A stretch of DNA of 64,000 bases. It comes from Phytophthora colocasiae (lineage: Eukaryota; Oomycota; Peronosporomycetes; Peronosporales; Peronosporaceae). Below the pieces are notes generated by a model. It was not told the origin of the DNA. It did no database searches and saw nothing but the letters and a program-made list of their open reading frames with translations. Positions 1 through 64,000 of this stretch are shown one piece after another (positions within the stretch are counted from its first letter, which is position 1; the number at the start of each line of letters is the position of its first letter). Location: NCBI GenBank assembly GCA_018806915.1, contig JAGKQI010000079.1:248001-312000 (forward strand), given 5' to 3'. A program made the translations under genes and the position numbers.

Positions 1-687
1 ACTACCACGAAGATACTCAGATACTTGAAGGACAGTGCGCGGTTGTCCACACTTTTGAACAGGAAACCCCAGCACAGACCTCCAATGTTACCACCAGCAC
101 CAACAATGCCCGATGTTGCACCTGTATATTCAGGTAGGACGTAGAGAACAATCCTGTACGTTGTGCCTGTAGACGCCTGTACGAAGAAACTAAAGACAAC
201 GAGCAACGGGACGCTCGCAGCAGAGAACATGACGGACGACCAGTACGCAGTGGCTACGAAGGACGAGCCAGCCAACGAGGCCAGACGAACCGGCCATGAA
301 GCCACTGTAATTGACAGCGAAAGCAGCTGAGGCCACAGGTAGAGCATCCAGTACAAGTAGAACGCTCCCCATGATGGTACTAGCCACCGACACGATGTTG
401 GGGTTGCTCACTTGATTGGGGGTGAGCTTGAGCTGCTTCTTTATCGTGGGCATCAGTGGTGGAATGGAGAACCAACCGAAGAACGCGATGAAGAACGACA
501 GCCAGGAGAAGTGGAACGCACGCATGTGAGGTCGAGCCATACTGAAGAGCTTGATCTCCGTCGCGCGGTCGGCTTGTTCCGGGTCAGTTTTGATATTGAA
601 ACTCGTGCGCCGACGGAACCCCCCAGTCTCGGTCTCATTGGGTGTCTGTAGCTCAACGTGGTAAGTGGCCATTGCTGTTGAAGGCAC
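1..687 (-). pseudogene. NRT2 nitrate transporter pseudogene with internal deletions
   Basis: Remnant of an NRT2 (nitrate/nitrite porter, MFS) gene read on the minus strand. The first 95 or so residues match the neighbouring transporters, including the conserved RPHMRAFHFSWLSFF block at the start of TM1. The sequence then jumps from the STIMG stretch straight to VLLVLDALPVASA, so the TM2 segment with the GPLCDR motif is gone. After the YWSSVMFS stretch a second, larger deletion of roughly 200 codons joins directly to the SVPLLVVF region of TM10, and the reading frame shifts. The C-terminal part (positions 1 to about 230) still encodes the GAGGNIGG signature and an FKYLSIFVV-like end that runs off the window edge. 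It cannot make a functional 12-TM carrier. The upstream Met at 687 or the next one at 672 could be the original start. Confidence 0.88.
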
Positions 688-1014
688 CTACGAATTAGAC
701 AGCAGAAAGGAAAGTGATCGAGTCGCTCTTATCCATGAGACTGGAGACCAAGTAATGTGCACTTTCGCCCGTTTCGCTAGCTTATCGTCGTCTCGCTGAA
801 CTCTCAAGCTACAATAGACGATAGAAGTGCTGGGGACACTGCATCCGTCATCGCTGTATCGCTGAACCCCAACCTAGTGGTGCAGCAATCAATGCAAGGA
901 CGATGTCGTCGGAAATAACTGCGCGTTTCAATGTTTAGTGCCAAGACCCACCAGGGGAACTTCGCTAAGAACTGCTGACACGTTACGGTCACAATAACAT
1001 TTATTTTGACACTT
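688..1014. other. Intergenic spacer between NRT2 pseudogene and NRT2 gene
   Basis: About 330 bases separate the start of the NRT2 pseudogene from the stop codon of the next NRT2 gene on the same strand. I see no credible coding region here. It should hold the 3' end of the right-hand gene and the old promoter of the pseudogene. Confidence 0.5.
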
Positions 1015-2670
1015 TCACACGTAAAACGCTTGTACTGTTTGCTCTGTATGACGTCGGGAGTACCTTGAAGGTTCTTTGCTCCAAAGCGAACGCTCGCCTT
1101 TCACCTGAATAAAAGCCGAAGAAACAGCAGAAGTCATGACGATCAAACTCAAATATCGAAAAGCCAATTGTCGTTCTGGCATGACCTTGAATAGAAATCC
1201 CCACACGAGACCACCCATATTCCCTCCTGCACCAACGATCCCAGACGCTACTCCCATGTAGTCGGGGCTAATATAAGGCACAATTCCATACGTTGTGCCG
1301 GTCGCGGCTTGCGTAAAGAAACCAAAAATCACCAAGCAAGGAACACTCCACTCGATCAGGTGCATGTGACTGTAGATGAACAGGAAGATGGCTTGGCCTG
1401 CGAGGCACACGAGTTGAGCTGCGATTCGGCCTTTCATATCCCATTTGCGGTTGCAAATATCCGAGACGTAGCCACCAATAGCACGGGCAAAGATGCACAT
1501 GAGTCCGAAGCACGAGGAAATGAGGCTGGATGTAGTTTGGGTCAGGACCCGGCAATTGGTCTCGTCCTGGTCAGGATCGCATTCGGAGCGCTTGAAATCT
1601 TCGTAGTAGTATAAACTCAGTACGTTTTGTACTTGGATCTCCACGCCAAAGCTGCACGCGTACTGAAACGCGAGAATCCACGCTGTTGGTTGCTTGGCGA
1701 CGGTCACAAATGCGTGAACCATGTCGGCCTTAGGTTTTTCAGCCATCGCGTGGGTTTTCTTCATTTCCACGTAGTTTCCTTGCGGACAGTCGTCCGAGAA
1801 ATTGTAAGTACAAACACCGACAATTACCATCAATATAGCTGGAAACAACAGCGTTAATCTCCAACCAACGTCCTCTGACACTTCTCCTTGCCACGTTACC
1901 AGGTCAAACACCAACGGAGTGAGGAGATACGTCGCACCAGCTCCTAGATTCCCCCAACCGGCAGCAATGGCGTTCGCACTACCCACTACCTCCTTTGAGA
2001 ACATCGTGGACGTCCAGTACGTCGTAGATACGAAGGAGCAACCCAGAAATCCAATGAAGAACCGGACGCACAAGAATCCCACATAGTCGAACGCCAACGC
2101 AGCAGAAGCTACTGGGAGCGCTCCAAGTACTAGAAGCACCGCCTGAACAGTACGAGCCCCACATCGATCACACAAAGGTCCGATCACGAGTCTTCCAACG
2201 ACTGTACTTGCTAGTGAAAGGATATTCGAGTTGTCCACTTGATCTTGCGTGAGTTTAAGCTGTTTCTTGATAGTAGGCAGTAGTGGGGGGATGGAGAACC
2301 ACCCGAAGAACGCGACGAAGAAGGAGAACCAGGAGAAGTGGAACGCGCGCATGTGAGGTCGTGCGAAGCTCAAAAGCCGGATCTCCGTCGCTCTGTCCGC
2401 TTGCAACGGGTCTGTGAAGAGGTTGAAGGACGGACGGTTGGACGAATTCACGCGGTGATGGAAACCCCGCCGCTGGGACGAAGTACTGGAGGCACATTGA
2501 TAACTTGGTTTAGTATCGGGAAGCTCCAAGTCCACGACGGTGATAGTTCGTGTGCGTTCTCGCTGTCTGTCCTGGGGGAAAGCTTCAAAGCCTTGTAGAG
2601 ACGCAGCAAATGCCGGATGAACTAACGACGGCTGTCGACTGTTTCCTCTTGAATTAAAGGTGAAATCCAT
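1015..2670 (-). CDS. NRT2: High-affinity nitrate transporter NRT2 (MFS, NNP family), copy 1
   Basis: Plasma-membrane proton-coupled nitrate/nitrite transporter of 551 residues, intact and intronless. An N-terminal hydrophilic tail of about 110 residues precedes the first membrane segment. The NNP-family signatures are present: the TM2 region GRLVIGPLCDRCGAR, the TM5 motif AAGWGNLGAG, the TM8 stretch FARAIGGYVSD and the TM11 motif GAGGNMGG. Arginines in the TM2 and TM8 motifs correspond to the nitrate-binding pair known from the NarK/NrtA family. The gene is head-to-head with the next NRT2 across about 790 bp, which suggests shared regulation. Its 3' end faces the NRT2 pseudogene. The protein is clearly diverged from the other copies, for example Cys in place of Tyr in the CDRCGAR loop. 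Confidence in the family is very high; the exact start could lie downstream because the N-terminal tail is poorly conserved. Confidence 0.95.
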   Translation of the reverse strand: MDFTFNSRGNSRQPSLVHPAFAASLQGFEAFPQDRQRERTRTITVVDLELPDTKPSYQCASSTSSQRRGFHHRVNSSNRPSFNLFTDPLQADRATEIRLLSFARPHMRAFHFSWFSFFVAFFGWFSIPPLLPTIKKQLKLTQDQVDNSNILSLASTVVGRLVIGPLCDRCGARTVQAVLLVLGALPVASAALAFDYVGFLCVRFFIGFLGCSFVSTTYWTSTMFSKEVVGSANAIAAGWGNLGAGATYLLTPLVFDLVTWQGEVSEDVGWRLTLLFPAILMVIVGVCTYNFSDDCPQGNYVEMKKTHAMAEKPKADMVHAFVTVAKQPTAWILAFQYACSFGVEIQVQNVLSLYYYEDFKRSECDPDQDETNCRVLTQTTSSLISSCFGLMCIFARAIGGYVSDICNRKWDMKGRIAAQLVCLAGQAIFLFIYSHMHLIEWSVPCLVIFGFFTQAATGTTYGIVPYISPDYMGVASGIVGAGGNMGGLVWGFLFKVMPERQLAFRYLSLIVMTSAVSSAFIQVKGERSLWSKEPSRYSRRHTEQTVQAFYV

Positions 2671-3461
2671 AGCTAGCGACGTTCAAGTGCGTGACTGACG
2701 AAACCTTGCAGAGTGAGTGACCGACATCGACGAAAACCTCCACGCTACATTTCTATCTGGGTTCAACCTGGACTTCGTCAATTTCTCGACAGCCATGAAA
2801 AGCTCGAAGGAAAAAGACCCCTCAAGCTTCTCGACTGAACTTCTATTGAATGAAGTCGGAACGGATCCGGTTTCTCCTCGACGCCGCTAACGAAAACGAC
2901 TTAATTAAGAGGTTGCAGTATAACAAATGCCTCTCTACTATCGACACTTGATAGTAAGATTGAACGTCCATACAATCCGGCTTGCCATTAAAAAATACAT
3001 GTCATTAATATGTTTCTGAAAGTAATACGTTTAGAGAATCTTCAGCTCGCATTCTTTTTCCAACGAGATCATGGATTTCACTCGTAATTTCATGCCGACT
3101 TTCGAGCTTGCACTACACTACCAGCGGCCAAACCACTTTGCTTGACCGACTACTGAGAGTCTATCAGTGAGAGAAGTCGAAAGCCTCAAGGCATTGGGAC
3201 AGACGCACTGGGTAAAGTATTCAGATCGTACAGACAAGGTCTCGATGCACGGCTGTTCAGTTCAGTTGAACTCCCAAGCCCTCTCCATTCTCGACGAGTT
3301 GCTCAGAAGTACCTCCGACCATTTCACCCTCCCCCGCAATGACGAGCTCCTCATTTCCACTATATTAATCATCCGCAGTAACACTACGATGCACCTACCA
3401 CAAAGCAGCCAAAGTGGATGACTCACTTTTACTTTGGCTTCGAACCCTCCAAAGCTCGTCG
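2671..3461. promoter_or_regulatory. Divergent NRT2/NRT2 intergenic promoter region
   Basis: The starts of two oppositely oriented NRT2 genes are separated by about 790 bp with no credible coding region. On the plus-strand side, CTCACTTTTACTTTGG (about 3422-3437) resembles the oomycete Inr and lies 25-40 nt upstream of the ATG at 3462. No comparable element is evident on the minus-strand side. Co-regulation by nitrate is an inference from the head-to-head arrangement. Confidence 0.5.
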
Positions 3462-5024
3462 ATGTCCGAGTACTTCGACGACGAGAACCCACGCCTAACC
3501 GTTCTCCCACCCGATAACGCCAAGATGACTCAATACCTCCAAGACGTGTCACTTTCAACGCCTGAAAATGGACTTCTCCAACGTCGAAGTGGAGCTTTCC
3601 AAGGCGGTCGCGAGTCCTACAACATCTCGACTGACCCGCTTCAAGCTGACAAAGCGACTGAAATTCGACTGTTCAGCTTCGAACGACCTCACATGCGAGC
3701 GTTTCACTTCTCCTGGTTGTCCTTCTTCATCGCGTTCTTCGGTTGGTTCTCCATCCCCCCACTCCTACCCACCATCAAAGAGCAGCTCCATCTGAACGAG
3801 GATCAAATCTCCAATAGCAACATCATCGCTCTGTCCAGTGCCATGCTGGGACGCCTCATAGTCGGGCCCCTGTGTGACCGGTACGGCGCTCGTGTGGTCC
3901 AGACTGTGATTCTCATTCTAGGAGCCATTCCAGTGGCCTCTGGTGCTCTAGAAAGCGACTATACTGGCTTTATGCTGGTCCGCTTCTTCACTGGACTTGT
4001 AGGCTGCACCTTCGTCGTCACTGCTTACTGGACGTCTACTATGTTCTCGAATGAAGTAGTAGGTAGTGCCAACGCTGTTGCTGCTGGTTGGGGGAATCTC
4101 GGAGCTGGTGTCGCCTACTTGGTTGCTCCACTGATTTTCGAGTTAATTACACTGAACGGTGTCGTTTCCGACGATCTCGGTTGGCGTTTAACGCTGTTGT
4201 TTCCAGCTATCATGATGGTAATTATCGGTATCTGTACCTACCTGTTCTCGGATGACTGTCCGAGAGGGAATTACGTCGACTTGAAGAAGAACCACGCGAT
4301 GGCGACTCGACCACATCGAGATCTGTACCTGGACTTTATGACAGTCGCTCGTCTTCCTGCTACATGGATTCTCGCTTTTCAATACGCTTGTTGCTTCGGA
4401 GTGGAGATTCAAGTGCACAATGTACTTAGTTTGTACTATTATGAAGATTTCGACCTGGAAAACTGTGACCCTGGGGATGGTGACGATCGTTGTCGCTTGC
4501 TTTCCCAGACGAAGGCGAGTATGATCTCTTCATGCTTCGGCTTGATGTGCATCTTTGCACGCGCAGTGGGTGGCTATTTGTCCGATGTGGCAAACCGCCA
4601 CTTTGAAATGAAAGGGAGAATTGTGGTTCAGTGTGGAATGTTGACGGGGGAAGCAGTTTTCCTCTTCATCTTCAGCCAAATCCGTGTTTTGGAGTGGAGT
4701 ATCCCGCTTTTGGTAACATTCGGTATCTTTGTGCAGGCCTGCACTGGTAGTACGTATGGTATCGTACCATATATCGCTCCGAGACACACAGGAGTTGCTG
4801 CTGGTATTGTTGGGGCTGGGGGAAATATGGGTGGGCTGGCGTGGGGCTTTTTGTTCAAGGCAGTAGGCAGTCGAGCCTTGTCGTTCCAGTACTTAAGCTT
4901 CATTGTTGCTGGAGCTGCGCTGACTTGTGCCGGGATACAAATTGAGGGCGAAAGTAACTTGTGGACGCGTGAATTTCCATCAACCACAACTTTTAAAGCC
5001 GACCATTCCCAAAACTATCCATGA
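3462..5024 (+). CDS. NRT2: High-affinity nitrate transporter NRT2, copy 2
   Basis: NNP-family MFS nitrate transporter, intronless, 520 residues from the ATG at 3462. An in-frame ATG at 3414 would give 536 residues, but an Inr-like element at 3420-3437 lies between the two, so the downstream start is preferred. Visible motifs are RPHMRAFHFSWLSFF at the first membrane segment, GRLIVGPLCDRYGAR in TM2, AAGWGNLGAG in TM5, FARAVGGYLSD in TM8 and GAGGNMGG in TM11. The central loop carries the FSDDCPRGNY block seen in all NRT2 copies here. A piggyBac element lies only 98 bp beyond the stop codon, so the native 3' UTR or terminator may have been altered. Confidence 0.95.
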   Translation: MSEYFDDENPRLTVLPPDNAKMTQYLQDVSLSTPENGLLQRRSGAFQGGRESYNISTDPLQADKATEIRLFSFERPHMRAFHFSWLSFFIAFFGWFSIPPLLPTIKEQLHLNEDQISNSNIIALSSAMLGRLIVGPLCDRYGARVVQTVILILGAIPVASGALESDYTGFMLVRFFTGLVGCTFVVTAYWTSTMFSNEVVGSANAVAAGWGNLGAGVAYLVAPLIFELITLNGVVSDDLGWRLTLLFPAIMMVIIGICTYLFSDDCPRGNYVDLKKNHAMATRPHRDLYLDFMTVARLPATWILAFQYACCFGVEIQVHNVLSLYYYEDFDLENCDPGDGDDRCRLLSQTKASMISSCFGLMCIFARAVGGYLSDVANRHFEMKGRIVVQCGMLTGEAVFLFIFSQIRVLEWSIPLLVTFGIFVQACTGSTYGIVPYIAPRHTGVAAGIVGAGGNMGGLAWGFLFKAVGSRALSFQYLSFIVAGAALTCAGIQIEGESNLWTREFPSTTTFKADHSQNYP

Positions 5025-5121
5025 TACCAAGCTCTTTTGTGTTATCCTTGACGTTCGTACAAAACGAACATCAGCAAGGGTAGTCGAATGCAAGAGCCTG
5101 TGTGATACCAAAGAACGAAGC

Positions 5122-7982
5122 TTAACCCTTTAGCTACCGGTCAGCATAGGGGTCCACTGAGACCCGTACCAAAGTCAACTCTCAAATCTAATTGGTTATA
5201 AATGCGCCTGCTTTAGGGAAAGGTCACCAGTGAGTCACGGAAGAGGTCCATTGAGACCTCTACCGCGTGTTAGCCAGGCCGCTAAATTCTGACCGACAGA
5301 GCTATATAAGCGTCAAACAGGTTTTCATCGAGCTTCGTGCACATCAACCCGAGCAACGACATGGATGCGCAGGACAGCGTAGAATGGGACGCTCTTGAGC
5401 AGCAGGGCTACCACATTGACAACATCGCGGTGGAGGCTCTAGTAGACGACTGGGATAGGACCCTACAAGAAGAGTATCAGCACGAGCTCGATCTTGAGCA
5501 CGGTTCCGACGCTCAACAGAGTGTATCTGACACGCAGAACTGTATTGACGAATTTCAGCAGGCTGTTGATGCCTTCTTGAGCAACGCCGACGGCGTTTCA
5601 CAACGATCAGCTCTTGAAGTCACTGGCGTTCACACTCAAAGCGTTCATGCACTCAGCTCACTCGGCAGCGCGTACATGGACTCCCTGAACATGCAGAATG
5701 GCCTTCATATTGTCGCCCCAGCGAGAGTAAGTAAGCCTACCGTGATAACGCAGAATATGGGCTGTTCTCTTTGTTTGTGACGGCGGCATTTAGGCGGAGT
5801 CTACTTACATGGACATCTGACGTGCTAGCTTCCAAAGGACTGCCAAAACTAACGGAAATGAGTTCAACGCCTACTGTGGATTGGAGATCGCCATGAGTAT
5901 CTGCCTCTCAGCGATATTGCTGAGTATTGGTCTGAGAGTCGCTTTCAGGTCAATCTGCGTTCAAGGAAACCATGGCGAGAACAAGATTTCAGAATATCAG
6001 ATCGGCATTGCAGTTTCACGCCCTGGGGATCCAACACTCGTCAAGCAACGCGATCCGCTATGGCACAGCCGCACAATTCTAAACCATTTCCAGAAGCAGT
6101 TTGCGGCATTTGCAGTTCCTACTGGGGTAAGCAGCATCGACGAAATGACTGTCGCAACCAAAGCACGCTCGAGAGCGCGGACATACATGCCTTCTAAACC
6201 TGATAAATACGGTATCCGATTTTACGCAGTCGTCGGCTGGGATGCTCTGTATGTCCACAGCCTCTGGGATAACGCTTCTGGAAACGCGCTGCAGTTCAGT
6301 CCAGCTCAGCGATACACAGAGCAGTTCCCGCACTTCGTACTTCACTGTATAACACTCTGCGGCGCAACGACATTGATGTGAACCCTACTCGGCGACGGCG
6401 CTGTGGTTAGCAATGGTGGGGCACCAAACGAAACTGCTACGTTCTCCAAGCGGCTATCGACTTACTGTATCCGACAATTTCTACACGAGGCATACATTTG
6501 CCAAGGCGATCTTAGCATTCACCGACGGTGAAATGCACACCATCGGCACTGTGCGGCTCAATCTGATCGACAAATGGAACAAACCGGCGGTTGAGTCAGC
6601 CATATTGCGAGTAAACAAAGCTGAGCGTGGTGAGTGGGAGCTGGTATCCGCTGTGGATCTTGAATCGAGTGGAAAAAGAAGGAAGCAGATCACAACAAAG
6701 CACAAAAACGCCTCCCAAAATCTCGACAGACACCATTTCGACCTAATTTAGAGCTAGCGGATCGAGCTGGCTACATCGTCTACAAGGACCGCAAGGTGGT
6801 GATCTTCTACAGCAATGATCTGCGAGCAACTCCGTCAACAAGAACCCTAAGCGGAAGTACTCAGGAGGCGGTGGCATGCTGTCATGGTCTGTACCCGATC
6901 CAACGTTGGACCGACGACCGCGTCATGCACAGACGGATATTCATGGCGCCTACGGGGATAGCTGTGTACAACCGCTTCATGAACGGTGTTGATCGCGTGG
7001 ATCAGCTCCGTGCAACTAATCCGAACAGACGCCGTGAGAAGCGTCTCGACATGACACTGTTCACGTGGCTTCTTGACATGGCGACAATAAATGCTTTCGC
7101 TTTGATGAAGAAAACGGAGGCAACCGCCCGACGCTGCGCGAGTTCAAAAGGCGGATTGCTGACAGCCTGACGAGCAACGAGAAGGCGGCTCGGCGCCTGA
7201 AGGTACGCCGTGAGCAGAAGAGAAAACGCGTTGACCTTGACGACGTTGTTGAGCAGACGCCTCGCCACATATCATCACTCCGAACTCTACAACAAACAGT
7301 AACGGTAAGCCTGGCGTTACTTGTGTAGCCTCAGAGGGCTAGCAAAAAGTCACGGTACGGATGTACCAAATGTGAGCGAGGGTTTCGCGTCGAGTGCTTT
7401 AGTGCATTTCACTACCAAGATGTATTCAGGGGCAATCTCCAGCTGCGCGACGCACTGGATGCTGTTTGCCGCGCCGGAACCGATGATCCTGTAGCATTTA
7501 CACGCAAACGAGCAAATAAGTCAATCACTAGTGTAGAGGAGTTGACTCTGCCAACAGCTTGAATACAACTTACATCTTTTGCGTCCGGCCAACGCTGGTT
7601 TAGCTCTCTAGTGATGCATGTTGGAACTTCACCACTCAATCTCCCGTGCTTCCAGTACATGTACAGTCGGCGTAACGCTGTACGGATGACTCGACCTCGC
7701 TGCCGTCGACGTATCAGCTTCACTTCCAACCGTGCACCTGCCTCTGTGAGCTCGCTACCAACATGCTCCCAGTCGCACACCGACGCTCCGCACCTCCCGC
7801 ACATGCTCTCGAAGTCTTCCATTCGCTCTCCAACGTCGGGAAATCTATTTTAAGAGGAATCTCAATGTGAAAGGTAGGCAGTGCGATCTCATTGGTTTGA
7901 AAAATCAAAATGAACACATTTGATTCGTTCTAGAAGGGGTCTGACCGGACCCCTTAAAATGGCACGGTAGTTAAAGGGTTAA
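5122..7982 (+). mobile_element. piggyBac-family DNA transposon with TTAA target duplication
   Basis: The element is bounded by TTAA at 5122-5125 and TTAA at 7979-7982, the diagnostic piggyBac target duplication. The terminal inverted repeats begin CCCTTTAGCTACCG on the left and, in complement, CCCTTTAACTACCG on the right. Subterminal motifs containing GGGGTC and GACCCC occur near both ends (5147-5172 and 7936-7952) as short hairpins. The interior codes for a broken piggyBac transposase. A minus-strand ORF of 136 codons (7412-7822) overlaps the transposase 3' end; I cannot assign it and it may be chance. The element sits between the second NRT2 gene and the DIRS element. Confidence 0.9.
5361..7562 (+). 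pseudogene. piggyBac transposase (DDE_Tnp_1_7), frameshifted
   Basis: Coding remnant spread over three frames. The first part (5361-5780) is an acidic N-terminal region. At 5821-6000 a sequence like NEFNAYCGLEIAM changes frame to DIAEYWSESRF, typical of the piggyBac core. The stretch SIDEMTVATKARSRARTYMP with KPDKYGIRF (about 6136-6215) is the conserved catalytic-domain block. SDNFYTRHTFAKAIL (about 6470-6515) and YNRFMNGVDRVDQLR (about 6967-7011) follow, each in another frame. The C-terminal zinc finger reads CTKCERGF then CFSAFH (7362-7415). Some frame changes lie beside GTAAG-like donors (5726, 7299), so short introns could explain a few, but the break inside the IAEYWS block is a true indel. 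The transposase is judged inactive. Confidence 0.8.
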
Positions 7983-8287
7983 ACTGATAAAGAAAACGGA
8001 GAAGTGCTATCCATCAAATGGTGTTTTTGTAGAGGTACGATGGAAAGACGTTTTTTCCGGAAGGCTAGCTGCGCCGGCATACTGCTATAGCACCACATGC
8101 TCAGGTTTGTCACCGTCTGCGAGTGAACTGAGATCGGGAAGTGGAGACTCAACATCAACTTCAAGTACACTCGCCGGAGCAACGTGAGAACGCATCGCAG
8201 TACAACCAGCACGGACAGTCTCCTCACTTTCAAATTTACAAGTTCGAGTTCAAGTATCAACCAACAAAAAAAAACAACTTTACTTGC

Positions 8288-10363
8288 ATGACCATCATGC
8301 CCGCTCAAGTCGCCCTACTGTTCCCTGAGGATGTACCCCAAGAAGCAAACGGTCAACTAGCGGCGCCGACCTACGCCGAAATATTCGACGACTCTGAGCC
8401 CGAACGGGTTTGCGTACGCACCCTTGCAACATCAAATGAGGACGACTTGCAACCGCAGTGGGAGGCCTGGCTACCTCGCTCCATCGCATTCCGTCGTCTG
8501 GTGTGGTCGGCTGAGCCGTCGTCCGGCGGTGCAGGGAACCTCCTCTGGAGAGCGGTGGTTCTACAGGGACCAAGTGGGCCGATTTACGGCCAGGTCATCG
8601 AGTACAAGGGATCAACTGTGTCGATCCGTTCGATGTCAGGGATCACCTCGTCGCCAGCCGCCACTGTCGACGAGATTGCTCCAGTCATCGCAATCCTGCT
8701 CTTCAAGGCCAAACTCACCCGTCGTGCACGAGCCGATACCAGCAGCGCTCATGGATTGATTCTTGACCGCCTCTTGGGTCAAAACGGAACGACTGCAACT
8801 CGTTCGGTTCGCCAATTGCTAGCCGGTATCGTGCCAATCGCATCGCTTCCTCGTCCGTCTGACAATATCCTCTGGCGCTGCCCACGTACGGGGTCGGATA
8901 AGACGTGCACAATAGAGCATGTGGTGAACTTTGGGTATTACCATGACGGAGAAAAAGTACCTCCTCCTTCGGTGCGCCTTGGTAGCAACTTCTGCGATGA
9001 ACCCGTGCACTCACCACCAAGGCATGAAGAGCGTCAAGAAACTACCTCGGGTACAAATACGAGAGACGATACTACCGACCGTGCTCCTCTGGCAGAGCTG
9101 CTCGACACGTTAGACCAGGCGGAGGAAACTCAGTATCCGAGTTTTGTGCGCAACCAACTCCATGACCATGATGAGACCTGCAGTAAGTCGGATGACGAGA
9201 CCTACGCGAGACCGACTATATCAGACACGACAGCAAGAAATGGCACCGCTCCATCAGCCCCGGTGCGCATTATGTCGGTCCTCGCAAATTACCCCGATCT
9301 ACTGGAGACGTACGCATCACAACTGCAACAGCTTGGCCCAGAACGGAAGCGACCTCGCCTGCACGCTATTTCAGACTCAGTCCCAGTGGTTACGCGCTAT
9401 GAGGATGCAGCAGAACGCCGGCATAGCTTCCGACCTTCTCAAGGACAACAGGCAGTGCACGAGGCAATTACGGCTAGCGAACACAGAGGTAAGTCCCCTG
9501 CACTTTTCGTGGAGTATGTCAGGTCGTCCCATGCAACCAAGTTCCTACCTCATCCTGCTATCCTGAGTCGACTGTACGACTTTCAATTTGGCGTTTGTGG
9601 ACTTTCAGTACTTCACTTTCAGCGTTTCGACCTCAGTGCCAAGCTTGAACACGCCGGGTCAAACTCCGTGAACCTCAGAAATTTTTCGGTAAAAGTGGCA
9701 CTTCCAAGCTTGCCGACGAATCCAAGCCACAGTAGCTTGTGCAACTCGCTCAGCATTCTCGGGACGTACGCCGAAGAATTCTTTGATGCGCCGACGCGAC
9801 GTCTGCTTACTTCGGCAAAGTCATTTGCAGAAGAGCTGACTGACTATGCGCCGTGGTCCCCTGACGAAGTGAAGGCCATTGCCTTCTGGTTCAGCAATGT
9901 GCTCGGGGCCTACCGACGGGCTATGGAGTTTGATATCAGTCAAGGAACGTCGACACGGTCTGAGCTCACGTGCCGATTTTGTATGCAAGATGCTGAGCTC
10001 AATGGAATGCTGTTGAAACTCTCGCGAGGTCGTGACCAAGGAATACGACGTGGTAAGAGAGACAGTCATGAGCCTCAACAGGATACATCAGACCGACCTC
10101 AATACCGAAGCAACCGTCCTAATGGCAACCAAGCTTCACGGCGCCAAGTCCCGATCGCGGTGACACAGGCTGCACCTCGCCTGAATGGCAAGCAGCTCTG
10201 CCTTCGATACATATCTATCAAAGGCTGTCCGTCAAAGGCCCCTGACCGCTGTACGTATGAGTTTCTCGGGCACTTCAATCCGGAGACGCTAGACCCGGTT
10301 GTTCGAGAGTACGTCGTGGAGAAATACGGCGGCCTCAGCTCTGAAATGAGCGATCGAGTCTGA
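8288..10363 (+). CDS. DIRS element ORF1, gag-like protein
   Basis: A 691-codon open frame from the ATG at 8288. The frame is open further upstream but without an ATG before this one. An Inr-like element, CCTCACTTTCAAATTT, lies at about 8219-8234, fitting a start at 8288. The protein is hydrophilic with no membrane segment. Near its end it has cysteines followed by a His (LCLRYISIKGCPSK, then DRCTYEFLGH), a possible CCCH-like nucleic-acid-binding finger comparable to gag proteins. Position directly before the RT ORF (106 nt gap) supports a structural role. I recognise no enzymatic domain. It is intact, unlike the recombinase downstream. Confidence 0.65.
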   Translation: MTIMPAQVALLFPEDVPQEANGQLAAPTYAEIFDDSEPERVCVRTLATSNEDDLQPQWEAWLPRSIAFRRLVWSAEPSSGGAGNLLWRAVVLQGPSGPIYGQVIEYKGSTVSIRSMSGITSSPAATVDEIAPVIAILLFKAKLTRRARADTSSAHGLILDRLLGQNGTTATRSVRQLLAGIVPIASLPRPSDNILWRCPRTGSDKTCTIEHVVNFGYYHDGEKVPPPSVRLGSNFCDEPVHSPPRHEERQETTSGTNTRDDTTDRAPLAELLDTLDQAEETQYPSFVRNQLHDHDETCSKSDDETYARPTISDTTARNGTAPSAPVRIMSVLANYPDLLETYASQLQQLGPERKRPRLHAISDSVPVVTRYEDAAERRHSFRPSQGQQAVHEAITASEHRGKSPALFVEYVRSSHATKFLPHPAILSRLYDFQFGVCGLSVLHFQRFDLSAKLEHAGSNSVNLRNFSVKVALPSLPTNPSHSSLCNSLSILGTYAEEFFDAPTRRLLTSAKSFAEELTDYAPWSPDEVKAIAFWFSNVLGAYRRAMEFDISQGTSTRSELTCRFCMQDAELNGMLLKLSRGRDQGIRRGKRDSHEPQQDTSDRPQYRSNRPNGNQASRRQVPIAVTQAAPRLNGKQLCLRYISIKGCPSKAPDRCTYEFLGHFNPETLDPVVREYVVEKYGGLSSEMSDRV

Positions 10364-10469
10364 AAAAAGGGGGTGTACCCGGACACCATCATTCAGAATA
10401 AGCCTCGCCGTTGTTAAAGAGGTTCAGGCCTGCCTAGAAGCACTGCTGCGTGCGGACGAGTCGAAGATC

Positions 10470-12845
10470 ATGGCACACCGGGTGGCCGCCTTTAAGAAGG
10501 CCGGTGTTTTATTTCCTGAGTTATCAACATCGTCAATCACAGCTAGGCTACAGCCAAACTCTACCATCAATGCACAACTTCAAACCGGGATATCAGAAGT
10601 GGTGCGCAGATTGCATCTGTCCCTCCGGGACACGATCCGACTTTGGAGGGGCCAATGCGAAGCAGATCCACGACCGAATAAAGCGCTGCGAGGTGATCAT
10701 CTATGGTGGCTTCTCGAAGGGTTCACTCAGCTACCACTGCTTCTGGATATGATTCGAAATGGAGTAACGCATGACTTTCGGCCGATCAAGACATCTATTC
10801 AGAGTGCATCGACAGCCAACCACAAGTCTGCTCGGATATGGAGCAATGCACTGAGACGAAGTATTCGTGAAGGTCAAGATGCGGGAACATACCTAGTTGT
10901 GGATATCGATGCCGCTGAAGTATGGAAGGAGGTCCATATTAGCCCGTTCGGGTGTGTTCCAAAAGCTGACGCGGACCTCACAGTCGAAGCGAGGGTTATT
11001 CACGATCTATCGTACCCGGCAGGTCAGTCGATCAATAGCTCGTCCGATACCAACACTCTACCGCGTCTACAGTATGAGCACGTACACAAACTGGCGCGAC
11101 GGATTGAAGAGCTGAAGACTCGTCGCTATACAAGTAGAGTTAAACTCAAGCGCGGGGATGTCAAATCTGCTTTTAGGAATGTCTACGGGAGCACCGAAGT
11201 TTGCGGTCGATTTGCAGGAAAACTTCCTGACGAAGGCGCTTTGGTAATCGACCTTGCACTCCCGTTTGGATGGACCGGGTCCCCCGCTCAATACGGTGTA
11301 TTTGGGTCAGCTATCACACACCTCGTGAAAAATGAAAGCCCGGCCACTCTTGATCCGTGTGCTACGGACTCTGAGCCATTTTTCTGCTATACATGGGTTG
11401 ATGACCATGTCTTAGTCGAAGAAGACCGGGGCAATCGATTGGAACTATGCGAGTCGGCACTTCGTCTCGCAATGTTGGTGGTCTTCGGTCCCCGCTCCAT
11501 CAACGAAAAGAAATTCTCTAGCTGGTCTACCCGACTTCATGCATTAGGATTGGACTGGGACACTGAACTACGCTCTGTCTCGATACCTGAGGAGAAGATC
11601 ACGAAAGCATTACTCCGCGTGCACGCCATGCTCCAGCACAAGTCGGCGACACGGACACAGCTGTGCAAACTATTGGGATCTCTACGTCACGTGTGTTCGT
11701 GTATCCATTCCGCAAAACCGCTGTTCCAACGTATTGCAGCTCTCCATCGACGTGCTCCTCGTTTGGGGTCGATTGCAGTGTCTGAAGGTGCTATTCTCGA
11801 TTTGCAATGGTTTCAGCATGTTCTACGGCATGGTCAGCTTCGGAGTATCCCCCTCAAGTTCTTTGGAGAATTTCCGGCTCCAGACGTGCACTTGTATATG
11901 GATGCCAGCGACACAGGCCTCTGTGCACTCCATCCAGCACGGCGCGAATATATTCGCCTAAAGTTTGACGAAGAAGAACGCACTCGTATTCGACAAGGGG
12001 GATTTTCAATTAATATCAGGGAACAACTTGGTGCTGTACTTGCCACCCTCTGCTGGGGTCGCGAGTGGTGTCGCCGTGCTACTTCGGAAATGACGCATGT
12101 ACGCTGCTGGATTGATAATCGGTCAGCAGTAGCCTGGTGCAACAATCTCAACAGTCGGGAACCCAGTGCGCAGGAGCTGAATCGAGTGCTGGGTGCCATC
12201 GAAGCACAATGGGCTTTATATGTTTCTGCTAAGCATTTACCTGGCGCAATCAACACGATGGCTGACCTGGGATCTCGTGCATGGGACGAACCTCGACTGA
12301 CAAATTGGAGATCACTAACTAACGGTTGGACGCAGATATCAATTCCCAACGCTATACGCAAGATTTACTCGGCGAGATGGTCCGCCTTCAGCAGTGCTCC
12401 CTCGCTGAATCATCCAGACGTCAGTACAAGGGAACCTGGCAGCAATGGAGAAAGTTTTGTGAGCGCCTCGGAGTGTCAAGGTGGCTCCCGCAACACGACT
12501 TGGACACGCAATCCTTACTGCTGGTTATCTTCGCCATTCACTGCTGGACCGGAGGAAATCAACACGGTAGAGCCTCTGCAAGTACCATTCAGTCTAAAAT
12601 CTGCCATATCAATTGGTATCATCGGGCATTTGCCGGATTCGAACCTCGACTCAGCCCAAATCATGCCCTCGCTCTCGCCGGAATGCGTCGAACAAGTCCA
12701 GCAACAAGGCGAAGGGGTGCCGTCACGAGAACAATGCTGCAGTGGATTATCCGCCACCTCGACTTCCAACAAGCCCAGCACCGCGTTATCGCAGGGGCTG
12801 CACTACTGGGCTTCTTTTTTCTACTCCGAAGCGCTGAATACCTAG
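10470..12845 (+). CDS. DIRS element ORF2, reverse transcriptase and RNase H
   Basis: A 791-codon open frame beginning ATGGCACACC. The RT region includes SPFGCVPKAD and VIHDLSYP (palm entry), LKRGDVKSAFRN (first catalytic Asp) and YTWVDDHVLVEED (about residues 307-319), where WVDD replaces the more usual YxDD. RNase H follows: HLYMDASDTGLCALHP, FSINIREQLGAVLATL, CWIDNRSAVAWCNN and AINTMADLGSRAW supply the D-E-D-D pattern. About the last 170 codons overlap the recombinase frame and look like a shadow of it, as in DIRS elements. It synthesises element cDNA. The frame itself is unbroken. Confidence 0.85.
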   Translation: MAHRVAAFKKAGVLFPELSTSSITARLQPNSTINAQLQTGISEVVRRLHLSLRDTIRLWRGQCEADPRPNKALRGDHLWWLLEGFTQLPLLLDMIRNGVTHDFRPIKTSIQSASTANHKSARIWSNALRRSIREGQDAGTYLVVDIDAAEVWKEVHISPFGCVPKADADLTVEARVIHDLSYPAGQSINSSSDTNTLPRLQYEHVHKLARRIEELKTRRYTSRVKLKRGDVKSAFRNVYGSTEVCGRFAGKLPDEGALVIDLALPFGWTGSPAQYGVFGSAITHLVKNESPATLDPCATDSEPFFCYTWVDDHVLVEEDRGNRLELCESALRLAMLVVFGPRSINEKKFSSWSTRLHALGLDWDTELRSVSIPEEKITKALLRVHAMLQHKSATRTQLCKLLGSLRHVCSCIHSAKPLFQRIAALHRRAPRLGSIAVSEGAILDLQWFQHVLRHGQLRSIPLKFFGEFPAPDVHLYMDASDTGLCALHPARREYIRLKFDEEERTRIRQGGFSINIREQLGAVLATLCWGREWCRRATSEMTHVRCWIDNRSAVAWCNNLNSREPSAQELNRVLGAIEAQWALYVSAKHLPGAINTMADLGSRAWDEPRLTNWRSLTNGWTQISIPNAIRKIYSARWSAFSSAPSLNHPDVSTREPGSNGESFVSASECQGGSRNTTWTRNPYCWLSSPFTAGPEEINTVEPLQVPFSLKSAISIGIIGHLPDSNLDSAQIMPSLSPECVEQVQQQGEGVPSREQCCSGLSATSTSNKPSTALSQGLHYWASFFYSEALNT

Positions 12846-13417
12846 CGGTAAAAGGCCGAAGGCGTGTATACACTCTGCAAGTGCGTGACGTTAGCTTCCG
12901 AGACGAGCTCGGGTTCAAAACATCAAACCCTATGCGAGCGGTAAGCGTGGAAATCTCACTGCGAGGGCAGAAGAATGACCAACAAGGACAGGGAGAGAAA
13001 CGAGTTCTTTCACGTTCAAGTCATCAGACTATCTGTCCAGTATATGCTGCACGGCTGCTCATGGATAACGCAAGAAGCTTACAACTCCAGCCTGAAGAAC
13101 CAATCTGCTCAATCAAGGCGTCGACAATGTTGTCCGCCGAAATGATGTCAAAAGTGCTCCAAGCCGCAGCCAAAGCGACAGGAGAAGATGCCACGCTCTT
13201 CTCGTGCCACTCCTTACGACGCGGAGGCGCGACCGCCCTGCTGTCAGCCGGAGTGGACAGTACCGCGGTAATGCTGCATGGAAGGTGGAAGTCTGACTCA
13301 TACTAGCGATACACGTCGTACACAAACGAGACGGGCCGATTCCTGGCAACGCGAATGGCATTCGGGGGTTCATACACCTCGCAGCAACCTGTGCATCGGC
13401 AATGAGCTCATGGGGCA
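12326..13417 (+). pseudogene. DIRS tyrosine recombinase, stop codon at catalytic end
   Basis: Phage-integrase-like tyrosine recombinase in a different frame from the RT ORF, overlapping it by about 520 nt. An N-terminal SAM-like DNA-binding half (SSRRQYKGTWQQW, SASTIQSKICHINWYHR) precedes a catalytic half with LLRSAEYLAVKG (first Arg region), FSCHSLRRGGATALLSAG (the HxxR motif) and LHGRWKSDSY. The TAG stop at 13304-13306 follows that Tyr directly, and the same frame continues with RYTSYTNETGRF to about 13417. The family normally reads Y-x-RY here, so a single codon change to TAG truncates the protein at or next to its nucleophilic tyrosine. Confidence 0.82.
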
Positions 13418-13775
13418 CACGCTCCTCAGCGTGGCTCATAAGCCGATACTACAACGCACTTGCTGCTGCAATACACTACAGTTTGAATCCCCACGCCTTG
13501 CTTACCAGGTACTAACACTCCAGATCTGCTAGTACTGACGTTGAAAATTGTATTTTGAATAATTACTGGAGTTCCCGTGGCCCGGTCAACGGATAAAGGA
13601 TTTTTCCGACGAGGGCGAGAATCAATTCTTGTCTTCACAGCGGCAAAAGATGGTCTAATCTACACTGATGCTGCAAAATGAAAAGTGCTGTCACGGTACG
13701 AGTTGATAGTCATTACAGAAAAACTAGAACTTTATTTTGTACATGTACCGTTAGAAAAAAAATCAAATAAAACAA
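13418..13775. other. Right flank of DIRS element and NRT2 3' flank
   Basis: About 360 bases without a supported gene. It should contain the right end of the DIRS element and the 3' UTR of the next NRT2 gene, read from the minus strand. I found no clear inverted partner for it in the left flank of the element. Confidence 0.4.
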
Positions 13776-15215
13776 CTAACAAAACCCACCTACGTTCGCC
13801 CTTAATTTAATCCCAAATGATGACAACGTAGCCACTGCCACAAAAAGACTGAGGTATTTGAATGATTTTGCCCGGTCCTCAACACCTTTGAACAGGAACG
13901 CCCAAGCCAGCGCACCCACATTACCACCAGCTCCTACAAAGCCAGACGTTGCACCAGTATGTTCTGGAAAAACGTACGGCACAATGGCGTACGTACTACC
14001 AGAACAACCCTGCACGAAGATACCGAAGATAATGAGCAGCGGAATACTGGTAGATACCGTCTTGGTCGTACTGAAAGCATAGAGGAAGATCGTTTGACCC
14101 GAGAAAAACACCAACTGCACTGCGATTCGGCCTTTCATATCGTACCGGCGGCTTGCAACATCGGACAGGGATCCACCGAGAAACCGTGCAAAAATACACA
14201 TGATACCAAAGAGTGAAGAAATGAGCGTTGCACTGCTTTGAGTTAATTGCCGACACGCATTGGCATCGGAATTCACATCACAGTTCGAGTGCACGAAATC
14301 CTCGTAGTAGTAAAGACTCAGTACATTATGTACCTGCAATTCAACGCCAAAGGAGCAGGCATATTGGAACGCCAAGACCCAAGTGACTGGCATCTTTGAT
14401 ACTCGAGTCATCCCTTCCTTTAGATCCGATTTGGCTGAGGAGTTGACGTGAAGGTCTTTGTATTGACCTTGAGGACAGTCGTCGGAATTAAAGTAAAGGG
14501 CGACACCCGTGATGACCATGAAGAGCGCAGGGAAAAGGAGAGAAACACGCCAACCCATGTTGTCGGACAGAGCTCCACCGCTTGTAACAAGGTTGAAGAG
14601 TTGAGGAGTGATCAAGGTAGTAGCTCCAGCACCCAGATTCCCCCACCCAGCAGCAAGAGCGTTGGCACTACCCACAACCTCCTTGGAGAACATAGTGGAC
14701 GTCCAGTACGTCGTGGCGATGAAAGAGCAGCCCACGAGACCGATAAAGAACCGAGCGAACATGAGACCTGTGTAGCTTGTAACAAGTGAAGCCGAAGCCA
14801 CAGGGATCGCCCCGACGACCAGTAGAACAGCCTGGACGGTTCTTGACCCGTACCGGTCACACATCGGCCCACCGACAGCTCGACCGAGGATGGTGCTCGC
14901 TACCGACACAATGTTCGAGTTGGAGACTTGGTCAGCTGTGAGTCCGAGCTGTTTCTTGATGGTCGGCATGAGTGGAGGGATGGAGAACCAACCGAAGAAG
15001 GCGAAGAAGAAGGACAGCCAGGCGTAGTGAAAGGCTCGCATGTGAGGTCTAGCCACACTCAGCAGTTTAATCTCGGTGGCCTTGTCATCTTGCAACGGGT
15101 CGGTCTTCAATGGGAAAGTAGTGCGGCGGTGGTGGACATCAGAATGATCCATTGGGCTCTTGTAGTACGGGTCTAGTGGTGAATCACCACTGGGATTTGG
15201 GGATTGACGCGCCAT
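13776..15215 (-). CDS. NRT2: High-affinity nitrate transporter NRT2, copy 3 (short C-terminus)
   Basis: NNP-family transporter of 479 residues, intronless. Motifs are RPHMRAFHYAWLSFF, GRAVGGPMCDRYGSR in TM2 (Gly-Gly-Pro-Met in place of Val-Ile-Gly-Pro-Leu-type sequences of other copies), AAGWGNLGAG in TM5, FARFLGGSLSD in TM8 and GAGGNVGA in TM11. Residues about 32-255 are encoded by DNA identical base for base to the NRT2 gene at 17825-19342 (673 bp), while both flanks differ strongly. The C-terminus ends soon after the last membrane segment (FGIKLRANVGGFC) and lacks the hydrophilic LW-containing tail of the other copies, which may be a truncation. It is head-to-head with copy 4 over 484 bp. 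Confidence 0.95.
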   Translation of the reverse strand: MARQSPNPSGDSPLDPYYKSPMDHSDVHHRRTTFPLKTDPLQDDKATEIKLLSVARPHMRAFHYAWLSFFFAFFGWFSIPPLMPTIKKQLGLTADQVSNSNIVSVASTILGRAVGGPMCDRYGSRTVQAVLLVVGAIPVASASLVTSYTGLMFARFFIGLVGCSFIATTYWTSTMFSKEVVGSANALAAGWGNLGAGATTLITPQLFNLVTSGGALSDNMGWRVSLLFPALFMVITGVALYFNSDDCPQGQYKDLHVNSSAKSDLKEGMTRVSKMPVTWVLAFQYACSFGVELQVHNVLSLYYYEDFVHSNCDVNSDANACRQLTQSSATLISSLFGIMCIFARFLGGSLSDVASRRYDMKGRIAVQLVFFSGQTIFLYAFSTTKTVSTSIPLLIIFGIFVQGCSGSTYAIVPYVFPEHTGATSGFVGAGGNVGALAWAFLFKGVEDRAKSFKYLSLFVAVATLSSFGIKLRANVGGFC

Positions 15216-15699
15216 TGCGTGGTTAACGTGTTAGTTGTGCGGTAGATTAGTAAATGTCGACTGTCTCGGCTCAAAAGAGACGAGTATTTTCAGGTCTACG
15301 CGAGGATAACGGACGCCCTGACTTTACTAGGAACGAGTGGTGCCTGAGGCAAGAGCTCCGGTCGTACTTGATTGCTGCTGCGGTTGTCCAAGATGACAGG
15401 AACTGGCATCGGTAGAGACAGTAAACGATTGATTCTCGCGTGCTGGAGAACGCCGTGTTGAGTCTTAGACATTAGCAGCTCGCGTAAAGTGCCACTACAA
15501 ATCGGGTTGCGGCATTCGCGTTGGCTTAGGCATCAGCTCGTCTTAGTGTGGATATTCCAACCGTGGCACGGACGTCCAGGTGATACCATCGTCTGGCCAC
15601 CTGATGCTTCAGATGCGTCCAAAGCGCCTAAGATCAGTCACGGGCATTCCAGTGGTTCTACTGGTAAATGTTCGACGCCATGCGTGCCTGTAGTGTTAC
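15216..15699. promoter_or_regulatory. Divergent NRT2/NRT2 intergenic promoter region
   Basis: 484 bp between oppositely oriented NRT2 starts, presumably containing both promoters. I see no strong Inr match on either strand and no credible gene; ORFs here extend into the plus-strand gene out of frame. Confidence 0.45.
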
Positions 15700-17421
15700 A
15701 TGGGGGACAGGCAGCCACCGTTCTCCGCGATGAGTTATATACTACCGAGCTCCCACGAAGTCGGCACTTTACCTTCTACCTCGAACCGCGCAGACGGCAC
15801 CATGTCTCGCCCACTAATCGACCTCGGGTATCCGATCTCCAGACGCCCTACTACGATCCCTGAGACTCCAAATGCACCAATTGACCTAGGAATTCCCCAT
15901 GTGCCTCGACACAAAGCCAATTCGTACCAAGGAATGTCAACTGACCCATACCGGCAGATACCGATGCTCCAGTCCAATCGACCGCGCCAATTCTCGTACG
16001 ATATCTGTACCGACCCGCAACAGGGAGACAAAGCTACAGAGATTCGTCTCTTCAGCTTCCAACGGCCTCATATGCGAGCGTTCCACTACTCATGGCTGTC
16101 ATTCTTCATCGCATTCTTCGGGTGGTTCTCCATTCCTCCGATCATGCCAACGATTAAGAAGCAGCTCAAGTTAACTGAGGATCAAGTCTTCAATACCAAT
16201 ATCGTCTCCCTTGCCAGTACCATCATCGGCCGTCTCATTGTCGGGCCGTTGTGTGATCGATACGGGGCTCGAACGATTCAAGCTGTGCTTCTCGTCGTCG
16301 GAGCTATCCCCGTAGCCTCCGCAGCACTGGTAACGAGCTATACCGGTTTAATGCTGGTTCGGTTCTTCATCGGGCTGGTAGGTTGCACCTTTGTGGCTAC
16401 AGCGTACTGGACCTCCACTATGTTCTCGCACGAGGTGGTGGGTAGTGCCAATGCCATTTCCTGTGGCTGGGGCAACCTCGGAGCAGGTGTGACGTACCTG
16501 ATCACCCCGTTAGTGTTCGATCTCATCACTATCAACGGTACAATTTCCGACAATTACGGCTGGAGGGCAGCACTAATGTTTCCCGCATTTCTCATGGTGG
16601 TCATTGGGATCTGTACGTACACTTTCTCGGACGACTGTCCGCAGGGGAACTACGTGGATCTCAAGCGCAACCACGTCATGGCCGATCGAGCGAAATCCGA
16701 GCTCTATTACGGATTTTTGGCAGTTGCGAGGCAACCAGTGGCCTGGTTGTTGGCATTCCAGTACGCCTGCTGCTTCGGTGTTGAACTGCAAGTCCACAAT
16801 GTACTGAGTTTGTACTACTACGAGGACTTCAAGATCTTAGGCTGTGATACAGCCACTGATACCAACGAGTGTCGGCTTTTGACTCAGACAAAGGCCAGTG
16901 CCATTTCGTCCTGCTTCGGCCTCATGTGTATTTTCGCTCGAGCGATTGGAGGTTATACGTCCGACGTGGCAAATCGCCACTACGACATGAAAGGCCGTAT
17001 CTCCATGCAGTTGTTGTGTCTGGTAGGGCAAGCTTTGTTCCTCTACCTGTTCAGCCAACTTCGGGTACAGGCGTGGAGCATTCCGTGTCTCGTTGTCTTC
17101 GGTTTCTTCGCACAAGCTTCCACTGGGACAACGTACGGTATTGTCCCCTACGTTTGTCCGGAATACACGGGAGTGACGTCTGGTATCGTCGGTGCTGGCG
17201 GGAATATGGGGGGACTGGCGTGGGGGTTCCTCTTCAAGGGAGTGGCGAATCGTGCCTTGTCTTTCAAATATCTGAGCTTCTTCGTAGCAGCGGCAGCAGG
17301 GTCTTCAGTGTTGATTCAGATCCACGGAGAACGCTCAATCTGGTCTCGAGGCGGTGAAGTGAATGGTCGAGCACCTCGAGACTTGAATTGCTCCAGTGAA
17401 GACACCACTAGCACGTGGTGA
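15700..17421 (+). CDS. NRT2: High-affinity nitrate transporter NRT2, copy 4 (long N-terminus)
   Basis: The longest NRT2 here, 573 residues, intronless. About 120 hydrophilic N-terminal residues rich in Pro, Ser and Arg precede the conserved RPHMRAFHYSWLSFF block; an internal Met at residue 11 (15730) is an alternative start. TM2 carries GRLIVGPLCDRYGAR, TM5 SCGWGNLGAG (Ser-Cys instead of Ala-Ala), TM8 FARAIGGYTSD and TM11 GAGGNMGG. The loop motif FSDDCPQGNY is present. It lies head-to-head with copy 3 and tail-to-tail with copy 5. Family assignment is secure; transport kinetics cannot be told from sequence. Confidence 0.95.
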   Translation: MGDRQPPFSAMSYILPSSHEVGTLPSTSNRADGTMSRPLIDLGYPISRRPTTIPETPNAPIDLGIPHVPRHKANSYQGMSTDPYRQIPMLQSNRPRQFSYDICTDPQQGDKATEIRLFSFQRPHMRAFHYSWLSFFIAFFGWFSIPPIMPTIKKQLKLTEDQVFNTNIVSLASTIIGRLIVGPLCDRYGARTIQAVLLVVGAIPVASAALVTSYTGLMLVRFFIGLVGCTFVATAYWTSTMFSHEVVGSANAISCGWGNLGAGVTYLITPLVFDLITINGTISDNYGWRAALMFPAFLMVVIGICTYTFSDDCPQGNYVDLKRNHVMADRAKSELYYGFLAVARQPVAWLLAFQYACCFGVELQVHNVLSLYYYEDFKILGCDTATDTNECRLLTQTKASAISSCFGLMCIFARAIGGYTSDVANRHYDMKGRISMQLLCLVGQALFLYLFSQLRVQAWSIPCLVVFGFFAQASTGTTYGIVPYVCPEYTGVTSGIVGAGGNMGGLAWGFLFKGVANRALSFKYLSFFVAAAAGSSVLIQIHGERSIWSRGGEVNGRAPRDLNCSSEDTTSTW

Positions 17422-17824
17422 GCAAAAAGTTTCTTGATTTTGTATATAATTAAATGTTATTGTGTTTTGTTCGTGTAGTTTTCAAGAAAATCACTTCCGA
17501 ATGTACTGATTTATGGTGATATCGCACTTCATAATATGAATTATTATTATTAAGTGCGATATCACGAGCGACATATTATGTCGCTCACGGTATTACCTAC
17601 AGATAACGTGGCAGCTGTTCTTAAAGAGGATATCCTGGCCGTGTGTGTCGTACAGGGCAGATAGCACCTTGCAAGTTCGTCACAAGCTGTAGCAAATGGT
17701 TCTCTATGCCCGTACCAAGCTTCATCCGCGCGCGGCAATTTCCTGCAACAGTGAGCGACATAGTAAGTGCGAAAGTAAATGTACTGAATTTATGAAACAC
17801 TAAATGCATGAAACTTCAACTCTC
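17422..17824. other. Convergent NRT2 3' flanks with two adjacent hairpins
   Basis: About 400 bp between the stop codons of two convergent NRT2 genes. It contains two strong inverted repeats side by side: a 14-bp stem GTGATATCGCACTT at 17516-17529 paired with 17552-17565, and GAGCGACATA at 17566-17575 paired with 17577-17586. A similar GTGAGCGACATA motif recurs at about 17752. Near-direct repeats resembling AATGTACTGATTTATG flank the region (about 17500 and 17780), so a small MITE-like insertion is possible. Alternatively these could serve as 3'-end or boundary structures. Confidence 0.5.
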
Positions 17825-19342
17825 TTACGCTGCAACCTTCCCATTGTGGACACTATCGTCGTCCACCTCAGTGGGTGCTAGACCGCCGTGGACTGAGTCA
17901 TCCTTCTCCCATAGCGCCGCATTACCAGGTACTTTGATGCCGAAAGTAGTCAACGCTGCTGCGGCGACGAAAATACTCAAGTACTTGAATGACGTCGCTC
18001 GATTCCCGATGCCCTTGAACATGAGACTCCAGCACAAAGCACCAACGTTACCACCAGCGCCAACGAAGCCTGATGTGGCTCCAGTGAAGGTTGGTAGAAC
18101 ATACGGCACAATACCGTACGTGCTACCGGTACAGGCCTGCACGAAGATGCCGAAGAAGACTAGTAGAGGAATACTAGAGCTCAGGCTCTTCGTTGTACTG
18201 TACAAGTACAGAAAGATAGCTTGGCCTGCGAAAGCCACAAACTGCACTGCAATTCGGCCTTTCATCCCACAGCGTCGGTTGCCGATGTCCGATAGGTATC
18301 CACCGAGAGCACGGGCGAAAATGCACATTAGTCCGAAGAGCGACGAGATGAGCGTGGCGCGGCTTTGAGTGAGACGGCGACACTCGTTGACATCAGTTTT
18401 TGGGTCGCAGTTGGAGTACGTGAAGTCTTCGTAGTAGAATTCAGTGAGGACGTTGTGGACTTGGAGCTCGACGCCAAAGGAGCAGGCGTAGTGGAAAGCC
18501 AGAATCCACGTTACCGGTAGTTTGGCGACGCGTTGAAGACCTTGTTTCATGTCGACTGCAGGCTTTTTCGATGTGAACGTGTCGATTTTACGAAGGTCTT
18601 TGTATTGACCTTGAGGACAGTCGTCGGAATTAAAGTAAAGGGCGACACCCGTGATGACCATGAAGAGCGCAGGGAAAAGGAGAGAAACACGCCAACCCAT
18701 GTTGTCGGACAGAGCTCCACCGCTTGTAACAAGGTTGAAGAGTTGAGGAGTGATCAAGGTAGTAGCTCCAGCACCCAGATTCCCCCACCCAGCAGCAAGA
18801 GCGTTGGCACTACCCACAACCTCCTTGGAGAACATAGTGGACGTCCAGTACGTCGTGGCGATGAAAGAGCAGCCCACGAGACCGATAAAGAACCGAGCGA
18901 ACATGAGACCTGTGTAGCTTGTAACAAGTGAAGCCGAAGCCACAGGGATCGCCCCGACGACCAGTAGAACAGCCTGGACGGTTCTTGACCCGTACCGGTC
19001 ACACATCGGCCCACCGACAGCTCGACCGAGGATGGTGCTCGCTACCGACACAATGTTCGAGTTGGAGACTTGGTCAGCTGTGAGTCCGAGCTGTTTCTTG
19101 ATGGTCGGCATGAGTGGAGGGATGGAGAACCAACCGAAGAAGGCGAAGAAGAAGGACAGCCAGGCGTAGTGAAAGGCTCGCATGTGAGGTCTAGCCACAC
19201 TCAGCAGTTTAATCTCGGTGGCCTTGTCATCTTGCAACGGGTCGGTCTTCAATGGGAAAGTAGTACGACGTTGGTGGACACCAGCGTCGTCTGGATGTAA
19301 CGAAGGCGATACCAATCCGGCGTACTGGTCTTCCGACTGCAT
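17825..19342 (-). CDS. NRT2: High-affinity nitrate transporter NRT2, copy 5
   Basis: NNP-family transporter, intronless, 505 residues from the Met at 19342. The frame is open to 19516, but the start at 19342 aligns with that of paralogue copy 3 and lies just downstream of an Inr-like element (CCTCACTTTCCAATTCGCC on the minus strand, about 19367-19385). Motifs are GRAVGGPMCDRYGSR, AAGWGNLGAG, FARALGGYLSD and GAGGNVGA. Its N-terminal half shares a perfect 673-bp tract (18592-19264) with copy 3, while the C-terminal half is much more different. Unusual replacements occur where others have SLYYYEDF (here TEFYYEDF). It is divergently oriented from nitrate reductase over 679 bp. Confidence 0.95.
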   Translation of the reverse strand: MQSEDQYAGLVSPSLHPDDAGVHQRRTTFPLKTDPLQDDKATEIKLLSVARPHMRAFHYAWLSFFFAFFGWFSIPPLMPTIKKQLGLTADQVSNSNIVSVASTILGRAVGGPMCDRYGSRTVQAVLLVVGAIPVASASLVTSYTGLMFARFFIGLVGCSFIATTYWTSTMFSKEVVGSANALAAGWGNLGAGATTLITPQLFNLVTSGGALSDNMGWRVSLLFPALFMVITGVALYFNSDDCPQGQYKDLRKIDTFTSKKPAVDMKQGLQRVAKLPVTWILAFHYACSFGVELQVHNVLTEFYYEDFTYSNCDPKTDVNECRRLTQSRATLISSLFGLMCIFARALGGYLSDIGNRRCGMKGRIAVQFVAFAGQAIFLYLYSTTKSLSSSIPLLVFFGIFVQACTGSTYGIVPYVLPTFTGATSGFVGAGGNVGALCWSLMFKGIGNRATSFKYLSIFVAAAALTTFGIKVPGNAALWEKDDSVHGGLAPTEVDDDSVHNGKVAA

Positions 19343-20021
19343 TGTTGCTCGTTTGTGGCGCACGTGGCGAATTGGAAAGTGAGGTTCGAAATGAAGCTGG
19401 TATGAGTCATCCGTAAAAGACAACACTGCGGTACAGCAAGCTCTCCTCCGTAACCACAGTTGTGCCGACAAGCACCGCGTCACGAAGGATGGAAAACGTT
19501 GAAACATCACGTGCACTTGATCATGCTGCAGCTTGAGTCATCCTTAATGCGTTAGTCCCAACGCCGGAGACACCCCACTGCACAAACATCATTCAGTCCA
19601 GACGCTTTGAAAACCGACTTACCGGTACAGATGCTTCCGACAGGCGGTGGATTCGTGACTAGCGGCGCGTGAGCAGCGCGGACGGGGACTGATTGGTCTC
19701 TTGCGGATATGACGCGCTTAGGATCCGGAAGACCAGCGCAAACACCAGGAGCGCGACGGAAGTGTTGTCGGTCCCGTCATCCCTCCGCGTTGCAGCCCCT
19801 TGTTCACGCTCGCCCCCATCGCACCGGCACGAAAGCACCGCGCATGAGTCACCCGAAATGTCGATGCACACTCGCGCGCCAATAGAAACGCACTGCAAGC
19901 GGTTGCACACACCTAGTGAAAGTGATGCGGGACGGTGACGTCTCCTAAGCTCCTGCGTTGCTGTGGCGAATGCGCTCCTTTGCGGCGTGCTCATATTTCA
20001 TTTATCTTCGTAGGAGAGATT
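19343..20021. promoter_or_regulatory. Divergent NRT2/nitrate reductase promoter with Inr cores
   Basis: 679 bp between the starts of NRT2 copy 5 (minus) and nitrate reductase (plus). On the plus strand GCTCATATTTCATTTATC at 19989-20006 closely fits the oomycete Inr and sits 16-33 nt before the nitrate reductase ATG. On the minus strand an Inr-like CCTCACTTTCCAATTCGCC lies at about 19367-19385. The arrangement would allow transporter and reductase to respond together to nitrate, which is an inference. Confidence 0.65.
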
Positions 20022-22502
20022 ATGGCGCAGATCGACCCGCGCGACGTTGGAACGCCCGATGAATGGGTGTCGAGGCACCCGGAGTTAATCCGTCTGACGG
20101 GACGACACCCGTTCAACAGTGAGCCCCCACTCAAGTGCACGAGCACCTTTATAACGCCTATGGCGCTGCACTATGTACGCAACCATGGCCCCGTGCCGAG
20201 ACTGGACTGGAACACGCACACATTTTCCATCGACGGATTGGTAGAACGACCCCGCACGTTCGGCATGAACGAGTTGGTCTCCACCTTTGAAAAGGAGACC
20301 GTGACGTTCCCCGTACTACTCGTGTGTGCCGGAAACCGGCGAAAAGAACAGAACATGATCAAGAAGACGATCGGATTCAGTTGGGGCGCGGCTGGATGCT
20401 CCACGGCGGAGTGGACCGGCGTCCCGCTTCACGTGCTGTTGACGGCGTGCGGCGTCGACCGGGAGAAAGCTCAGTGGGTATGGTTCGAAGGCATCGAGGA
20501 CTTGCCACACGACAAATACGGCACTTGTATCCGCGCCAGTACGGCACTAGACCCGGCGTGCGACGTCCTGGTGGCTTGGAAAGCCAACGGAGAGTTACTG
20601 GCGCCGGACCACGGCTTCCCCGTCCGCCTTATTATCCCCGGCCACATCGGCGGCCGCATGGTCAAGTGGCTTGCCCGGATCCACGTGAGCGACCACGAGT
20701 CCACCAACCACCACCACATCATGGACAACCGCGTGTTGCCGTCACACCTTACTGCAGAGACGGCGACAGCGGAGAACTGGTGGGTGAAGTCGCCGTACGC
20801 CATCATGGAGCTCAACATCAACGCGGCGGTGATTGAGCCAAATCATGACGACGTGTTGGCTCTAAGCGAGGACGACACTGTTAATGACATTGAGACGTAC
20901 ACCATCAAAGGTTACGCTTATTCCGGTGGTGGTCGACGGGTTATTCGCGTTGAGGTGACGCTGGATGACGGCGCAACATGGCAGCTCGCTCACATCATTT
21001 ACCACGAGAAGCCCAGCATGTACGGCAAGATGTGGTGCTGGGTGCACTACGAGTTGGCTATTCCAGTTAGCAATCTGCTTCGATCCCGAGAAGTAAGCGT
21101 CCGGGCTTGGGACAGCTCCATGAATCTCATGCCAGAGTTTCCTACGTGGAACGTCATGGGGATGATGAATAACCCCTGGTACCGGGTAAAGATCCACCAC
21201 GAGAAAGACACCAACGCACTTCGGTTTGAGCATCCTACCCAGGCAGGCAACCAAAAGGGAGGGTGGATGACTAAGGAACGGATCATGGTCAGCGAGGAAG
21301 ATGAGCCGATTCGAGGTAAAAATCTTCCAGTTGGAGATTCAGACACCGTCGCAACGCCTAAGTCTGGCTTGAGTGCAGACGAACTGAGTGAACTGCCGTT
21401 GATCTTGATGGACGAAGTGACCAAGCACAACACCAAAGAAAGTTGCTGGTTTGTTTGTCGTAGTCTTGTGTACGACGCCACTCCATTCCTTGACGAACAC
21501 CCCGGTGGTGCTACGAGCATTCTGTTGTGCGGGGGGACGGACTGCACCGACGAATTTGAGAGTATCCACTCTACGAAGGCGTGGCAGATGCTGAAGAAAT
21601 ACTGCATAGGACGTTGCCCAAGCTCACAGGACGGCACTGGGGCAAGTGATACGGCTTCATCTACAGCAGATCATGAAGAATCAGACGTCGCACTCAAAGG
21701 AGCTACGAAGGTTCCTCTTGTGCTCATCTCGAGGCAAGTGGTTAGTCATGACACACGTATCTTCACCTTCGCTCTTCCTGCTAAAGATCTGCGCCTAGGT
21801 CTCCCAGTGGGGAACCACGTCTTCCTGTACGCAAAGATCAACGGCAAGACGGTGGTGCGTGCGTACACGCCCATTTCCTCCGAGAGTGATGAAGACCGCG
21901 GTTTCGTGTCGTTCCTCATCAAAGTCTACTTTGCAGGAGACAACCCCGTGCATCCGGAAGGAGGTCTCTTTTCACAGTACTTGGATGGCTTGCATCTTGG
22001 TCAACAGATCCAGATCAAGGGGCCACTGGGACACTTCACGTACTTCGGACAAGGCAAGTTCTCACTCGAGACCACCAATTGTCACGCTCGAAAGTTCGGC
22101 TTCATCGCTGGAGGGACAGGTATCACGCCCGTCTTCCAGGTCATGCGCGCCATCCTCGAAAACCCAAGAGACCAGACCAAGGTCGCACTAATCTATTGCG
22201 TTCGGTTGGAGCGTGACCTGTTGCTCCGAAAGGAGCTCGAGGCCCTGCAGAAGCTCCGACCGGGTCAATGCCGGATCTTCTACACCCTGTCCGACCTCGA
22301 AGAGTTCGACAAGAACGACCCAGTGGTTCGAGGCTGGGCGTACGGTAAGAGTCGTCTGAATTTCGCCATGGTCAAGAACATCATCGGCTCCGACGCCGAT
22401 CACGTGGCCATGTGTGGACCTGAAGGCATGATCGAGTACGCCTGTAAACCGGCGCTACTCAAACTCAACTACGACCTCAAGACGCAGACCACCGTGTTCT
22501 AA
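20022..22502 (+). CDS. NR: Assimilatory nitrate reductase [NAD(P)H]
   Basis: Cytosolic enzyme reducing nitrate to nitrite, 826 residues from the ATG at 20022. That start is chosen because an Inr lies at 19989-20006; the frame is open to 19935. Domains in order: sulfite-oxidase-type Mo-molybdopterin domain with the VCAGNRRKEQNM block carrying the Mo-ligating Cys (about residue 102); Mo-co dimerisation domain (about 255-400); cytochrome b5-like heme domain with DEHPGGATS (about 490) and a second heme His in the following SIHSTKAW; FAD domain with VRAYTPIS (about 611-618); NAD domain with GGTGITPVFQVM (about 695) and MCGPEGMIEYACKP near the end. Length and order match eukaryotic nitrate reductases. 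It forms the pathway with the NRT2 genes and the nitrite reductase downstream. A Tc1 element sits 71 bp after the stop. A broken copy lies at 49.7-63.1 kb. Confidence 0.97.
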   Translation: MAQIDPRDVGTPDEWVSRHPELIRLTGRHPFNSEPPLKCTSTFITPMALHYVRNHGPVPRLDWNTHTFSIDGLVERPRTFGMNELVSTFEKETVTFPVLLVCAGNRRKEQNMIKKTIGFSWGAAGCSTAEWTGVPLHVLLTACGVDREKAQWVWFEGIEDLPHDKYGTCIRASTALDPACDVLVAWKANGELLAPDHGFPVRLIIPGHIGGRMVKWLARIHVSDHESTNHHHIMDNRVLPSHLTAETATAENWWVKSPYAIMELNINAAVIEPNHDDVLALSEDDTVNDIETYTIKGYAYSGGGRRVIRVEVTLDDGATWQLAHIIYHEKPSMYGKMWCWVHYELAIPVSNLLRSREVSVRAWDSSMNLMPEFPTWNVMGMMNNPWYRVKIHHEKDTNALRFEHPTQAGNQKGGWMTKERIMVSEEDEPIRGKNLPVGDSDTVATPKSGLSADELSELPLILMDEVTKHNTKESCWFVCRSLVYDATPFLDEHPGGATSILLCGGTDCTDEFESIHSTKAWQMLKKYCIGRCPSSQDGTGASDTASSTADHEESDVALKGATKVPLVLISRQVVSHDTRIFTFALPAKDLRLGLPVGNHVFLYAKINGKTVVRAYTPISSESDEDRGFVSFLIKVYFAGDNPVHPEGGLFSQYLDGLHLGQQIQIKGPLGHFTYFGQGKFSLETTNCHARKFGFIAGGTGITPVFQVMRAILENPRDQTKVALIYCVRLERDLLLRKELEALQKLRPGQCRIFYTLSDLEEFDKNDPVVRGWAYGKSRLNFAMVKNIIGSDADHVAMCGPEGMIEYACKPALLKLNYDLKTQTTVF

Positions 22503-22573
22503 GAGATCCTTGTATTCGTTTCCTATCAGTAAAAATATCAAATAAATTAGCGTCAATACAAATCCGTGCAGTA

Positions 22574-24137
22574 CAGTGCTGGCCATAAATATGTAGTGAA
22601 CAGTTATTCGTAGCTAATTGGTTCAATTTTCTACGATTAAGGCTAAAACCGCGTATTTGGGCGTTTCCAACGGAGAGCTTTCCGGGCATATATTTTTTTT
22701 CATTCAGACGATTCGTGGTTGCGGAGAACTGAGAGTGACCATCACTCTGACGCTGGCCAAAAGTACGTAGCGAAGGAATTGGAGCTCAATATTGAGCGTT
22801 CTGTAACGCGTTAGAGCCCACTGCGTGCCATAATTGAATGCTGTGTGTCTTGTGCATCTAACGAAGCTGTTGGTTTGGCTGTAGCAGGTCTACAGAGATG
22901 ACCAAAGGAACGGAATTTACTGAAAATGAGAAAGGCAAAATAATCGGTCTTCGTGTGGGCGGTTGGTCGTTTAATGAGATAGGCAAGCACTTAAATCGAT
23001 CGGAATCGGGGGTGAGCAAGTTTTGGAGGATGAGAGATAACTACGGCAAAGTCAAGAGGTCTGGAAGGCCTCGTAAGGTCTCCAGCAAGTTGCAGCGGAG
23101 GATCGTCCGGGAGGCGAAGAATGCTAAATTGTCGTCTAGCGCCGTGAAAACGGCGCTGAAACTGACGATTTCGGCGCGTTCAGTGCGTCGTGTGCTGCAC
23201 GATTCCCCTCACATGTCCTACGTCAAGCGAAACCGCACTCCGATGCTGAAAATGAGGCACAAGATGGCTCGCCAAAAATGGGCGAGGGAAATGATCAAGG
23301 AGAGGACCGATTGGGATCAAATTATTTTCTCTGACGAGAAAAAAATTAATCTTGACGGTCCGGATGGTCTACAGTACTACTGGCACGATCTTAGATGCGA
23401 GAAGGAGACATACTTCAGCCGCCAACATGGCGGTGGATCCGTCATGATATGGGGTGGTTTTTCGTCTCTTGGAAAAACGGATTTGGCATTTCTGGATGGC
23501 CGCCAAAACTCTGATGACTACCAAGAAACGCTTACCAACTATCTCCTACCCTTTGGCGAGGCCTACCATGAAGGTCTCTACGTTTTTCAACATGATAACG
23601 CAAACATTCATGCGTCAAAGAGCACCCAGGCCTTCCTAAATAGCTCACAAATCAGTGTTCGACTGGCCAGCGCTATCTCCAGACTTGAATCCAATTGAAA
23701 ACGTCTGGGGTATACTTGCACGATGTGTCTATCGGGGTGGAAAGCAATACACAAGCGTCCACGAGCTCAAGTCGGCCATTCAAGCTGCTTGGGAGAATGT
23801 GGGCCTTTCGCAGCTTCAATCTTTAGTGAACTCGATGCCAGATCGCATTAGCGATGTCATCGAAGGTAAAGGAGGCAAGACAAAGCATTAGTAAGTTAGA
23901 AACGAAAGAAAAATGCTCAATATCGAGCTCCAATTCCTTCGCTACGTACTTTTGGCCAGCGTCAGAGTGATGGTCACTCTCAGTTCTCCGCAACCACGAA
24001 TCGTCTGAATGAAAAAAATATATGCCCGGAAAGCTCTCCGTTGGAAACGCCCAAATACGCGGTTTAAACCTTAATCGTAGAAAATTGATCCAATTAGCTA
24101 CAAATAACTGTTCACTACATATTTATGGCCAGCACTG
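22574..24137 (+). mobile_element. Tc1/mariner transposon with 224-bp inverted ends
   Basis: 1564-bp element flanked by TA dinucleotides at 22572-22573 and 24138-24139. Ends begin CAGTGCTGGCCATAAATATG and form long terminal inverted repeats, 22574-22797 and 23915-24137, with only a few differences (for example TTGAG against TCGAG near the inner end and GGCTAAAACC against GGTTTAAACC). One transposase gene lies between. It inserted 71 bp downstream of the nitrate reductase stop codon, within the expected 3' UTR, and upstream of the nitrite reductase promoter. Confidence 0.93.
22898..23891 (+). pseudogene. Tc1-type DD34E transposase with one frameshift
   Basis: Cut-and-paste transposase. N-terminal paired-like helix-turn-helix DNA-binding region (KGKIIGLRVGGWSFNEIGK, then KRSGRPRKVS, a GRPR-like AT-hook linker) and a DDE domain: FSDEKKINLDGPDG (first Asp), FQHDNANIH (second Asp) and SPDLNPIENVWG (catalytic Glu). 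The frame breaks at about 23657, where loss of one base shifts the reading from NSSQISV into an off-frame end, while the FDWPALSPDLNPIENVW part continues in another frame to 23891. Apart from this single indel the gene looks complete at about 330 codons, so inactivation is recent or a base-call error is possible. Confidence 0.88.
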
Positions 24138-24523
24138 TAGCATCTTACCTACCAAAAATGGCGTTTGCATAGGTCAAGTAACAGGTAACAGCACCAAGCA
24201 CCCACCTTACCTGTTCCTGTCTCAAGCATCACACCACCACCATCCTGTGCAACACGAATTTTGGATGACTCAAAGTCACAAGCGTAAGCGCCCATCCGTT
24301 TTCTGCATGGATTGCGCTGGACCAGACTTCAAGCCCGCAATTGGACAAATGGTGCGCGTCACACCGTGAACAGTCTGAAGTTCGGGGACCTGCGCGCCTA
24401 CGTCACGCGTTTCGCTCTGCCTCTGGTTAACGGACACCATCGGAGCTCCAGCTTTATGGATCATTTTTCAATCTGCGGAGTGTGGGGCAATCCGTCCTTT
24501 TCCGGTGCATCGTGGAACTCAAC
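24138..24523 (+). promoter_or_regulatory. Nitrite reductase promoter and 5' leader, stranded from its gene
   Basis: About 385 bp between the Tc1 element and the nitrite reductase ATG. TCATTTTTCAATCT at 24461-24474 is a strong oomycete Inr match, 50-63 nt upstream of the ATG at 24524. No separate coding region is supported. Because a retrotransposon starts at 24544, transcription from this promoter now runs into the 5' LTR. Confidence 0.65.
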
Positions 24524-24543
24524 ATGGCCAACAAGGAGGTGGT
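24524..24543 (+). pseudogene. NIR: Nitrite reductase first exon stub (first 20 coding nucleotides)
   Basis: The ATG at 24524 starts the residues MANKEVV, cut by the 5' LTR after 20 nt. The last five bases, GTGGT (24539-24543), are repeated at 30891-30895 as the target-site duplication. Removing the element and one GTGGT copy joins this stub in frame to the body of nitrite reductase, giving a VVVVVGNGMVG dinucleotide-binding start. This identifies the true start codon of the interrupted gene. Confidence 0.93.
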
Positions 24544-25048
24544 TGTGACGGAATGCTGTCGATAGCACTCCGTCGGCATTGAAGTGCAAGTTGATGCACT
24601 GTAGTGCAATCTACATATCTCTACATGTACCCACTTTGTGATTGGCTAAAACTAGATTCTGGTATTATGCCATTGTGGTTTACGCCATTCAGCTGAGACA
24701 TTGAGAGAGTCTCATTGGCTGAAATTCGAGAAGGTTCTCGAAGCTTGATTATGGGACGCCCAGGAGTCAAGTCAACATTGCTACGTGGAAGTTTATAGGA
24801 AAATCATTGGTAGATAGCCAAATCAGAAGATAGGAAAAGATAGGCTCTAGGATACATTCTACTGGATTTTTGAGAGAGCTCTGTGAGCCACCAGTTAGCT
24901 TAGGACCGTAAGAGCCTTCCTCATTTCAATTCACTTTTCAATTTACCAACAACCTCTCAGTGGCCCATCAACTGGTCACGCCTCCTGGGTCTTCGCTCCG
25001 CCGTCCAAGTCCGGCCTCCCGCTTCCTCCTTGCGCTTACTGTGTTACA
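24544..25048 (+). repeat. 5' LTR of chromovirus
   Basis: 505-bp long terminal repeat, TG...CA ends, matching 30381-30890. Followed at once by the TGG of the primer-binding site. Confidence 0.93.
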
Positions 25049-25483
25049 TGGCCAGCGCTTGTCGGGTCAAGCTTCGCTCCTCCATCGTCCAAGGTCAGAT
25101 TCCTCGTGGGCGGCATAGCCAGAAGCGAGTAGATCCTTGGCTATTAGCACCAGCCAATTGCTGGGAAGTGCTAGGCCTAAAGGGTCTCTTTTGGGTTGTC
25201 TTTGGGAGAGTTCGTGCCCATCACAGGTCAGGGAATCAACTTTGAAAGGTTGGTATATCTCTGCCTAGTGCACGTAACTCTTTGGTCGCTACTAGAAGCC
25301 GGTTCAGTGCTTGGAACGCTCTTAAGTGCAGCTTTTATTTCCATCGCTCCCCGGTAGCTTCCAATTTACCCTTTCTTTTGGTGTTTGGGTCGGTACAAGC
25401 CGAACCACTCCCATTTTCTCCTTCTTTCATTGGGTTTTTGGGTTTTATTGGATTGAGTTCGTGCTACGAAAAGTCCACTCGAA

Positions 25484-26555
25484 ATGTCATCTACACGTGG
25501 TAGATCGAGTGAGCGCGACTCTCCAAACCCGCGTCCGCGTAGAACGCCTCGAACGACTGCCAGGACGGCTCCTGATTCACTCCAGGGCCAACCGCAGGCA
25601 ACAGCCAGGACGGCACCTGATTCACACCAGGGCCAACCGCAGGCAACCGCTAGGACGGCTCCTATTCCACAGAGCCAACCGCAAGCAACCGCTAGGACGG
25701 CTCCTATTCCACAGAGCCAACCGCAAGCAACCGCTAGGACGGCTCCTATTCCACAGAGCCAACCGCAAGCAACGGCTAGGACGGCTCCTGATCCACAGGG
25801 CCAACCGCAACCAACGGCTAGGACGACTCCTGATCCACAGGGTCAACCGCAAGCTACGAATATGTCGTCGGGACAAGCAGGCGCAGCATCCAGACACGAT
25901 GTCGATGCAACGGCTGTTAGTTTACTTAACGCAGCAGCAACAGTCATACCAAGCCCAGATGCAAACCCAGTTGCAAGCACAGATGCAGCAGGCCAACGCA
26001 AGATTCGAATATCTAGTTGCGTCCAGGGGTGAGCAAAGAAAGAAGGATCCGCCTATGTATGAAGGCAAATACGGCGAAGATATTGAGTTATGGATCTTCG
26101 CCACCGAGCAGTATTACGCAAGCAGACGCGAGTTGATGGAGGCAGATACATCGGATTTTGTGACGATGATCTCCATCAGCAACAGAGCAAGTCAGTGCTG
26201 AATTGGTATCGCGCGTTTATCGCAGAGTGTGGTACAGAACGTACAGCCCACATGGTCGCTCTTCAAGGGAAGACTTCGCACTCGTTTCAGGCCGAAGGAC
26301 TTCGAATATGATCTTCGCGAGAGGATGTTTCGTCTCAAACAGAATGAGACCATCCATGATTACGTCTCCAAGTTTCAAGACTTGCTATCACAGACAGAGT
26401 TGTCTATCAGCGAGTTGGAGAAGCGTTTCTTCTTTCAGAACGGTTTGCGAGAGGAGACAGCGAGGAAGATCAAGGAAGAGAGTCCTTCAACACTGCAAGA
26501 TGCCATTGAGATTGCGTCGAATTTTGAGTTTGCACTACTCAGAGAAAACCCCTAG
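25484..26555 (+). pseudogene. Chromovirus gag, frameshifted, with minisatellite
   Basis: Starts at the ATG at 25484 with a Ser/Arg/Pro-rich region. Seven or so tandem copies of a unit near QATARTAPIPQSQP (mostly 42 bp, about 25554-25860) follow. The frame then shifts; a coiled Gln-rich stretch (TQQQQSYQAQMQTQLQAQM) and a gag capsid-like region (YEGKYGEDIELWIFATEQYY) lie in another frame. From 26229 a third frame gives WSLFKGRLRTRF and the Retrotrans_gag-type ENETIHDYVSKF-like segment. A zinc-knuckle CRNCGKFGHIS follows at about 26688 but its last Cys falls in a different frame. No single gag protein can be made. Confidence 0.75.
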
Positions 26556-29500
26556 AGCTCCTGCGAAGGGTTCGCAAGGATCATCAAGCTCAGGGCATTG
26601 TGCGTCTAAGTCGAAGCAGAATTCAAAGAGCTCCGACAAGAAGAAAGGCAAGAGCGATGATTGGAAAAAAGACAGCTACGTGCAGAAACTGTGGCAAGTT
26701 TGGCCACATTTCTCAGATTGTACTCAGCCAAAACGTACTGAAGCAAATCGGTACATGCAGGGCGCAGTGTATGCGATCCTAGAGGCTGAAGCTCGAGCAT
26801 TCAAGACGGATGACCAAGAGGCCCGTCTCGATATTCATCGACAACGGCAGTAGCCTGAATGGCGTTACTGAGGAGTTGGTGAAGAAGCTTGAGTTGGTTG
26901 TCACGGAAGGTGACATGATGCAAGTTTATCTGGGTTATGATCATTTTTTGCATCGTCCACGTCGGAGTGTTTAGTTGTCTCTGCAGTTACCAGGGTTTCA
27001 GCGACAGCAGGAACATTCCAAGTCATGCCTGTTCCTGAAGGAAGGATGTTGTTTTGGGCATGATGTGGCTGCGGGGGCAGAACCCTGATATCGACTGGAA
27101 TACTGGACAGATTGCACCTCGCATCAAGGTGGAGAACACGCAGACTGTGAAGTTGAGACTGCCGAAGACTCGTCCAGCCCGTTGGGTGGCAGGACAACGC
27201 CGCGCCAGAGTTGCGCGCAGGCCCGTGAGATTTTCAATTACTATCGGCAGCATGGCCACAACGGCCAGTTTGGGCGAACGAAGATTATTTCGTCCAAACA
27301 GTTTCCAGCAGATGTTGCGTAGGGACAAGGATATTGAGGCAGTGTTTGTCATCAATCCGCATGATTCGGAGAAGGCTGAACGCTTCAGAGTCAAGGATGG
27401 GACGCTCTCAAGGATAATCCGGCGTATGAGACGCTACTGAAGTATGCGGATACGGTTTCCGTACGGAACTTCCGAATGAGACACCGCCAGTACGGGAAGG
27501 AATTGAGCACGAGATTTTGCTCAAACCCGGTACTCAACCGATTTCGGTCAAACAATGGCGCCAAAGTCCTGATCAGAGAAAAACGATTCAGGAATGGACC
27601 AAAGAGATGGTTCAGGCTGGCATCATTCGACCGAGTACGTCAGCATTTTGTGCACCGACTTTCTGTGTGAAGAAACCAGTCGGATGGCGTATTGTGCACG
27701 ATTATCGTCTATTGAACTTGGCGACGATTTTACCAGCTATTCCTATGCCTCACCAAGAGATACCTTTGATGCGATGGCCGGTAGCTATTGGTATTCGTGC
27801 ATGGACTTACTTTGGGGTTATTACCAAGTGAAGTTACGAGAAGCAGATATACCTTTCACTGCTTTCTCAACCCCAGATGGTCTATTTGAATATCTCGTCA
27901 CACCCATGGGGCTCAGTGGTAGCCCAGGAACCTTTAATCGACTGCTGCAAAGGTTTTCATGGATTTGAGTGATGTGGCGAAGATTTACTTCGATGATATC
28001 TACGTATACACGAAGGGTGAAAGATGTGAACGACCACATCGCAGCACTGGACAGGGTATTGAAGCGATGTGAAGAGCAGAAGCTCTACATCAAACACTGT
28101 CCAAATGCCAATTTTGCGTGGATGAGATTCCATGCTTAGGCGACTTTGTCCGGACGCAAGAACGTTCGTATGGACCCAGATAAGGTGAAGATTATCGCCA
28201 GTGGCCAGTCCCCAAGACCAAGAAGCAAATGGAAACTTCCTGGGGACAACGGTTTACGTTTCGAGATTTTGCAAGGATTTCGCGCAGTTTGCAGGTCCTT
28301 TGCATGAATGTATCAAGGAAAACGTTCTCGTGATGCTATCGAACTCGATGAGAACCAATTACACTGTTTTGACGAGCTTAGAAGCGCTTGTCATCACCTC
28401 CGGTTCTCAGTCTTCCTGATTTCTCCAAACCTTTCGGAATTCGGATGGACGCCTCAAATTTCGCAATTGGGGGGTCTTATTTCAAAAGGAGGGAGGTTGG
28501 AACATCCAATAGCCTATACGGGCAGAAAGATGAAGCCAGCAGAACTGAATTATCCAGTTCGCGAACAGGAACTACTCGCTATTATGCATGCGTTGAAGAC
28601 ATGGCGCGTGTATCTTCTCGACAAGCCATTCCTGGTGGAAACAGATCACAGAGCATTGAGATGATTCTCACGCAGAAGACGACGAATCGACGCATTGCGC
28701 GGTGGTTCAACGAACTTGCGGAGTTTCAGCCTCTGTTCAAGTGGATTCAGGAGAGACGAATGTAGTCGCAGATGCGATGTCGAGAAATCCTGAGTTCGAG
28801 CATAAGGCAGCGCAAGTGAGCCTGAAGGAACTTCTTGATACGGCTCAAAACCGTGAAATTGTGGCTACCATGGTCGAGAACAATATGACCGTGGCACAAT
28901 CCGCAGTGAAGATGTACTCGTGGAAAAAGGACTTGCAGGACTTGTCAGAAGCTACAGCAGAGACAAAGGTTCCGCATTACTCGCTAGATCATGGCGTGCT
29001 GTATTATCAGACGCGTGAAGATGAGAGTCCTAGATTGTACATTCCCGATGACGAAGATCTGAAGAATCGAGTCATTTGTAGAACCACGATGCAGTAACGG
29101 CAGGCCACCCAGGGTATTACAAGACCTATGTCGCAGTACGTGAGAAGTACTATTGGCCGAAGATGATGAAGTATATTCAGCGCTATGTGAACACTTGTGA
29201 AATGTGTCAGCGCAACAAAGCGAGGCAGGTGAAGCCTCCCGGATTACTTCAACCGCTGGAGATACCACGAGGTAGATGGGTCGACATTTCAATGGATTTC
29301 ATTGTGTCTCTACCTCCCAGCAAGGATGGTTTGAATGCCATCATGGTCATTGTGGATCGATTGACCAAGCGTGCAAAGTTTATTGCTACGCAGACGACGA
29401 ACAGCGCAGAGGATATTGCGAATGTTTTCATGAAGAGTTATGTAAGAGATCATGGCCTTCCGAAGACGATTGTGTCTGATCGTGACTCAAACTGTACGTC

Positions 29501-30330
29501 TAAGTTTTGGCTGGCTGTTATCCCTGCTATTGGACAGCAGCATAACCTGTCATCGGCATTTAGGCCGCAGACGGATGGACAAACGGAACGTACAAACCGT
29601 TTTATCGGAGATTATCTTCGAGGTGTTATCAACCCAGCCCAGAATGATTGGGATGAGTTTCTTCATTTGGCAGAGTTCGCCTATAATCGGCGATTGCATG
29701 CTACGATTGGCATGTCACCATTTGAAGCGGATCTAGGATATATTCCATATATGCCCGACGATATCGCGGCAGATCCGGAGTTTAAGAAGTTGGAGAAAGC
29801 AGCAAAAGAGTTTCTACTCCGACAGGAAGCCTTCCTCAAGGTCGCGCAAGACCGTATGAGTGAAGCACAGGAGCGCATGAAGCATTATTACGACAGGAAC
29901 AGACTTGTCCAAGACTTCAAAATTGGCGACATGGTGCTACTAGATTCGAAGAATTTGGATATCCGTCATAAGGGGTACGCACAGTCGAAGAAGTTAGCTC
30001 CGAGGTTCATTGGACCATTCCCGGTCCAGAAGAAGGTATCTCGAGACTCGTATGAGTTGGGATTATCGAAGAACCTGAAGTTGCATCAATTTTCCATACA
30101 TCACTGTTGAAGCCGTACCGCAAGGACCCGAAGCGCAGGCAAAAGGTGAACAAGGTTGTGTTAGCCGATGGAACTGAAGGGCAACTGGTCAGAAGCCGTG
30201 ATTAACCACCCGTAAGTACAAGGGAAGCCGCAGTACAAGGTTTGGTGGTTAGGCGAGACCAAGAAGAGAGGCCACATGGGAACCTGTTGAGAATCTGAAA
30301 CAGATCCCTGGTCTCATCGACCTCTATTGA
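26556..30330 (+). pseudogene. Chromovirus pol (protease, RT, RNase H, integrase, chromodomain), broken
   Basis: Pieces of a Ty3/gypsy polyprotein in changing frames. The protease region reads FIDNGSSLNGV at about 26833, with Asn where the Asp-Ser/Thr-Gly triad is expected. RT pieces include VGWRIVHDYRLLN (about 27688), DGLFEYLVTPMGLSGSPGTF (about 27873) and IYFDDIYVYTKG (about 27984) as the YxDD box. RNase H pieces lie near 28440-28680 (EQELLAIMHALKTWRVYL). The longest intact part is the integrase (29163-30110): CEMCQRNKARQ zinc region, WVDISMDFIVSLP (first Asp), IVSDRDSNC (second Asp) and FRPQTDGQTERTNR (Glu). A chromodomain-like end, YKVWWLGE then ATWEPVENL in another frame, lies at 30232-30310, placing the element among chromoviruses. 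Confidence 0.88.
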
Positions 30331-30380
30331 AGTCAGAGAGAGAATCCTTTCTAGGGAGGCTCTTTCTCGAAGGGAGGTCA

Positions 30381-30890
30381 TGTGACGGAATGCTGTCGAT
30401 AGCACTCCGTCGGCATTGAAGTGCTGATTGATGCACTGTAGTGCAATCTACATATCTCTACATGTACCCACTTTGTGATTGGCTAAAACTAGATTCTGGT
30501 ATTATGCCATTGTGGTTTACGCCATTCAGCTGAGACATTGAGAGAGTCTCATTGGCTGAAATTCGAGAAGGTTCTCGAAGCTTGATTATGGGACGCCCAG
30601 GAGTCAAGTCAACATTGCTACGTGGAAGTTTATAGGAAAATCATTGGTAGATAGCCAAATCAGAAGATAGGAAAAGATAGGCTCTAGGATACATTCTACT
30701 GGATTTTTGAGAGAGCTCTGTGAGCCACCAGTTAGCTTAGGACCGTAAGAGCCTTCCTCATTTCAATTCACTTTTCAATTTACCAACAACCTCTCAGTGG
30801 CCCATCAACTGGTCACGCCTCCCTGGGTCTTCGCTCCGCCGTCCAAGTCCGGCCTCCGCTTCCTCGCCCCCGCGCGCTTACTGTGTTACA
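30381..30890 (+). repeat. 3' LTR of chromovirus
   Basis: 510-bp copy of the LTR at 24544-25048. Its TTACA end is followed by the GTGGT target duplication and the nitrite reductase coding sequence, so any transcript of that gene would now have to start in or near this LTR. Confidence 0.93.
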
Positions 30891-33800
30891 GTGGTCGTGG
30901 TCGTCGGCAATGGAATGGTGGGGCACCGCTTCCTGGAGCGACTCCGCAAGTACGACACTGACAAGCACTACACACTCGTTTCCATCGGGGAAGAACCCAT
31001 TCAGCACTACAACCGTATGTTGCTTACTGAGTACTTCGAGCATCTGAGTATCGACAAGCTCAAGTTGGCACCACCCAATTGGTACGAGGAAAACGAGATC
31101 AACCTCATGACCAACGCTCAAGCACTAGCACTCGACACGACCAACAAGACGTTACTCTGTCAGCGACTCAACGTCGACATCCCGAAAGGAGAAATGCAGT
31201 TCGAAGTACCGTATGATCGCATCGTTATCGCCACGGGTGCCAGTGCTTTGGTGCCTCGACTTCCTGGTACCAAGTTGCGCGGGGTGTTCGTCTACCGCTC
31301 GATCGCCGATCTAAACAACATCATCGAACATGGTGAGAAACAGGCCAAGATTGAGGCTGCAGGGGGTGCCAAGAAGTATGCACTGGTGGTTGGTGGTGGT
31401 CTTCTCGGTCTTGAAGCTGCCAAAGCCGTTCATGACCTGAATGTCTCCGTTCGAATAATCAACCGCGGTACTCAATTGATGTCCCGCCAACTCGATGCCG
31501 ATGGTGCCAAGGTACTCCACAACGAAATCGTTAACAAGTTTGGGATCGACGTACTGTACGAGAAGTCGACTGAAGAGATCATCGGCAGCGAAGAGAATGG
31601 TGTCGAGGCCGTGCAGTTCACCAATGGTGAGCGGGTTAACGACATCTGTATGATCATCTTCGCCACTGGAATCAAACCACGCGACGAGCTCGCCCACTCC
31701 AGCGGTCTGGAACTTGCCAAGCGCGGAGGAATTCTCATCAACGACTTCTTAGAGTGCAGCGCACCGGGAGTGTACGCACTAGGCGAGTGCATTTCGCACC
31801 GAGATCTCACGTACGGCCTTGTGGCGCCTGGATACGAGATGGCCGACACCTTGGCCAAGAATTTCACGTGTGGATCTCTAGAAAACCGGATCCCGTTCCC
31901 TGGTGGCGACATTTCGACCAAGCTCAAGCTCATGGGGATGGAGGTCGGCTCGTTCGGCGACTACTTCCCGGAGTTCATCAAGGAACCATTCGAGACGCTG
32001 ACGTACAACAATCCACTGGAGAAAGTGTACAAGAAGCTCTTCTTCTCATCTGACGGGAAGAAACTCCTTGGTGGGATCCTGGTTGGTGACACGAGTGACT
32101 TCGTACGACTTTCACTCATGTACAAGCAAAAGGACACCAAACCTCTGGTAGATCCACCGAACGAGATCCTTCTTGGAAAGCGTGGCAGTAGTGGTGGAAA
32201 CACAGTGCTGGACCTGCCGGACGAGGCTCAAGTGTGTTCGTGCAACAATGTGAGCAAAGGGGATATCTGCAAAGCCATCAAGGAGAAGAAGCTGACGAAG
32301 CTTGGAGACGTCAAGAAGGTCTGCAACGTTGGCACAGGTTGTGGCGGCTGCATCCCCATGGTCAAAGACATCTTGGAAGCTGAACTGGCTGCTGCAGGCA
32401 CCGAAGTGGATAAATCTCTGTGCGATCACTTCGCTTACTCTCGTCAAGAACTCTACCAGATCATTCAAGTGGAACAGTACGCTACCTTCGCCGAGGTTCT
32501 GGCCAAACATGGTCGCAAACAGCACGATCCTCGCAATTATGGGTGTGAGATCTGCAAGCCCACGATCGCTTCCATCTTGGCTAGTCTTCAAAATGGTCAT
32601 ATCCTCAAAGGAGACCGTGCTGCGCTTCAAGACTCGAACGACCGGTTCTTGGCCAACCTGCAGAAGTCAGGCCAATTCTCTGTTGTTCCTCGCGTAGCTG
32701 GCGGTGAGATAACACCTGACAAACTCATTGTCCTTGGCCAGGTCGCGAAGAAATTCGATCTGTACACGAAAATTACGGGCGGGCAACGCGTTGACTTATT
32801 TGGAGCCCAGAAGCAAGACTTACCCGAGATCTGGAGAATGCTGGTAGAAGCTGGTTTCGAGTCGGGTCATGCCTATGGGAAGTCTTTGCGTACTGTGAAA
32901 AGCTGCGTTGGCACAACGTGGTGCCGCTACGGCCAACAGGATTCCGTGGGCTTCGCCATTTTCCTTGAGAACCGCTATCGTGGTATCCGATCGCCTCACA
33001 AACTAAAAGGCGGCGTCTCTGGTTGCACTCGTGAGTGTGCCGAGGCTCGCAGTAAGGATTTCGGATGCATTGCCACTGACCAGGGATACAACGTCTACGT
33101 GGGTGGGAACGGAGGCACGAACCCCCGCCATGCCACGCTCCTAGCCTCGGACGTCCCGCAGGATTTAGCCGTCAAATATTTGGATCGATACATCATGTAC
33201 TACATCATGACAGCCGACCGTCTCCAGCGCACGTCCAAGTGGCTCGATGCACTTGAAGGCGGAATTGAACAGCTTCGCCGTGTCGTGATGAAAGACTCGC
33301 TTGGTATTTGTGACACGTTGGAGAAGCAAATGAGCTACCTTGTCGGCACGTACGAGTGCGAGTGGAAGAAGGTGATCGAGTCGCCCGACCTGATGGCACA
33401 GTTCGCTCAGTTTAAGAACACGAACGAGAACCAGAAAGAAGTCCACATGCGTACCGTGAGAGACCAGCGTATGCCAGCTTTCATCGCACACGCCAAGACG
33501 CGAAGCAACAGCGGAACTGGCACCGAGTCTTCGTCTCCAACGTCAACGACATCCATTCTATCCGATCTCGACGACACGGACTGGGTCTCCTTCGGCAAAA
33601 AAGAGCTCTTTGACGTGAATGGAGGAGGTGCTGTGCTGTACGGCGAGTCTCAACTAGCGATCTTCAACATCGTCGAGTCCTGTAACGGTATCGAGAAGGT
33701 GTCTTGGTACGCCACTCAGAACATGTGTCCATTTGATCACTCGTTTGTGCTGGCCCAAGGCATCGTGGGCGATCTAGATGGCCGACCGAAAGTAGCTTGC

Positions 33801-34028
33801 CCCATGCACAAGCGCAACTACGACCTCTCCGATGGCAGATGCCTCAGCGGTGATGACTTGCGCCTTCAGACCTTCGATGCCAAAGAGGAAGACGGCGTCA
33901 TTTACGTACTGCTACCACCGACGGATGTGGTGGACGCGCGCTTAGCAACCTCAAAGTACGTTGCGAAGAATGACGATGTTCCTGTAGCAAAGGCGGAGGT
34001 GTCTGCACCTGTCACACTTGACTGGTAG
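30891..34028 (+). CDS. NIR: Assimilatory nitrite reductase [NAD(P)H], body severed from its start
   Basis: Six-electron reduction of nitrite to ammonium. 1045 codons are open, beginning within the VVVVGNGMVG FAD-binding loop; the native ATG lies 6.4 kb upstream at 24524, beyond a retrotransposon. Domains: FAD/NAD oxidoreductase (second nucleotide loop LVVGGGLLGLEAAK, about 165-178); BFD-like [2Fe-2S] domain with CSC and CGGC (Cys 449, 451, 484, 487); nitrite/sulfite reductase ferredoxin-like half-domain; siroheme/[4Fe-4S] cysteines SCVGTTWC and SGCTRECAEARSKD (Cys 672, 678, 712, 716), the latter matching the family signature; C-terminal Rieske domain with CPFDHS and CPMHKRNYDLSDG. No other break is seen, so the insertion looks recent relative to gene decay. 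The first in-frame ATG inside this part (30914) would miss the FAD loop start. A partial inverted copy lies at 36066-36945. Confidence 0.96.
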   Translation: MVVVVGNGMVGHRFLERLRKYDTDKHYTLVSIGEEPIQHYNRMLLTEYFEHLSIDKLKLAPPNWYEENEINLMTNAQALALDTTNKTLLCQRLNVDIPKGEMQFEVPYDRIVIATGASALVPRLPGTKLRGVFVYRSIADLNNIIEHGEKQAKIEAAGGAKKYALVVGGGLLGLEAAKAVHDLNVSVRIINRGTQLMSRQLDADGAKVLHNEIVNKFGIDVLYEKSTEEIIGSEENGVEAVQFTNGERVNDICMIIFATGIKPRDELAHSSGLELAKRGGILINDFLECSAPGVYALGECISHRDLTYGLVAPGYEMADTLAKNFTCGSLENRIPFPGGDISTKLKLMGMEVGSFGDYFPEFIKEPFETLTYNNPLEKVYKKLFFSSDGKKLLGGILVGDTSDFVRLSLMYKQKDTKPLVDPPNEILLGKRGSSGGNTVLDLPDEAQVCSCNNVSKGDICKAIKEKKLTKLGDVKKVCNVGTGCGGCIPMVKDILEAELAAAGTEVDKSLCDHFAYSRQELYQIIQVEQYATFAEVLAKHGRKQHDPRNYGCEICKPTIASILASLQNGHILKGDRAALQDSNDRFLANLQKSGQFSVVPRVAGGEITPDKLIVLGQVAKKFDLYTKITGGQRVDLFGAQKQDLPEIWRMLVEAGFESGHAYGKSLRTVKSCVGTTWCRYGQQDSVGFAIFLENRYRGIRSPHKLKGGVSGCTRECAEARSKDFGCIATDQGYNVYVGGNGGTNPRHATLLASDVPQDLAVKYLDRYIMYYIMTADRLQRTSKWLDALEGGIEQLRRVVMKDSLGICDTLEKQMSYLVGTYECEWKKVIESPDLMAQFAQFKNTNENQKEVHMRTVRDQRMPAFIAHAKTRSNSGTGTESSSPTSTTSILSDLDDTDWVSFGKKELFDVNGGGAVLYGESQLAIFNIVESCNGIEKVSWYATQNMCPFDHSFVLAQGIVGDLDGRPKVACPMHKRNYDLSDGRCLSGDDLRLQTFDAKEEDGVIYVLLPPTDVVDARLATSKYVAKNDDVPVAKAEVSAPVTLDW

Positions 34029-34230
34029 ATTGGTGGCGTTTGCAGACATTTGATAACCTGTTAGTAGTATTGAATGAATGGAGTATTTATAGTCGTTAGC
34101 ATAGCTAAGTGACATCAATGTACCTCACTGAAAAACGAAACGAATGAATGAATGGAGTATTCCACGCACACATCAGGATGTTTTGTTTTTTTGCAGCCTA
34201 GTTATTCCTCTCGCTACTAGGAAATTCCGG
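34029..34230 (+). other. Nitrite reductase 3' flank with repeated motif
   Basis: Downstream sequence containing GAATGAATGGAGTATT twice (about 34071 and 34144) and ACACATCAGGATGTT (about 34169). A diverged copy of this flank occurs at about 37008-37104 beside the inverted nitrite reductase fragment. Confidence 0.6.
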
Positions 34231-34830
34231 TTATTGAAACAACTGCCATTCGTTTTCTTGCACTAAATTGTTCGGTGTCGATTCCTGCGCCTTGGTGGTT
34301 GTCAGGTTATACGTCCTCGCGAGAGGCCGCTGGGCATTGTTGAACGCCACCTGGGCAACATTTTGCATGAAGTCTTCACCCTCAATTCGAAGAAGCCTTC
34401 GTGCAATATTGCAAACTTGCGGAACGCTATTTGGCGCAAGCAGCACATGCCCACACGAACCGCCTGCCATTCCCGCGAGCTCACCGACGAGTTCATCCAT
34501 GAAGGTGTCGGCGGTGACATTCGGAGGTCGAGTACGCATCCACCCAGGTGCATTCACTGGGAGTTGAGCGTTCACCGCGTTCACGAACGCCGTGACGTTT
34601 GCTGCGTTCCAGTTGAACAGGAACCCGGGATCATCGTCATCGATCTGGATCGATGCCAGATACTCGTTGAGCTATCGAAGAACAACATCACACGTACAGT
34701 GAGAGCCCCCTCATGCATTAGCACTCCATGAATCACACCACTTACTACGGGGATGGCCTCGTCCCAGTGTGGCGATGGCCTGGCGACAACAGGCATCTGC
34801 TGACAGCTTACCAATCCCGCAGCCAAAAGC
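34231..34830 (-). pseudogene. Unrecognised degenerate coding fragment
   Basis: A minus-strand frame open from about 34671 to 34231 encodes a protein-like sequence (EYLASIQIDDDDPGFLFNWN, WMRTRPPNVTADTFMDELVG), with no ATG at its start. Just upstream a second frame (to about 34826) reads WDEAIPVVSGVIHGVLMHEG followed by LTVRVMLFFD and seems to join it across a one-base frameshift at about 34675. It looks like a decayed gene or part of a repeat. I recognise no family. Composition is not repeat-like and no inverted ends were seen. Confidence 0.35.
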
Positions 34831-35547
34831 GTTGGGATGACCGGAGCTCATCGCCAACAACTCAAGTACACAGACGGCAGGCCAGATCGCACGCAAGCTC
34901 AGCTGGCAAGGCTGACTTGCATGCATGGCTGCAACAAGAACAACTGCAAGGACGCTGCTCCCTGGACGGCCAAGGCGGCCGGCGAGAGCGCCCAAAGACT
35001 AGCACTAGAATCGATCACTTTGCAATTTACTTTGCACTACCAAAGCGACCAATACACGTTGCATTTTGCAGGGAGTTCCAGCTCCCAAACTGGCAGCACG
35101 TCACACCCAAGAAAATACACCCACCATCCTGTCGTTGAATGTTGACATGCACGGAGACTTTGTGCGCTTGGTGGCGTAGGGCGATAATTTTCAACTTGGT
35201 AGGATCTTCTGCTCCAAGGGGCGACGAGATTCATCAATTGAAACCTCTCACTCAAGACCCAAAGTTATTCTTTGAGGCATTTTGACACCTTTTCGACTTG
35301 ATAGATTGGACGATCCGAACATACCACGATGTCTCTGCAGACGGAAGCTCTACCAGAATTTCCCACACGGTTGCTGTAAATGAGTGACTGTGTTTGATCG
35401 TTGTGCTATTAATAGCACTCAGCTAGAACGTCACATTCACCTAAGCATACTTTGATGTATCCCAATGTCGTACCTTAGCGGAGTGATAAAGGTCGCCGGT
35501 ACTTTACCAAAGTTCAATCTGCAACTGCACAGGTCGCCCCGTCACCC
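34831..35547. other. Intergenic region upstream of ABM gene
   Basis: About 700 bp with no gene I can support. Short overlapping ORFs on both strands show no recognisable domain. It should include the promoter of the small gene starting at 35548. Confidence 0.4.
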
Positions 35548-35941
35548 ATGAGCCCTGGGAGAGTTAAAGTGCTGTGCGAGCGTCTCATGAGCCGCGGCTA
35601 CGAGCCACGTGTGGCGCGTCTCATGGAGAATGTCAAGGCCAAAGTACGCGCGCAGCCTGGCTTCATCTCCATCGACACGTACGCGCAGGTGGACGACCAT
35701 ACCAAATACGTCGTCTTCTCCGAGGTACCGTATGTCGATTCATTTTGTCTGTGAAGTTGCAGTTGATACAAATCTAAAGCTACTACTGTGTGTTTAGTGG
35801 GAGTCCAAGAAGGATTTTGAAACGTGGCTCGCTAGCGAGACGTTCCAGGAATGCACGAAACAGATCAACGAACTACTGGACGTCCCGGGGCTGCACATGC
35901 GTATCTTTAAGGCTCCCAAGGACGATGTTTTTCTCCTGTAA
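35548..35941 (+). CDS. Small ABM-domain (dimeric alpha-beta barrel) protein, two exons
   Basis: Predicted 107-residue protein from two exons. Exon 1 (35548-35724) ends in YVVFSE, the intron 35725-35797 (73 nt, GTACCG...TTTAG, phase 0) is removed, and exon 2 (35798-35941) begins WESKKDFETWLAS. The joined FISIDTYAQVDD ... YVVFSE-WES pattern and about 100-residue size resemble antibiotic-biosynthesis monooxygenase (ABM) domains, small ferredoxin-fold proteins that often act as cofactor-free oxygenases or in unknown roles. Without the intron the frame stops 12 codons later. No signal peptide. It lies between nitrite reductase and its inverted fragment and may have no role in nitrate use. Confidence 0.68.
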
Positions 35942-36065
35942 AGGAAATTAGTCTACGAGAGGACTAACACGATATATTCAGCTGGCTACAAGAGCAATTC
36001 ATTGCCTTCTATGTGTCACAATTCGTTCACTGCTTGCTTTTCATGATTCTCGTAACGTCTAAAAG

Positions 36066-36945
36066 CTCACCGTCTTCCTCTTTGGCATCGAAGGTCTGAA
36101 GACGCAAGTCATCACCGCTGAGACAGCTGCCATCGGAGAGGTCGTAGCTGCGCTTGTGCATGGGGCAAGCTACTTTCGGTCGGCCATCTAGGTCGCCCAC
36201 GATGCCTTGGGCCAGCACAAACGAGTGATCAAATGGACACATGTTCTGAGTGGCGTACCAAGACACCTTCTCGATACCGTTACAGGACTCGACGATGTTG
36301 AAGATCGCTAGTTGAGACTCGCCGTACAGCACAGCACCTCCTCCATTCACGTCAAAGAGCTCTTTTTTGCCGAAGGAGACCCAGTCCGTGTCGTCGAGAT
36401 CGGATAGAATGGATGTCGTTGACGTTGGAGACGAAGACTCGGTGCCAGTTCCGCTGTTGCTTCGCGTTTTGTCGTGTGCGATGAAAGCTGGCATACGCTG
36501 GTCTCTCACGGTACGCATGTGGACTTCTTTCTGGTTCTCGTTCGTGTTCTTAAACTGAGCGAACTGTGCCATCAGGTCGGGCGACTCGATCACCTTCTTC
36601 CACTCGCACTCGTACGTGCCGACAAGGTAGCTCATTTGCTTCTCCAACGTGCCACAAATGCCAAGCGAATCTTCGGAAGTCCTGCAACCAAAGACCTTAC
36701 TGCGAGCCTCAGCACACTCATGAGTGCAGCCAGAGACGCCGCCTTTGAGTTTGTGAGACGATCGGATGCCACGACAGCGATTCTCAAGGAAAATGGCGAA
36801 GCCCACGGAATCCTGTTGGCCGTAGCGGTACCAGGTCGTGCCAACGTAGCTTTCATGTGGACACAGCATGCACGTCGACACGAATGTGTGCACGCTTTGC
36901 CGTGACTCAAAATGAGCTTCCATCAACATTCTCCAGATCTCTGCG
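36066..36945 (-). pseudogene. Nitrite reductase 3'-half fragment, inverted copy
   Basis: On the minus strand, sequence matching the nitrite reductase siroheme and Rieske regions. It begins in the EIWRMLVEAGFES region (here EIWRMLMEAHFES), keeps VGTTWYRYGQQDSVGF and SGCTHECAEARSK, then lacks about 90 codons between the FGC after the siroheme signature and the DSLGICDTLEKQ segment. It continues nearly identically through the Rieske motifs CPFDHS and CPMHKRSY and diverges after AKEEDGE. One cluster-ligand Cys (TTWC) has become Tyr and the region between ESR and VGTTW is altered, so it is non-functional. The long stretch of near identity with the parent points to a fairly recent duplication or later conversion. 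Confidence 0.9.
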
Positions 36946-37007
36946 TTGCAAATAATGGGGCACCTGAGCCGGAGCCACGCTTTACTGGTAATCTCGGCGA
37001 GCTTGGT

Positions 37008-37104
37008 AGCGTTTCAGACACTTGATAACCTGTTAGTAGAATTTAATGAATGGAGAATTCCTGTATATATACAGTATACGTACACATCAGGATGTTGCAG
37101 CCGT
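37008..37104 (+). repeat. Copy of nitrite reductase 3' flank
   Basis: Plus-strand sequence with GATAACCTGTTAGTAG, AATGAATGGAGAATTC and ACACATCAGGATGTTGCAGCC closely matches the region after the nitrite reductase stop (34038-34198), with a short internal difference. It lies beside the inverted coding fragment but in the opposite orientation to it. Confidence 0.7.
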
Positions 37105-37653
37105 CAAAGTACCTGTCCTAACAGATCTCAAAGTCAAGGTCAGTCTGCCATAAATAAAACACCAATGAAATACACTACCATGGTTGGAGGCAACATGCTG
37201 AAGGTTCATAACCACATAGTATTTGGTTACAGCGTCGACGGGAAGAAATCGGCAGATGGATAGCACTATCCATAGTGCCTACATGTAAACCGCTCGTCAA
37301 CATATCGCGCGAATCCATCCCTATACGCATACAAATCCAGCATAACATGGCCCACGGAATCTAAGGACACCACTCCCTTGTACACGCGCCACTGGTAGTA
37401 CTCTGCTTCCGCAGGAAAGCATCCCCCACTTGTGTGGTTGCTACAGTATGTAGTTCTTCATCTCGGGCGTCAAAACGCCAGTATCCAGAGATATAGCAAG
37501 AAGATCGCACCTCCTAGGCCTTCGCTTTCGCCTCGGCTTGCCACTTTTTTCGAAGTTTCTTTGCAGACTTTGCTACGTCATCGTTGCTGCCGAGTCAAAA
37601 TGCACCTTAGCGTTAGATCCTCCGCAAGCACAGCGCAGTACATTCGTATAGGC
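37105..37653. other. Intergenic region, nothing supported
   Basis: About 550 bp after the duplicated flank and before the 3' end of the PWWP gene. Only short ORFs without recognisable domains are present. Confidence 0.4.
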
Positions 37654-39757
37654 TCACCTTGACTTGCGTAACTTTGATACAGAAATGCCGACCTTGGAGT
37701 CGATAATATCTTGCGTATTCAACGACATAGTGTGGAGCTGGTCGAGTGCAGCAAGCTGCTTGCTTTGAAGCTTGCTTGCATCTGCGCCATCACTGTGCTG
37801 CTCCAAGATCCGATTTAAAGTTTTTAAGGTTTTGAGTGGGTTTGGACCCGAATCTATATCGCCCAAAAAGAGAGTAATTAATAACACCATTGATCAGAGT
37901 TAATGCCTTGGCACATGAAGCTTACCGCTGTCTGCACTCTGCTCATTTAGCTGCTTAATCCACTTTTTCCGGAGCTCAAGTGCTTTAGCTGAAACCTTAT
38001 CATTTCTGTATCGCAAAAAGTTTAGCAACCACGTCTTAAGCGGAAATAGGTGCTGATTAACATACCCGTGTTGGCGTAGCTTGGATACGGTGCGAGCAAT
38101 TCCCGTCGTCTTCAGGTGGTCTATTGTCAGATTCATCTGTAAGGCAGTTCACAATTACGATAGTTAATTGAGTGACAAATAACAGATTCCTTAGCAAACA
38201 AACCTGGCCAAGCTGATCTAAGTACACCAACAACTCATCGTGAGACGTGGTGGCGTCGTCCAATTTTTCCTTCAGTTCCAAAATCTCTTCCTTCGTGATC
38301 GGCTTGGGTGCTGGAATCAAATCATCCACATTCCATTTCTTCACCAGTAACGTCACAAGCTCGGAGATCTTTGATGAACGATGAGCTCGCAGCTTCACGA
38401 GTTTAGGCTGCAACGTTGACTTTTCCAGCACGTCCTTGTCTACATTATCTAAGGACTTCAACGAGTTCAGCGCATCCATGATCTTAGACTCCAACTCCAA
38501 AGCCAATGAGAGATTCTTTGACCCTGCTTCAAGCTCTTTCTTCATCGCTTCAATTTTGTCAACACGAGCAGCTTCTTCGTCAGTGACAGTGCTAATCTCT
38601 TTCTTCACATCAGTGTCAGAAGTAGCAGGCTCATGTACTTCCTCTTTAACTTCAGGCTTCGCCACCTCAGTCTCAGCTACAGCCGCCGAAGTAGGTGTTG
38701 CCGTAGGCTCCGGGGCAGAAGCAGGAGCAGGAGCAGGAGCAAGAGTAGGCTCTTCAGGGGCAGTCGAAGCGGAGTCGCCTGCATCCTCCTCTTCCATGGA
38801 AGCGATCACCCTTGCAACACCTTCCTTGATGGATGCCTTGTGATGCCGTAAGTCCATCTTCAGTCGATCCTCAAGCTGTTTGCGCACAGTTTTGGTCGTC
38901 ATCTCCTCAAAGGGGCAGTTCACCAGGATCCACCGGATTTCTTTTTCCAGGATAATACTGAGTGCTTCAGTCGTCATATCGGGTGGAGGAGGCTTCTTCT
39001 CTTCACCGTCTTTCTTCACAACTACACTCTTAACATCCGCCTCAGCTGCTGTCTTGGACACTTTCGAGGGCGATCCGGCCTTCTTTTCACTGCTCTTCCT
39101 CTTCTTCTTTTCCTTCTCCTTCTTCTCTTTCTTTTCCTTCTTCTCTTTCTCCTTTTTCTCTTTCTTTTCCTTCGCTAGTTTCTTCTTCTTTTCCTTCGCA
39201 GCTTTCTTCCTCTCCTTCAGTTTTTTCTTCTCTTCCTCCTCATCAAATTCCTCTTCAGGAGCTTCCTCCATCGCCTCATCTTCCTCCATCTCCTCCATCG
39301 CCACTTCCTGGGGCACTAATTCCGGCGGAGGAGGTTCTAATGTCGGGTCCAGATCCGACGGAACCATATGTTGCGGCAGACGAATGTCTTCCGGCTGCGA
39401 TAAATACTCCTCCGCCTCCTGAATGGACTCCGTAAGCTCTTCCATCACTCCTTTCTTCTTCGCCAGATGACCAGGGTGTCCTTTAAGGAACTGTTCCTTC
39501 TGAGCACAGTCCCACGGCCGTAGCACACCTTTCTTCAGTCCTACAATCGAGAAATCATGCGAGCCAAAGTAATACACAACGATAAAGTCCTCTGGGAAGT
39601 CTCTCGCCTTCTTTAAAATCTTCTTGTGGCCGTCACCGAGCAAATGGAGCTTCGGCCGTAGCTTGAACGTGTCGCAGATGTACACAGGCCACCATGGATA
39701 CCCCTCCAGGATGTACCAGCCCACCGAGTTAGGCACAATCTCGTCCGAGAGCGCCAT
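37654..39757 (-). CDS. PWWP / DEK-C / TFIIS-N-like chromatin protein, three exons
   Basis: Predicted 654-residue nuclear protein. Exon 1 is 39757-38204, intron 38203-38137 (67 nt), exon 2 38136-37926, intron 37925-37854 (72 nt), exon 3 37853-37654; both introns are GT-AG and the joined frame is open. The N-terminus has a PWWP-type fold (GWYILEGYPWWPVYICD, FPEDFIVVYYFGSHDFSIV), which binds methylated histone tails or DNA. A long acidic then lysine-rich low-complexity stretch follows (about residues 150-225), then a DEK C-terminal-like domain (LEKEIRWILVNC). The C-terminal helices across exons 1-2 (LDQLGQ-MNLTIDHLKTTGIARTV, LKTWLLNFLRYRND) resemble TFIIS N-terminal/LEDGF IBD domains. This suggests a transcription-elongation or chromatin reader. 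It is divergent from the EBP1 gene over 205 bp. Confidence 0.85.
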
Positions 39758-39962
39758 GGGTTAAGAGTGATGGTCTCTCTTGTAATGCGCGCGGGCTTGC
39801 AACTTTTTGACTGGATACTCTTATCTCGCAACAAGAGCTCCATCGTCCCTCATCTAGCAACTCTTTTTCATGTGTACCACATAACAGATTGTTTGGCTGG
39901 GAAAGATCCTTCCCCCTTTTACACCAGTCATTTTTCGCCATAGAAGAAGAGAGGAAGCAGCG
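39758..39962. promoter_or_regulatory. Divergent PWWP-gene/EBP1 promoter
   Basis: 205 bp between two opposite starts. CAGTCATTTTTCGCCATAG at 39925-39943 is an Inr-like core 20 nt before the EBP1 ATG. No clear Inr was seen for the minus-strand gene. Confidence 0.55.
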
Positions 39963-41144
39963 ATGCCTTCAGACGACGAACGCAGTGTAAGCGACGTGAG
40001 TGACGTTGAGGAGGAGGTGCAGACGACGCCGGAGGTGATTGAAGACTGTAGCAACTCGGATGTCGTCACCAAGTACAAGTTGGCAGCTGAGATCGCGCAA
40101 TCCGCACTGCAAGGAGTGTTGGCCCAGCTGGAGGCTGGTAAAGATGTGGTGGAGCTCTGTAAGTTTGGAGATCTGATTGTGGAGCAGCGTTGTGCTGCTA
40201 TCTTCAAGAGTAAGAAGATTGACAAGGGTTTGGCCTTCCCTACGTCCATTTCGGTGAACGAGATCATCTGCCATTACTCTCCGCTGGCGAACGAGTCGTT
40301 GACTGTCAAGGCTGGTGACTGGGTTAAGATCGATCTGGGCTGCCATATTGATGGCTACATTGCTGTTGTGGCTCATACGGCGATTGTCTCTGCGGAGGGA
40401 TCGGCTGCTGATGCTGAGTTCCCGGAGCTTAAGGGTGAGGAAGCGGATGTGCTGAAGTGCGCTCACGACGCGGTGGAGCTCTGTGCACGTCTCATTAAGC
40501 CCGGCAACACTAACCTGCAGGTTACTGAGGCCCTGACCAAGCTGGAGGCATCTTACGGTGTCAAGAGTCTGCAGGGAACGCTCATGCATCAGCTGAAGCG
40601 TTTCGTGATCGACGGCAACAAGATCATTGCCCAGAAGATCGACGTGGAGAACCGTACCCCTAAGGCGACTTTCGAGCCTAATGAGGTGTACACCATCGAC
40701 GTGTGCTACACCACGGGCAGCGACAAGCCGGTGAACAGCGAGCGCCGCACTACCATCTTTAAGCGCCAGGTGGACAAGCAATACCGTCTTAAGATGAAGG
40801 CTTCCCGTTACGTCTTCAAGGAGATCAACAGCAAGTTCCCCACTCTGCCTTTCACCATCCGTGCCTTTGAGGACGAAAGCCAGGCTCGTATGGGTGTGGT
40901 CGAGTGCGTCAAGCACGACCTGCTGCAGGCCTACCCGATCCTGGAGGGCCGTCCGGGCGACAAGGTGGCGCACTTCAAGGTGACGGTGCTGCTGCTGCCC
41001 AACGGTACTACCAAGATCACGGGCCTCACCTTCCCGAGCGACAAGGTGCACTCGGAGAAGACCGTAGACGAGGAGACGGCCAAGATCCTTGCTTCCTCCC
41101 TGAAGAAGAAGAACAAGAAGAAGAAGAAAAAAACGACTGCTTAA
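39963..41144 (+). CDS. EBP1: EBP1/PA2G4-like protein (methionine aminopeptidase fold)
   Basis: 393-residue intronless protein of the proliferation-associated 2G4 family, a ribosome-associated, catalytically inactive relative of type 2 methionine aminopeptidase. Visible family blocks are FPTSISVNEIICHYSP, VKIDLGCHIDGYIAVVAHT, HQLKRFVIDGNKIIAQK, EVYTIDVCYTTGSDKP and FTIRAFEDESQARMGV. The C-terminus is a lysine-rich tract (KKKNKKKKKK), as in EBP1 proteins, implicated in RNA or nucleolar binding. An acidic N-terminal tail of about 30 residues is present. The expected metal-ligand set of active aminopeptidases is not complete. Length fits the family. It shares a promoter region with the PWWP gene. 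Confidence 0.93.
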   Translation: MPSDDERSVSDVSDVEEEVQTTPEVIEDCSNSDVVTKYKLAAEIAQSALQGVLAQLEAGKDVVELCKFGDLIVEQRCAAIFKSKKIDKGLAFPTSISVNEIICHYSPLANESLTVKAGDWVKIDLGCHIDGYIAVVAHTAIVSAEGSAADAEFPELKGEEADVLKCAHDAVELCARLIKPGNTNLQVTEALTKLEASYGVKSLQGTLMHQLKRFVIDGNKIIAQKIDVENRTPKATFEPNEVYTIDVCYTTGSDKPVNSERRTTIFKRQVDKQYRLKMKASRYVFKEINSKFPTLPFTIRAFEDESQARMGVVECVKHDLLQAYPILEGRPGDKVAHFKVTVLLLPNGTTKITGLTFPSDKVHSEKTVDEETAKILASSLKKKNKKKKKKTTA

Positions 41145-41675
41145 GTCGTCACTTGAGCTGTCTTAATTCGTCTAGGGCAAAGGGCGGTGATGCTGTCAGC
41201 TTGGACGGAGAGAGACTCGGCGATGTTTCCTTCTTTTCAACTTAGGAATCGACGGCGATGCAAGCGAATCGGGGGGATACAAGTCGTAGCATGGTTTCTC
41301 GTCCTTCTTGTTTTCCTTGCGGCTGCTGCCACAGCAGCTTTGCCTAGAGCGTAAGCGAAGGAGAAAGCCTATAGCTCGTTTCTTCGGAAAGTAGTAAAAT
41401 ATTTCCTTTTCCCCTTGGAAGCTTAACATTTGTTTACCAGTATTCACTACCCACTACGGTAAGTAGTGGTAGAACTACAAATATGATTAGAAGAAGAGAA
41501 CGCAGCTCTTTCTTCTTTAGTTGTCATTGCATCATTTCTGGTCGTAAAATTCTGGCAATAGATTGCTAAGTAGTGACCATCCGAATAACAGAGCAAATGC
41601 TTTCAATCTTAGAGCGATTGACTTGAGTGAAGAAGACCGCAAGGTTACCCGACTTCATTCGGGAATTTCATCTTC
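41145..41675. other. EBP1 3' flank and RING-gene promoter
   Basis: 530 bp without a supported gene. Near its right end CTTCATTCGGGAATTTCATC (about 41653-41672) resembles an Inr lying just before the next ATG at 41676. Confidence 0.5.
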
Positions 41676-42872
41676 ATGGCTCAAACGGTGTGTATCTCTC
41701 GCGCTCCCCTCGATGCTGTCGCTCCAGCTACAGTTCCACCTCCCACTACAGAAATTCCTTATCTATGCCAAATCTGTATGGATGCACCAGCCTCCGTCTT
41801 CCAAATCTGCGGCGCTGAGTGTATGGCTGAGGTCTGCAACCAGTGCATCGTACAACATCTCATCGTCAATGTCTACTCGTTCTACCCAGGTGTCTTGCCC
41901 AAAATTCGCTGCCCCGTGTGCCTCAATCTGCTCAACAAGAGCCAATGGCTTCAATTCGTGAAGAGGCCAGACTCCGAGTCAGGATGGAATGTAGACGACA
42001 ATAGTCACGTCTTGGAGAAGTACAAGACATTGTGTCGCCAGAGTTGTGGTTTCCAGAGTCCCTGCTGCCATAATGCAAACTACTCGATGCTACCGGAAAT
42101 GTATCACGATGAATCCGATGAATCCGATGACTCCGATGACTCCGATGACTCCGATGACTCCGATGACTCCGATGACTCCGATGAATCTTTGAAGTTAGAG
42201 CTGCCAATTGATCAAGTTGAAGCTGTAGACGAACTCTATCGTCGAGGAGTGGAGTTTTGCTACCACCGCCAAGACGTTGTCGAGTTTTACCACTTTTTGA
42301 CAAGTACATTTCATGACAATGTCGACAAGTTGCTGTGGCTTTTCTTACCGAAAATTGTGGACGAAGAGCGACGTGCAGCTTTATTGTTGCGGCATTTAAG
42401 CAAGAACCCAAATACCAAGACCCACTGCTGTGGGAAGGAGATTTGTTTCAAGTGCAAAGTGACCAACCACCATAACGGAAACTGTCGAGACTTCGTCGAG
42501 GACGAGAGCGTGGTAGAGTGCCGGGGCTGTGGTGTGACCGTCGTCAAGGTGGAAGGATGCAACATTCTTCACTGTATATGCGGGTTCGAGTTGACGTGGA
42601 CCAAGGAGATCGAACGCCAACGTGCACAGCGGAAGCTCTTGGCGCCGACGGATGACATTGAGTACGATAACTGGGCTCTCTGGCACGAGAAAATGAGTGG
42701 AACCCGCGAGAAGGTGAAGCGAGTGTATCAGTTGGAGAGGTTTGTACGTGAGCACCGTGCACTTTTGTGTCGATTGATTCTCCCACGAGTGTTTCGCTTA
42801 CGGAGTAAGGGAGTGTCGAGGAAGATCGATGACGTAAAGGGAGAATCTGTGACATCAGACCCTACAGCGTAA
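41676..42872 (+). CDS. RBR-like RING finger protein, possible E3 ubiquitin ligase
   Basis: 398 residues, intronless. The N-terminal RING-type finger reads CQICMDAPAS, then CGAECMAEVCNQCIVQH and IRCPVCLNLL (about residues 31-85). An acidic repeat of Asp-Asp-Ser (about 147-170) comes from a 9-bp DNA repeat GATGACTCC. A middle Cys/His cluster (THCCGKEICFKCKVTNHHNGNC) resembles an IBR. A last cluster, VECRGCGVTVVKVEGCNILHCICGF, matches the Rcat (RING2) pattern, in which the Cys of the VEGC position would be the catalytic thioester residue. This is a RING-IBR-RING order typical of RBR E3 ligases, though spacing is unusual and the second half of Rcat lacks a clear final CxxC. Ligase activity is inferred. 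Confidence 0.7.
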   Translation: MAQTVCISRAPLDAVAPATVPPPTTEIPYLCQICMDAPASVFQICGAECMAEVCNQCIVQHLIVNVYSFYPGVLPKIRCPVCLNLLNKSQWLQFVKRPDSESGWNVDDNSHVLEKYKTLCRQSCGFQSPCCHNANYSMLPEMYHDESDESDDSDDSDDSDDSDDSDDSDESLKLELPIDQVEAVDELYRRGVEFCYHRQDVVEFYHFLTSTFHDNVDKLLWLFLPKIVDEERRAALLLRHLSKNPNTKTHCCGKEICFKCKVTNHHNGNCRDFVEDESVVECRGCGVTVVKVEGCNILHCICGFELTWTKEIERQRAQRKLLAPTDDIEYDNWALWHEKMSGTREKVKRVYQLERFVREHRALLCRLILPRVFRLRSKGVSRKIDDVKGESVTSDPTA

Positions 42873-43081
42873 ATTCGAGATGTGATCAAGTAAGTCAAAA
42901 AGTTTCACGTCGTAGTACCAACGCTGCCTAAAACATCTATAATATATATGCATATTATACACTTACGCTTGCACATATCCGTGTCAACTACTCTGTAGGG
43001 CTGCTAGATTCAGAATTCGCTTGTCCCAAGTTCCGAGAGGTAAATTAGCACTTCAACATAGGTGTCTTCGAGTTGACAACT
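42873..43081. other. Spacer left of palindrome
   Basis: About 210 bp, AT-rich around 42940-42960, no supported feature. Confidence 0.3.
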
Positions 43082-43183
43082 TGTTTTACAATCTTTTTCG
43101 TTATCTTACGGTACACTTTGTCGCGAGCTTCATTGTAATTCACCCGTCGACTACTTTTGTCACCGGTTGCAAGTTGCTTCACT

Positions 43184-43914
43184 TGCCCTTTGACTTCTTC
43201 TCGGCATCCGACTTGTGCTCCTTCTTCGTTGACGTGGCGTCCTCCTTCTCAGTCGACTTGGAGCTGGCAACGTCCTCTGTAGCCTTCACCTCGTCACCAG
43301 AGGCAACTTCCGAAGGGGCTGACTCGTAACCGAAGTCGCCGTCGTAAGGGTAGCCGTAGCTGTAGTCGTTGCCATAGCCCGGGTAGATCGGGTGGACGAG
43401 TAGTAGTCCGGGTAGTAGCCGTAGCCGTTCCCGAAGTTACGGGTAGCTTGGGTAGGCGTAGCTGTAGGACGAGTAGTAGTCCGGGTAGTAGTTCCCGAAG
43501 TTACCACCATAGTAGCCACCGTACGACGAGTAATAATCGGGGTAGTAGTAGCCGCCCTTCTTGCCATAGCTGTAGTAGTCCTTGTTGTGGCCGTAGTCGC
43601 CCCAGGCTCCGCCGTAACTCTTGTAGCCATAACTGTAGCCGCCACCATAGTTCTTGTCGTCATAGTTGTCGTCATAGTCGTAACCATGGCCCTTGTGCTC
43701 ATTGCTATAGACGTCGTGTTTGTAGTCGTCTTTGCCGTAGCTGTAGTCGGACGACTCCGTGGCCTTGTCCTTGTCTTCGAGACGGCGACGGTAGTTCGGG
43801 TGGTCGTGGTCGTGGTCGTGTCTCCTCTTGTGGTCGTGATCGTGCTTCTGGTGGTGGTGGTGCCCGTAGTCGTGGTAGGAGCCGAGTTGACGGGCGTCAG
43901 TCGGTTGGAGGGCG
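43184..43914 (-). pseudogene. Inverted, 5'-truncated copy of the Tyr/Gly/His-rich secreted protein
   Basis: Minus-strand copy of the gene at 43994-44791, starting at the LQPTDARQL codons. It has no in-frame ATG or signal peptide, because the sequence upstream (43915 onward) is unique and meets a stop in this frame. It shares with the other copy the in-frame TAA created by a 51-bp inserted repeat. It is probably not expressed as a secreted protein. Confidence 0.8.
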
Positions 43915-43993
43915 AATGGTGTTCTAGGGAGCTCTCACTTCGCATTTTGCGTTCTCCTCAACACTCAACTAAACCAAGCGACCCCATCGCACG

Positions 43994-44791
43994 ATGCAGT
44001 CCTCCACCAAAATCCTCGTCGTGCTCAGTCTGATGGACGCCGTCTCCGCCCTCCAACCGACTGACGCCCGTCAACTCGGCTCCTACCACGACTACGGGCA
44101 CCACCACCACCAGAAGCACGATCACGACCACAAGAGGAGACACGACCACGACCACGACCACCCGAACTACCGTCGCCGTCTCGAAGACAAGGACAAGGCC
44201 ACGGAGTCGTCCGACTACAGCTACGGCAAAGACGACTACAAACACGACGTCTATAGCAATGAGCACAAGGGCCATGGTTACGACTATGACGACAACTATG
44301 ACGACAAGAACTATGGTGGCGGCTACAGTTATGGCTACAAGAGTTACGGCGGAGCCTGGGGCGACTACGGCCACAACAAGGACTACTACAGCTATGGCAA
44401 GAAGGGCAGCTACTACTACCCCGATTATTACTCGTCGTACGGTGGCTACTATGGTGGTAACTTCGGGAACGGCTACGGCTACTACCCGGACTACTACTCG
44501 TCCTACAGCTACGCCTACCCAAGCTACCCGTAACTTCGGGAACGGCTACGGCTACTACCCGGACTACTACTCGTCCACCCGATCTACCCGGGCTATGGCA
44601 ACGACTACAGCTACGGCTACCCTTACGACGGCGACTTCGATTACGAGTCAGCCCCTTCGGAAGTTGCCTCTGGTGACGAGGTGAAGGCTACAGAGGACGT
44701 TGCCAGCTCCAAGTCGACTGAGAAGGAGGACGCCACGTCAACGAAGAAGGAGCACAAGTCGGATGCCGAGAAGAAGTCAAAGGGCAAGTGA
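43994..44791 (+). CDS. Secreted Tyr/Gly/His/Asp-rich low-complexity protein
   Basis: Start ATG at 43994, with an Inr-like CTCACTTCGCATTTTG at about 43934-43949. The first 20 residues (MQSSTKILVVLSLMDAVSAL) look like a signal peptide. The mature part has a His/Asp-rich stretch (HHHHQKHDHDHKRRHDHDHD) and many Tyr-Gly-Tyr and PDYYSSY repeats. The frame meets TAA at 44531. If a GT-AG intron 44530-44610 (81 nt, GTAACT...CTACAG) is removed, the same frame continues YGYPYDGDFDYES to a Lys/Ser/Asp-rich end at 44791 (about 238 residues). If not spliced, the protein ends at 178 residues. His/Tyr-rich secreted proteins may bind metal or act in the wall or adhesion, but I recognise no family. No RxLR motif was found. 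Confidence 0.7.
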
Positions 44792-44888
44792 AGCAACTTG
44801 CAACCGGTGACAAAAGTAGTCGACGGGTGAATTACAATGAAGCTCGCGACAAAGTGAAACGTAAGATAACGAAAAAGATTGTAAAACA

Positions 44889-46504
44889 GTGGTGGTACAC
44901 GCGCTCCACGCGAGGTCCCGTTAGCCACCCCACCCCCCACCCAACAGTGATGGTCGTTTAGAGAACAGATTCAGTATGCCAAGTCTCCTTCTCCGTCTAC
45001 TATTCGAGTCATCAAGACAGCCGTCGATGAAGAGGGATGCCGAATGCAACGAGGTTGTGTCTCGGCACTGGCTGGGAGTACATGTAGTTATCAGCACCAC
45101 TTCGGCCCACAAAGTATTGGCCCCGACTCACAGGCAGCGAGAATAGTGCCCAGCAATACTGCCGCAGGACAGGCGACCTCTATTCGGAATGCTGAGGTGC
45201 TGCTTCGAAGATGCTGAAACTGAGTTTTGGTACAGTATAGACCCCCCCCCCCGGCCATCAACGTACGTCGTGTTCATACAGCTTTAAGGCCATGGACTAC
45301 TAGTGCCAAGGAAGCTGAAGGCATGTAGTCCTGGTGTGCCCACGTCCACTGGGAAACAACACTCCCTCACCGCACCGGGAGTCCCAGCACGTCGACGTCA
45401 GGCTCTGCTCCGGTTCTTCTTGAAGTACACATGTATCAGCGTGGTCTCTAGGAGCTCAGCTGCATTGGAAATCTCCCTTGACTCTTCTCAAGTTGAGATC
45501 TCCCCTGACTTACGAGCCTCGAGATCTTCGCGGCTGCCAAGTAAGCAACACAATATAGGATACCTGCATTATTGGAGCAACTGGTACATGAACATCTTGG
45601 TGGCAGCACGACGAAGCCTTGTCTGTTGTAGATCTACAACTGTAGATCAACGTGCAGCCTGCCATCCACCATGGATCGACCCGACTTCGAGCTGAATTTA
45701 TCTTCGTGGCGAGAAATGGACGTGACCTGACCGACGGTCGAATTTCACTCTAACGATGATCCGTTCTCTGCAACTATGTACTATCGCTGGCCAATTGGTA
45801 CGGTTCATAGGAGAGCCAAGATTTGATTTGGGATGAATCTAAAGATTTTTGGCTTTTTCCAGAGCATTCCCGAAGACTGTAGGGCGAGCACAAGCGAATC
45901 TCTACAGACCAACGTTTCCTGGCGCCGAACCGAACACCAACATCAGCCATTGAGACGATGCTTGCAAGCTCATCCACTCCGCCCAGCTCACTGAGGTGGG
46001 TCACGTGCAGCCCTCCTCAGTGAGGGGGGCGTCGACGCCCTTGGGTTCCGAAACCTGCGGGTTCCGAAAATCGTACTGTGCTACACTGTAAGGCGGATCT
46101 TCTCGGTGTACGGCAGTACATGTATGAGGACAAGTAACTATGTGTATCTGGCACTTTTGGCCAAACTGTGCCACCAGAAAACACAAAACCCCGCAGCACC
46201 CTGTACCTTGAAACTGGCCAAAAACACAGTATCTGACCCCAGTCCGGCTCGATAGACTAACAGCACTGTCACAACAAGGATAGTCAGGAGAATAGGGGAA
46301 TTTAGAACCGATATAGAGTGAGCAAATTCAAGAGGACGAGAGCTTTTGTGTGGGCTAAAACGCCTAGGAACCATATCAAGAAAAGCACAACGCGACGAGT
46401 TTTTTCCTCGATGGTGCACAATCGATCGTCCATGTCGTCTCCGACTCAACTCAGTTTCCAAGTCGGTGGTGCTGCATTAATAACCAAACGCATTTTTAAT
46501 CCTA
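44889..46504. other. Gene-poor region
   Basis: About 1.6 kb with no supported gene. It contains a run of C (about 45241-45253), scattered short ORFs (the longest, 45303-45695 plus, 130 codons, shows no recognisable domain) and no obvious transposon ends. Confidence 0.4.
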
Positions 46505-46789
46505 CAGGTTTCCCCGCCTAATTTGCAGGGGTCGGACCAAGAAAATCTGCCAGGATGCAAAATCTGCACAGGTATCACATAGATGCATCAGGTACTGAGT
46601 TACTGAAAAATTGGGAGGGATTATCTTCCTTGGACCTTCATCGTGAATCCCATGAAATGGGCCATTTCCCCCGTGATTGCATGTAACTCAGTACATTGGC
46701 AGACCAGATAGAGCAAATCGCATCCGCATCTTCACTCCCTGATCGAGTTAAATTACATGATGCAGTTGCAAATTAGGCGGGGAAACCTG
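46505..46789. mobile_element. MITE, Tc1/mariner-like, 285 bp
   Basis: Ends CAGGTTTCCCCGCCTAATTT and its reverse complement form 22-bp perfect terminal inverted repeats (46505-46526 and 46768-46789), flanked by TA at 46503-46504 and 46790-46791. A second, inner inverted pair (GTACTGAGTTAC and GTAACTCAGTAC) lies within. There is no coding capacity. The TA duplication and CAG start suggest mobilisation by a Tc1/mariner transposase, but the ends differ from the Tc1 element at 22.6 kb. Confidence 0.82.
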
Positions 46790-47239
46790 TAACACTTTTT
46801 AATCTCCATTCAATCTAGGATTCGGACCCCCTCGTCTTGATCCAATTGGCCGGTCTGTTCACATTGCACGTCGCGCAAATGAGTGCAACCAGGAATCTCC
46901 CCAAGATTCGCACCGCATTAGTCTCCATTACGCGCGCACGCAACGTTCATCCGGCGAATCTTTAAGGGGAGAGAGGACCGGCTATCCATCATCTGCTCAC
47001 GATCTCTGTACCACCCACAAGCACTGCAACCAGAACTGTAGCACTTTGGGTTCTTTTTATCTGCTGCTGTACTAATCAGATGTGGCTCGCCAAGTCGAGC
47101 TTCACCGCCAACCACCAAGGTACAGTATCCGCTGAGCTGTCTCCGTCTCCGTCTGTACCAGCGCCAACCTCAGCCTCAAAAGCTTCGAGTCATTCTGCAA
47201 TTTGCTCAGCTCCTCGCAAGACTCGAACTACCAAGCAAG
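46790..47239. promoter_or_regulatory. Phosphate transporter promoter region
   Basis: 450 bp upstream of the transporter ATG. GAGTCATTCTGCAATTTGCTC at 47188-47208 closely matches the oomycete Inr core and lies 32-52 nt before the ATG. Confidence 0.6.
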
Positions 47240-48667
47240 ATGAACAAGTTCCTGGTGCGAGGCCTCGGCTTTTTCAACGATGCCTACGACCTGTTCGTTA
47301 TGAACGTCGTCAACGTTGTGCTCACGGAGCAGTACGGCAAGGATGTGTACACGTCCAGCATGAAGTCGTGGGTGTCTGCTGCAGCTCTGATCGGTGCTGT
47401 GGTGGGTCAGTTGGCATTCGGATTCCTTGGTGACGTCTTCGGCCGTCGTGTCAACATGATCGCTACGTGCGCTCTGCTCATCTTCGGTGGCATCCTGTGC
47501 ACGGTCGCCTACGGTGGTTCGCCTTCGGGCACTTTGTGGTTCCTGGTTGTGGCCCGTTTCATCCTCGGAATCGGTATTGGCGGTGAATACCCGCTCGCTG
47601 CTTCGTCCACTGCTGAAGACGCTACATCCGTGGCTGACCGCAACCAGCGTGTGGCTCTTACCTTCTCCCTGCAGGGAGTTGGTTCCCTTACGGCTGCTAT
47701 CCTCGGTAACCTGATCATCCAGGCCCTTGCTGATGGTGACAAGGGCGAGAACTCGGACTCTCGTCTTGAGACGGTGTGGCGTCTACTCTTTGGCATTGGT
47801 GTCGTCCCCGCTATCATTGTCTGCTACTGGCGTATCACCGCTGAGGAGACGGATGCCTACAAGGCCGCTGAGGAGCGTCGTCAGGCTGCCGCTGCCGCCA
47901 ACCCGACGGCTACGAAGGCCCGTCTCATGTTTATTATCCGTCACTACGGCGTGAGTCTGCTCGGTACGGCCGGCACGTGGTTCCTGTTCGACATTGTGTT
48001 CTACGCGCAGAACCTCTTCTCCGCCAGTATTTTGTCTGTCGTCGGTGTACACAACGCTTCGCTTCGTGTTGTCACCACCCAGAACGCCTTCGTGGCGCTT
48101 ATGGCTCTGCCCGGTTACTACGTCGCTGTGTACTTCATCAACCGTCTCGGTCGTAAGGTCATTCAGCTGCAGGGTTTCGTGGTCATGACTATCCTGTTCC
48201 TGGTGCTGGCTATTTTCTGGGACGACATCCAGGAGGAGGCTGTTCTCTTCATTATCCTCTTCGGTCTCGCTCTCTTCTTCTCCAACTTTGGTCCCAACAC
48301 GTCGACCTTCGTCATGCCCACGGAGATGTTCCCCACCCCCATCCGTTCTACCTGTCACGGTATCTCGGCTGCCTCCGGTAAGGCTGGTGCCGCCATCGGT
48401 TCCTTCGGTTTCTCCATCTGGGTCGAGAACGAGAGCTTCGGCTACGACGGTGCCTTCTACACCTTCGCTGCCATTACCCTCGTGTCGATCCCTCTCACGT
48501 GGTTCTGCATGTTCGACAACGAACAGGGCTTCGATGAGATGGACGCTGAATTCTACAAGAAGCTGCACGGTGCCGACGACTTCACCCGCGAAAGTTTCAA
48601 CTCGGTTGCCAAGCAGAACGACCTGGAAAAGGACGGTGGATACAAGTCCACCACCACTCCTCACTAA
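47240..48667 (+). CDS. Inorganic phosphate transporter (PHT1/PHO84 family, MFS)
   Basis: 475-residue, intronless 12-TM proton/phosphate symporter. Motifs: GLGFFNDAYDLFVMNVV at TM1 (the family's FFxDAYDLF block), GFLGDVFGRRVNMI after TM2 (MFS motif), FILGIGIGGEYPLAASSTAE (PHT1 signature, with GGEYPL in place of GGDYPL), TWFLFDIVFYAQNLF in TM7 and FFSNFGPNTSTFVMPTEMFP in TM10. No long N-terminal extension. Nothing links it to the nitrate cluster other than proximity. A 143-bp-TIR element follows about 360 bp downstream. Confidence 0.95.
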   Translation: MNKFLVRGLGFFNDAYDLFVMNVVNVVLTEQYGKDVYTSSMKSWVSAAALIGAVVGQLAFGFLGDVFGRRVNMIATCALLIFGGILCTVAYGGSPSGTLWFLVVARFILGIGIGGEYPLAASSTAEDATSVADRNQRVALTFSLQGVGSLTAAILGNLIIQALADGDKGENSDSRLETVWRLLFGIGVVPAIIVCYWRITAEETDAYKAAEERRQAAAAANPTATKARLMFIIRHYGVSLLGTAGTWFLFDIVFYAQNLFSASILSVVGVHNASLRVVTTQNAFVALMALPGYYVAVYFINRLGRKVIQLQGFVVMTILFLVLAIFWDDIQEEAVLFIILFGLALFFSNFGPNTSTFVMPTEMFPTPIRSTCHGISAASGKAGAAIGSFGFSIWVENESFGYDGAFYTFAAITLVSIPLTWFCMFDNEQGFDEMDAEFYKKLHGADDFTRESFNSVAKQNDLEKDGGYKSTTTPH

Positions 48668-49024
48668 ATGTGCGATAGGTAGCGCAAAGTTAATGTAAAA
48701 CCCCTTTTTGAAGTGCTCAAACGCTAGACTTGTGTCGTCTGTGAAATTTGTATGAAGAGGAGTTTCAGTTGACACTCTTGATGGCCTATTTGCTCAACGC
48801 CGACAAGATCTCACCATTTAAATTTTGCTACGTTAAAGTAAGGCTACTGTTGTTAGTGCCTCAAGGCGAAATGAAGAGTGAATTGAATGAAGTACAATAT
48901 ACCAAACTGCTCTGCTTTCCTCGATCAAGCACAGCAACGGACGCACCCACGGAATGGGGGCGGGCGCTTTTTTGCTCGCAGCCTGAGCCTTGGCTTAAGG
49001 AGCAATCTCAGTTACAACTGTAGA
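48668..49024. other. Phosphate transporter 3' flank
   Basis: About 360 bp between the transporter stop and the next repeat; no supported gene. Confidence 0.4.
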
Positions 49025-49688
49025 CTACACCTTTGCCCGTCCAATCTGGGAATAGTCTCAAGCAAAGTGGTACCGTCATATTTACCTTATCGCAAATATC
49101 ACACTACTACTCGCTAAACATCAATGAATCAGGGAATGCTTGCAGTCAAGCAGGGACTCGCAAGGTGATGAGCTGCCGGTCAAAACTTGCTGCCTGCTTG
49201 CCACGCGCGAAGGAGCCTCGCTTCGCGCCCAAACCTGCCGCCATCGCGCCTGAATGATCTCGTTTTGCTACGCCTCGCCCCTGTATTCGCAGAGGCTCAC
49301 ATTAAGGAGCGTTTGGCTTTGGATCGTGCCGAGATTTGTGACCGCAGTAACATGGTGGACGAGGATGGCAACCCCTGACCATCAAGGAGCGCGATGCGCT
49401 TCCTGGAGCGAGCTGCTCATGCCAGCATGAAGTTCATCACGCCAACGTTGGTCACCAAGATGGAGCTTCACGCCCGTGACGCAGTGAACGCGGCGGAGGT
49501 GATGAAAGACATGGTCTACGGCGCGTAGGCGATGCACAAGCCAGACACCTTGCGAGTCCCTGCTTGACTGCAAGCATTCCCTGATTCATTGATGTTTAGC
49601 GAGTAGTAGTGTGATATTTGCGATAAGGTAAATATGACGGTACCACTTTGCTTGAGACTATTCCCAGATTGGACGGGCAAAGGTGTAG
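49025..49688. mobile_element. Non-autonomous element with perfect 143-bp inverted ends
   Basis: 49025-49167 and 49546-49688 are exact reverse complements over 143 bp. The 378-bp core contains coding-like sequence on the plus strand (for example RLALDRAEICDRSNMVDEDG, then after a frameshift ERDALRFLERAAHASMKF and ARDAVNAAEVMKDMVYGA ending in TAG). I cannot assign it; it may be a captured gene fragment. No 8-9 bp target duplication was seen; TA lies just inside both ends (49026-49027 and 49686-49687) and is the only possible duplication. It lies directly beside a nitrate reductase 5' fragment. Confidence 0.75.
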
Positions 49689-49739
49689 TATCCCGTTACA
49701 TGTACCAAAGTTGCCAGCGTTTAGCAAACATAGTAGCGG

Positions 49740-50102
49740 TGCAGGTTCTGACGCTCTGCTGCGTGCGGCATGCTCATTTTGCAATTGTCTTCGTTGGAGA
49801 GACAATGCACGGACTGACTCGCGCGACGTCGGAGCGTCTGATGAATGGGTGTCCCGGCACCCAGAGCTACTCCGCCATACGGGGTGACACCCGTTTAACG
49901 GCGAACCTCCACTCAAATACACGAGCACCTTTATCACACCCACGGCACTCACTACGTACGCAACCACGGTCCCGTGCCGCGGACTGGAACACGCACACGT
50001 TTTCAATTGACGTATTGGTAGAGCAGCCTCACACGTTCAGTATGGATGAGTTAGTCTCCACCATTGAAAAGGAGACTGTGACGTTCCCCGTGCTGATCAT
50101 TT
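49740..50102 (+). pseudogene. Nitrate reductase promoter and 5' fragment (part 1)
   Basis: Diverged copy of the intact nitrate reductase start region. It keeps an Inr (GCTCATTTTGCAATTGTC at 49772-49789), an ATG at 49804 and the sequence for DEWVSRHPEL-like, ADWNTHTFSIDVLVEQP and VSTIEKETVTFPVL stretches, with small indels that change frame. It is cut after the TTCCCCGTGCTGATC region by a gypsy LTR at 50103. The continuation lies at 63067. Only the promoter and about 110 codons were duplicated or survive. Confidence 0.9.
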
Positions 50103-50859
50103 TGTGACGTTTAACCTCCTCTTCTGCTCAATCTGCTTACGTCTTTACAGGTTGAGTGGCGTACAGTACTGCGCTGTGTGGTCTCGCCGGGTTTTTCGTC
50201 TAGCCCGCACAACTTCAACGTCAACAACACCCGTCAGGCCCAGCTCACCTGCGCCGGAACGTCTCCGCTCCTATTTGTATTCAATCTCAACCAATGCACT
50301 CTAAAGAACGCAACTCGTTCTCTATCCTGCGTCTCAACTCGTTTCCGATCAACTACTTGTCGGGACTAACCACTGCCCTTGGATCCCGTCTCAAGCGTCG
50401 AGGGTACTGGCTAATGACCCGTTCCCGGTGGCCCGTCGTCAGTCACTCTCCGCCTAACACCGCCCAAAGCTTCAGTCGCCGTCTCTTCAAGCACTCGTTC
50501 GCACAACCAATCTCTCGGTCTCACTTGGCAAGTCTTCTACTCGCTGACTCTTCCTCCGCTCTTCGTGGTCAATTCGGTACTAACAGTCTCCGTCCTTCAG
50601 GGTGAATTCTGCACTGACAGTCTCCTTCCGTCGTGCAGTCGTCCGTTTCGTTCTCTCACTACCGCTTCTCGCATTCAGCACCTCCATGGCCAACTGCCCC
50701 GCTGAATTACGGTTGTTACACGATCGTTTCACTCACTTCACCGTCGGTCTCCTGACGATCTTCCGCCTTAAACTGTTGGATCGCACGTCCAGCATCCGCA
50801 TCACGCCGCACGTCATCAACGGCCATCGACTCGTCCATCAATAGGCTTGTCCTATTACA
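50103..50859 (-). repeat. 3' LTR of gypsy element (minus-strand orientation)
   Basis: 757-bp LTR, TGTAATAGG start on the minus strand and ACGTCACA end, matching 62310-63066. The purine-rich GGAGAAGGCG just outside it (on the minus strand) is the likely polypurine tract. Confidence 0.93.
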
Positions 50860-53800
50860 CGCCTTCTCCAATCTCAGAGTCTTCCACGACTCTGCCGGCC
50901 TGAAAGAGCTGTTCATACTCTCGCAGTGATAGCCATCTTCGTTCACCATCGGCATCGTTCGGTGCATTCGTTCGTCGCTTCCTGGCATTACGTTGCGGTT
51001 GCAATTCCACCTCCAAGACATACTGTCCCGCAGCGTTTCTTCTTCTTCGCCGTCGCAACTCCACCATAGGTCTACATTGCTGCTCACCGTCATCCTTACT
51101 CGGAGCTGTTCGTTGCGTTCGTTTTGCAGGTTCTCGCGCCGTTGCTGCGTTAACTGGAGCCGTCGTTGCTCCCACAATTTCTCCTGTCGTCTCTGCATTT
51201 GACGTCCGTTCGACCGTGCCTTCATCAATCAATTCGTCCAAGATGTCGTCCGCTACTTTCTGCAAAAACTCAGCAGGGTAGTGATATGCCACCAAAAATG
51301 ACACATGCGCTATTATCAGTTCGCCCTCGTCGTTCTGATCTTCTCTTTGCAGCAAAAAGTTATCGAAACCCGCCGGCTCCAATATTCTCAACGGTCCAAT
51401 CCAATTGTGTACAAGCTTCGAAGCTTTAGCTCCTCGCGGAGGTCGATACATCCAAACTTTGTCACCACTTACAAATGTCTGCCGTTTTCTCACTCTTCGA
51501 TTGTAGTATTTTGCTTGTCGCCTCTGTTCTCGTTCTCGAGCTTCTTCCGCACATTCAACACTGTCCTTTAGTGCCGTCACTAGTTTTCGATGGTACTCAG
51601 TCAAGTCTCCAGCCTCTGTCACATGCGTAGCTCGTAGTAACTCGTTCGGCGTCCGTAACTTACGTCCCATCATTAGTTCGTTAGGAGATAGAGCAACTGT
51701 CGAATGTCTTCCTGAATTGTAGGAATACACTGCAAAGTCTACCCAATTGTCCCAGTCGCACTGCTTCTCGTCGCTCATGTACGTTGCTACACAGTCTTTC
51801 CACGTGCGATGAAATCGTTCAACTAATCCAATCATCTGTGGTCGATATGGTACAGGATTCTTCTGTTGTGCCTGTAACAAGTACATTAACTCGTCGATCA
51901 CTTTGCCAGTCAACTCCGGCGCTCCATCCGTCAACAATTCACGAAATGGTCCGAATTTCAACACGATGTTCTTCATCAAGAAAGCTGCAACATTCTCAGC
52001 TTTGTGCGTCTCCACCGTAGTTGCCACTGCATATCTCGTTACATACTCTAATGCTGCGATCACATATCGTTGTCCGTTGTCTCCAGCAGGTAGCGGTCCC
52101 GCCACATCTAACGCCCAACGATCTCCAACATTTCCACCCCTCAAACTCCTTAGTGGTGGTATCACATCACGCGGTCTCGCTTTCCGGCTTCCACAGTCTT
52201 GGCATCCACGCACCCAACATCGTACTTCTCTCGCTAGGTTTGGCCACCAATAACTCTGTGCAACTCGCGCTTGTGTATGTGTCGTCCGTAGATGTCCAGC
52301 CCAAATCGAATCATGACACTCTTTAAATGCCAATGCCCACAGTGCTGGTGGTAAAATCACACGTATTCCATCCGGAGTCTCAATCACCGCCAACCCGTAG
52401 CTCGTCGTGACGCACATGTTCCGGTATTCGCCTTCCTTGACTAAAGTTTGCACCATTTTGCTCTTCATTTGTGCATCCATGATCTCTTCGTCCGTCAATT
52501 GCAACGTGTCGCCATGTTCTCTTCGCTGTCGTCGTTCTTTTGCACTTCGTTCGGAAAGTTGGTATTGCTGCCGCTGTGACATCGGTACTCGGCGCTGTAC
52601 GTCGTTTGGTCCTCTTATTAGTTGGTGATCGTCCGCAACTCGTTCCTTCGTGTTCCTCGTCTGTTTCGCTGGTCGTCCAAGGTTGTTCATTTCATTCGCG
52701 GATGTTTGCTCGTTAATTGCACGTACGGTTCGTCGTTCTGGCTTGTCATCAGTATCGCTATCGACGTCGTCATCGTGCACCAGCTGCACTTCTCGCGACT
52801 CGCCCGGTGTTCGTTTCAGCGCTTCACCTCGTGACAATGGTCTCTTCTTCGTCGGTGTTTTTGCCGCAGTAACGTTCCGTCGTCTAGTGTCCATCGTTTT
52901 CGTTTTGTGTCGTTCACTAACCGTCCGGCGGTCACAACTCGTAGCCTTAGGTTCCCGCACAGTACTCACAGTACGCGTCACTTCCGGCTCGCATGTATTC
53001 GCGCTCATTCGCTGCTCTGTTCCGGTGCACGCCTTCTCCAGTTCCGAACCATTGACTTCACTAAGTTCTCCGTGCTCATACACCCGTACATTAACGTCAT
53101 TTCTCAGTGTGGTTCGCTGTACCCCATCGGCATCGTTATCGTCGTGTATTGTAGCTCGTCCCTTCGCTAATATCATGGACTCTCGTTCATCGACAGGATC
53201 ACCATCACCCAAATTCCTTTCCGAATCTCGTCCTCGTGGTGTATCACCATGGTCCTCGCCGTCATCCGCCACAGTTCCGCCAGTCGTAGCCGTAATAGAC
53301 ACCGCACTCAATCTCGGGGCCCTTCTTCTTTTCTTTCGTCTTCGGCCAACCGCTGCTTTCACCCTACACATCACAGGTGCTCTCGAAAGCGCATCAGCAA
53401 CTACGTTTGTGTTTCCAGGTCTGTATTCCACGTCAAAGTCGTACTCCTGCAACGTCAACGCCCATCGGTGCAATTTGCCGGTTAAATTTGCGCTCGTCAT
53501 CAACCACTTAAGTGCAGCGTGATCAGTGACTATCACGAATCTTCGTCCATACAGGTAAGGTCGAAACAATTTTATCGCCCACACTACTGCCAGACATTCT
53601 AACTCCGTTATACCGTACTTGGTTTCCGCTTCATTGTTAACTTTGCTCGCGTATGTCACAGGCTTCCAACCCTCACCATCGTTTTGCATTAGACTCGCGC
53701 CCAGGCCTATCGTACTCGCATCAGTAACTAGTCGAAAGGGAAGTTGGAAATCAGGGTAGCGTAACACAGGTTTCGTAGTTAATACTCGTTTCACCTCATC

Positions 53801-56482
53801 AAACGCGGCATCTTGCGATGGCCCCCAATCCCAATGTACGTTCTTCCTCAACAACTTCGTTAGCGGTTCCATCATCGATCCGAACCCCTTCACAAATTTT
53901 CGGTAGTATCCAGCCAAGTGCACAAACCGCTTCACTTCCTTAGCGTCCTTCGGCTTCGGGAATTCACGTACAGCATTCACCAATCGATCTAGTGGCCGCA
54001 CGCCTTCCTTACTCAATTCATGTCCGAGATACTCCATCGTCTCCGTTGCAAACACACATTTCTTCAACTTCAAAGTCAGACCAGCATTGGACAATCGTTC
54101 CAACACACACGCCAACTCCAAAATATGTCGTTCGATTCCGCCTTTAGTGTAGATCACAATGTCATCTAAGTAGACTAAGCATGTAGTCCAGGTTAATCCG
54201 CGTAGTACACTGTTCATCATACGTTGGAATGTCGAAGGTGCGTTCATCAGTCCAAATGGCATCCTCGTGAACTGATACAGTCCTTGCTTCGTAGTAAAGG
54301 CCGTCTTCGCTTTGTCGTTCAACGCCATCAGAATCTGCCAATACCCCGCTTTCAAATCAAGAGTAGTAAACAAAAGTGATCCCCCCAAAGATTCTAAGGT
54401 TTCGTCGATTCGTGGTAGCGGATATACATCTCTCCGAGTGATCTTATTCAGTGCTCTGTAGTCTACACAGAACCGTACCTCGCCATCCTTTTTCCGTACT
54501 AGCACCACAGGAAACCCCCACGCTCCATTGCCTTCCTCGATTACGCCCGCAGCTAGCATCTTCTTCACGTTTTCCTCGATGATGGCATCTTCCGTTTGTG
54601 CTTGACGTCTTCGCTTCATCATGATTGGTGTCGCGTCGCCGGTATCAATGTGATGCTCAATAGGTAGCGCTGTGGCAGGTGGACAGTCATCTTTGTTTGT
54701 CAATAGCTCTGGATAAGCTCGCAATAGCTTCAAGATCAGCTCGCGACTCTCTGTGTCCTGCACTCCAGTCACAACTTCATTCTCGTTGTCCAGTGGCTTG
54801 CTGTCACTCATCTCGTTCAACCACTGCTTCAGTCGATCTCGCTGCAATGCACCATTCATTTCTAGTATCTCAACATCTTCGTCCAGAGGTATCCACGTGC
54901 CGAGATCTTTCTTCGACGGTAGCTTCACTCTTCCGTTCGCTGAGTTCACCATTGGCACCCATGCTTTACCGTTCTGCACCGTCGTCACCGTGGCGCTCAA
55001 CATCACAGCACCCGTTCGTCTACTCGGTACAAATATGCCAACTTCGCCATCAGGAGCTGCTACAGCTACTTCCACCGAAGTCACTGCTCTGCCCTGCAAT
55101 TGCGTTCGCTTAGCCATCCTCACTGCCGCAACACGAGCACCGTTCGCTTCATTCCTAATTCCCTTCGTAGTGTGAAACGGTATGATCACCTTCCGATCAT
55201 CGTCTCGATAGCTCAACTCGTTTCGTTCAAAGTCTATGGTAGCACCGTGCCGTCGTAAAAAGTCAACGCCCAACAGAAAATCACTCGTACAGCCATCGAC
55301 AATGCATGCGTCCACGTATACCGTCTCACCAAACACAGTCTTAAACTGGAACCTCCACATGCCAACCACGTCCAACAAGAAGCCACCTATCCCTTCAACG
55401 TAGTCGATAGGCGCGTCTCCTTCTATTCGATCACCATGTTTCATCCAGTCAGTTCCAGCAATTGTGTAGCGCGCACAACTGTCCAGTTTGATTCCATGCC
55501 AGATATTGTTCACTAACACTTTCGCTGTCGGTAATCCATCCTCAGAGCTCACCGTTGTCTCGTCACAATTATCACTTGTCGAGGATCGATCAGCGTCTCT
55601 TCGTATACGCTTCACCAACTTCACTGGTACTGGTTTCGAACGATTATCCTCTTCATTTGTTCTCGGTTCCGCTTTACGTTGCTCTCGTCGCTTGTTCAAC
55701 GCTTGCAGACCATCAACCGCTGCTTTGATTCGACTCAACCGCACTTCAAGGTCAATACGAGTCTGTTCCGCCTTTGTTTGTTCTGCCAATTCTCGTTCGG
55801 CTCGTATCTTTGCTTGTTGTCGCTGTCGGGCGTCTTTTCGTGCTGCACGCCGTACCAATCGTCGCTGGGCAGTTAGTCGTCGTCGTGCTACCGTCTTCTC
55901 GTCAGGATCATGTGCTGGGATCTTCGCGCCTTCCCCATTTTCAAGCGTTCCGGTCTTCCGTGCCTCTGCTGTTGTTACTCGCTCGGTCGTATCGTCCCCA
56001 AACGCCGCAGCACTCTCAACAGTATCCATTGCTCTCTTTACAGACCCCATCCGTTCGGCGTTGTCGTCTGCTCTATCGTGGTCCGGTATCGCATGTTCAT
56101 CGTGTGCACAACCACTTTGCTCAACCGTAGACATCTCCATTACTGATGCACCGTTCTGTTGACTTGGTTCGTTGGTTTCTCGCTGAATCATAGTCATTTC
56201 ATTGTTTTCTGGCTCATCGTTCATTGATTCTAGCGTAGCCTCATCCACTTGGGTCCTCGGTTGCTTCGCCGTCGTCATTCCAGGTCGCACCGTCGCCACG
56301 TAGATTGCCGCTCGTTCATCATCACGTTCTTCTTCGTTCAGTTTCATTCCAGTTATTACCGCGTTCACTCGAGCCACCGCTTGTCTCTGAATCTCCGTCA
56401 TCGTCGTAGGTCGTTCGACTGCCGGTTTTCCATCCACATCGCGTCGGTCTTCGATTACATTTCGTCGGGGAGTCACATACAC
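50855..56482 (-). CDS. Gypsy element pol polyprotein (PR, RT, RNase H, integrase)
   Basis: Unbroken 1875-codon frame. A Glu/Arg-rich N-terminal part precedes an aspartic-protease-like region (KLDSCARYTIAG, about residue 332, with Cys where Gly is usual, and DFLLGVDFLRRHGA). RT follows, with FCVDYRALNKITRRDVYPLP, TLDLKAGYWQI, FGLMNAPSTFQRMM and YLDDIVIYTKGG (residues 771-774 for YLDD). RNase H has VTDASTIGLGASL, ELECLAVVWAIK and FVIVTDHAALKWL. The integrase has HLRTTHTQARVAQSYWW with CQDCGSRKA (HHCC), RWALDVAGPLP, LLTDGAPELTG and YRPQMIGLVERFHRTW (D,D,E). The first codon of the frame is GTG, so pol is probably made by frameshift from gag. No chromodomain was seen. Confidence 0.92.
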   Translation of the reverse strand: MYVTPRRNVIEDRRDVDGKPAVERPTTMTEIQRQAVARVNAVITGMKLNEEERDDERAAIYVATVRPGMTTAKQPRTQVDEATLESMNDEPENNEMTMIQRETNEPSQQNGASVMEMSTVEQSGCAHDEHAIPDHDRADDNAERMGSVKRAMDTVESAAAFGDDTTERVTTAEARKTGTLENGEGAKIPAHDPDEKTVARRRLTAQRRLVRRAARKDARQRQQAKIRAERELAEQTKAEQTRIDLEVRLSRIKAAVDGLQALNKRREQRKAEPRTNEEDNRSKPVPVKLVKRIRRDADRSSTSDNCDETTVSSEDGLPTAKVLVNNIWHGIKLDSCARYTIAGTDWMKHGDRIEGDAPIDYVEGIGGFLLDVVGMWRFQFKTVFGETVYVDACIVDGCTSDFLLGVDFLRRHGATIDFERNELSYRDDDRKVIIPFHTTKGIRNEANGARVAAVRMAKRTQLQGRAVTSVEVAVAAPDGEVGIFVPSRRTGAVMLSATVTTVQNGKAWVPMVNSANGRVKLPSKKDLGTWIPLDEDVEILEMNGALQRDRLKQWLNEMSDSKPLDNENEVVTGVQDTESRELILKLLRAYPELLTNKDDCPPATALPIEHHIDTGDATPIMMKRRRQAQTEDAIIEENVKKMLAAGVIEEGNGAWGFPVVLVRKKDGEVRFCVDYRALNKITRRDVYPLPRIDETLESLGGSLLFTTLDLKAGYWQILMALNDKAKTAFTTKQGLYQFTRMPFGLMNAPSTFQRMMNSVLRGLTWTTCLVYLDDIVIYTKGGIERHILELACVLERLSNAGLTLKLKKCVFATETMEYLGHELSKEGVRPLDRLVNAVREFPKPKDAKEVKRFVHLAGYYRKFVKGFGSMMEPLTKLLRKNVHWDWGPSQDAAFDEVKRVLTTKPVLRYPDFQLPFRLVTDASTIGLGASLMQNDGEGWKPVTYASKVNNEAETKYGITELECLAVVWAIKLFRPYLYGRRFVIVTDHAALKWLMTSANLTGKLHRWALTLQEYDFDVEYRPGNTNVVADALSRAPVMCRVKAAVGRRRKKRRRAPRLSAVSITATTGGTVADDGEDHGDTPRGRDSERNLGDGDPVDERESMILAKGRATIHDDNDADGVQRTTLRNDVNVRVYEHGELSEVNGSELEKACTGTEQRMSANTCEPEVTRTVSTVREPKATSCDRRTVSERHKTKTMDTRRRNVTAAKTPTKKRPLSRGEALKRTPGESREVQLVHDDDVDSDTDDKPERRTVRAINEQTSANEMNNLGRPAKQTRNTKERVADDHQLIRGPNDVQRRVPMSQRQQYQLSERSAKERRQRREHGDTLQLTDEEIMDAQMKSKMVQTLVKEGEYRNMCVTTSYGLAVIETPDGIRVILPPALWALAFKECHDSIWAGHLRTTHTQARVAQSYWWPNLAREVRCWVRGCQDCGSRKARPRDVIPPLRSLRGGNVGDRWALDVAGPLPAGDNGQRYVIAALEYVTRYAVATTVETHKAENVAAFLMKNIVLKFGPFRELLTDGAPELTGKVIDELMYLLQAQQKNPVPYRPQMIGLVERFHRTWKDCVATYMSDEKQCDWDNWVDFAVYSYNSGRHSTVALSPNELMMGRKLRTPNELLRATHVTEAGDLTEYHRKLVTALKDSVECAEEAREREQRRQAKYYNRRVRKRQTFVSGDKVWMYRPPRGAKASKLVHNWIGPLRILEPAGFDNFLLQREDQNDEGELIIAHVSFLVAYHYPAEFLQKVADDILDELIDEGTVERTSNAETTGEIVGATTAPVNAATAREPAKRTQRTAPSKDDGEQQCRPMVELRRRRRRNAAGQYVLEVELQPQRNARKRRTNAPNDADGERRWLSLREYEQLFQAGRVVEDSEIGEGV

Positions 56483-56505
56483 ATTCGGACGTCGTATTCC
56501 CCGTA

Positions 56506-58482
56506 CTACGCCCGGTTTTCGTTTCCCTCCGACCGTTTCGTTGCCACGGCTCGCTTCTGCAGGTACTCGTCATTCCGCTTCTTGGCTTCTTCGTTAGTGC
56601 AGTCTCGCGCAAAATGTCCACGCTGCTGACACGCATAACATCTCGGCTTCTCGGTGCATTGTGATGACCAGTGTCCTTCCTTTCCGCAGTGAAAACACGC
56701 TCCAGGTGGTTGTTGTTCTCGTCCTCCAGCCGTTTGTCGTACTTCCACAATTCGGGTCGTGCCATAGTGACCTTCATCAGCCGCTGCTCGTTTTACCGCC
56801 GCTGTTGCCGTAGCTGTTTTTGGTCGCTTGATTCGTGGTGCTTCCTTTTCTTCGTCTGAACTAGAGTCAACCATCGTTCGTTTTGCTGGTTTCCTCATCT
56901 TCGGCTTGATGTCATCCGGTTTGAATTTCGGCTTCGCTTTCTTTTTCTCAGGCTTTGATTTCACCGCCCAGTATCTGCCATTCCAAGATTTCCCAGGTGG
57001 AAACTCGTACACCCCCGCAGGTCCGTTGTAAATTCCTTGCTGATTGTTACACACTGCCATCGCGTCTGATACTTGTTTTTTCACGGCATTTCCATTCACA
57101 GTCTCTCCCGGTTTCTCAATAGGGATCGTCAAGGTACCCACACCTGGAATAACTACCATCCGTTTCTCTTCACTGGCCATCGTCGATACAGTTGAATCTG
57201 AGGGTGTCGTCGGATTCACTCCTAACATTGTTGGCACGGCATAGTCCATCGGGTCATCTATCTCAATCGCTTTCTCCACTGCTTCTTCCAGCGTCACAGG
57301 TCTCGGTGGTTGCTTTACTAATTGGCGTACTGTTCTATCCAGACATCGGTAGAATTGGGCAAGGAACACACGTTCACTGACTTCGTTTCTATCCGCAGCT
57401 TCTCGTAGACCAGCAGCGAAGTCGGCATAAGGCTCATCTTTAAACCTGTATCTGGAATTCACTCTCGCTTCCGCGGCCGACTTGTCTACTCGTGGTCCAT
57501 AACGTCTCAACAGCGCCACTTTCAGCTTCGTCCAGGTACGATCTTTCCTGTGTAATCTTCGATCCATATTAACCCACCAGCGTGCTGCACTCTCCATTAG
57601 CTTATTACCCAGTATGAAGTACAACGAGCGATCAGACCATTCGCCACGTCCTGATTCCCGGGCTCCTTTCAAGGCTAAATCAATACGATCCACCCACGTA
57701 GACACAGAAGCTCTCGGTGTCGGTGTAAAACTCGGCAACTCCAAATCTTTGATATTTCGCGCCCGTCGTTTGCGTCGGTGGCCTCGTTCTTCCGATCGTC
57801 TATATGCCCGTCGCTCATTCCGGCCGCGTCGTTCTTGGCGGTCACGTCGTTCTCTCGCTCTGTCTCGTTCTTGATGTTCATGCCGACGCCTCCTTTGTCG
57901 TGGTCTCTGGTGTCGCCGGTGATGGTCCTCAGAATAGTTGCTGGATTCACTGCTTTCATCGTGGCTAGATTCTTCGCCGGAGCTTTCGTCCGAACCGTCC
58001 CTGTCATTGTCGTACGGTCGTCCACGATCACTATCACTGTCGCTATTATCAGAGCTATCACCGTCATCTGGTGGTGAGTCTCCACGTTCTTCTCGTCGGG
58101 GTGGTGATCTAGATCGTTGTTGCCGTGGTTCTCTCCTCTCGTGTCGGTCAGTTGATCGTCTGCGTCCGTTTCCACGGTCCCGTCGTTGACTTCGCGATCT
58201 CCGCTCGTTTTTTCCCCGACTTCGATATTTCTTTCGTGGCGTTCCCCGTTCTCGTGGTCGCTGTGGTGCCCGTGGGCCGTCCGTATTTCCTTGATTTTCC
58301 CTCGATCCCGTTGTCTCCGCCTGAGGTCGTTCCTTTAACTCATTGTTCGCGTCAGGGAACCGCTTCGCCACATGTGTCGTCAATCTCTGCAAGCCGACTG
58401 CTAGTTCGCGTATTCCTTCCGGTACTGTGTCCCCTTCCACGGCTTCACTCCGGGATACTGCTGTCTCCAATCGTTTGATCAT
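56506..58482 (-). CDS. Gypsy element gag (nucleocapsid) protein
   Basis: 658-codon frame ending 24 nt before the pol frame is first scored. An Arg/Ser/Asp/Glu-rich N-terminal half, a Retrotrans_gag-like middle (RWWVNMDRRLHRKDRTWTKL, then YADFAAGLREAADRNE), a Lys-rich linker and two zinc knuckles near the end: CFHCGKEGHWSSQC and CYACQQRGHFARDC (CX2CX4HX4C). The ATG at 58482 is internal to the original gag; the first part of gag lies on the far side of the MULE (61936-62310) and is one base out of frame with this one. Confidence 0.88.
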   Translation of the reverse strand: MIKRLETAVSRSEAVEGDTVPEGIRELAVGLQRLTTHVAKRFPDANNELKERPQAETTGSRENQGNTDGPRAPQRPRERGTPRKKYRSRGKNERRSRSQRRDRGNGRRRSTDRHERREPRQQRSRSPPRREERGDSPPDDGDSSDNSDSDSDRGRPYDNDRDGSDESSGEESSHDESSESSNYSEDHHRRHQRPRQRRRRHEHQERDRARERRDRQERRGRNERRAYRRSEERGHRRKRRARNIKDLELPSFTPTPRASVSTWVDRIDLALKGARESGRGEWSDRSLYFILGNKLMESAARWWVNMDRRLHRKDRTWTKLKVALLRRYGPRVDKSAAEARVNSRYRFKDEPYADFAAGLREAADRNEVSERVFLAQFYRCLDRTVRQLVKQPPRPVTLEEAVEKAIEIDDPMDYAVPTMLGVNPTTPSDSTVSTMASEEKRMVVIPGVGTLTIPIEKPGETVNGNAVKKQVSDAMAVCNNQQGIYNGPAGVYEFPPGKSWNGRYWAVKSKPEKKKAKPKFKPDDIKPKMRKPAKRTMVDSSSDEEKEAPRIKRPKTATATAAVKRAAADEGHYGTTRIVEVRQTAGGREQQPPGACFHCGKEGHWSSQCTEKPRCYACQQRGHFARDCTNEEAKKRNDEYLQKRAVATKRSEGNENRA

Positions 58483-58743
58483 CTTCGTAAAGTCTTCCAG
58501 TTCGGCATCGGTTGGACTTCCCTCTGTCTGTTCTGCAAGTGATTCGGGGAGAAACTAACGAGGGCCCTCATCGGGAGAGCCCTCGCACATAAAAGCCCAT
58601 AAAAGGATAGACGAAACCGGTAAATACCGGTTATGATATCTGTAGACGACTGAAACGTCGTACACCAAATGTTTCCAAAATGGTTGGAGCTAGAGCGATG
58701 GTACACTCTGAATACGAGTGACCACAATTAAATACGCTCTGTA

Positions 58744-60832
58744 ATGGACACTATCGCTGATAGAGCGGTTCTCATAGCCCCTCCGCCGGCTATTGTACAT
58801 TCTTCTCACGATGAGGCAGAGGCAGCGCTTCATGAGTGGACCAAAATACACGGATACAATGTATCGCGCCGTCGAGTACGCAGGACATCCTCCGCAGGCG
58901 ATGTATGGGCGCGTAACTACGAATGTGATCGTGCAGGAGCACCTAAAAACACTCAGCGGCTTGCGGAGGAAGACAGAGTCCGTACACAACGTGGATCTAA
59001 GCGCTCTAAATGCCCCATGCGAATCGCTATTCATGCTGCCAGCAAAGATGACGTCTCTGGTCCCTGGAAGATTGTACACACGAAGAAGCGAGCTACACAA
59101 TCACGAGCCATCACAAGATATTCGTGTGCATTCTGCTCATCGACGTCGAGATGCTGCTGCGAATCTACTTGCGCCTGTGAGCAACATGCAATCCCTGGTA
59201 GACATTCAAACTGCCGCTGGTGTAACGGTATCGCGCATTCAAACAACGATACGCAGCGCTAATCCCAGTACATTAGTGGTTGCCAAGGACATTGCTAACG
59301 CCAAAAGTGCCGCTCGGCGCAGGGAATTGTCCTTGTCGACGGTAACAGAGGCGGTTTTCAAGAAACTCAAGGCTAACAAGTTTTTCTACAAATGGACTAT
59401 TAACCCGGAGACCGACGAGTTGAAGCGTCTGTTTTGGGCGCATCCGGCTACAACAGCTCTCTACAAAGACCACAGCGACATCTTAATCGCAGACTGCACG
59501 TACAAGACAAACAAGTACAAGCTGCCATTGCTGAACATCATAGCGATCACAGGTTGTAACACGGTCTTGCCAGTAGCGCAATGTTGGCTACCTGGTGAGG
59601 AGACGGACGACTACATGTGGGCTTTTAACATGCTTCGACTTCTGATGATTGAGTACCACATTGACGGTCCTCACGTCATTCTGACCGATCGTGATCTAGC
59701 TTGCATGAATGCACTAGACAAAGTGTTTCCAGACACTCCGGCGATGGTATGCCGCTGGCACATGAACAAGAATGTCGAGGCCAAAGCAAGGAAGCACTTA
59801 GGGCAGGTCGATGTTCCTAATCCAGCTCCCGGACAACCGAAAAAGGAGAATTCGTGGCAAACGGATTCGTTCATGGCAACATTTTACGAAGCGGTGGAGG
59901 CCGAAACAGAGACAGAGTTCGAAGAGAAGCGACTTGAACTCAAGCAGAAAAGTTCGATTGTCTCGGATTATCTCGATCGACATTGGTGGAAGTATAAAAC
60001 TCGCATAGCAAAGCACTGTACTAACCGCTACCGCCACTATGGGATCCGGGATACGTCAACTGTTGAGGGAACTCATGCTACCATCAAGGCGAAGCTCAGA
60101 AACAAGTCAAGGGACCTCCTTACCGTTTTCAACAAGCTAGAGAGTTGGTGGTCCTCAACGGCTAGCGAAACGAGCTTGAAACTGGAGCAAAATGCGACGA
60201 TCATACCTCACGTCTTACAAAAAAACAAGGACTCCCGTGTCGTGCGCATCATCTCTGTGTGGGCACTGACAGCTACGCATAAACTCTGGACCGATGCCAA
60301 AACAATTGTGAACAGCAGAATAGAGCGGAGTGCATGCACGGGCTTGTTCAGATCTATCCACGGTCGTCCTTGCATTCACGAGCTCATCGCGATCATTGAG
60401 TCTAACGGCTCACGCTACCTACAACCGGGCGATTTTGATAAACATTGGTGGATCCGACGAAACGTTCCAGGTCAGACTCAACATCGAATCCACGAACCAG
60501 CCACTCTACGACAGCGCCACAACAAAAGGTCTTCAAATTCGCAGCACAGAGCAAACCAAGGGCCTCGGGGTACCGGCAGAGACCCAATTCTCAGCGAACG
60601 GATTGATCTCAATCACCCTGCTTCTCCACCATTTTCCTCACCCCCACCACTCGATGAGAGCATCTTTGGTTCAGTTGGTTCAGATACTGTCATTGCCTTT
60701 GAGAGTCCCTGGATTCCCAGTCGAACATGGGAGTACGCAGGTCGGCAACCTTACACTGAAGCTGTGGCATCACACGTGGATAACGAAGATGATGCAGTAG
60801 AAGAGTGTGAGGAACTGTATTTTTCGTTTTGA
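58744..60832 (+). pseudogene. MULE transposase with FAR1-type DNA-binding domain, one frameshift
   Basis: ATG at 58744 starts a FAR1/WRKY-GCM1-like zinc-binding region: SHDEAEAALHEWTKIHGYNV, YECDRAGAPKN, SKCPMRIAIHAA and WKIVHTKK. At about 59090 the frame changes by one base and the other frame supplies SELHNHEPSQDI, the expected HNH part of the finger. The MULE catalytic domain follows in that frame to 60832: DILIADCTYKTNKYKLPLLN (first Asp), VILTDRDLACMNALDKVFP (second Asp) and VCRWHMNKNVEAKA, with STVEGTHATIKAKL downstream. The rest of the frame is unbroken. The single frameshift may be recent or may be a short intron not recognised here. Confidence 0.85.
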
Positions 60833-61006
60833 GTACATTTAACAATTTGCTAGTACATATTTGTTTTCTTCACATGGGTTTCGGCTCTCATATACGTATT
60901 TCATAACTACGAATAAAAAGATACTAATTCAAATTGAAGTTGAGAACAACTTCAATTTCGTTTTTTATTTTTCAAATTAACACCTGCTCATGTTCCTTGT
61001 GCGTTC

Positions 61007-61822
61007 TCATCTTGTGGACGCGAAGCTGCTCTGGTTTGTGTAAGTTGCAGGGCATATTTCGCAGGCAAACTCTCCGTTTTTGCCTTCTCGCTTGCGCTTG
61101 AGTTTGTTTGCGTTACCTTCTGGGTTTTTGTCGCAGTAGAATCTGTGCTTTCGGAGTGAAGGTCCCTTCAGCATCTTGACGCCACAATGCTTGCATTCGC
61201 CATGCTCTGGTAGCACATTTTGTACCACGTCAGGCGTCCAACGAACCCCTTCGTAGCTGAGGTAGCAATGGATTCGGTGGTTCTCGGTGGCGTACGGCAT
61301 GCCGTTGTGGACTAAATCCCCCCTGAACAGAACGCAAAATCCCACTGGGATGTTTATCACGCGTGATCTGGACTCGCACCTTGCTTTTAAACAACCCACG
61401 TAGACCCGAAGTACCGTGTCAGGCTCTAGCGCAAAAATCATGCTCCCAGGAACACCGTCCGGGTGATTTTGGCGAGCTGTAGCCATATCGGACTCTTGGT
61501 AGTCTTGGTGGGGCTCCTGCTCCGTACCGCCAGGTTTCGAGCGTATGAAGGAGAATACACCCGGCTTCCACCCCGGGTGGATCATTGCAATAACCACCAG
61601 AAGGGCTTTTTGCAACTCCAACAGTGACGACGACATTCGTGTCGCGTCGACGCGTGATTGTTCGCGGAATTGATCATTCCTACCACCGACACGGTTGAAA
61701 ACACCCGCATACGTCCTTGCCTTGGCTTCTTGCAACAGAGTAGGAACTACAGTGTCAGGCAACACTAGCCCCACGGGGAGAAACCCGTTCGGCAGCAACG
61801 GGCCTGCTGCGACTTGCTTCAT
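61007..61822 (-). CDS. 2OG-Fe(II) dioxygenase-like protein with zinc fingers, MULE cargo
   Basis: 271-residue frame inside the MULE, opposite the transposase. A double-stranded beta-helix-like core has the iron and 2-oxoglutarate ligands in the family spacing: EPHQDYQES (His105, Asp107), GDLVHNGMPY (His172) and ENHRIHCYLSY (Arg183, eleven residues after the distal His). It is followed by a C2HC finger (CKHCGVKMLKGPSLRKHRFYC, Cys210 to Cys230), a basic linker and the start of a C2H2 finger (CEICPATYTN). The frame stops at 61007, but the next frame supplies EQLRVHKMRTHKEHE, so a one-base shift at the end has probably cut the last finger. Such a protein could oxidise DNA or protein at a site chosen by the fingers. 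The substrate is unknown, and no ligand is missing. Confidence 0.72.
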   Translation of the reverse strand: MKQVAAGPLLPNGFLPVGLVLPDTVVPTLLQEAKARTYAGVFNRVGGRNDQFREQSRVDATRMSSSLLELQKALLVVIAMIHPGWKPGVFSFIRSKPGGTEQEPHQDYQESDMATARQNHPDGVPGSMIFALEPDTVLRVYVGCLKARCESRSRVINIPVGFCVLFRGDLVHNGMPYATENHRIHCYLSYEGVRWTPDVVQNVLPEHGECKHCGVKMLKGPSLRKHRFYCDKNPEGNANKLKRKREGKNGEFACEICPATYTNQSSFASTR

Positions 61823-61935
61823 CGATGATGACCAGAAGTGATTGGTTGTAACGGGAACGCTGAATGTAACGGGAACGCTGAATGTAACGGGAACGCTGAA
61901 TGTAACGGGAACATTCTTACCCTTTATACCGGTAT

Positions 61936-62310
61936 CTACTGCCGCATTTTATGTGCGAGGGCTCTCCCGATGAGGGCCCTCGTTAGTTTCTCCCAGTGAT
62001 TCGGACTGAAGGATTCCACGACCTTACTTCGCGGCTGTTCTGCTGCTTCCCCGGTCGCTTCCAACTCTGCTCCACTGCTCGGTGTCCCCACCGCATCGTC
62101 ACCTGTGTCGTTGTCTTCTGTTTTCTCTTCAACCTCTCGTGACTTTGGCTTCGTTCTGCGCGTGGTTCTCGTTACCTTCGTGGATGCTGCCACTGTCGCC
62201 GAACGTGTACTCATGGAACTCGTTTCTTTCTTTCGTTCTCGTAACTCACGATTATTCGGTAATTGTTGTAGCTGATGATGAAGATGCAAAGGCCCCTGTA
62301 TGACCACCAT
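61936..62310 (-). pseudogene. Gypsy gag N-terminal part, cut off by MULE
   Basis: Frame from the ATG at 62310 (which overlaps the primer-binding site) or, more likely, from the Met at 62214 (MSTRSATVAASTKV). It is Glu/Thr/Ser-rich and runs into the MULE end after VVESFSPNH. Removing the MULE and one duplicated 9-mer would join it to the rest of gag one base out of frame, so gag was either already frameshifted or starts downstream. Confidence 0.7.
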
Positions 62311-63066
62311 GTGACGTTTAACCTCCTCTTCTGCTCAATCTGCTTACGTCTTTACAGGTTGAGTGGCGTACAGTACTGCGCTGTGTGGTCTCGCCGGGTT
62401 TTTCGTCTAGCCCGCACAACTTCAACGTCAACAACACCCGTCAGGCCCAGCTCACCTGCACCGGAACGTCTCCGCTCCTATTTGTATTCAATCTCAACCA
62501 ATGCACTCTAAAGAACGCAACTCGTTCTCTATCCTGCGTCTCAACTCGTTTCCGATCAACTACTTGTCGGGACTAACCACTGCCCTTGGATCCCGTCTCA
62601 AGCGTCGAGGGTACTGGCTAATGACCCGTTCCCGGTGGCCCGTCGTCAGTCACTCTCCGCCTAACACCGCCCAAAGCTTCAGTCGCCGTCTCTTCAAGCA
62701 CTCGTTCGCACAACCAATCTCTCGGTCTCACTTGGCAAGTCTTCTACTCGCTGACTCTTCCTCCGCTCTTCGTGGTCAATTCGGTACTAACAGTCTCCGT
62801 CCTTCAGGGTGAATTCTGCACTGACAGTCTCCTTCCGTCGTGCAGTCGTCCGTTTCGTTCTCTCACTACCGCTTCTCGCATTCAGCACCTCCATGGCCAA
62901 CTGCCCCGCTGAATTACGGTTGTTACACGATCGTTTCACTCACTTCACCGTCGGTCTCCTGACGATCTTCCGCCTTAAACTGTTGGATCGCACGTCCAGC
63001 ATCCGCATCACGCCGCACGTCATCAACGGCCATCGACTCGTCCATCAATAGGCTTGTCCTATTACA
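62310..63066 (-). repeat. 5' LTR of gypsy element (minus-strand orientation)
   Basis: 757-bp LTR identical to 50103-50859 apart from one base. It is followed in the element's direction (leftward) by the TGGTGGTCATAC primer-binding site. Confidence 0.93.
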
Positions 63067-63121
63067 ATTTGTTCCGCTAACCGCCGGAAAGAACAGAACA
63101 TGATCAAACAGACGATCGGCA
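63067..63121 (+). pseudogene. Nitrate reductase 5' fragment (part 2)
   Basis: Continuation of the fragment at 49740-50102 after the gypsy insertion. It matches the intact gene's Mo-cofactor Cys region, where CGGAAAGAACAGAACATGAT corresponds to the RRKEQNM codons and is followed by KQTIG. The Mo-ligating Cys codon region is altered (TTGTTCCGCTAAC against the parent GTGTGCCGGAAAC). It stops at an LTR beginning at 63122. Confidence 0.85.
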
Positions 63122-64000
63122 TGTCACGTTATACGCGGTTGAAACGCAACTTGAGTTGTTGTTGGTAAAATTGAGAATGAATGAAAATGAAAGTTAGAAC
63201 TACGATAGCGCACTACTGTCCTTGGGCACGATGCAGCTGGGATATTCGTGTGCAGCTGGGATGTTCGTGTGCAGCCACCATTGTGGCGATGCCGACGCAG
63301 GCCCACAACTCGTGCTCCACGCATGTGCGCCGCTCGCAGTCGTGCTGAGGTTATGGTTCAACCACAGCACTTCAACGTGAATGTGGTTACCATGACACTC
63401 CATCCGTTAAAAAGCGCTTACCCCGAGCGAACATGGTTGCCGTGGAGGTAGCGATCGATGAGTCCGCGAGCTTGTTCGAGGTTCTCTTCTGGCTCCCATG
63501 AATCCTTCGTCGGCCCATACCAGCGAACTTTGAATTGGACCTTGCGCCGTCGCACACGGCGCCCGATGATACTCTGAACTTGTAGACCGTCGTAGCCGTC
63601 GCGTGTGACAAGGCCTGGAACGTCGTTGAGCCGCCGAGGATTTGGGTCGAACACGTAAGGCCTCAGGTAGGAGACGTGAAATTCGTCATGAAGACGAAGT
63701 CCGGGAGGCATGCTGAGCTTGTACGTGTCCGGTGTTGTCGCCGTGAGGATCGGATACGGTCCAATGAATCGTGGAGCAAGTTTCCGCTTGCCCGTAGTGC
63801 CAAGGTGATGAAGGTCCAGGTTGGAAGTGTCGAGAAGCACCTGGTCACCTTCTGCAAACTGGTATGTTGGCCGGTTCCGATCGTGGAAAAATTTCATCGT
63901 TGCCTGTGACTGCGCCAACATGTCCTTGCACTGCTGTAGAACTACCTTTTGATGCTCTACAAAAGCCAACGCGTCCGAACGAGAGTGGCGAGGTACGGAT
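63122..64000 (-). mobile_element. Second Ty3/gypsy chromovirus, 3' part only
   Basis: A 3' LTR (63122-63397, 276 bp, TGTCATGG...CGTGACA on the minus strand) preceded in the element's direction by purine-rich sequence and by the C-terminal pol coding region. The LTR contains two and a half tandem copies of a 20-bp unit near GCAGCTGGGATATTCGTGTG (63233-63278). The rest of the element lies beyond the window, so its target duplication cannot be checked. It truncates the nitrate reductase fragment. Confidence 0.82.
63418..64000 (-). CDS. Chromovirus integrase C-terminus with chromodomain (partial)
   Basis: Partial pol reading frame entering from the right edge. It shows the integrase tail (MKFFHDRNRPTYQFAEGDQV, LAPRFIGPYPIL, LHDEFHVSYLRPYV, a GPY/F-type module) followed by a chromodomain-like end (VQFKVRWYGPTKDSWEPEEN, then ARGLIDRYL). 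The stop is at 63418. This differs clearly from the chromovirus in nitrite reductase, so two families are present. No break is seen in this part. Confidence 0.88.
   Translation of the reverse strand, partial: SVPRHSRSDALAFVEHQKVVLQQCKDMLAQSQATMKFFHDRNRPTYQFAEGDQVLLDTSNLDLHHLGTTGKRKLAPRFIGPYPILTATTPDTYKLSMPPGLRLHDEFHVSYLRPYVFDPNPRRLNDVPGLVTRDGYDGLQVQSIIGRRVRRRKVQFKVRWYGPTKDSWEPEENLEQARGLIDRYLHGNHVRSG

What the first reader, a model, noticed from the sequence alone, without database searches (positions are those of the whole stretch)
24524..30910. A chromovirus has inserted into the seventh codon of nitrite reductase
The first 20 coding bases and the Inr promoter lie left of the element and the other 1040 or so codons lie right of it. 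The 5-bp duplication GTGGT (24539-24543 and 30891-30895) proves insertion, and removal restores the frame exactly. The rest of the gene has no stop, so loss is recent, the allele is heterozygous, or it is expressed from the 3' LTR. If it is homozygous, nitrate would be taken up and reduced but nitrite could accumulate. Obligate biotrophic oomycetes have lost this pathway, so this could be an early step of the same loss.
Basis: partly seen in the sequence, partly recalled or inferred. Interest (0 to 1): 0.87.

Follow-up and report, generated by a model that had tools for sequence, protein, structure and literature searches.

The report
Jumping gene interrupts nitrite reductase
In the genome assembly of a plant-infecting water mould close to Phytophthora capsici, the only copy found of the gene that turns nitrite into ammonium is cut in its seventh codon by a retrotransposon, while the genes that take up and reduce nitrate look whole; whether living strains really lack the enzyme still needs to be checked.

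Summary
Confirmed. A 6,347-bp Ty3/Gypsy-type LTR retroelement (24544-30890; LTRs 505 and 510 bp) sits in codon 7 of the NADH nitrite reductase gene (NiR), flanked by the 5-bp repeat GTGGT. The organism is a Phytophthora near P. capsici and P. oleae (NiR 96% identical to both). In the 92.5-Mb assembly no second NiR and no uninterrupted copy was found, so the assembled haplotype reads nitrate transporters present, nitrate reductase present, nitrite reductase broken: the gene state reported for the downy mildews Plasmopara viticola and P. halstedii.
The native start now leads to a 13-residue peptide. The 3' LTR holds a perfect oomycete INR+FPR core promoter, but its first AUG is out of frame and the next drops two of the three glycines of the FAD motif, so rescue is unlikely.
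'Recent' is not settled: the element's LTR pair is the most diverged of 18 pairs compared and its body is rich in copy-specific changes, yet the 1,037-codon NiR remainder has no stop or frameshift. A poor consensus of the insert, decay before insertion, or selection on NiR are all possible. Zygosity cannot be told. An ordinary kind of mutation in an interesting gene.

The parts
24461..24477 (+). INR-like stretch of the native NiR core promoter, 63 bases before the start codon
   Evidence: it has more than one mismatch to the INR+FPR pattern (not listed)
24524..24543 (+). first 20 coding bases of NiR, ending in the left copy of GTGGT
24539..24543 (+). left target-site duplication GTGGT
24544..25048 (+). 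5' LTR, 505 bp, with INR+FPR promoter motif at 24931-24947
25049..25068 (+). place of the primer binding site; its letters differ from those of the other family copies read
25326..26552 (+). gag region with 42-bp tandem repeats (within 25556-25899) and an in-frame stop at 26199-26201; capsid match 26202-26552
   Evidence: Ty3_capsid 5.5e-11, Retrotrans_gag 2.1e-10, both over the cut-off
26528..28762 (+). zinc knuckle and protease pieces (both below the cut-off), reverse transcriptase and RNase H pieces (over the cut-off), spread over two reading frames
29082..30107 (+). integrase (H2C2 over, core domain below the cut-off) with Tf2-1-like SH3 domain
30216..30327 (+). probable chromodomain remnant split between two frames
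   Evidence: PF00385 E 0.0013 for 30253-30327, below the cut-off; no match for 30216-30287
30369..30380 (+). polypurine tract next to the 3' LTR
30381..30890 (+). 3' LTR, 510 bp, with INR+FPR promoter motif at 30768-30784
30891..30895 (+). right target-site duplication GTGGT
30891..34028 (+). rest of the NADH nitrite reductase gene (pyridine nucleotide-disulphide oxidoreductase, BFD, NIR_SIR, Rieske domains), frame open
20022..22502 (+). nitrate reductase, 826 aa, molybdopterin, dimerisation, cytochrome b5, FAD and NAD domains
17825..19507 (-). nitrate transporter divergent from nitrate reductase
22574..24137 (+). Tc1/mariner-like element between NR and NiR, inverted ends of about 229 bp (96.9% identical), TA at both flanks
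   Evidence: query: 22573-24138
36070..36853 (-). inverted partial duplicate of the NiR 3' part (98.3% over 604 bp, 90.6% over 171 bp)

Best explanation
An LTR retroelement of a large family in this genome inserted, by ordinary integrase-made 5-bp staggered joining, into codon 7 of the only nitrite reductase gene found in the assembly of a Phytophthora close to P. capsici. Shown: the insertion, the duplication, the single locus in the assembly, the intact look of nitrate reductase and of five nitrate transporter frames nearby. Inferred: on this haplotype no working nitrite reductase is made, because the native message ends after 13 codons and a message from the 3' LTR lacks an AUG that keeps the FAD-binding glycines; cells in which it is homozygous would take up and reduce nitrate but could not turn nitrite into ammonium. 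Not known: whether the allele is homozygous, fixed or old.
For: LTRs, duplication, frame; matching 5-bp repeats in 8 of 8 other LTR pairs whose flanks were compared; one NiR locus, apart from its partial duplicate, and one locus for the upstream flank; the only other NIR_SIR match (2 matches from 3 candidates) has a flavodoxin domain, as sulfite reductases do; NR and NRT frames; AUGs and lost glycines.
Against: The NiR remainder has no stop or frameshift and no excess of amino-acid change against P. capsici, which would also fit a gene still in use. On the clock of this element's own LTR differences an unselected frame would have stayed open with probability about 0.001; if all copy-specific body changes came after insertion, 3e-5; on the family-average LTR clock 0.10. 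No reads, transcripts or other isolates were available.
Confidence: 0.78

Rival explanations
1. The insertion is heterozygous or present in only part of the nuclei; the uninterrupted allele was merged away in the assembly and supplies the enzyme. (This overlaps with the best explanation, which leaves zygosity open.)
For: The assembly shows one full copy of NR and of NiR, as a collapsed diploid would. The insert carries many copy-specific changes in bursts while NiR reads without a break, as would happen if few reads covered the insert.
Against: No second NiR and no second upstream flank in the assembly; that the assembly is collapsed is assumed, not shown. Some other family copies also carry many unique changes, up to 23 columns.
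Confidence: 0.4
2. NiR is still made from this allele: transcription starts at the INR+FPR motif of the 3' LTR, or the element is removed by splicing, so the insertion changed the promoter and not the enzyme.
For: Perfect INR+FPR at 30768-30784; 4 matches in the window, two of them the LTRs, where shuffles give 0.08 on average; the frame is open from 30741 in the LTR through NiR; an AG at 30796-30797 whose phase fits GT sites at 24539, 24542 and 24545; NiR unbroken although the element is damaged.
Against: No in-frame AUG between 30741 and 30915; the first AUG after the motif (30910) is out of frame; a start at 30915 loses G6 and G8, invariant in the 15 aligned sequences. An intron of about 6.26 kb would be very long, and the 5' LTR holds the same AG nearer.
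Confidence: 0.1
3. The insert is an assembly artefact that does not exist in the genome.
For: Copy-specific changes more numerous than in 33 other copies over one 1.3-kb piece.
Against: Exact 5-bp duplication at both ends and family-typical LTR ends are not what a chance misjoin makes.
Confidence: 0.04

Closest known systems
Ty3/Gypsy LTR retrotransposons, chromovirus branch
   Same: Direct LTRs with TG...CA ends, 5-bp target duplication, polypurine tract, Ty3-type capsid, RT and RNase H before integrase, Tf2-1-like SH3 domain, probable chromodomain remnant
   Different: This copy is broken in gag and pol; its primer-site letters differ from those of its relatives
Nitrate assimilation cluster NRT-NR-NiR of Phytophthora infestans (PMC5176271, passages read)
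   Same: NRT divergent from NR (514 nt apart here, 479 nt there), NR and NiR in the same direction
   Different: NR-NiR spacer 2,021 nt here, 403 nt there; 1,564 nt of it are a mariner-like element; NiR interrupted; five full NRT frames on this contig
Plasmopara viticola and P. halstedii (PMC5394536, passages read)
   Same: nitrate reductase and nitrate transporter kept, nitrite reductase missing
   Different: there the gene is reported absent and sulfite reductase is absent too; here NiR is interrupted and a sulfite reductase-like gene is present
Transposon insertions in the nitrate reductase gene niaD of fungi (recalled, from no call)
   Same: mobile element in a nitrate assimilation gene
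   Different: those were selected with chlorate in the laboratory and hit nitrate reductase

Membership tests
Ty3/Gypsy LTR retrotransposon | Direct LTRs with TG...CA ends and a short target-site duplication | tested here: met
   505 and 510 bp, GTGGT twice
Ty3/Gypsy LTR retrotransposon | RT and RNase H before integrase | tested here: met
   RVT_1 in 27573-27965, RT_RNaseH in 28308-28762, integrase in 29082-30107 (core domain itself below the cut-off)
Ty3/Gypsy LTR retrotransposon | Primer binding site complementary to a tRNA 3' end | tested here: inconclusive
   the letters of this copy differ from the 14 other 5' LTR copies read; no tRNA was compared
Chromovirus branch | Chromodomain at the integrase C terminus | tested here: inconclusive
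   PF00385 E 0.0013, 19.1 bits against a cut-off of 25.1, on one of two pieces tried
NAD(P)H nitrite reductase of oomycetes and fungi | Pyr_redox, BFD, NIR_SIR and Rieske domains in one chain | tested here: met
   all over the cut-off; P. oleae and P. capsici relatives 96% identical
Functional nitrite reductase | Complete N-terminal FAD-binding GxGxxG behind a start codon | tested here: not met
   the first in-frame ATG of the right part, 30915, lies inside the motif

The most novel reading that the evidence does not exclude
The LTR has taken over as the promoter of nitrite reductase: selection kept the NiR frame open while the element beside it decayed, and the enzyme is made from an LTR-started message by a non-AUG start or by splicing native exon 1 to an acceptor in the 3' LTR. 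The insertion would then rewire the coregulated nitrate cluster rather than destroy it.
Probability: 0.08. Interest if true: 0.75.

Novelty: new member of a known kind. Interest (0 to 1): 0.5.

Why it matters
If the allele is homozygous, a Phytophthora, a genus not made of obligate biotrophs, would show the gene state of Plasmopara (nitrate uptake and reduction kept, nitrite reduction lost). That would make the order of pathway loss testable close to living relatives with the full pathway: nitrite reductase first. It would also be a puzzle, because P. infestans strains silenced for the whole cluster were nonpathogenic on leaves (PMC5176271) and nitrite should be toxic. If it is heterozygous or polymorphic, it is a natural test of how much the pathway matters. 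As a type of mutation it is ordinary.

Tried and rejected
A second NiR in the assembly: none found. The inverted partial duplicate as a spare enzyme: rejected, it lacks about the first 640 residues and about 74 codons in its middle. Decay of NiR by relative rates: no excess against P. capsici with five outgroups (15/13, 14/16, 18/14, 12/13, 14/13); against P. oleae 20/12, 17/14, 21/9, 18/11, 18/12, of which one (P. ramorum as outgroup, chi-square 4.8) passes 3.84 uncorrected; P. capsici also exceeds P. oleae (21/16, 21/15, 21/13, 19/11, 20/15), so P. oleae looks slow; nitrate reductase, window against P. capsici, gives 16/12, 18/12, 17/11; changes at sites invariant in the other seven NiRs: window 8, P. 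capsici 7, P. oleae 5. Template switching with the 89% subfamily as source of the element's odd changes: rejected, 1 of 35 columns fits it. Copies of the partial duplicate in other Phytophthora: among the 120 hits listed of 629, the only one named Phytophthora is a 203-aa P. fragariae fragment at 68%, and a Nothophytophthora one stands at 73%; full-length NiRs are outside that search's length limits. Natural NiR knock-outs by transposons in print: nothing to the point in the lists (titles and starts of abstracts); this does not show that none is in print. Nitrate genes in the P. halstedii genome paper: no passages. The species was not identified.
Full report
What is there. The window is C33:248001-312000 of a 92.5-Mb, 105-contig assembly. 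Its nitrite reductase is 96% identical to those of Phytophthora oleae and P. capsici and 88-90% to full-length ones of five other Phytophthora species, so the source is a Phytophthora near the first two; the species was not identified. NiR begins with ATG at 24524; after 20 coding bases comes an LTR retroelement (24544-30890), and the gene goes on at 30891 to a stop ending at 34028. The 5-bp repeat GTGGT stands on both sides. From 30891 on the frame aligns with homologues over its whole length, and the joined start resembles theirs.

The element. Its LTRs are 505 and 510 bp, 499 of 511 columns identical. A Ty3-type capsid, reverse transcriptase, RNase H, integrase zinc finger and a Tf2-1-like SH3 domain score over their cut-offs; zinc knuckle, protease, integrase core and chromodomain pieces score below. 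The pieces lie in more than one frame, with an in-frame stop in gag. So chromovirus is likely but not proven. The family is large: 118 first-look candidates for the LTR, 40 scored, all at 98% or more; of the piece 29082-30380, 40 of 66 candidates were scored: this copy, 33 at 96-98% and 6 at 89%. In 8 of 8 other LTR pairs whose flanks I compared the 5-bp repeats match. Copies with pol frames above 1,500 aa exist: 4 among those at 93% identity or more in a list of 121 matches (118 of 3,699 candidates scored).

The gene and its neighbours. Nitrate reductase (20022-22502, 826 aa) carries its domains. Five full NarK-type nitrate transporter frames lie on this contig and one full and further partial matches on C57; all score below the NCBIfam cut-off, as matches to a model built for bacteria and archaea may. 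The order NRT-NR-NiR and the 514-nt NRT-NR spacer resemble P. infestans (479 nt; PMC5176271, passages). The NR-NiR spacer is 2,021 nt against 403 there; 1,564 nt of it are a mariner-like element with TA flanks. NiR has one full locus in the assembly, besides an inverted partial duplicate 2 kb downstream; two further matches are weak, at 25-30% identity. The 404 bases before the insertion occur once. The only other NIR_SIR match has a flavodoxin domain, as in sulfite reductase.

How it acts. A native message would read 13 codons and stop at 24563-24565 inside the 5' LTR (read). The 3' LTR has a perfect match to the INR+FPR core promoter (30768-30784); the window holds 4 such matches, two of them in the LTRs, where shuffles give 0.08 on average. 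The pattern letters were recalled; the motif and its link to high transcript levels are described in PMC3599244 (abstract and passages). A message from there meets its first AUG at 30910, out of frame, and the next at 30915, in frame. Starting at 30915 loses the first strand and two glycines of the FAD motif that are invariant in the 15 aligned sequences, a bacterial one included. The frame is open from 30741 in the LTR into NiR but has no AUG before 30915. So the likeliest outcome is no working enzyme from this allele.

Age. The LTR pair differs by 5 substitutions and 3 gaps, the most of 18 pairs compared; 7 of the 17 others are identical and none has more than 1 substitution, though up to 3 gaps. 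The pairs came from the copies most like this LTR, so older ones are under-sampled. In the piece 29082-30380 this copy has 27 unique columns in 12 groups, the most of 34 copies (next 23), with 5 transitions to 11 transversions against 67 to 26 in the other 33 pooled (Fisher p 0.003). In the 1.5-kb piece after the 5' LTR it is third of 15, with 13 transitions to 4 transversions, so that bias does not hold there. Its own mariner-like neighbour is unremarkable, 7 unique columns where four other copies have 0, 2, 12 and 10. Only 1 of 35 copy-specific columns fits the 89% subfamily. Yet NiR has no break. If the LTR differences are real and later than the insertion, an unselected NiR frame would have stayed open with probability about 0.001; if all body changes are later, 3e-5; on the family-average clock 0.10 (indels counted as two-thirds frame-breaking, all rough). 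Three readings remain: a poor consensus of the insert; a copy already decayed when it came, which does not explain the LTR differences; or NiR kept by selection. The middle of the element (26549-29081) was not compared.

Selection on NiR. Window-lineage changes match those of P. capsici (for example 15 against 13) and nitrate reductase behaves alike; against P. oleae the window has more, beyond the 5% line with one of five outgroups, but so has P. capsici in count. There is no clear sign of decay.

What it compares with. P. viticola and P. halstedii keep nitrate reductase and nitrate transporter and lack nitrite reductase (PMC5394536, passages); Sclerospora graminicola lacks all three (PMC5700566, passage). 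The window haplotype has the Plasmopara state by interruption. In P. [quoted passage not shown] that is silencing of three genes, not of NiR alone. Whether the present allele is homozygous, common or tolerated is open, so the claim of an early step of pathway loss is not established.

Noticed in passing
49764-50094, 50103-63066, 63070-63119: A degraded second copy of nitrate reductase (pieces 80% and 86% identical) is itself split by a 13-kb LTR element with 757-bp LTRs (99.87% identical) and the 4-bp repeat ATTT; its 1,848-aa pol frame is open. Further NR pieces (77% and 92%) lie beyond the window at C33:314871-315581.
   Followed up: partly
36070-36853 (-): Inverted partial copy of NiR, tail to tail with the gene, 98.3% identical over 604 bp but 90.6% over 171 bp; it shares residues of the window NiR that P. 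capsici and P. oleae lack. A read-through message could form a long hairpin.
   Followed up: partly
22574-24137: Mariner-like element in the NR-NiR spacer; four further full-length copies in the genome at 99% and two at 96%.
   Followed up: yes
190-5024 and 13776-19507: Five full nitrate transporter frames and a fragment beside nitrate reductase; in P. infestans one such gene is described in the cluster.
   Followed up: partly
25049-25068: Primer-site letters of this copy differ from those of all 14 other 5' LTR copies read.
   Followed up: partly
43082-44888: Near-perfect inverted repeat, 842 alignment columns at 98.5%, arms about 130 bases apart.
   Followed up: no
58811-60832: MULE transposase frame lying inside the 13-kb LTR element.
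   Followed up: no
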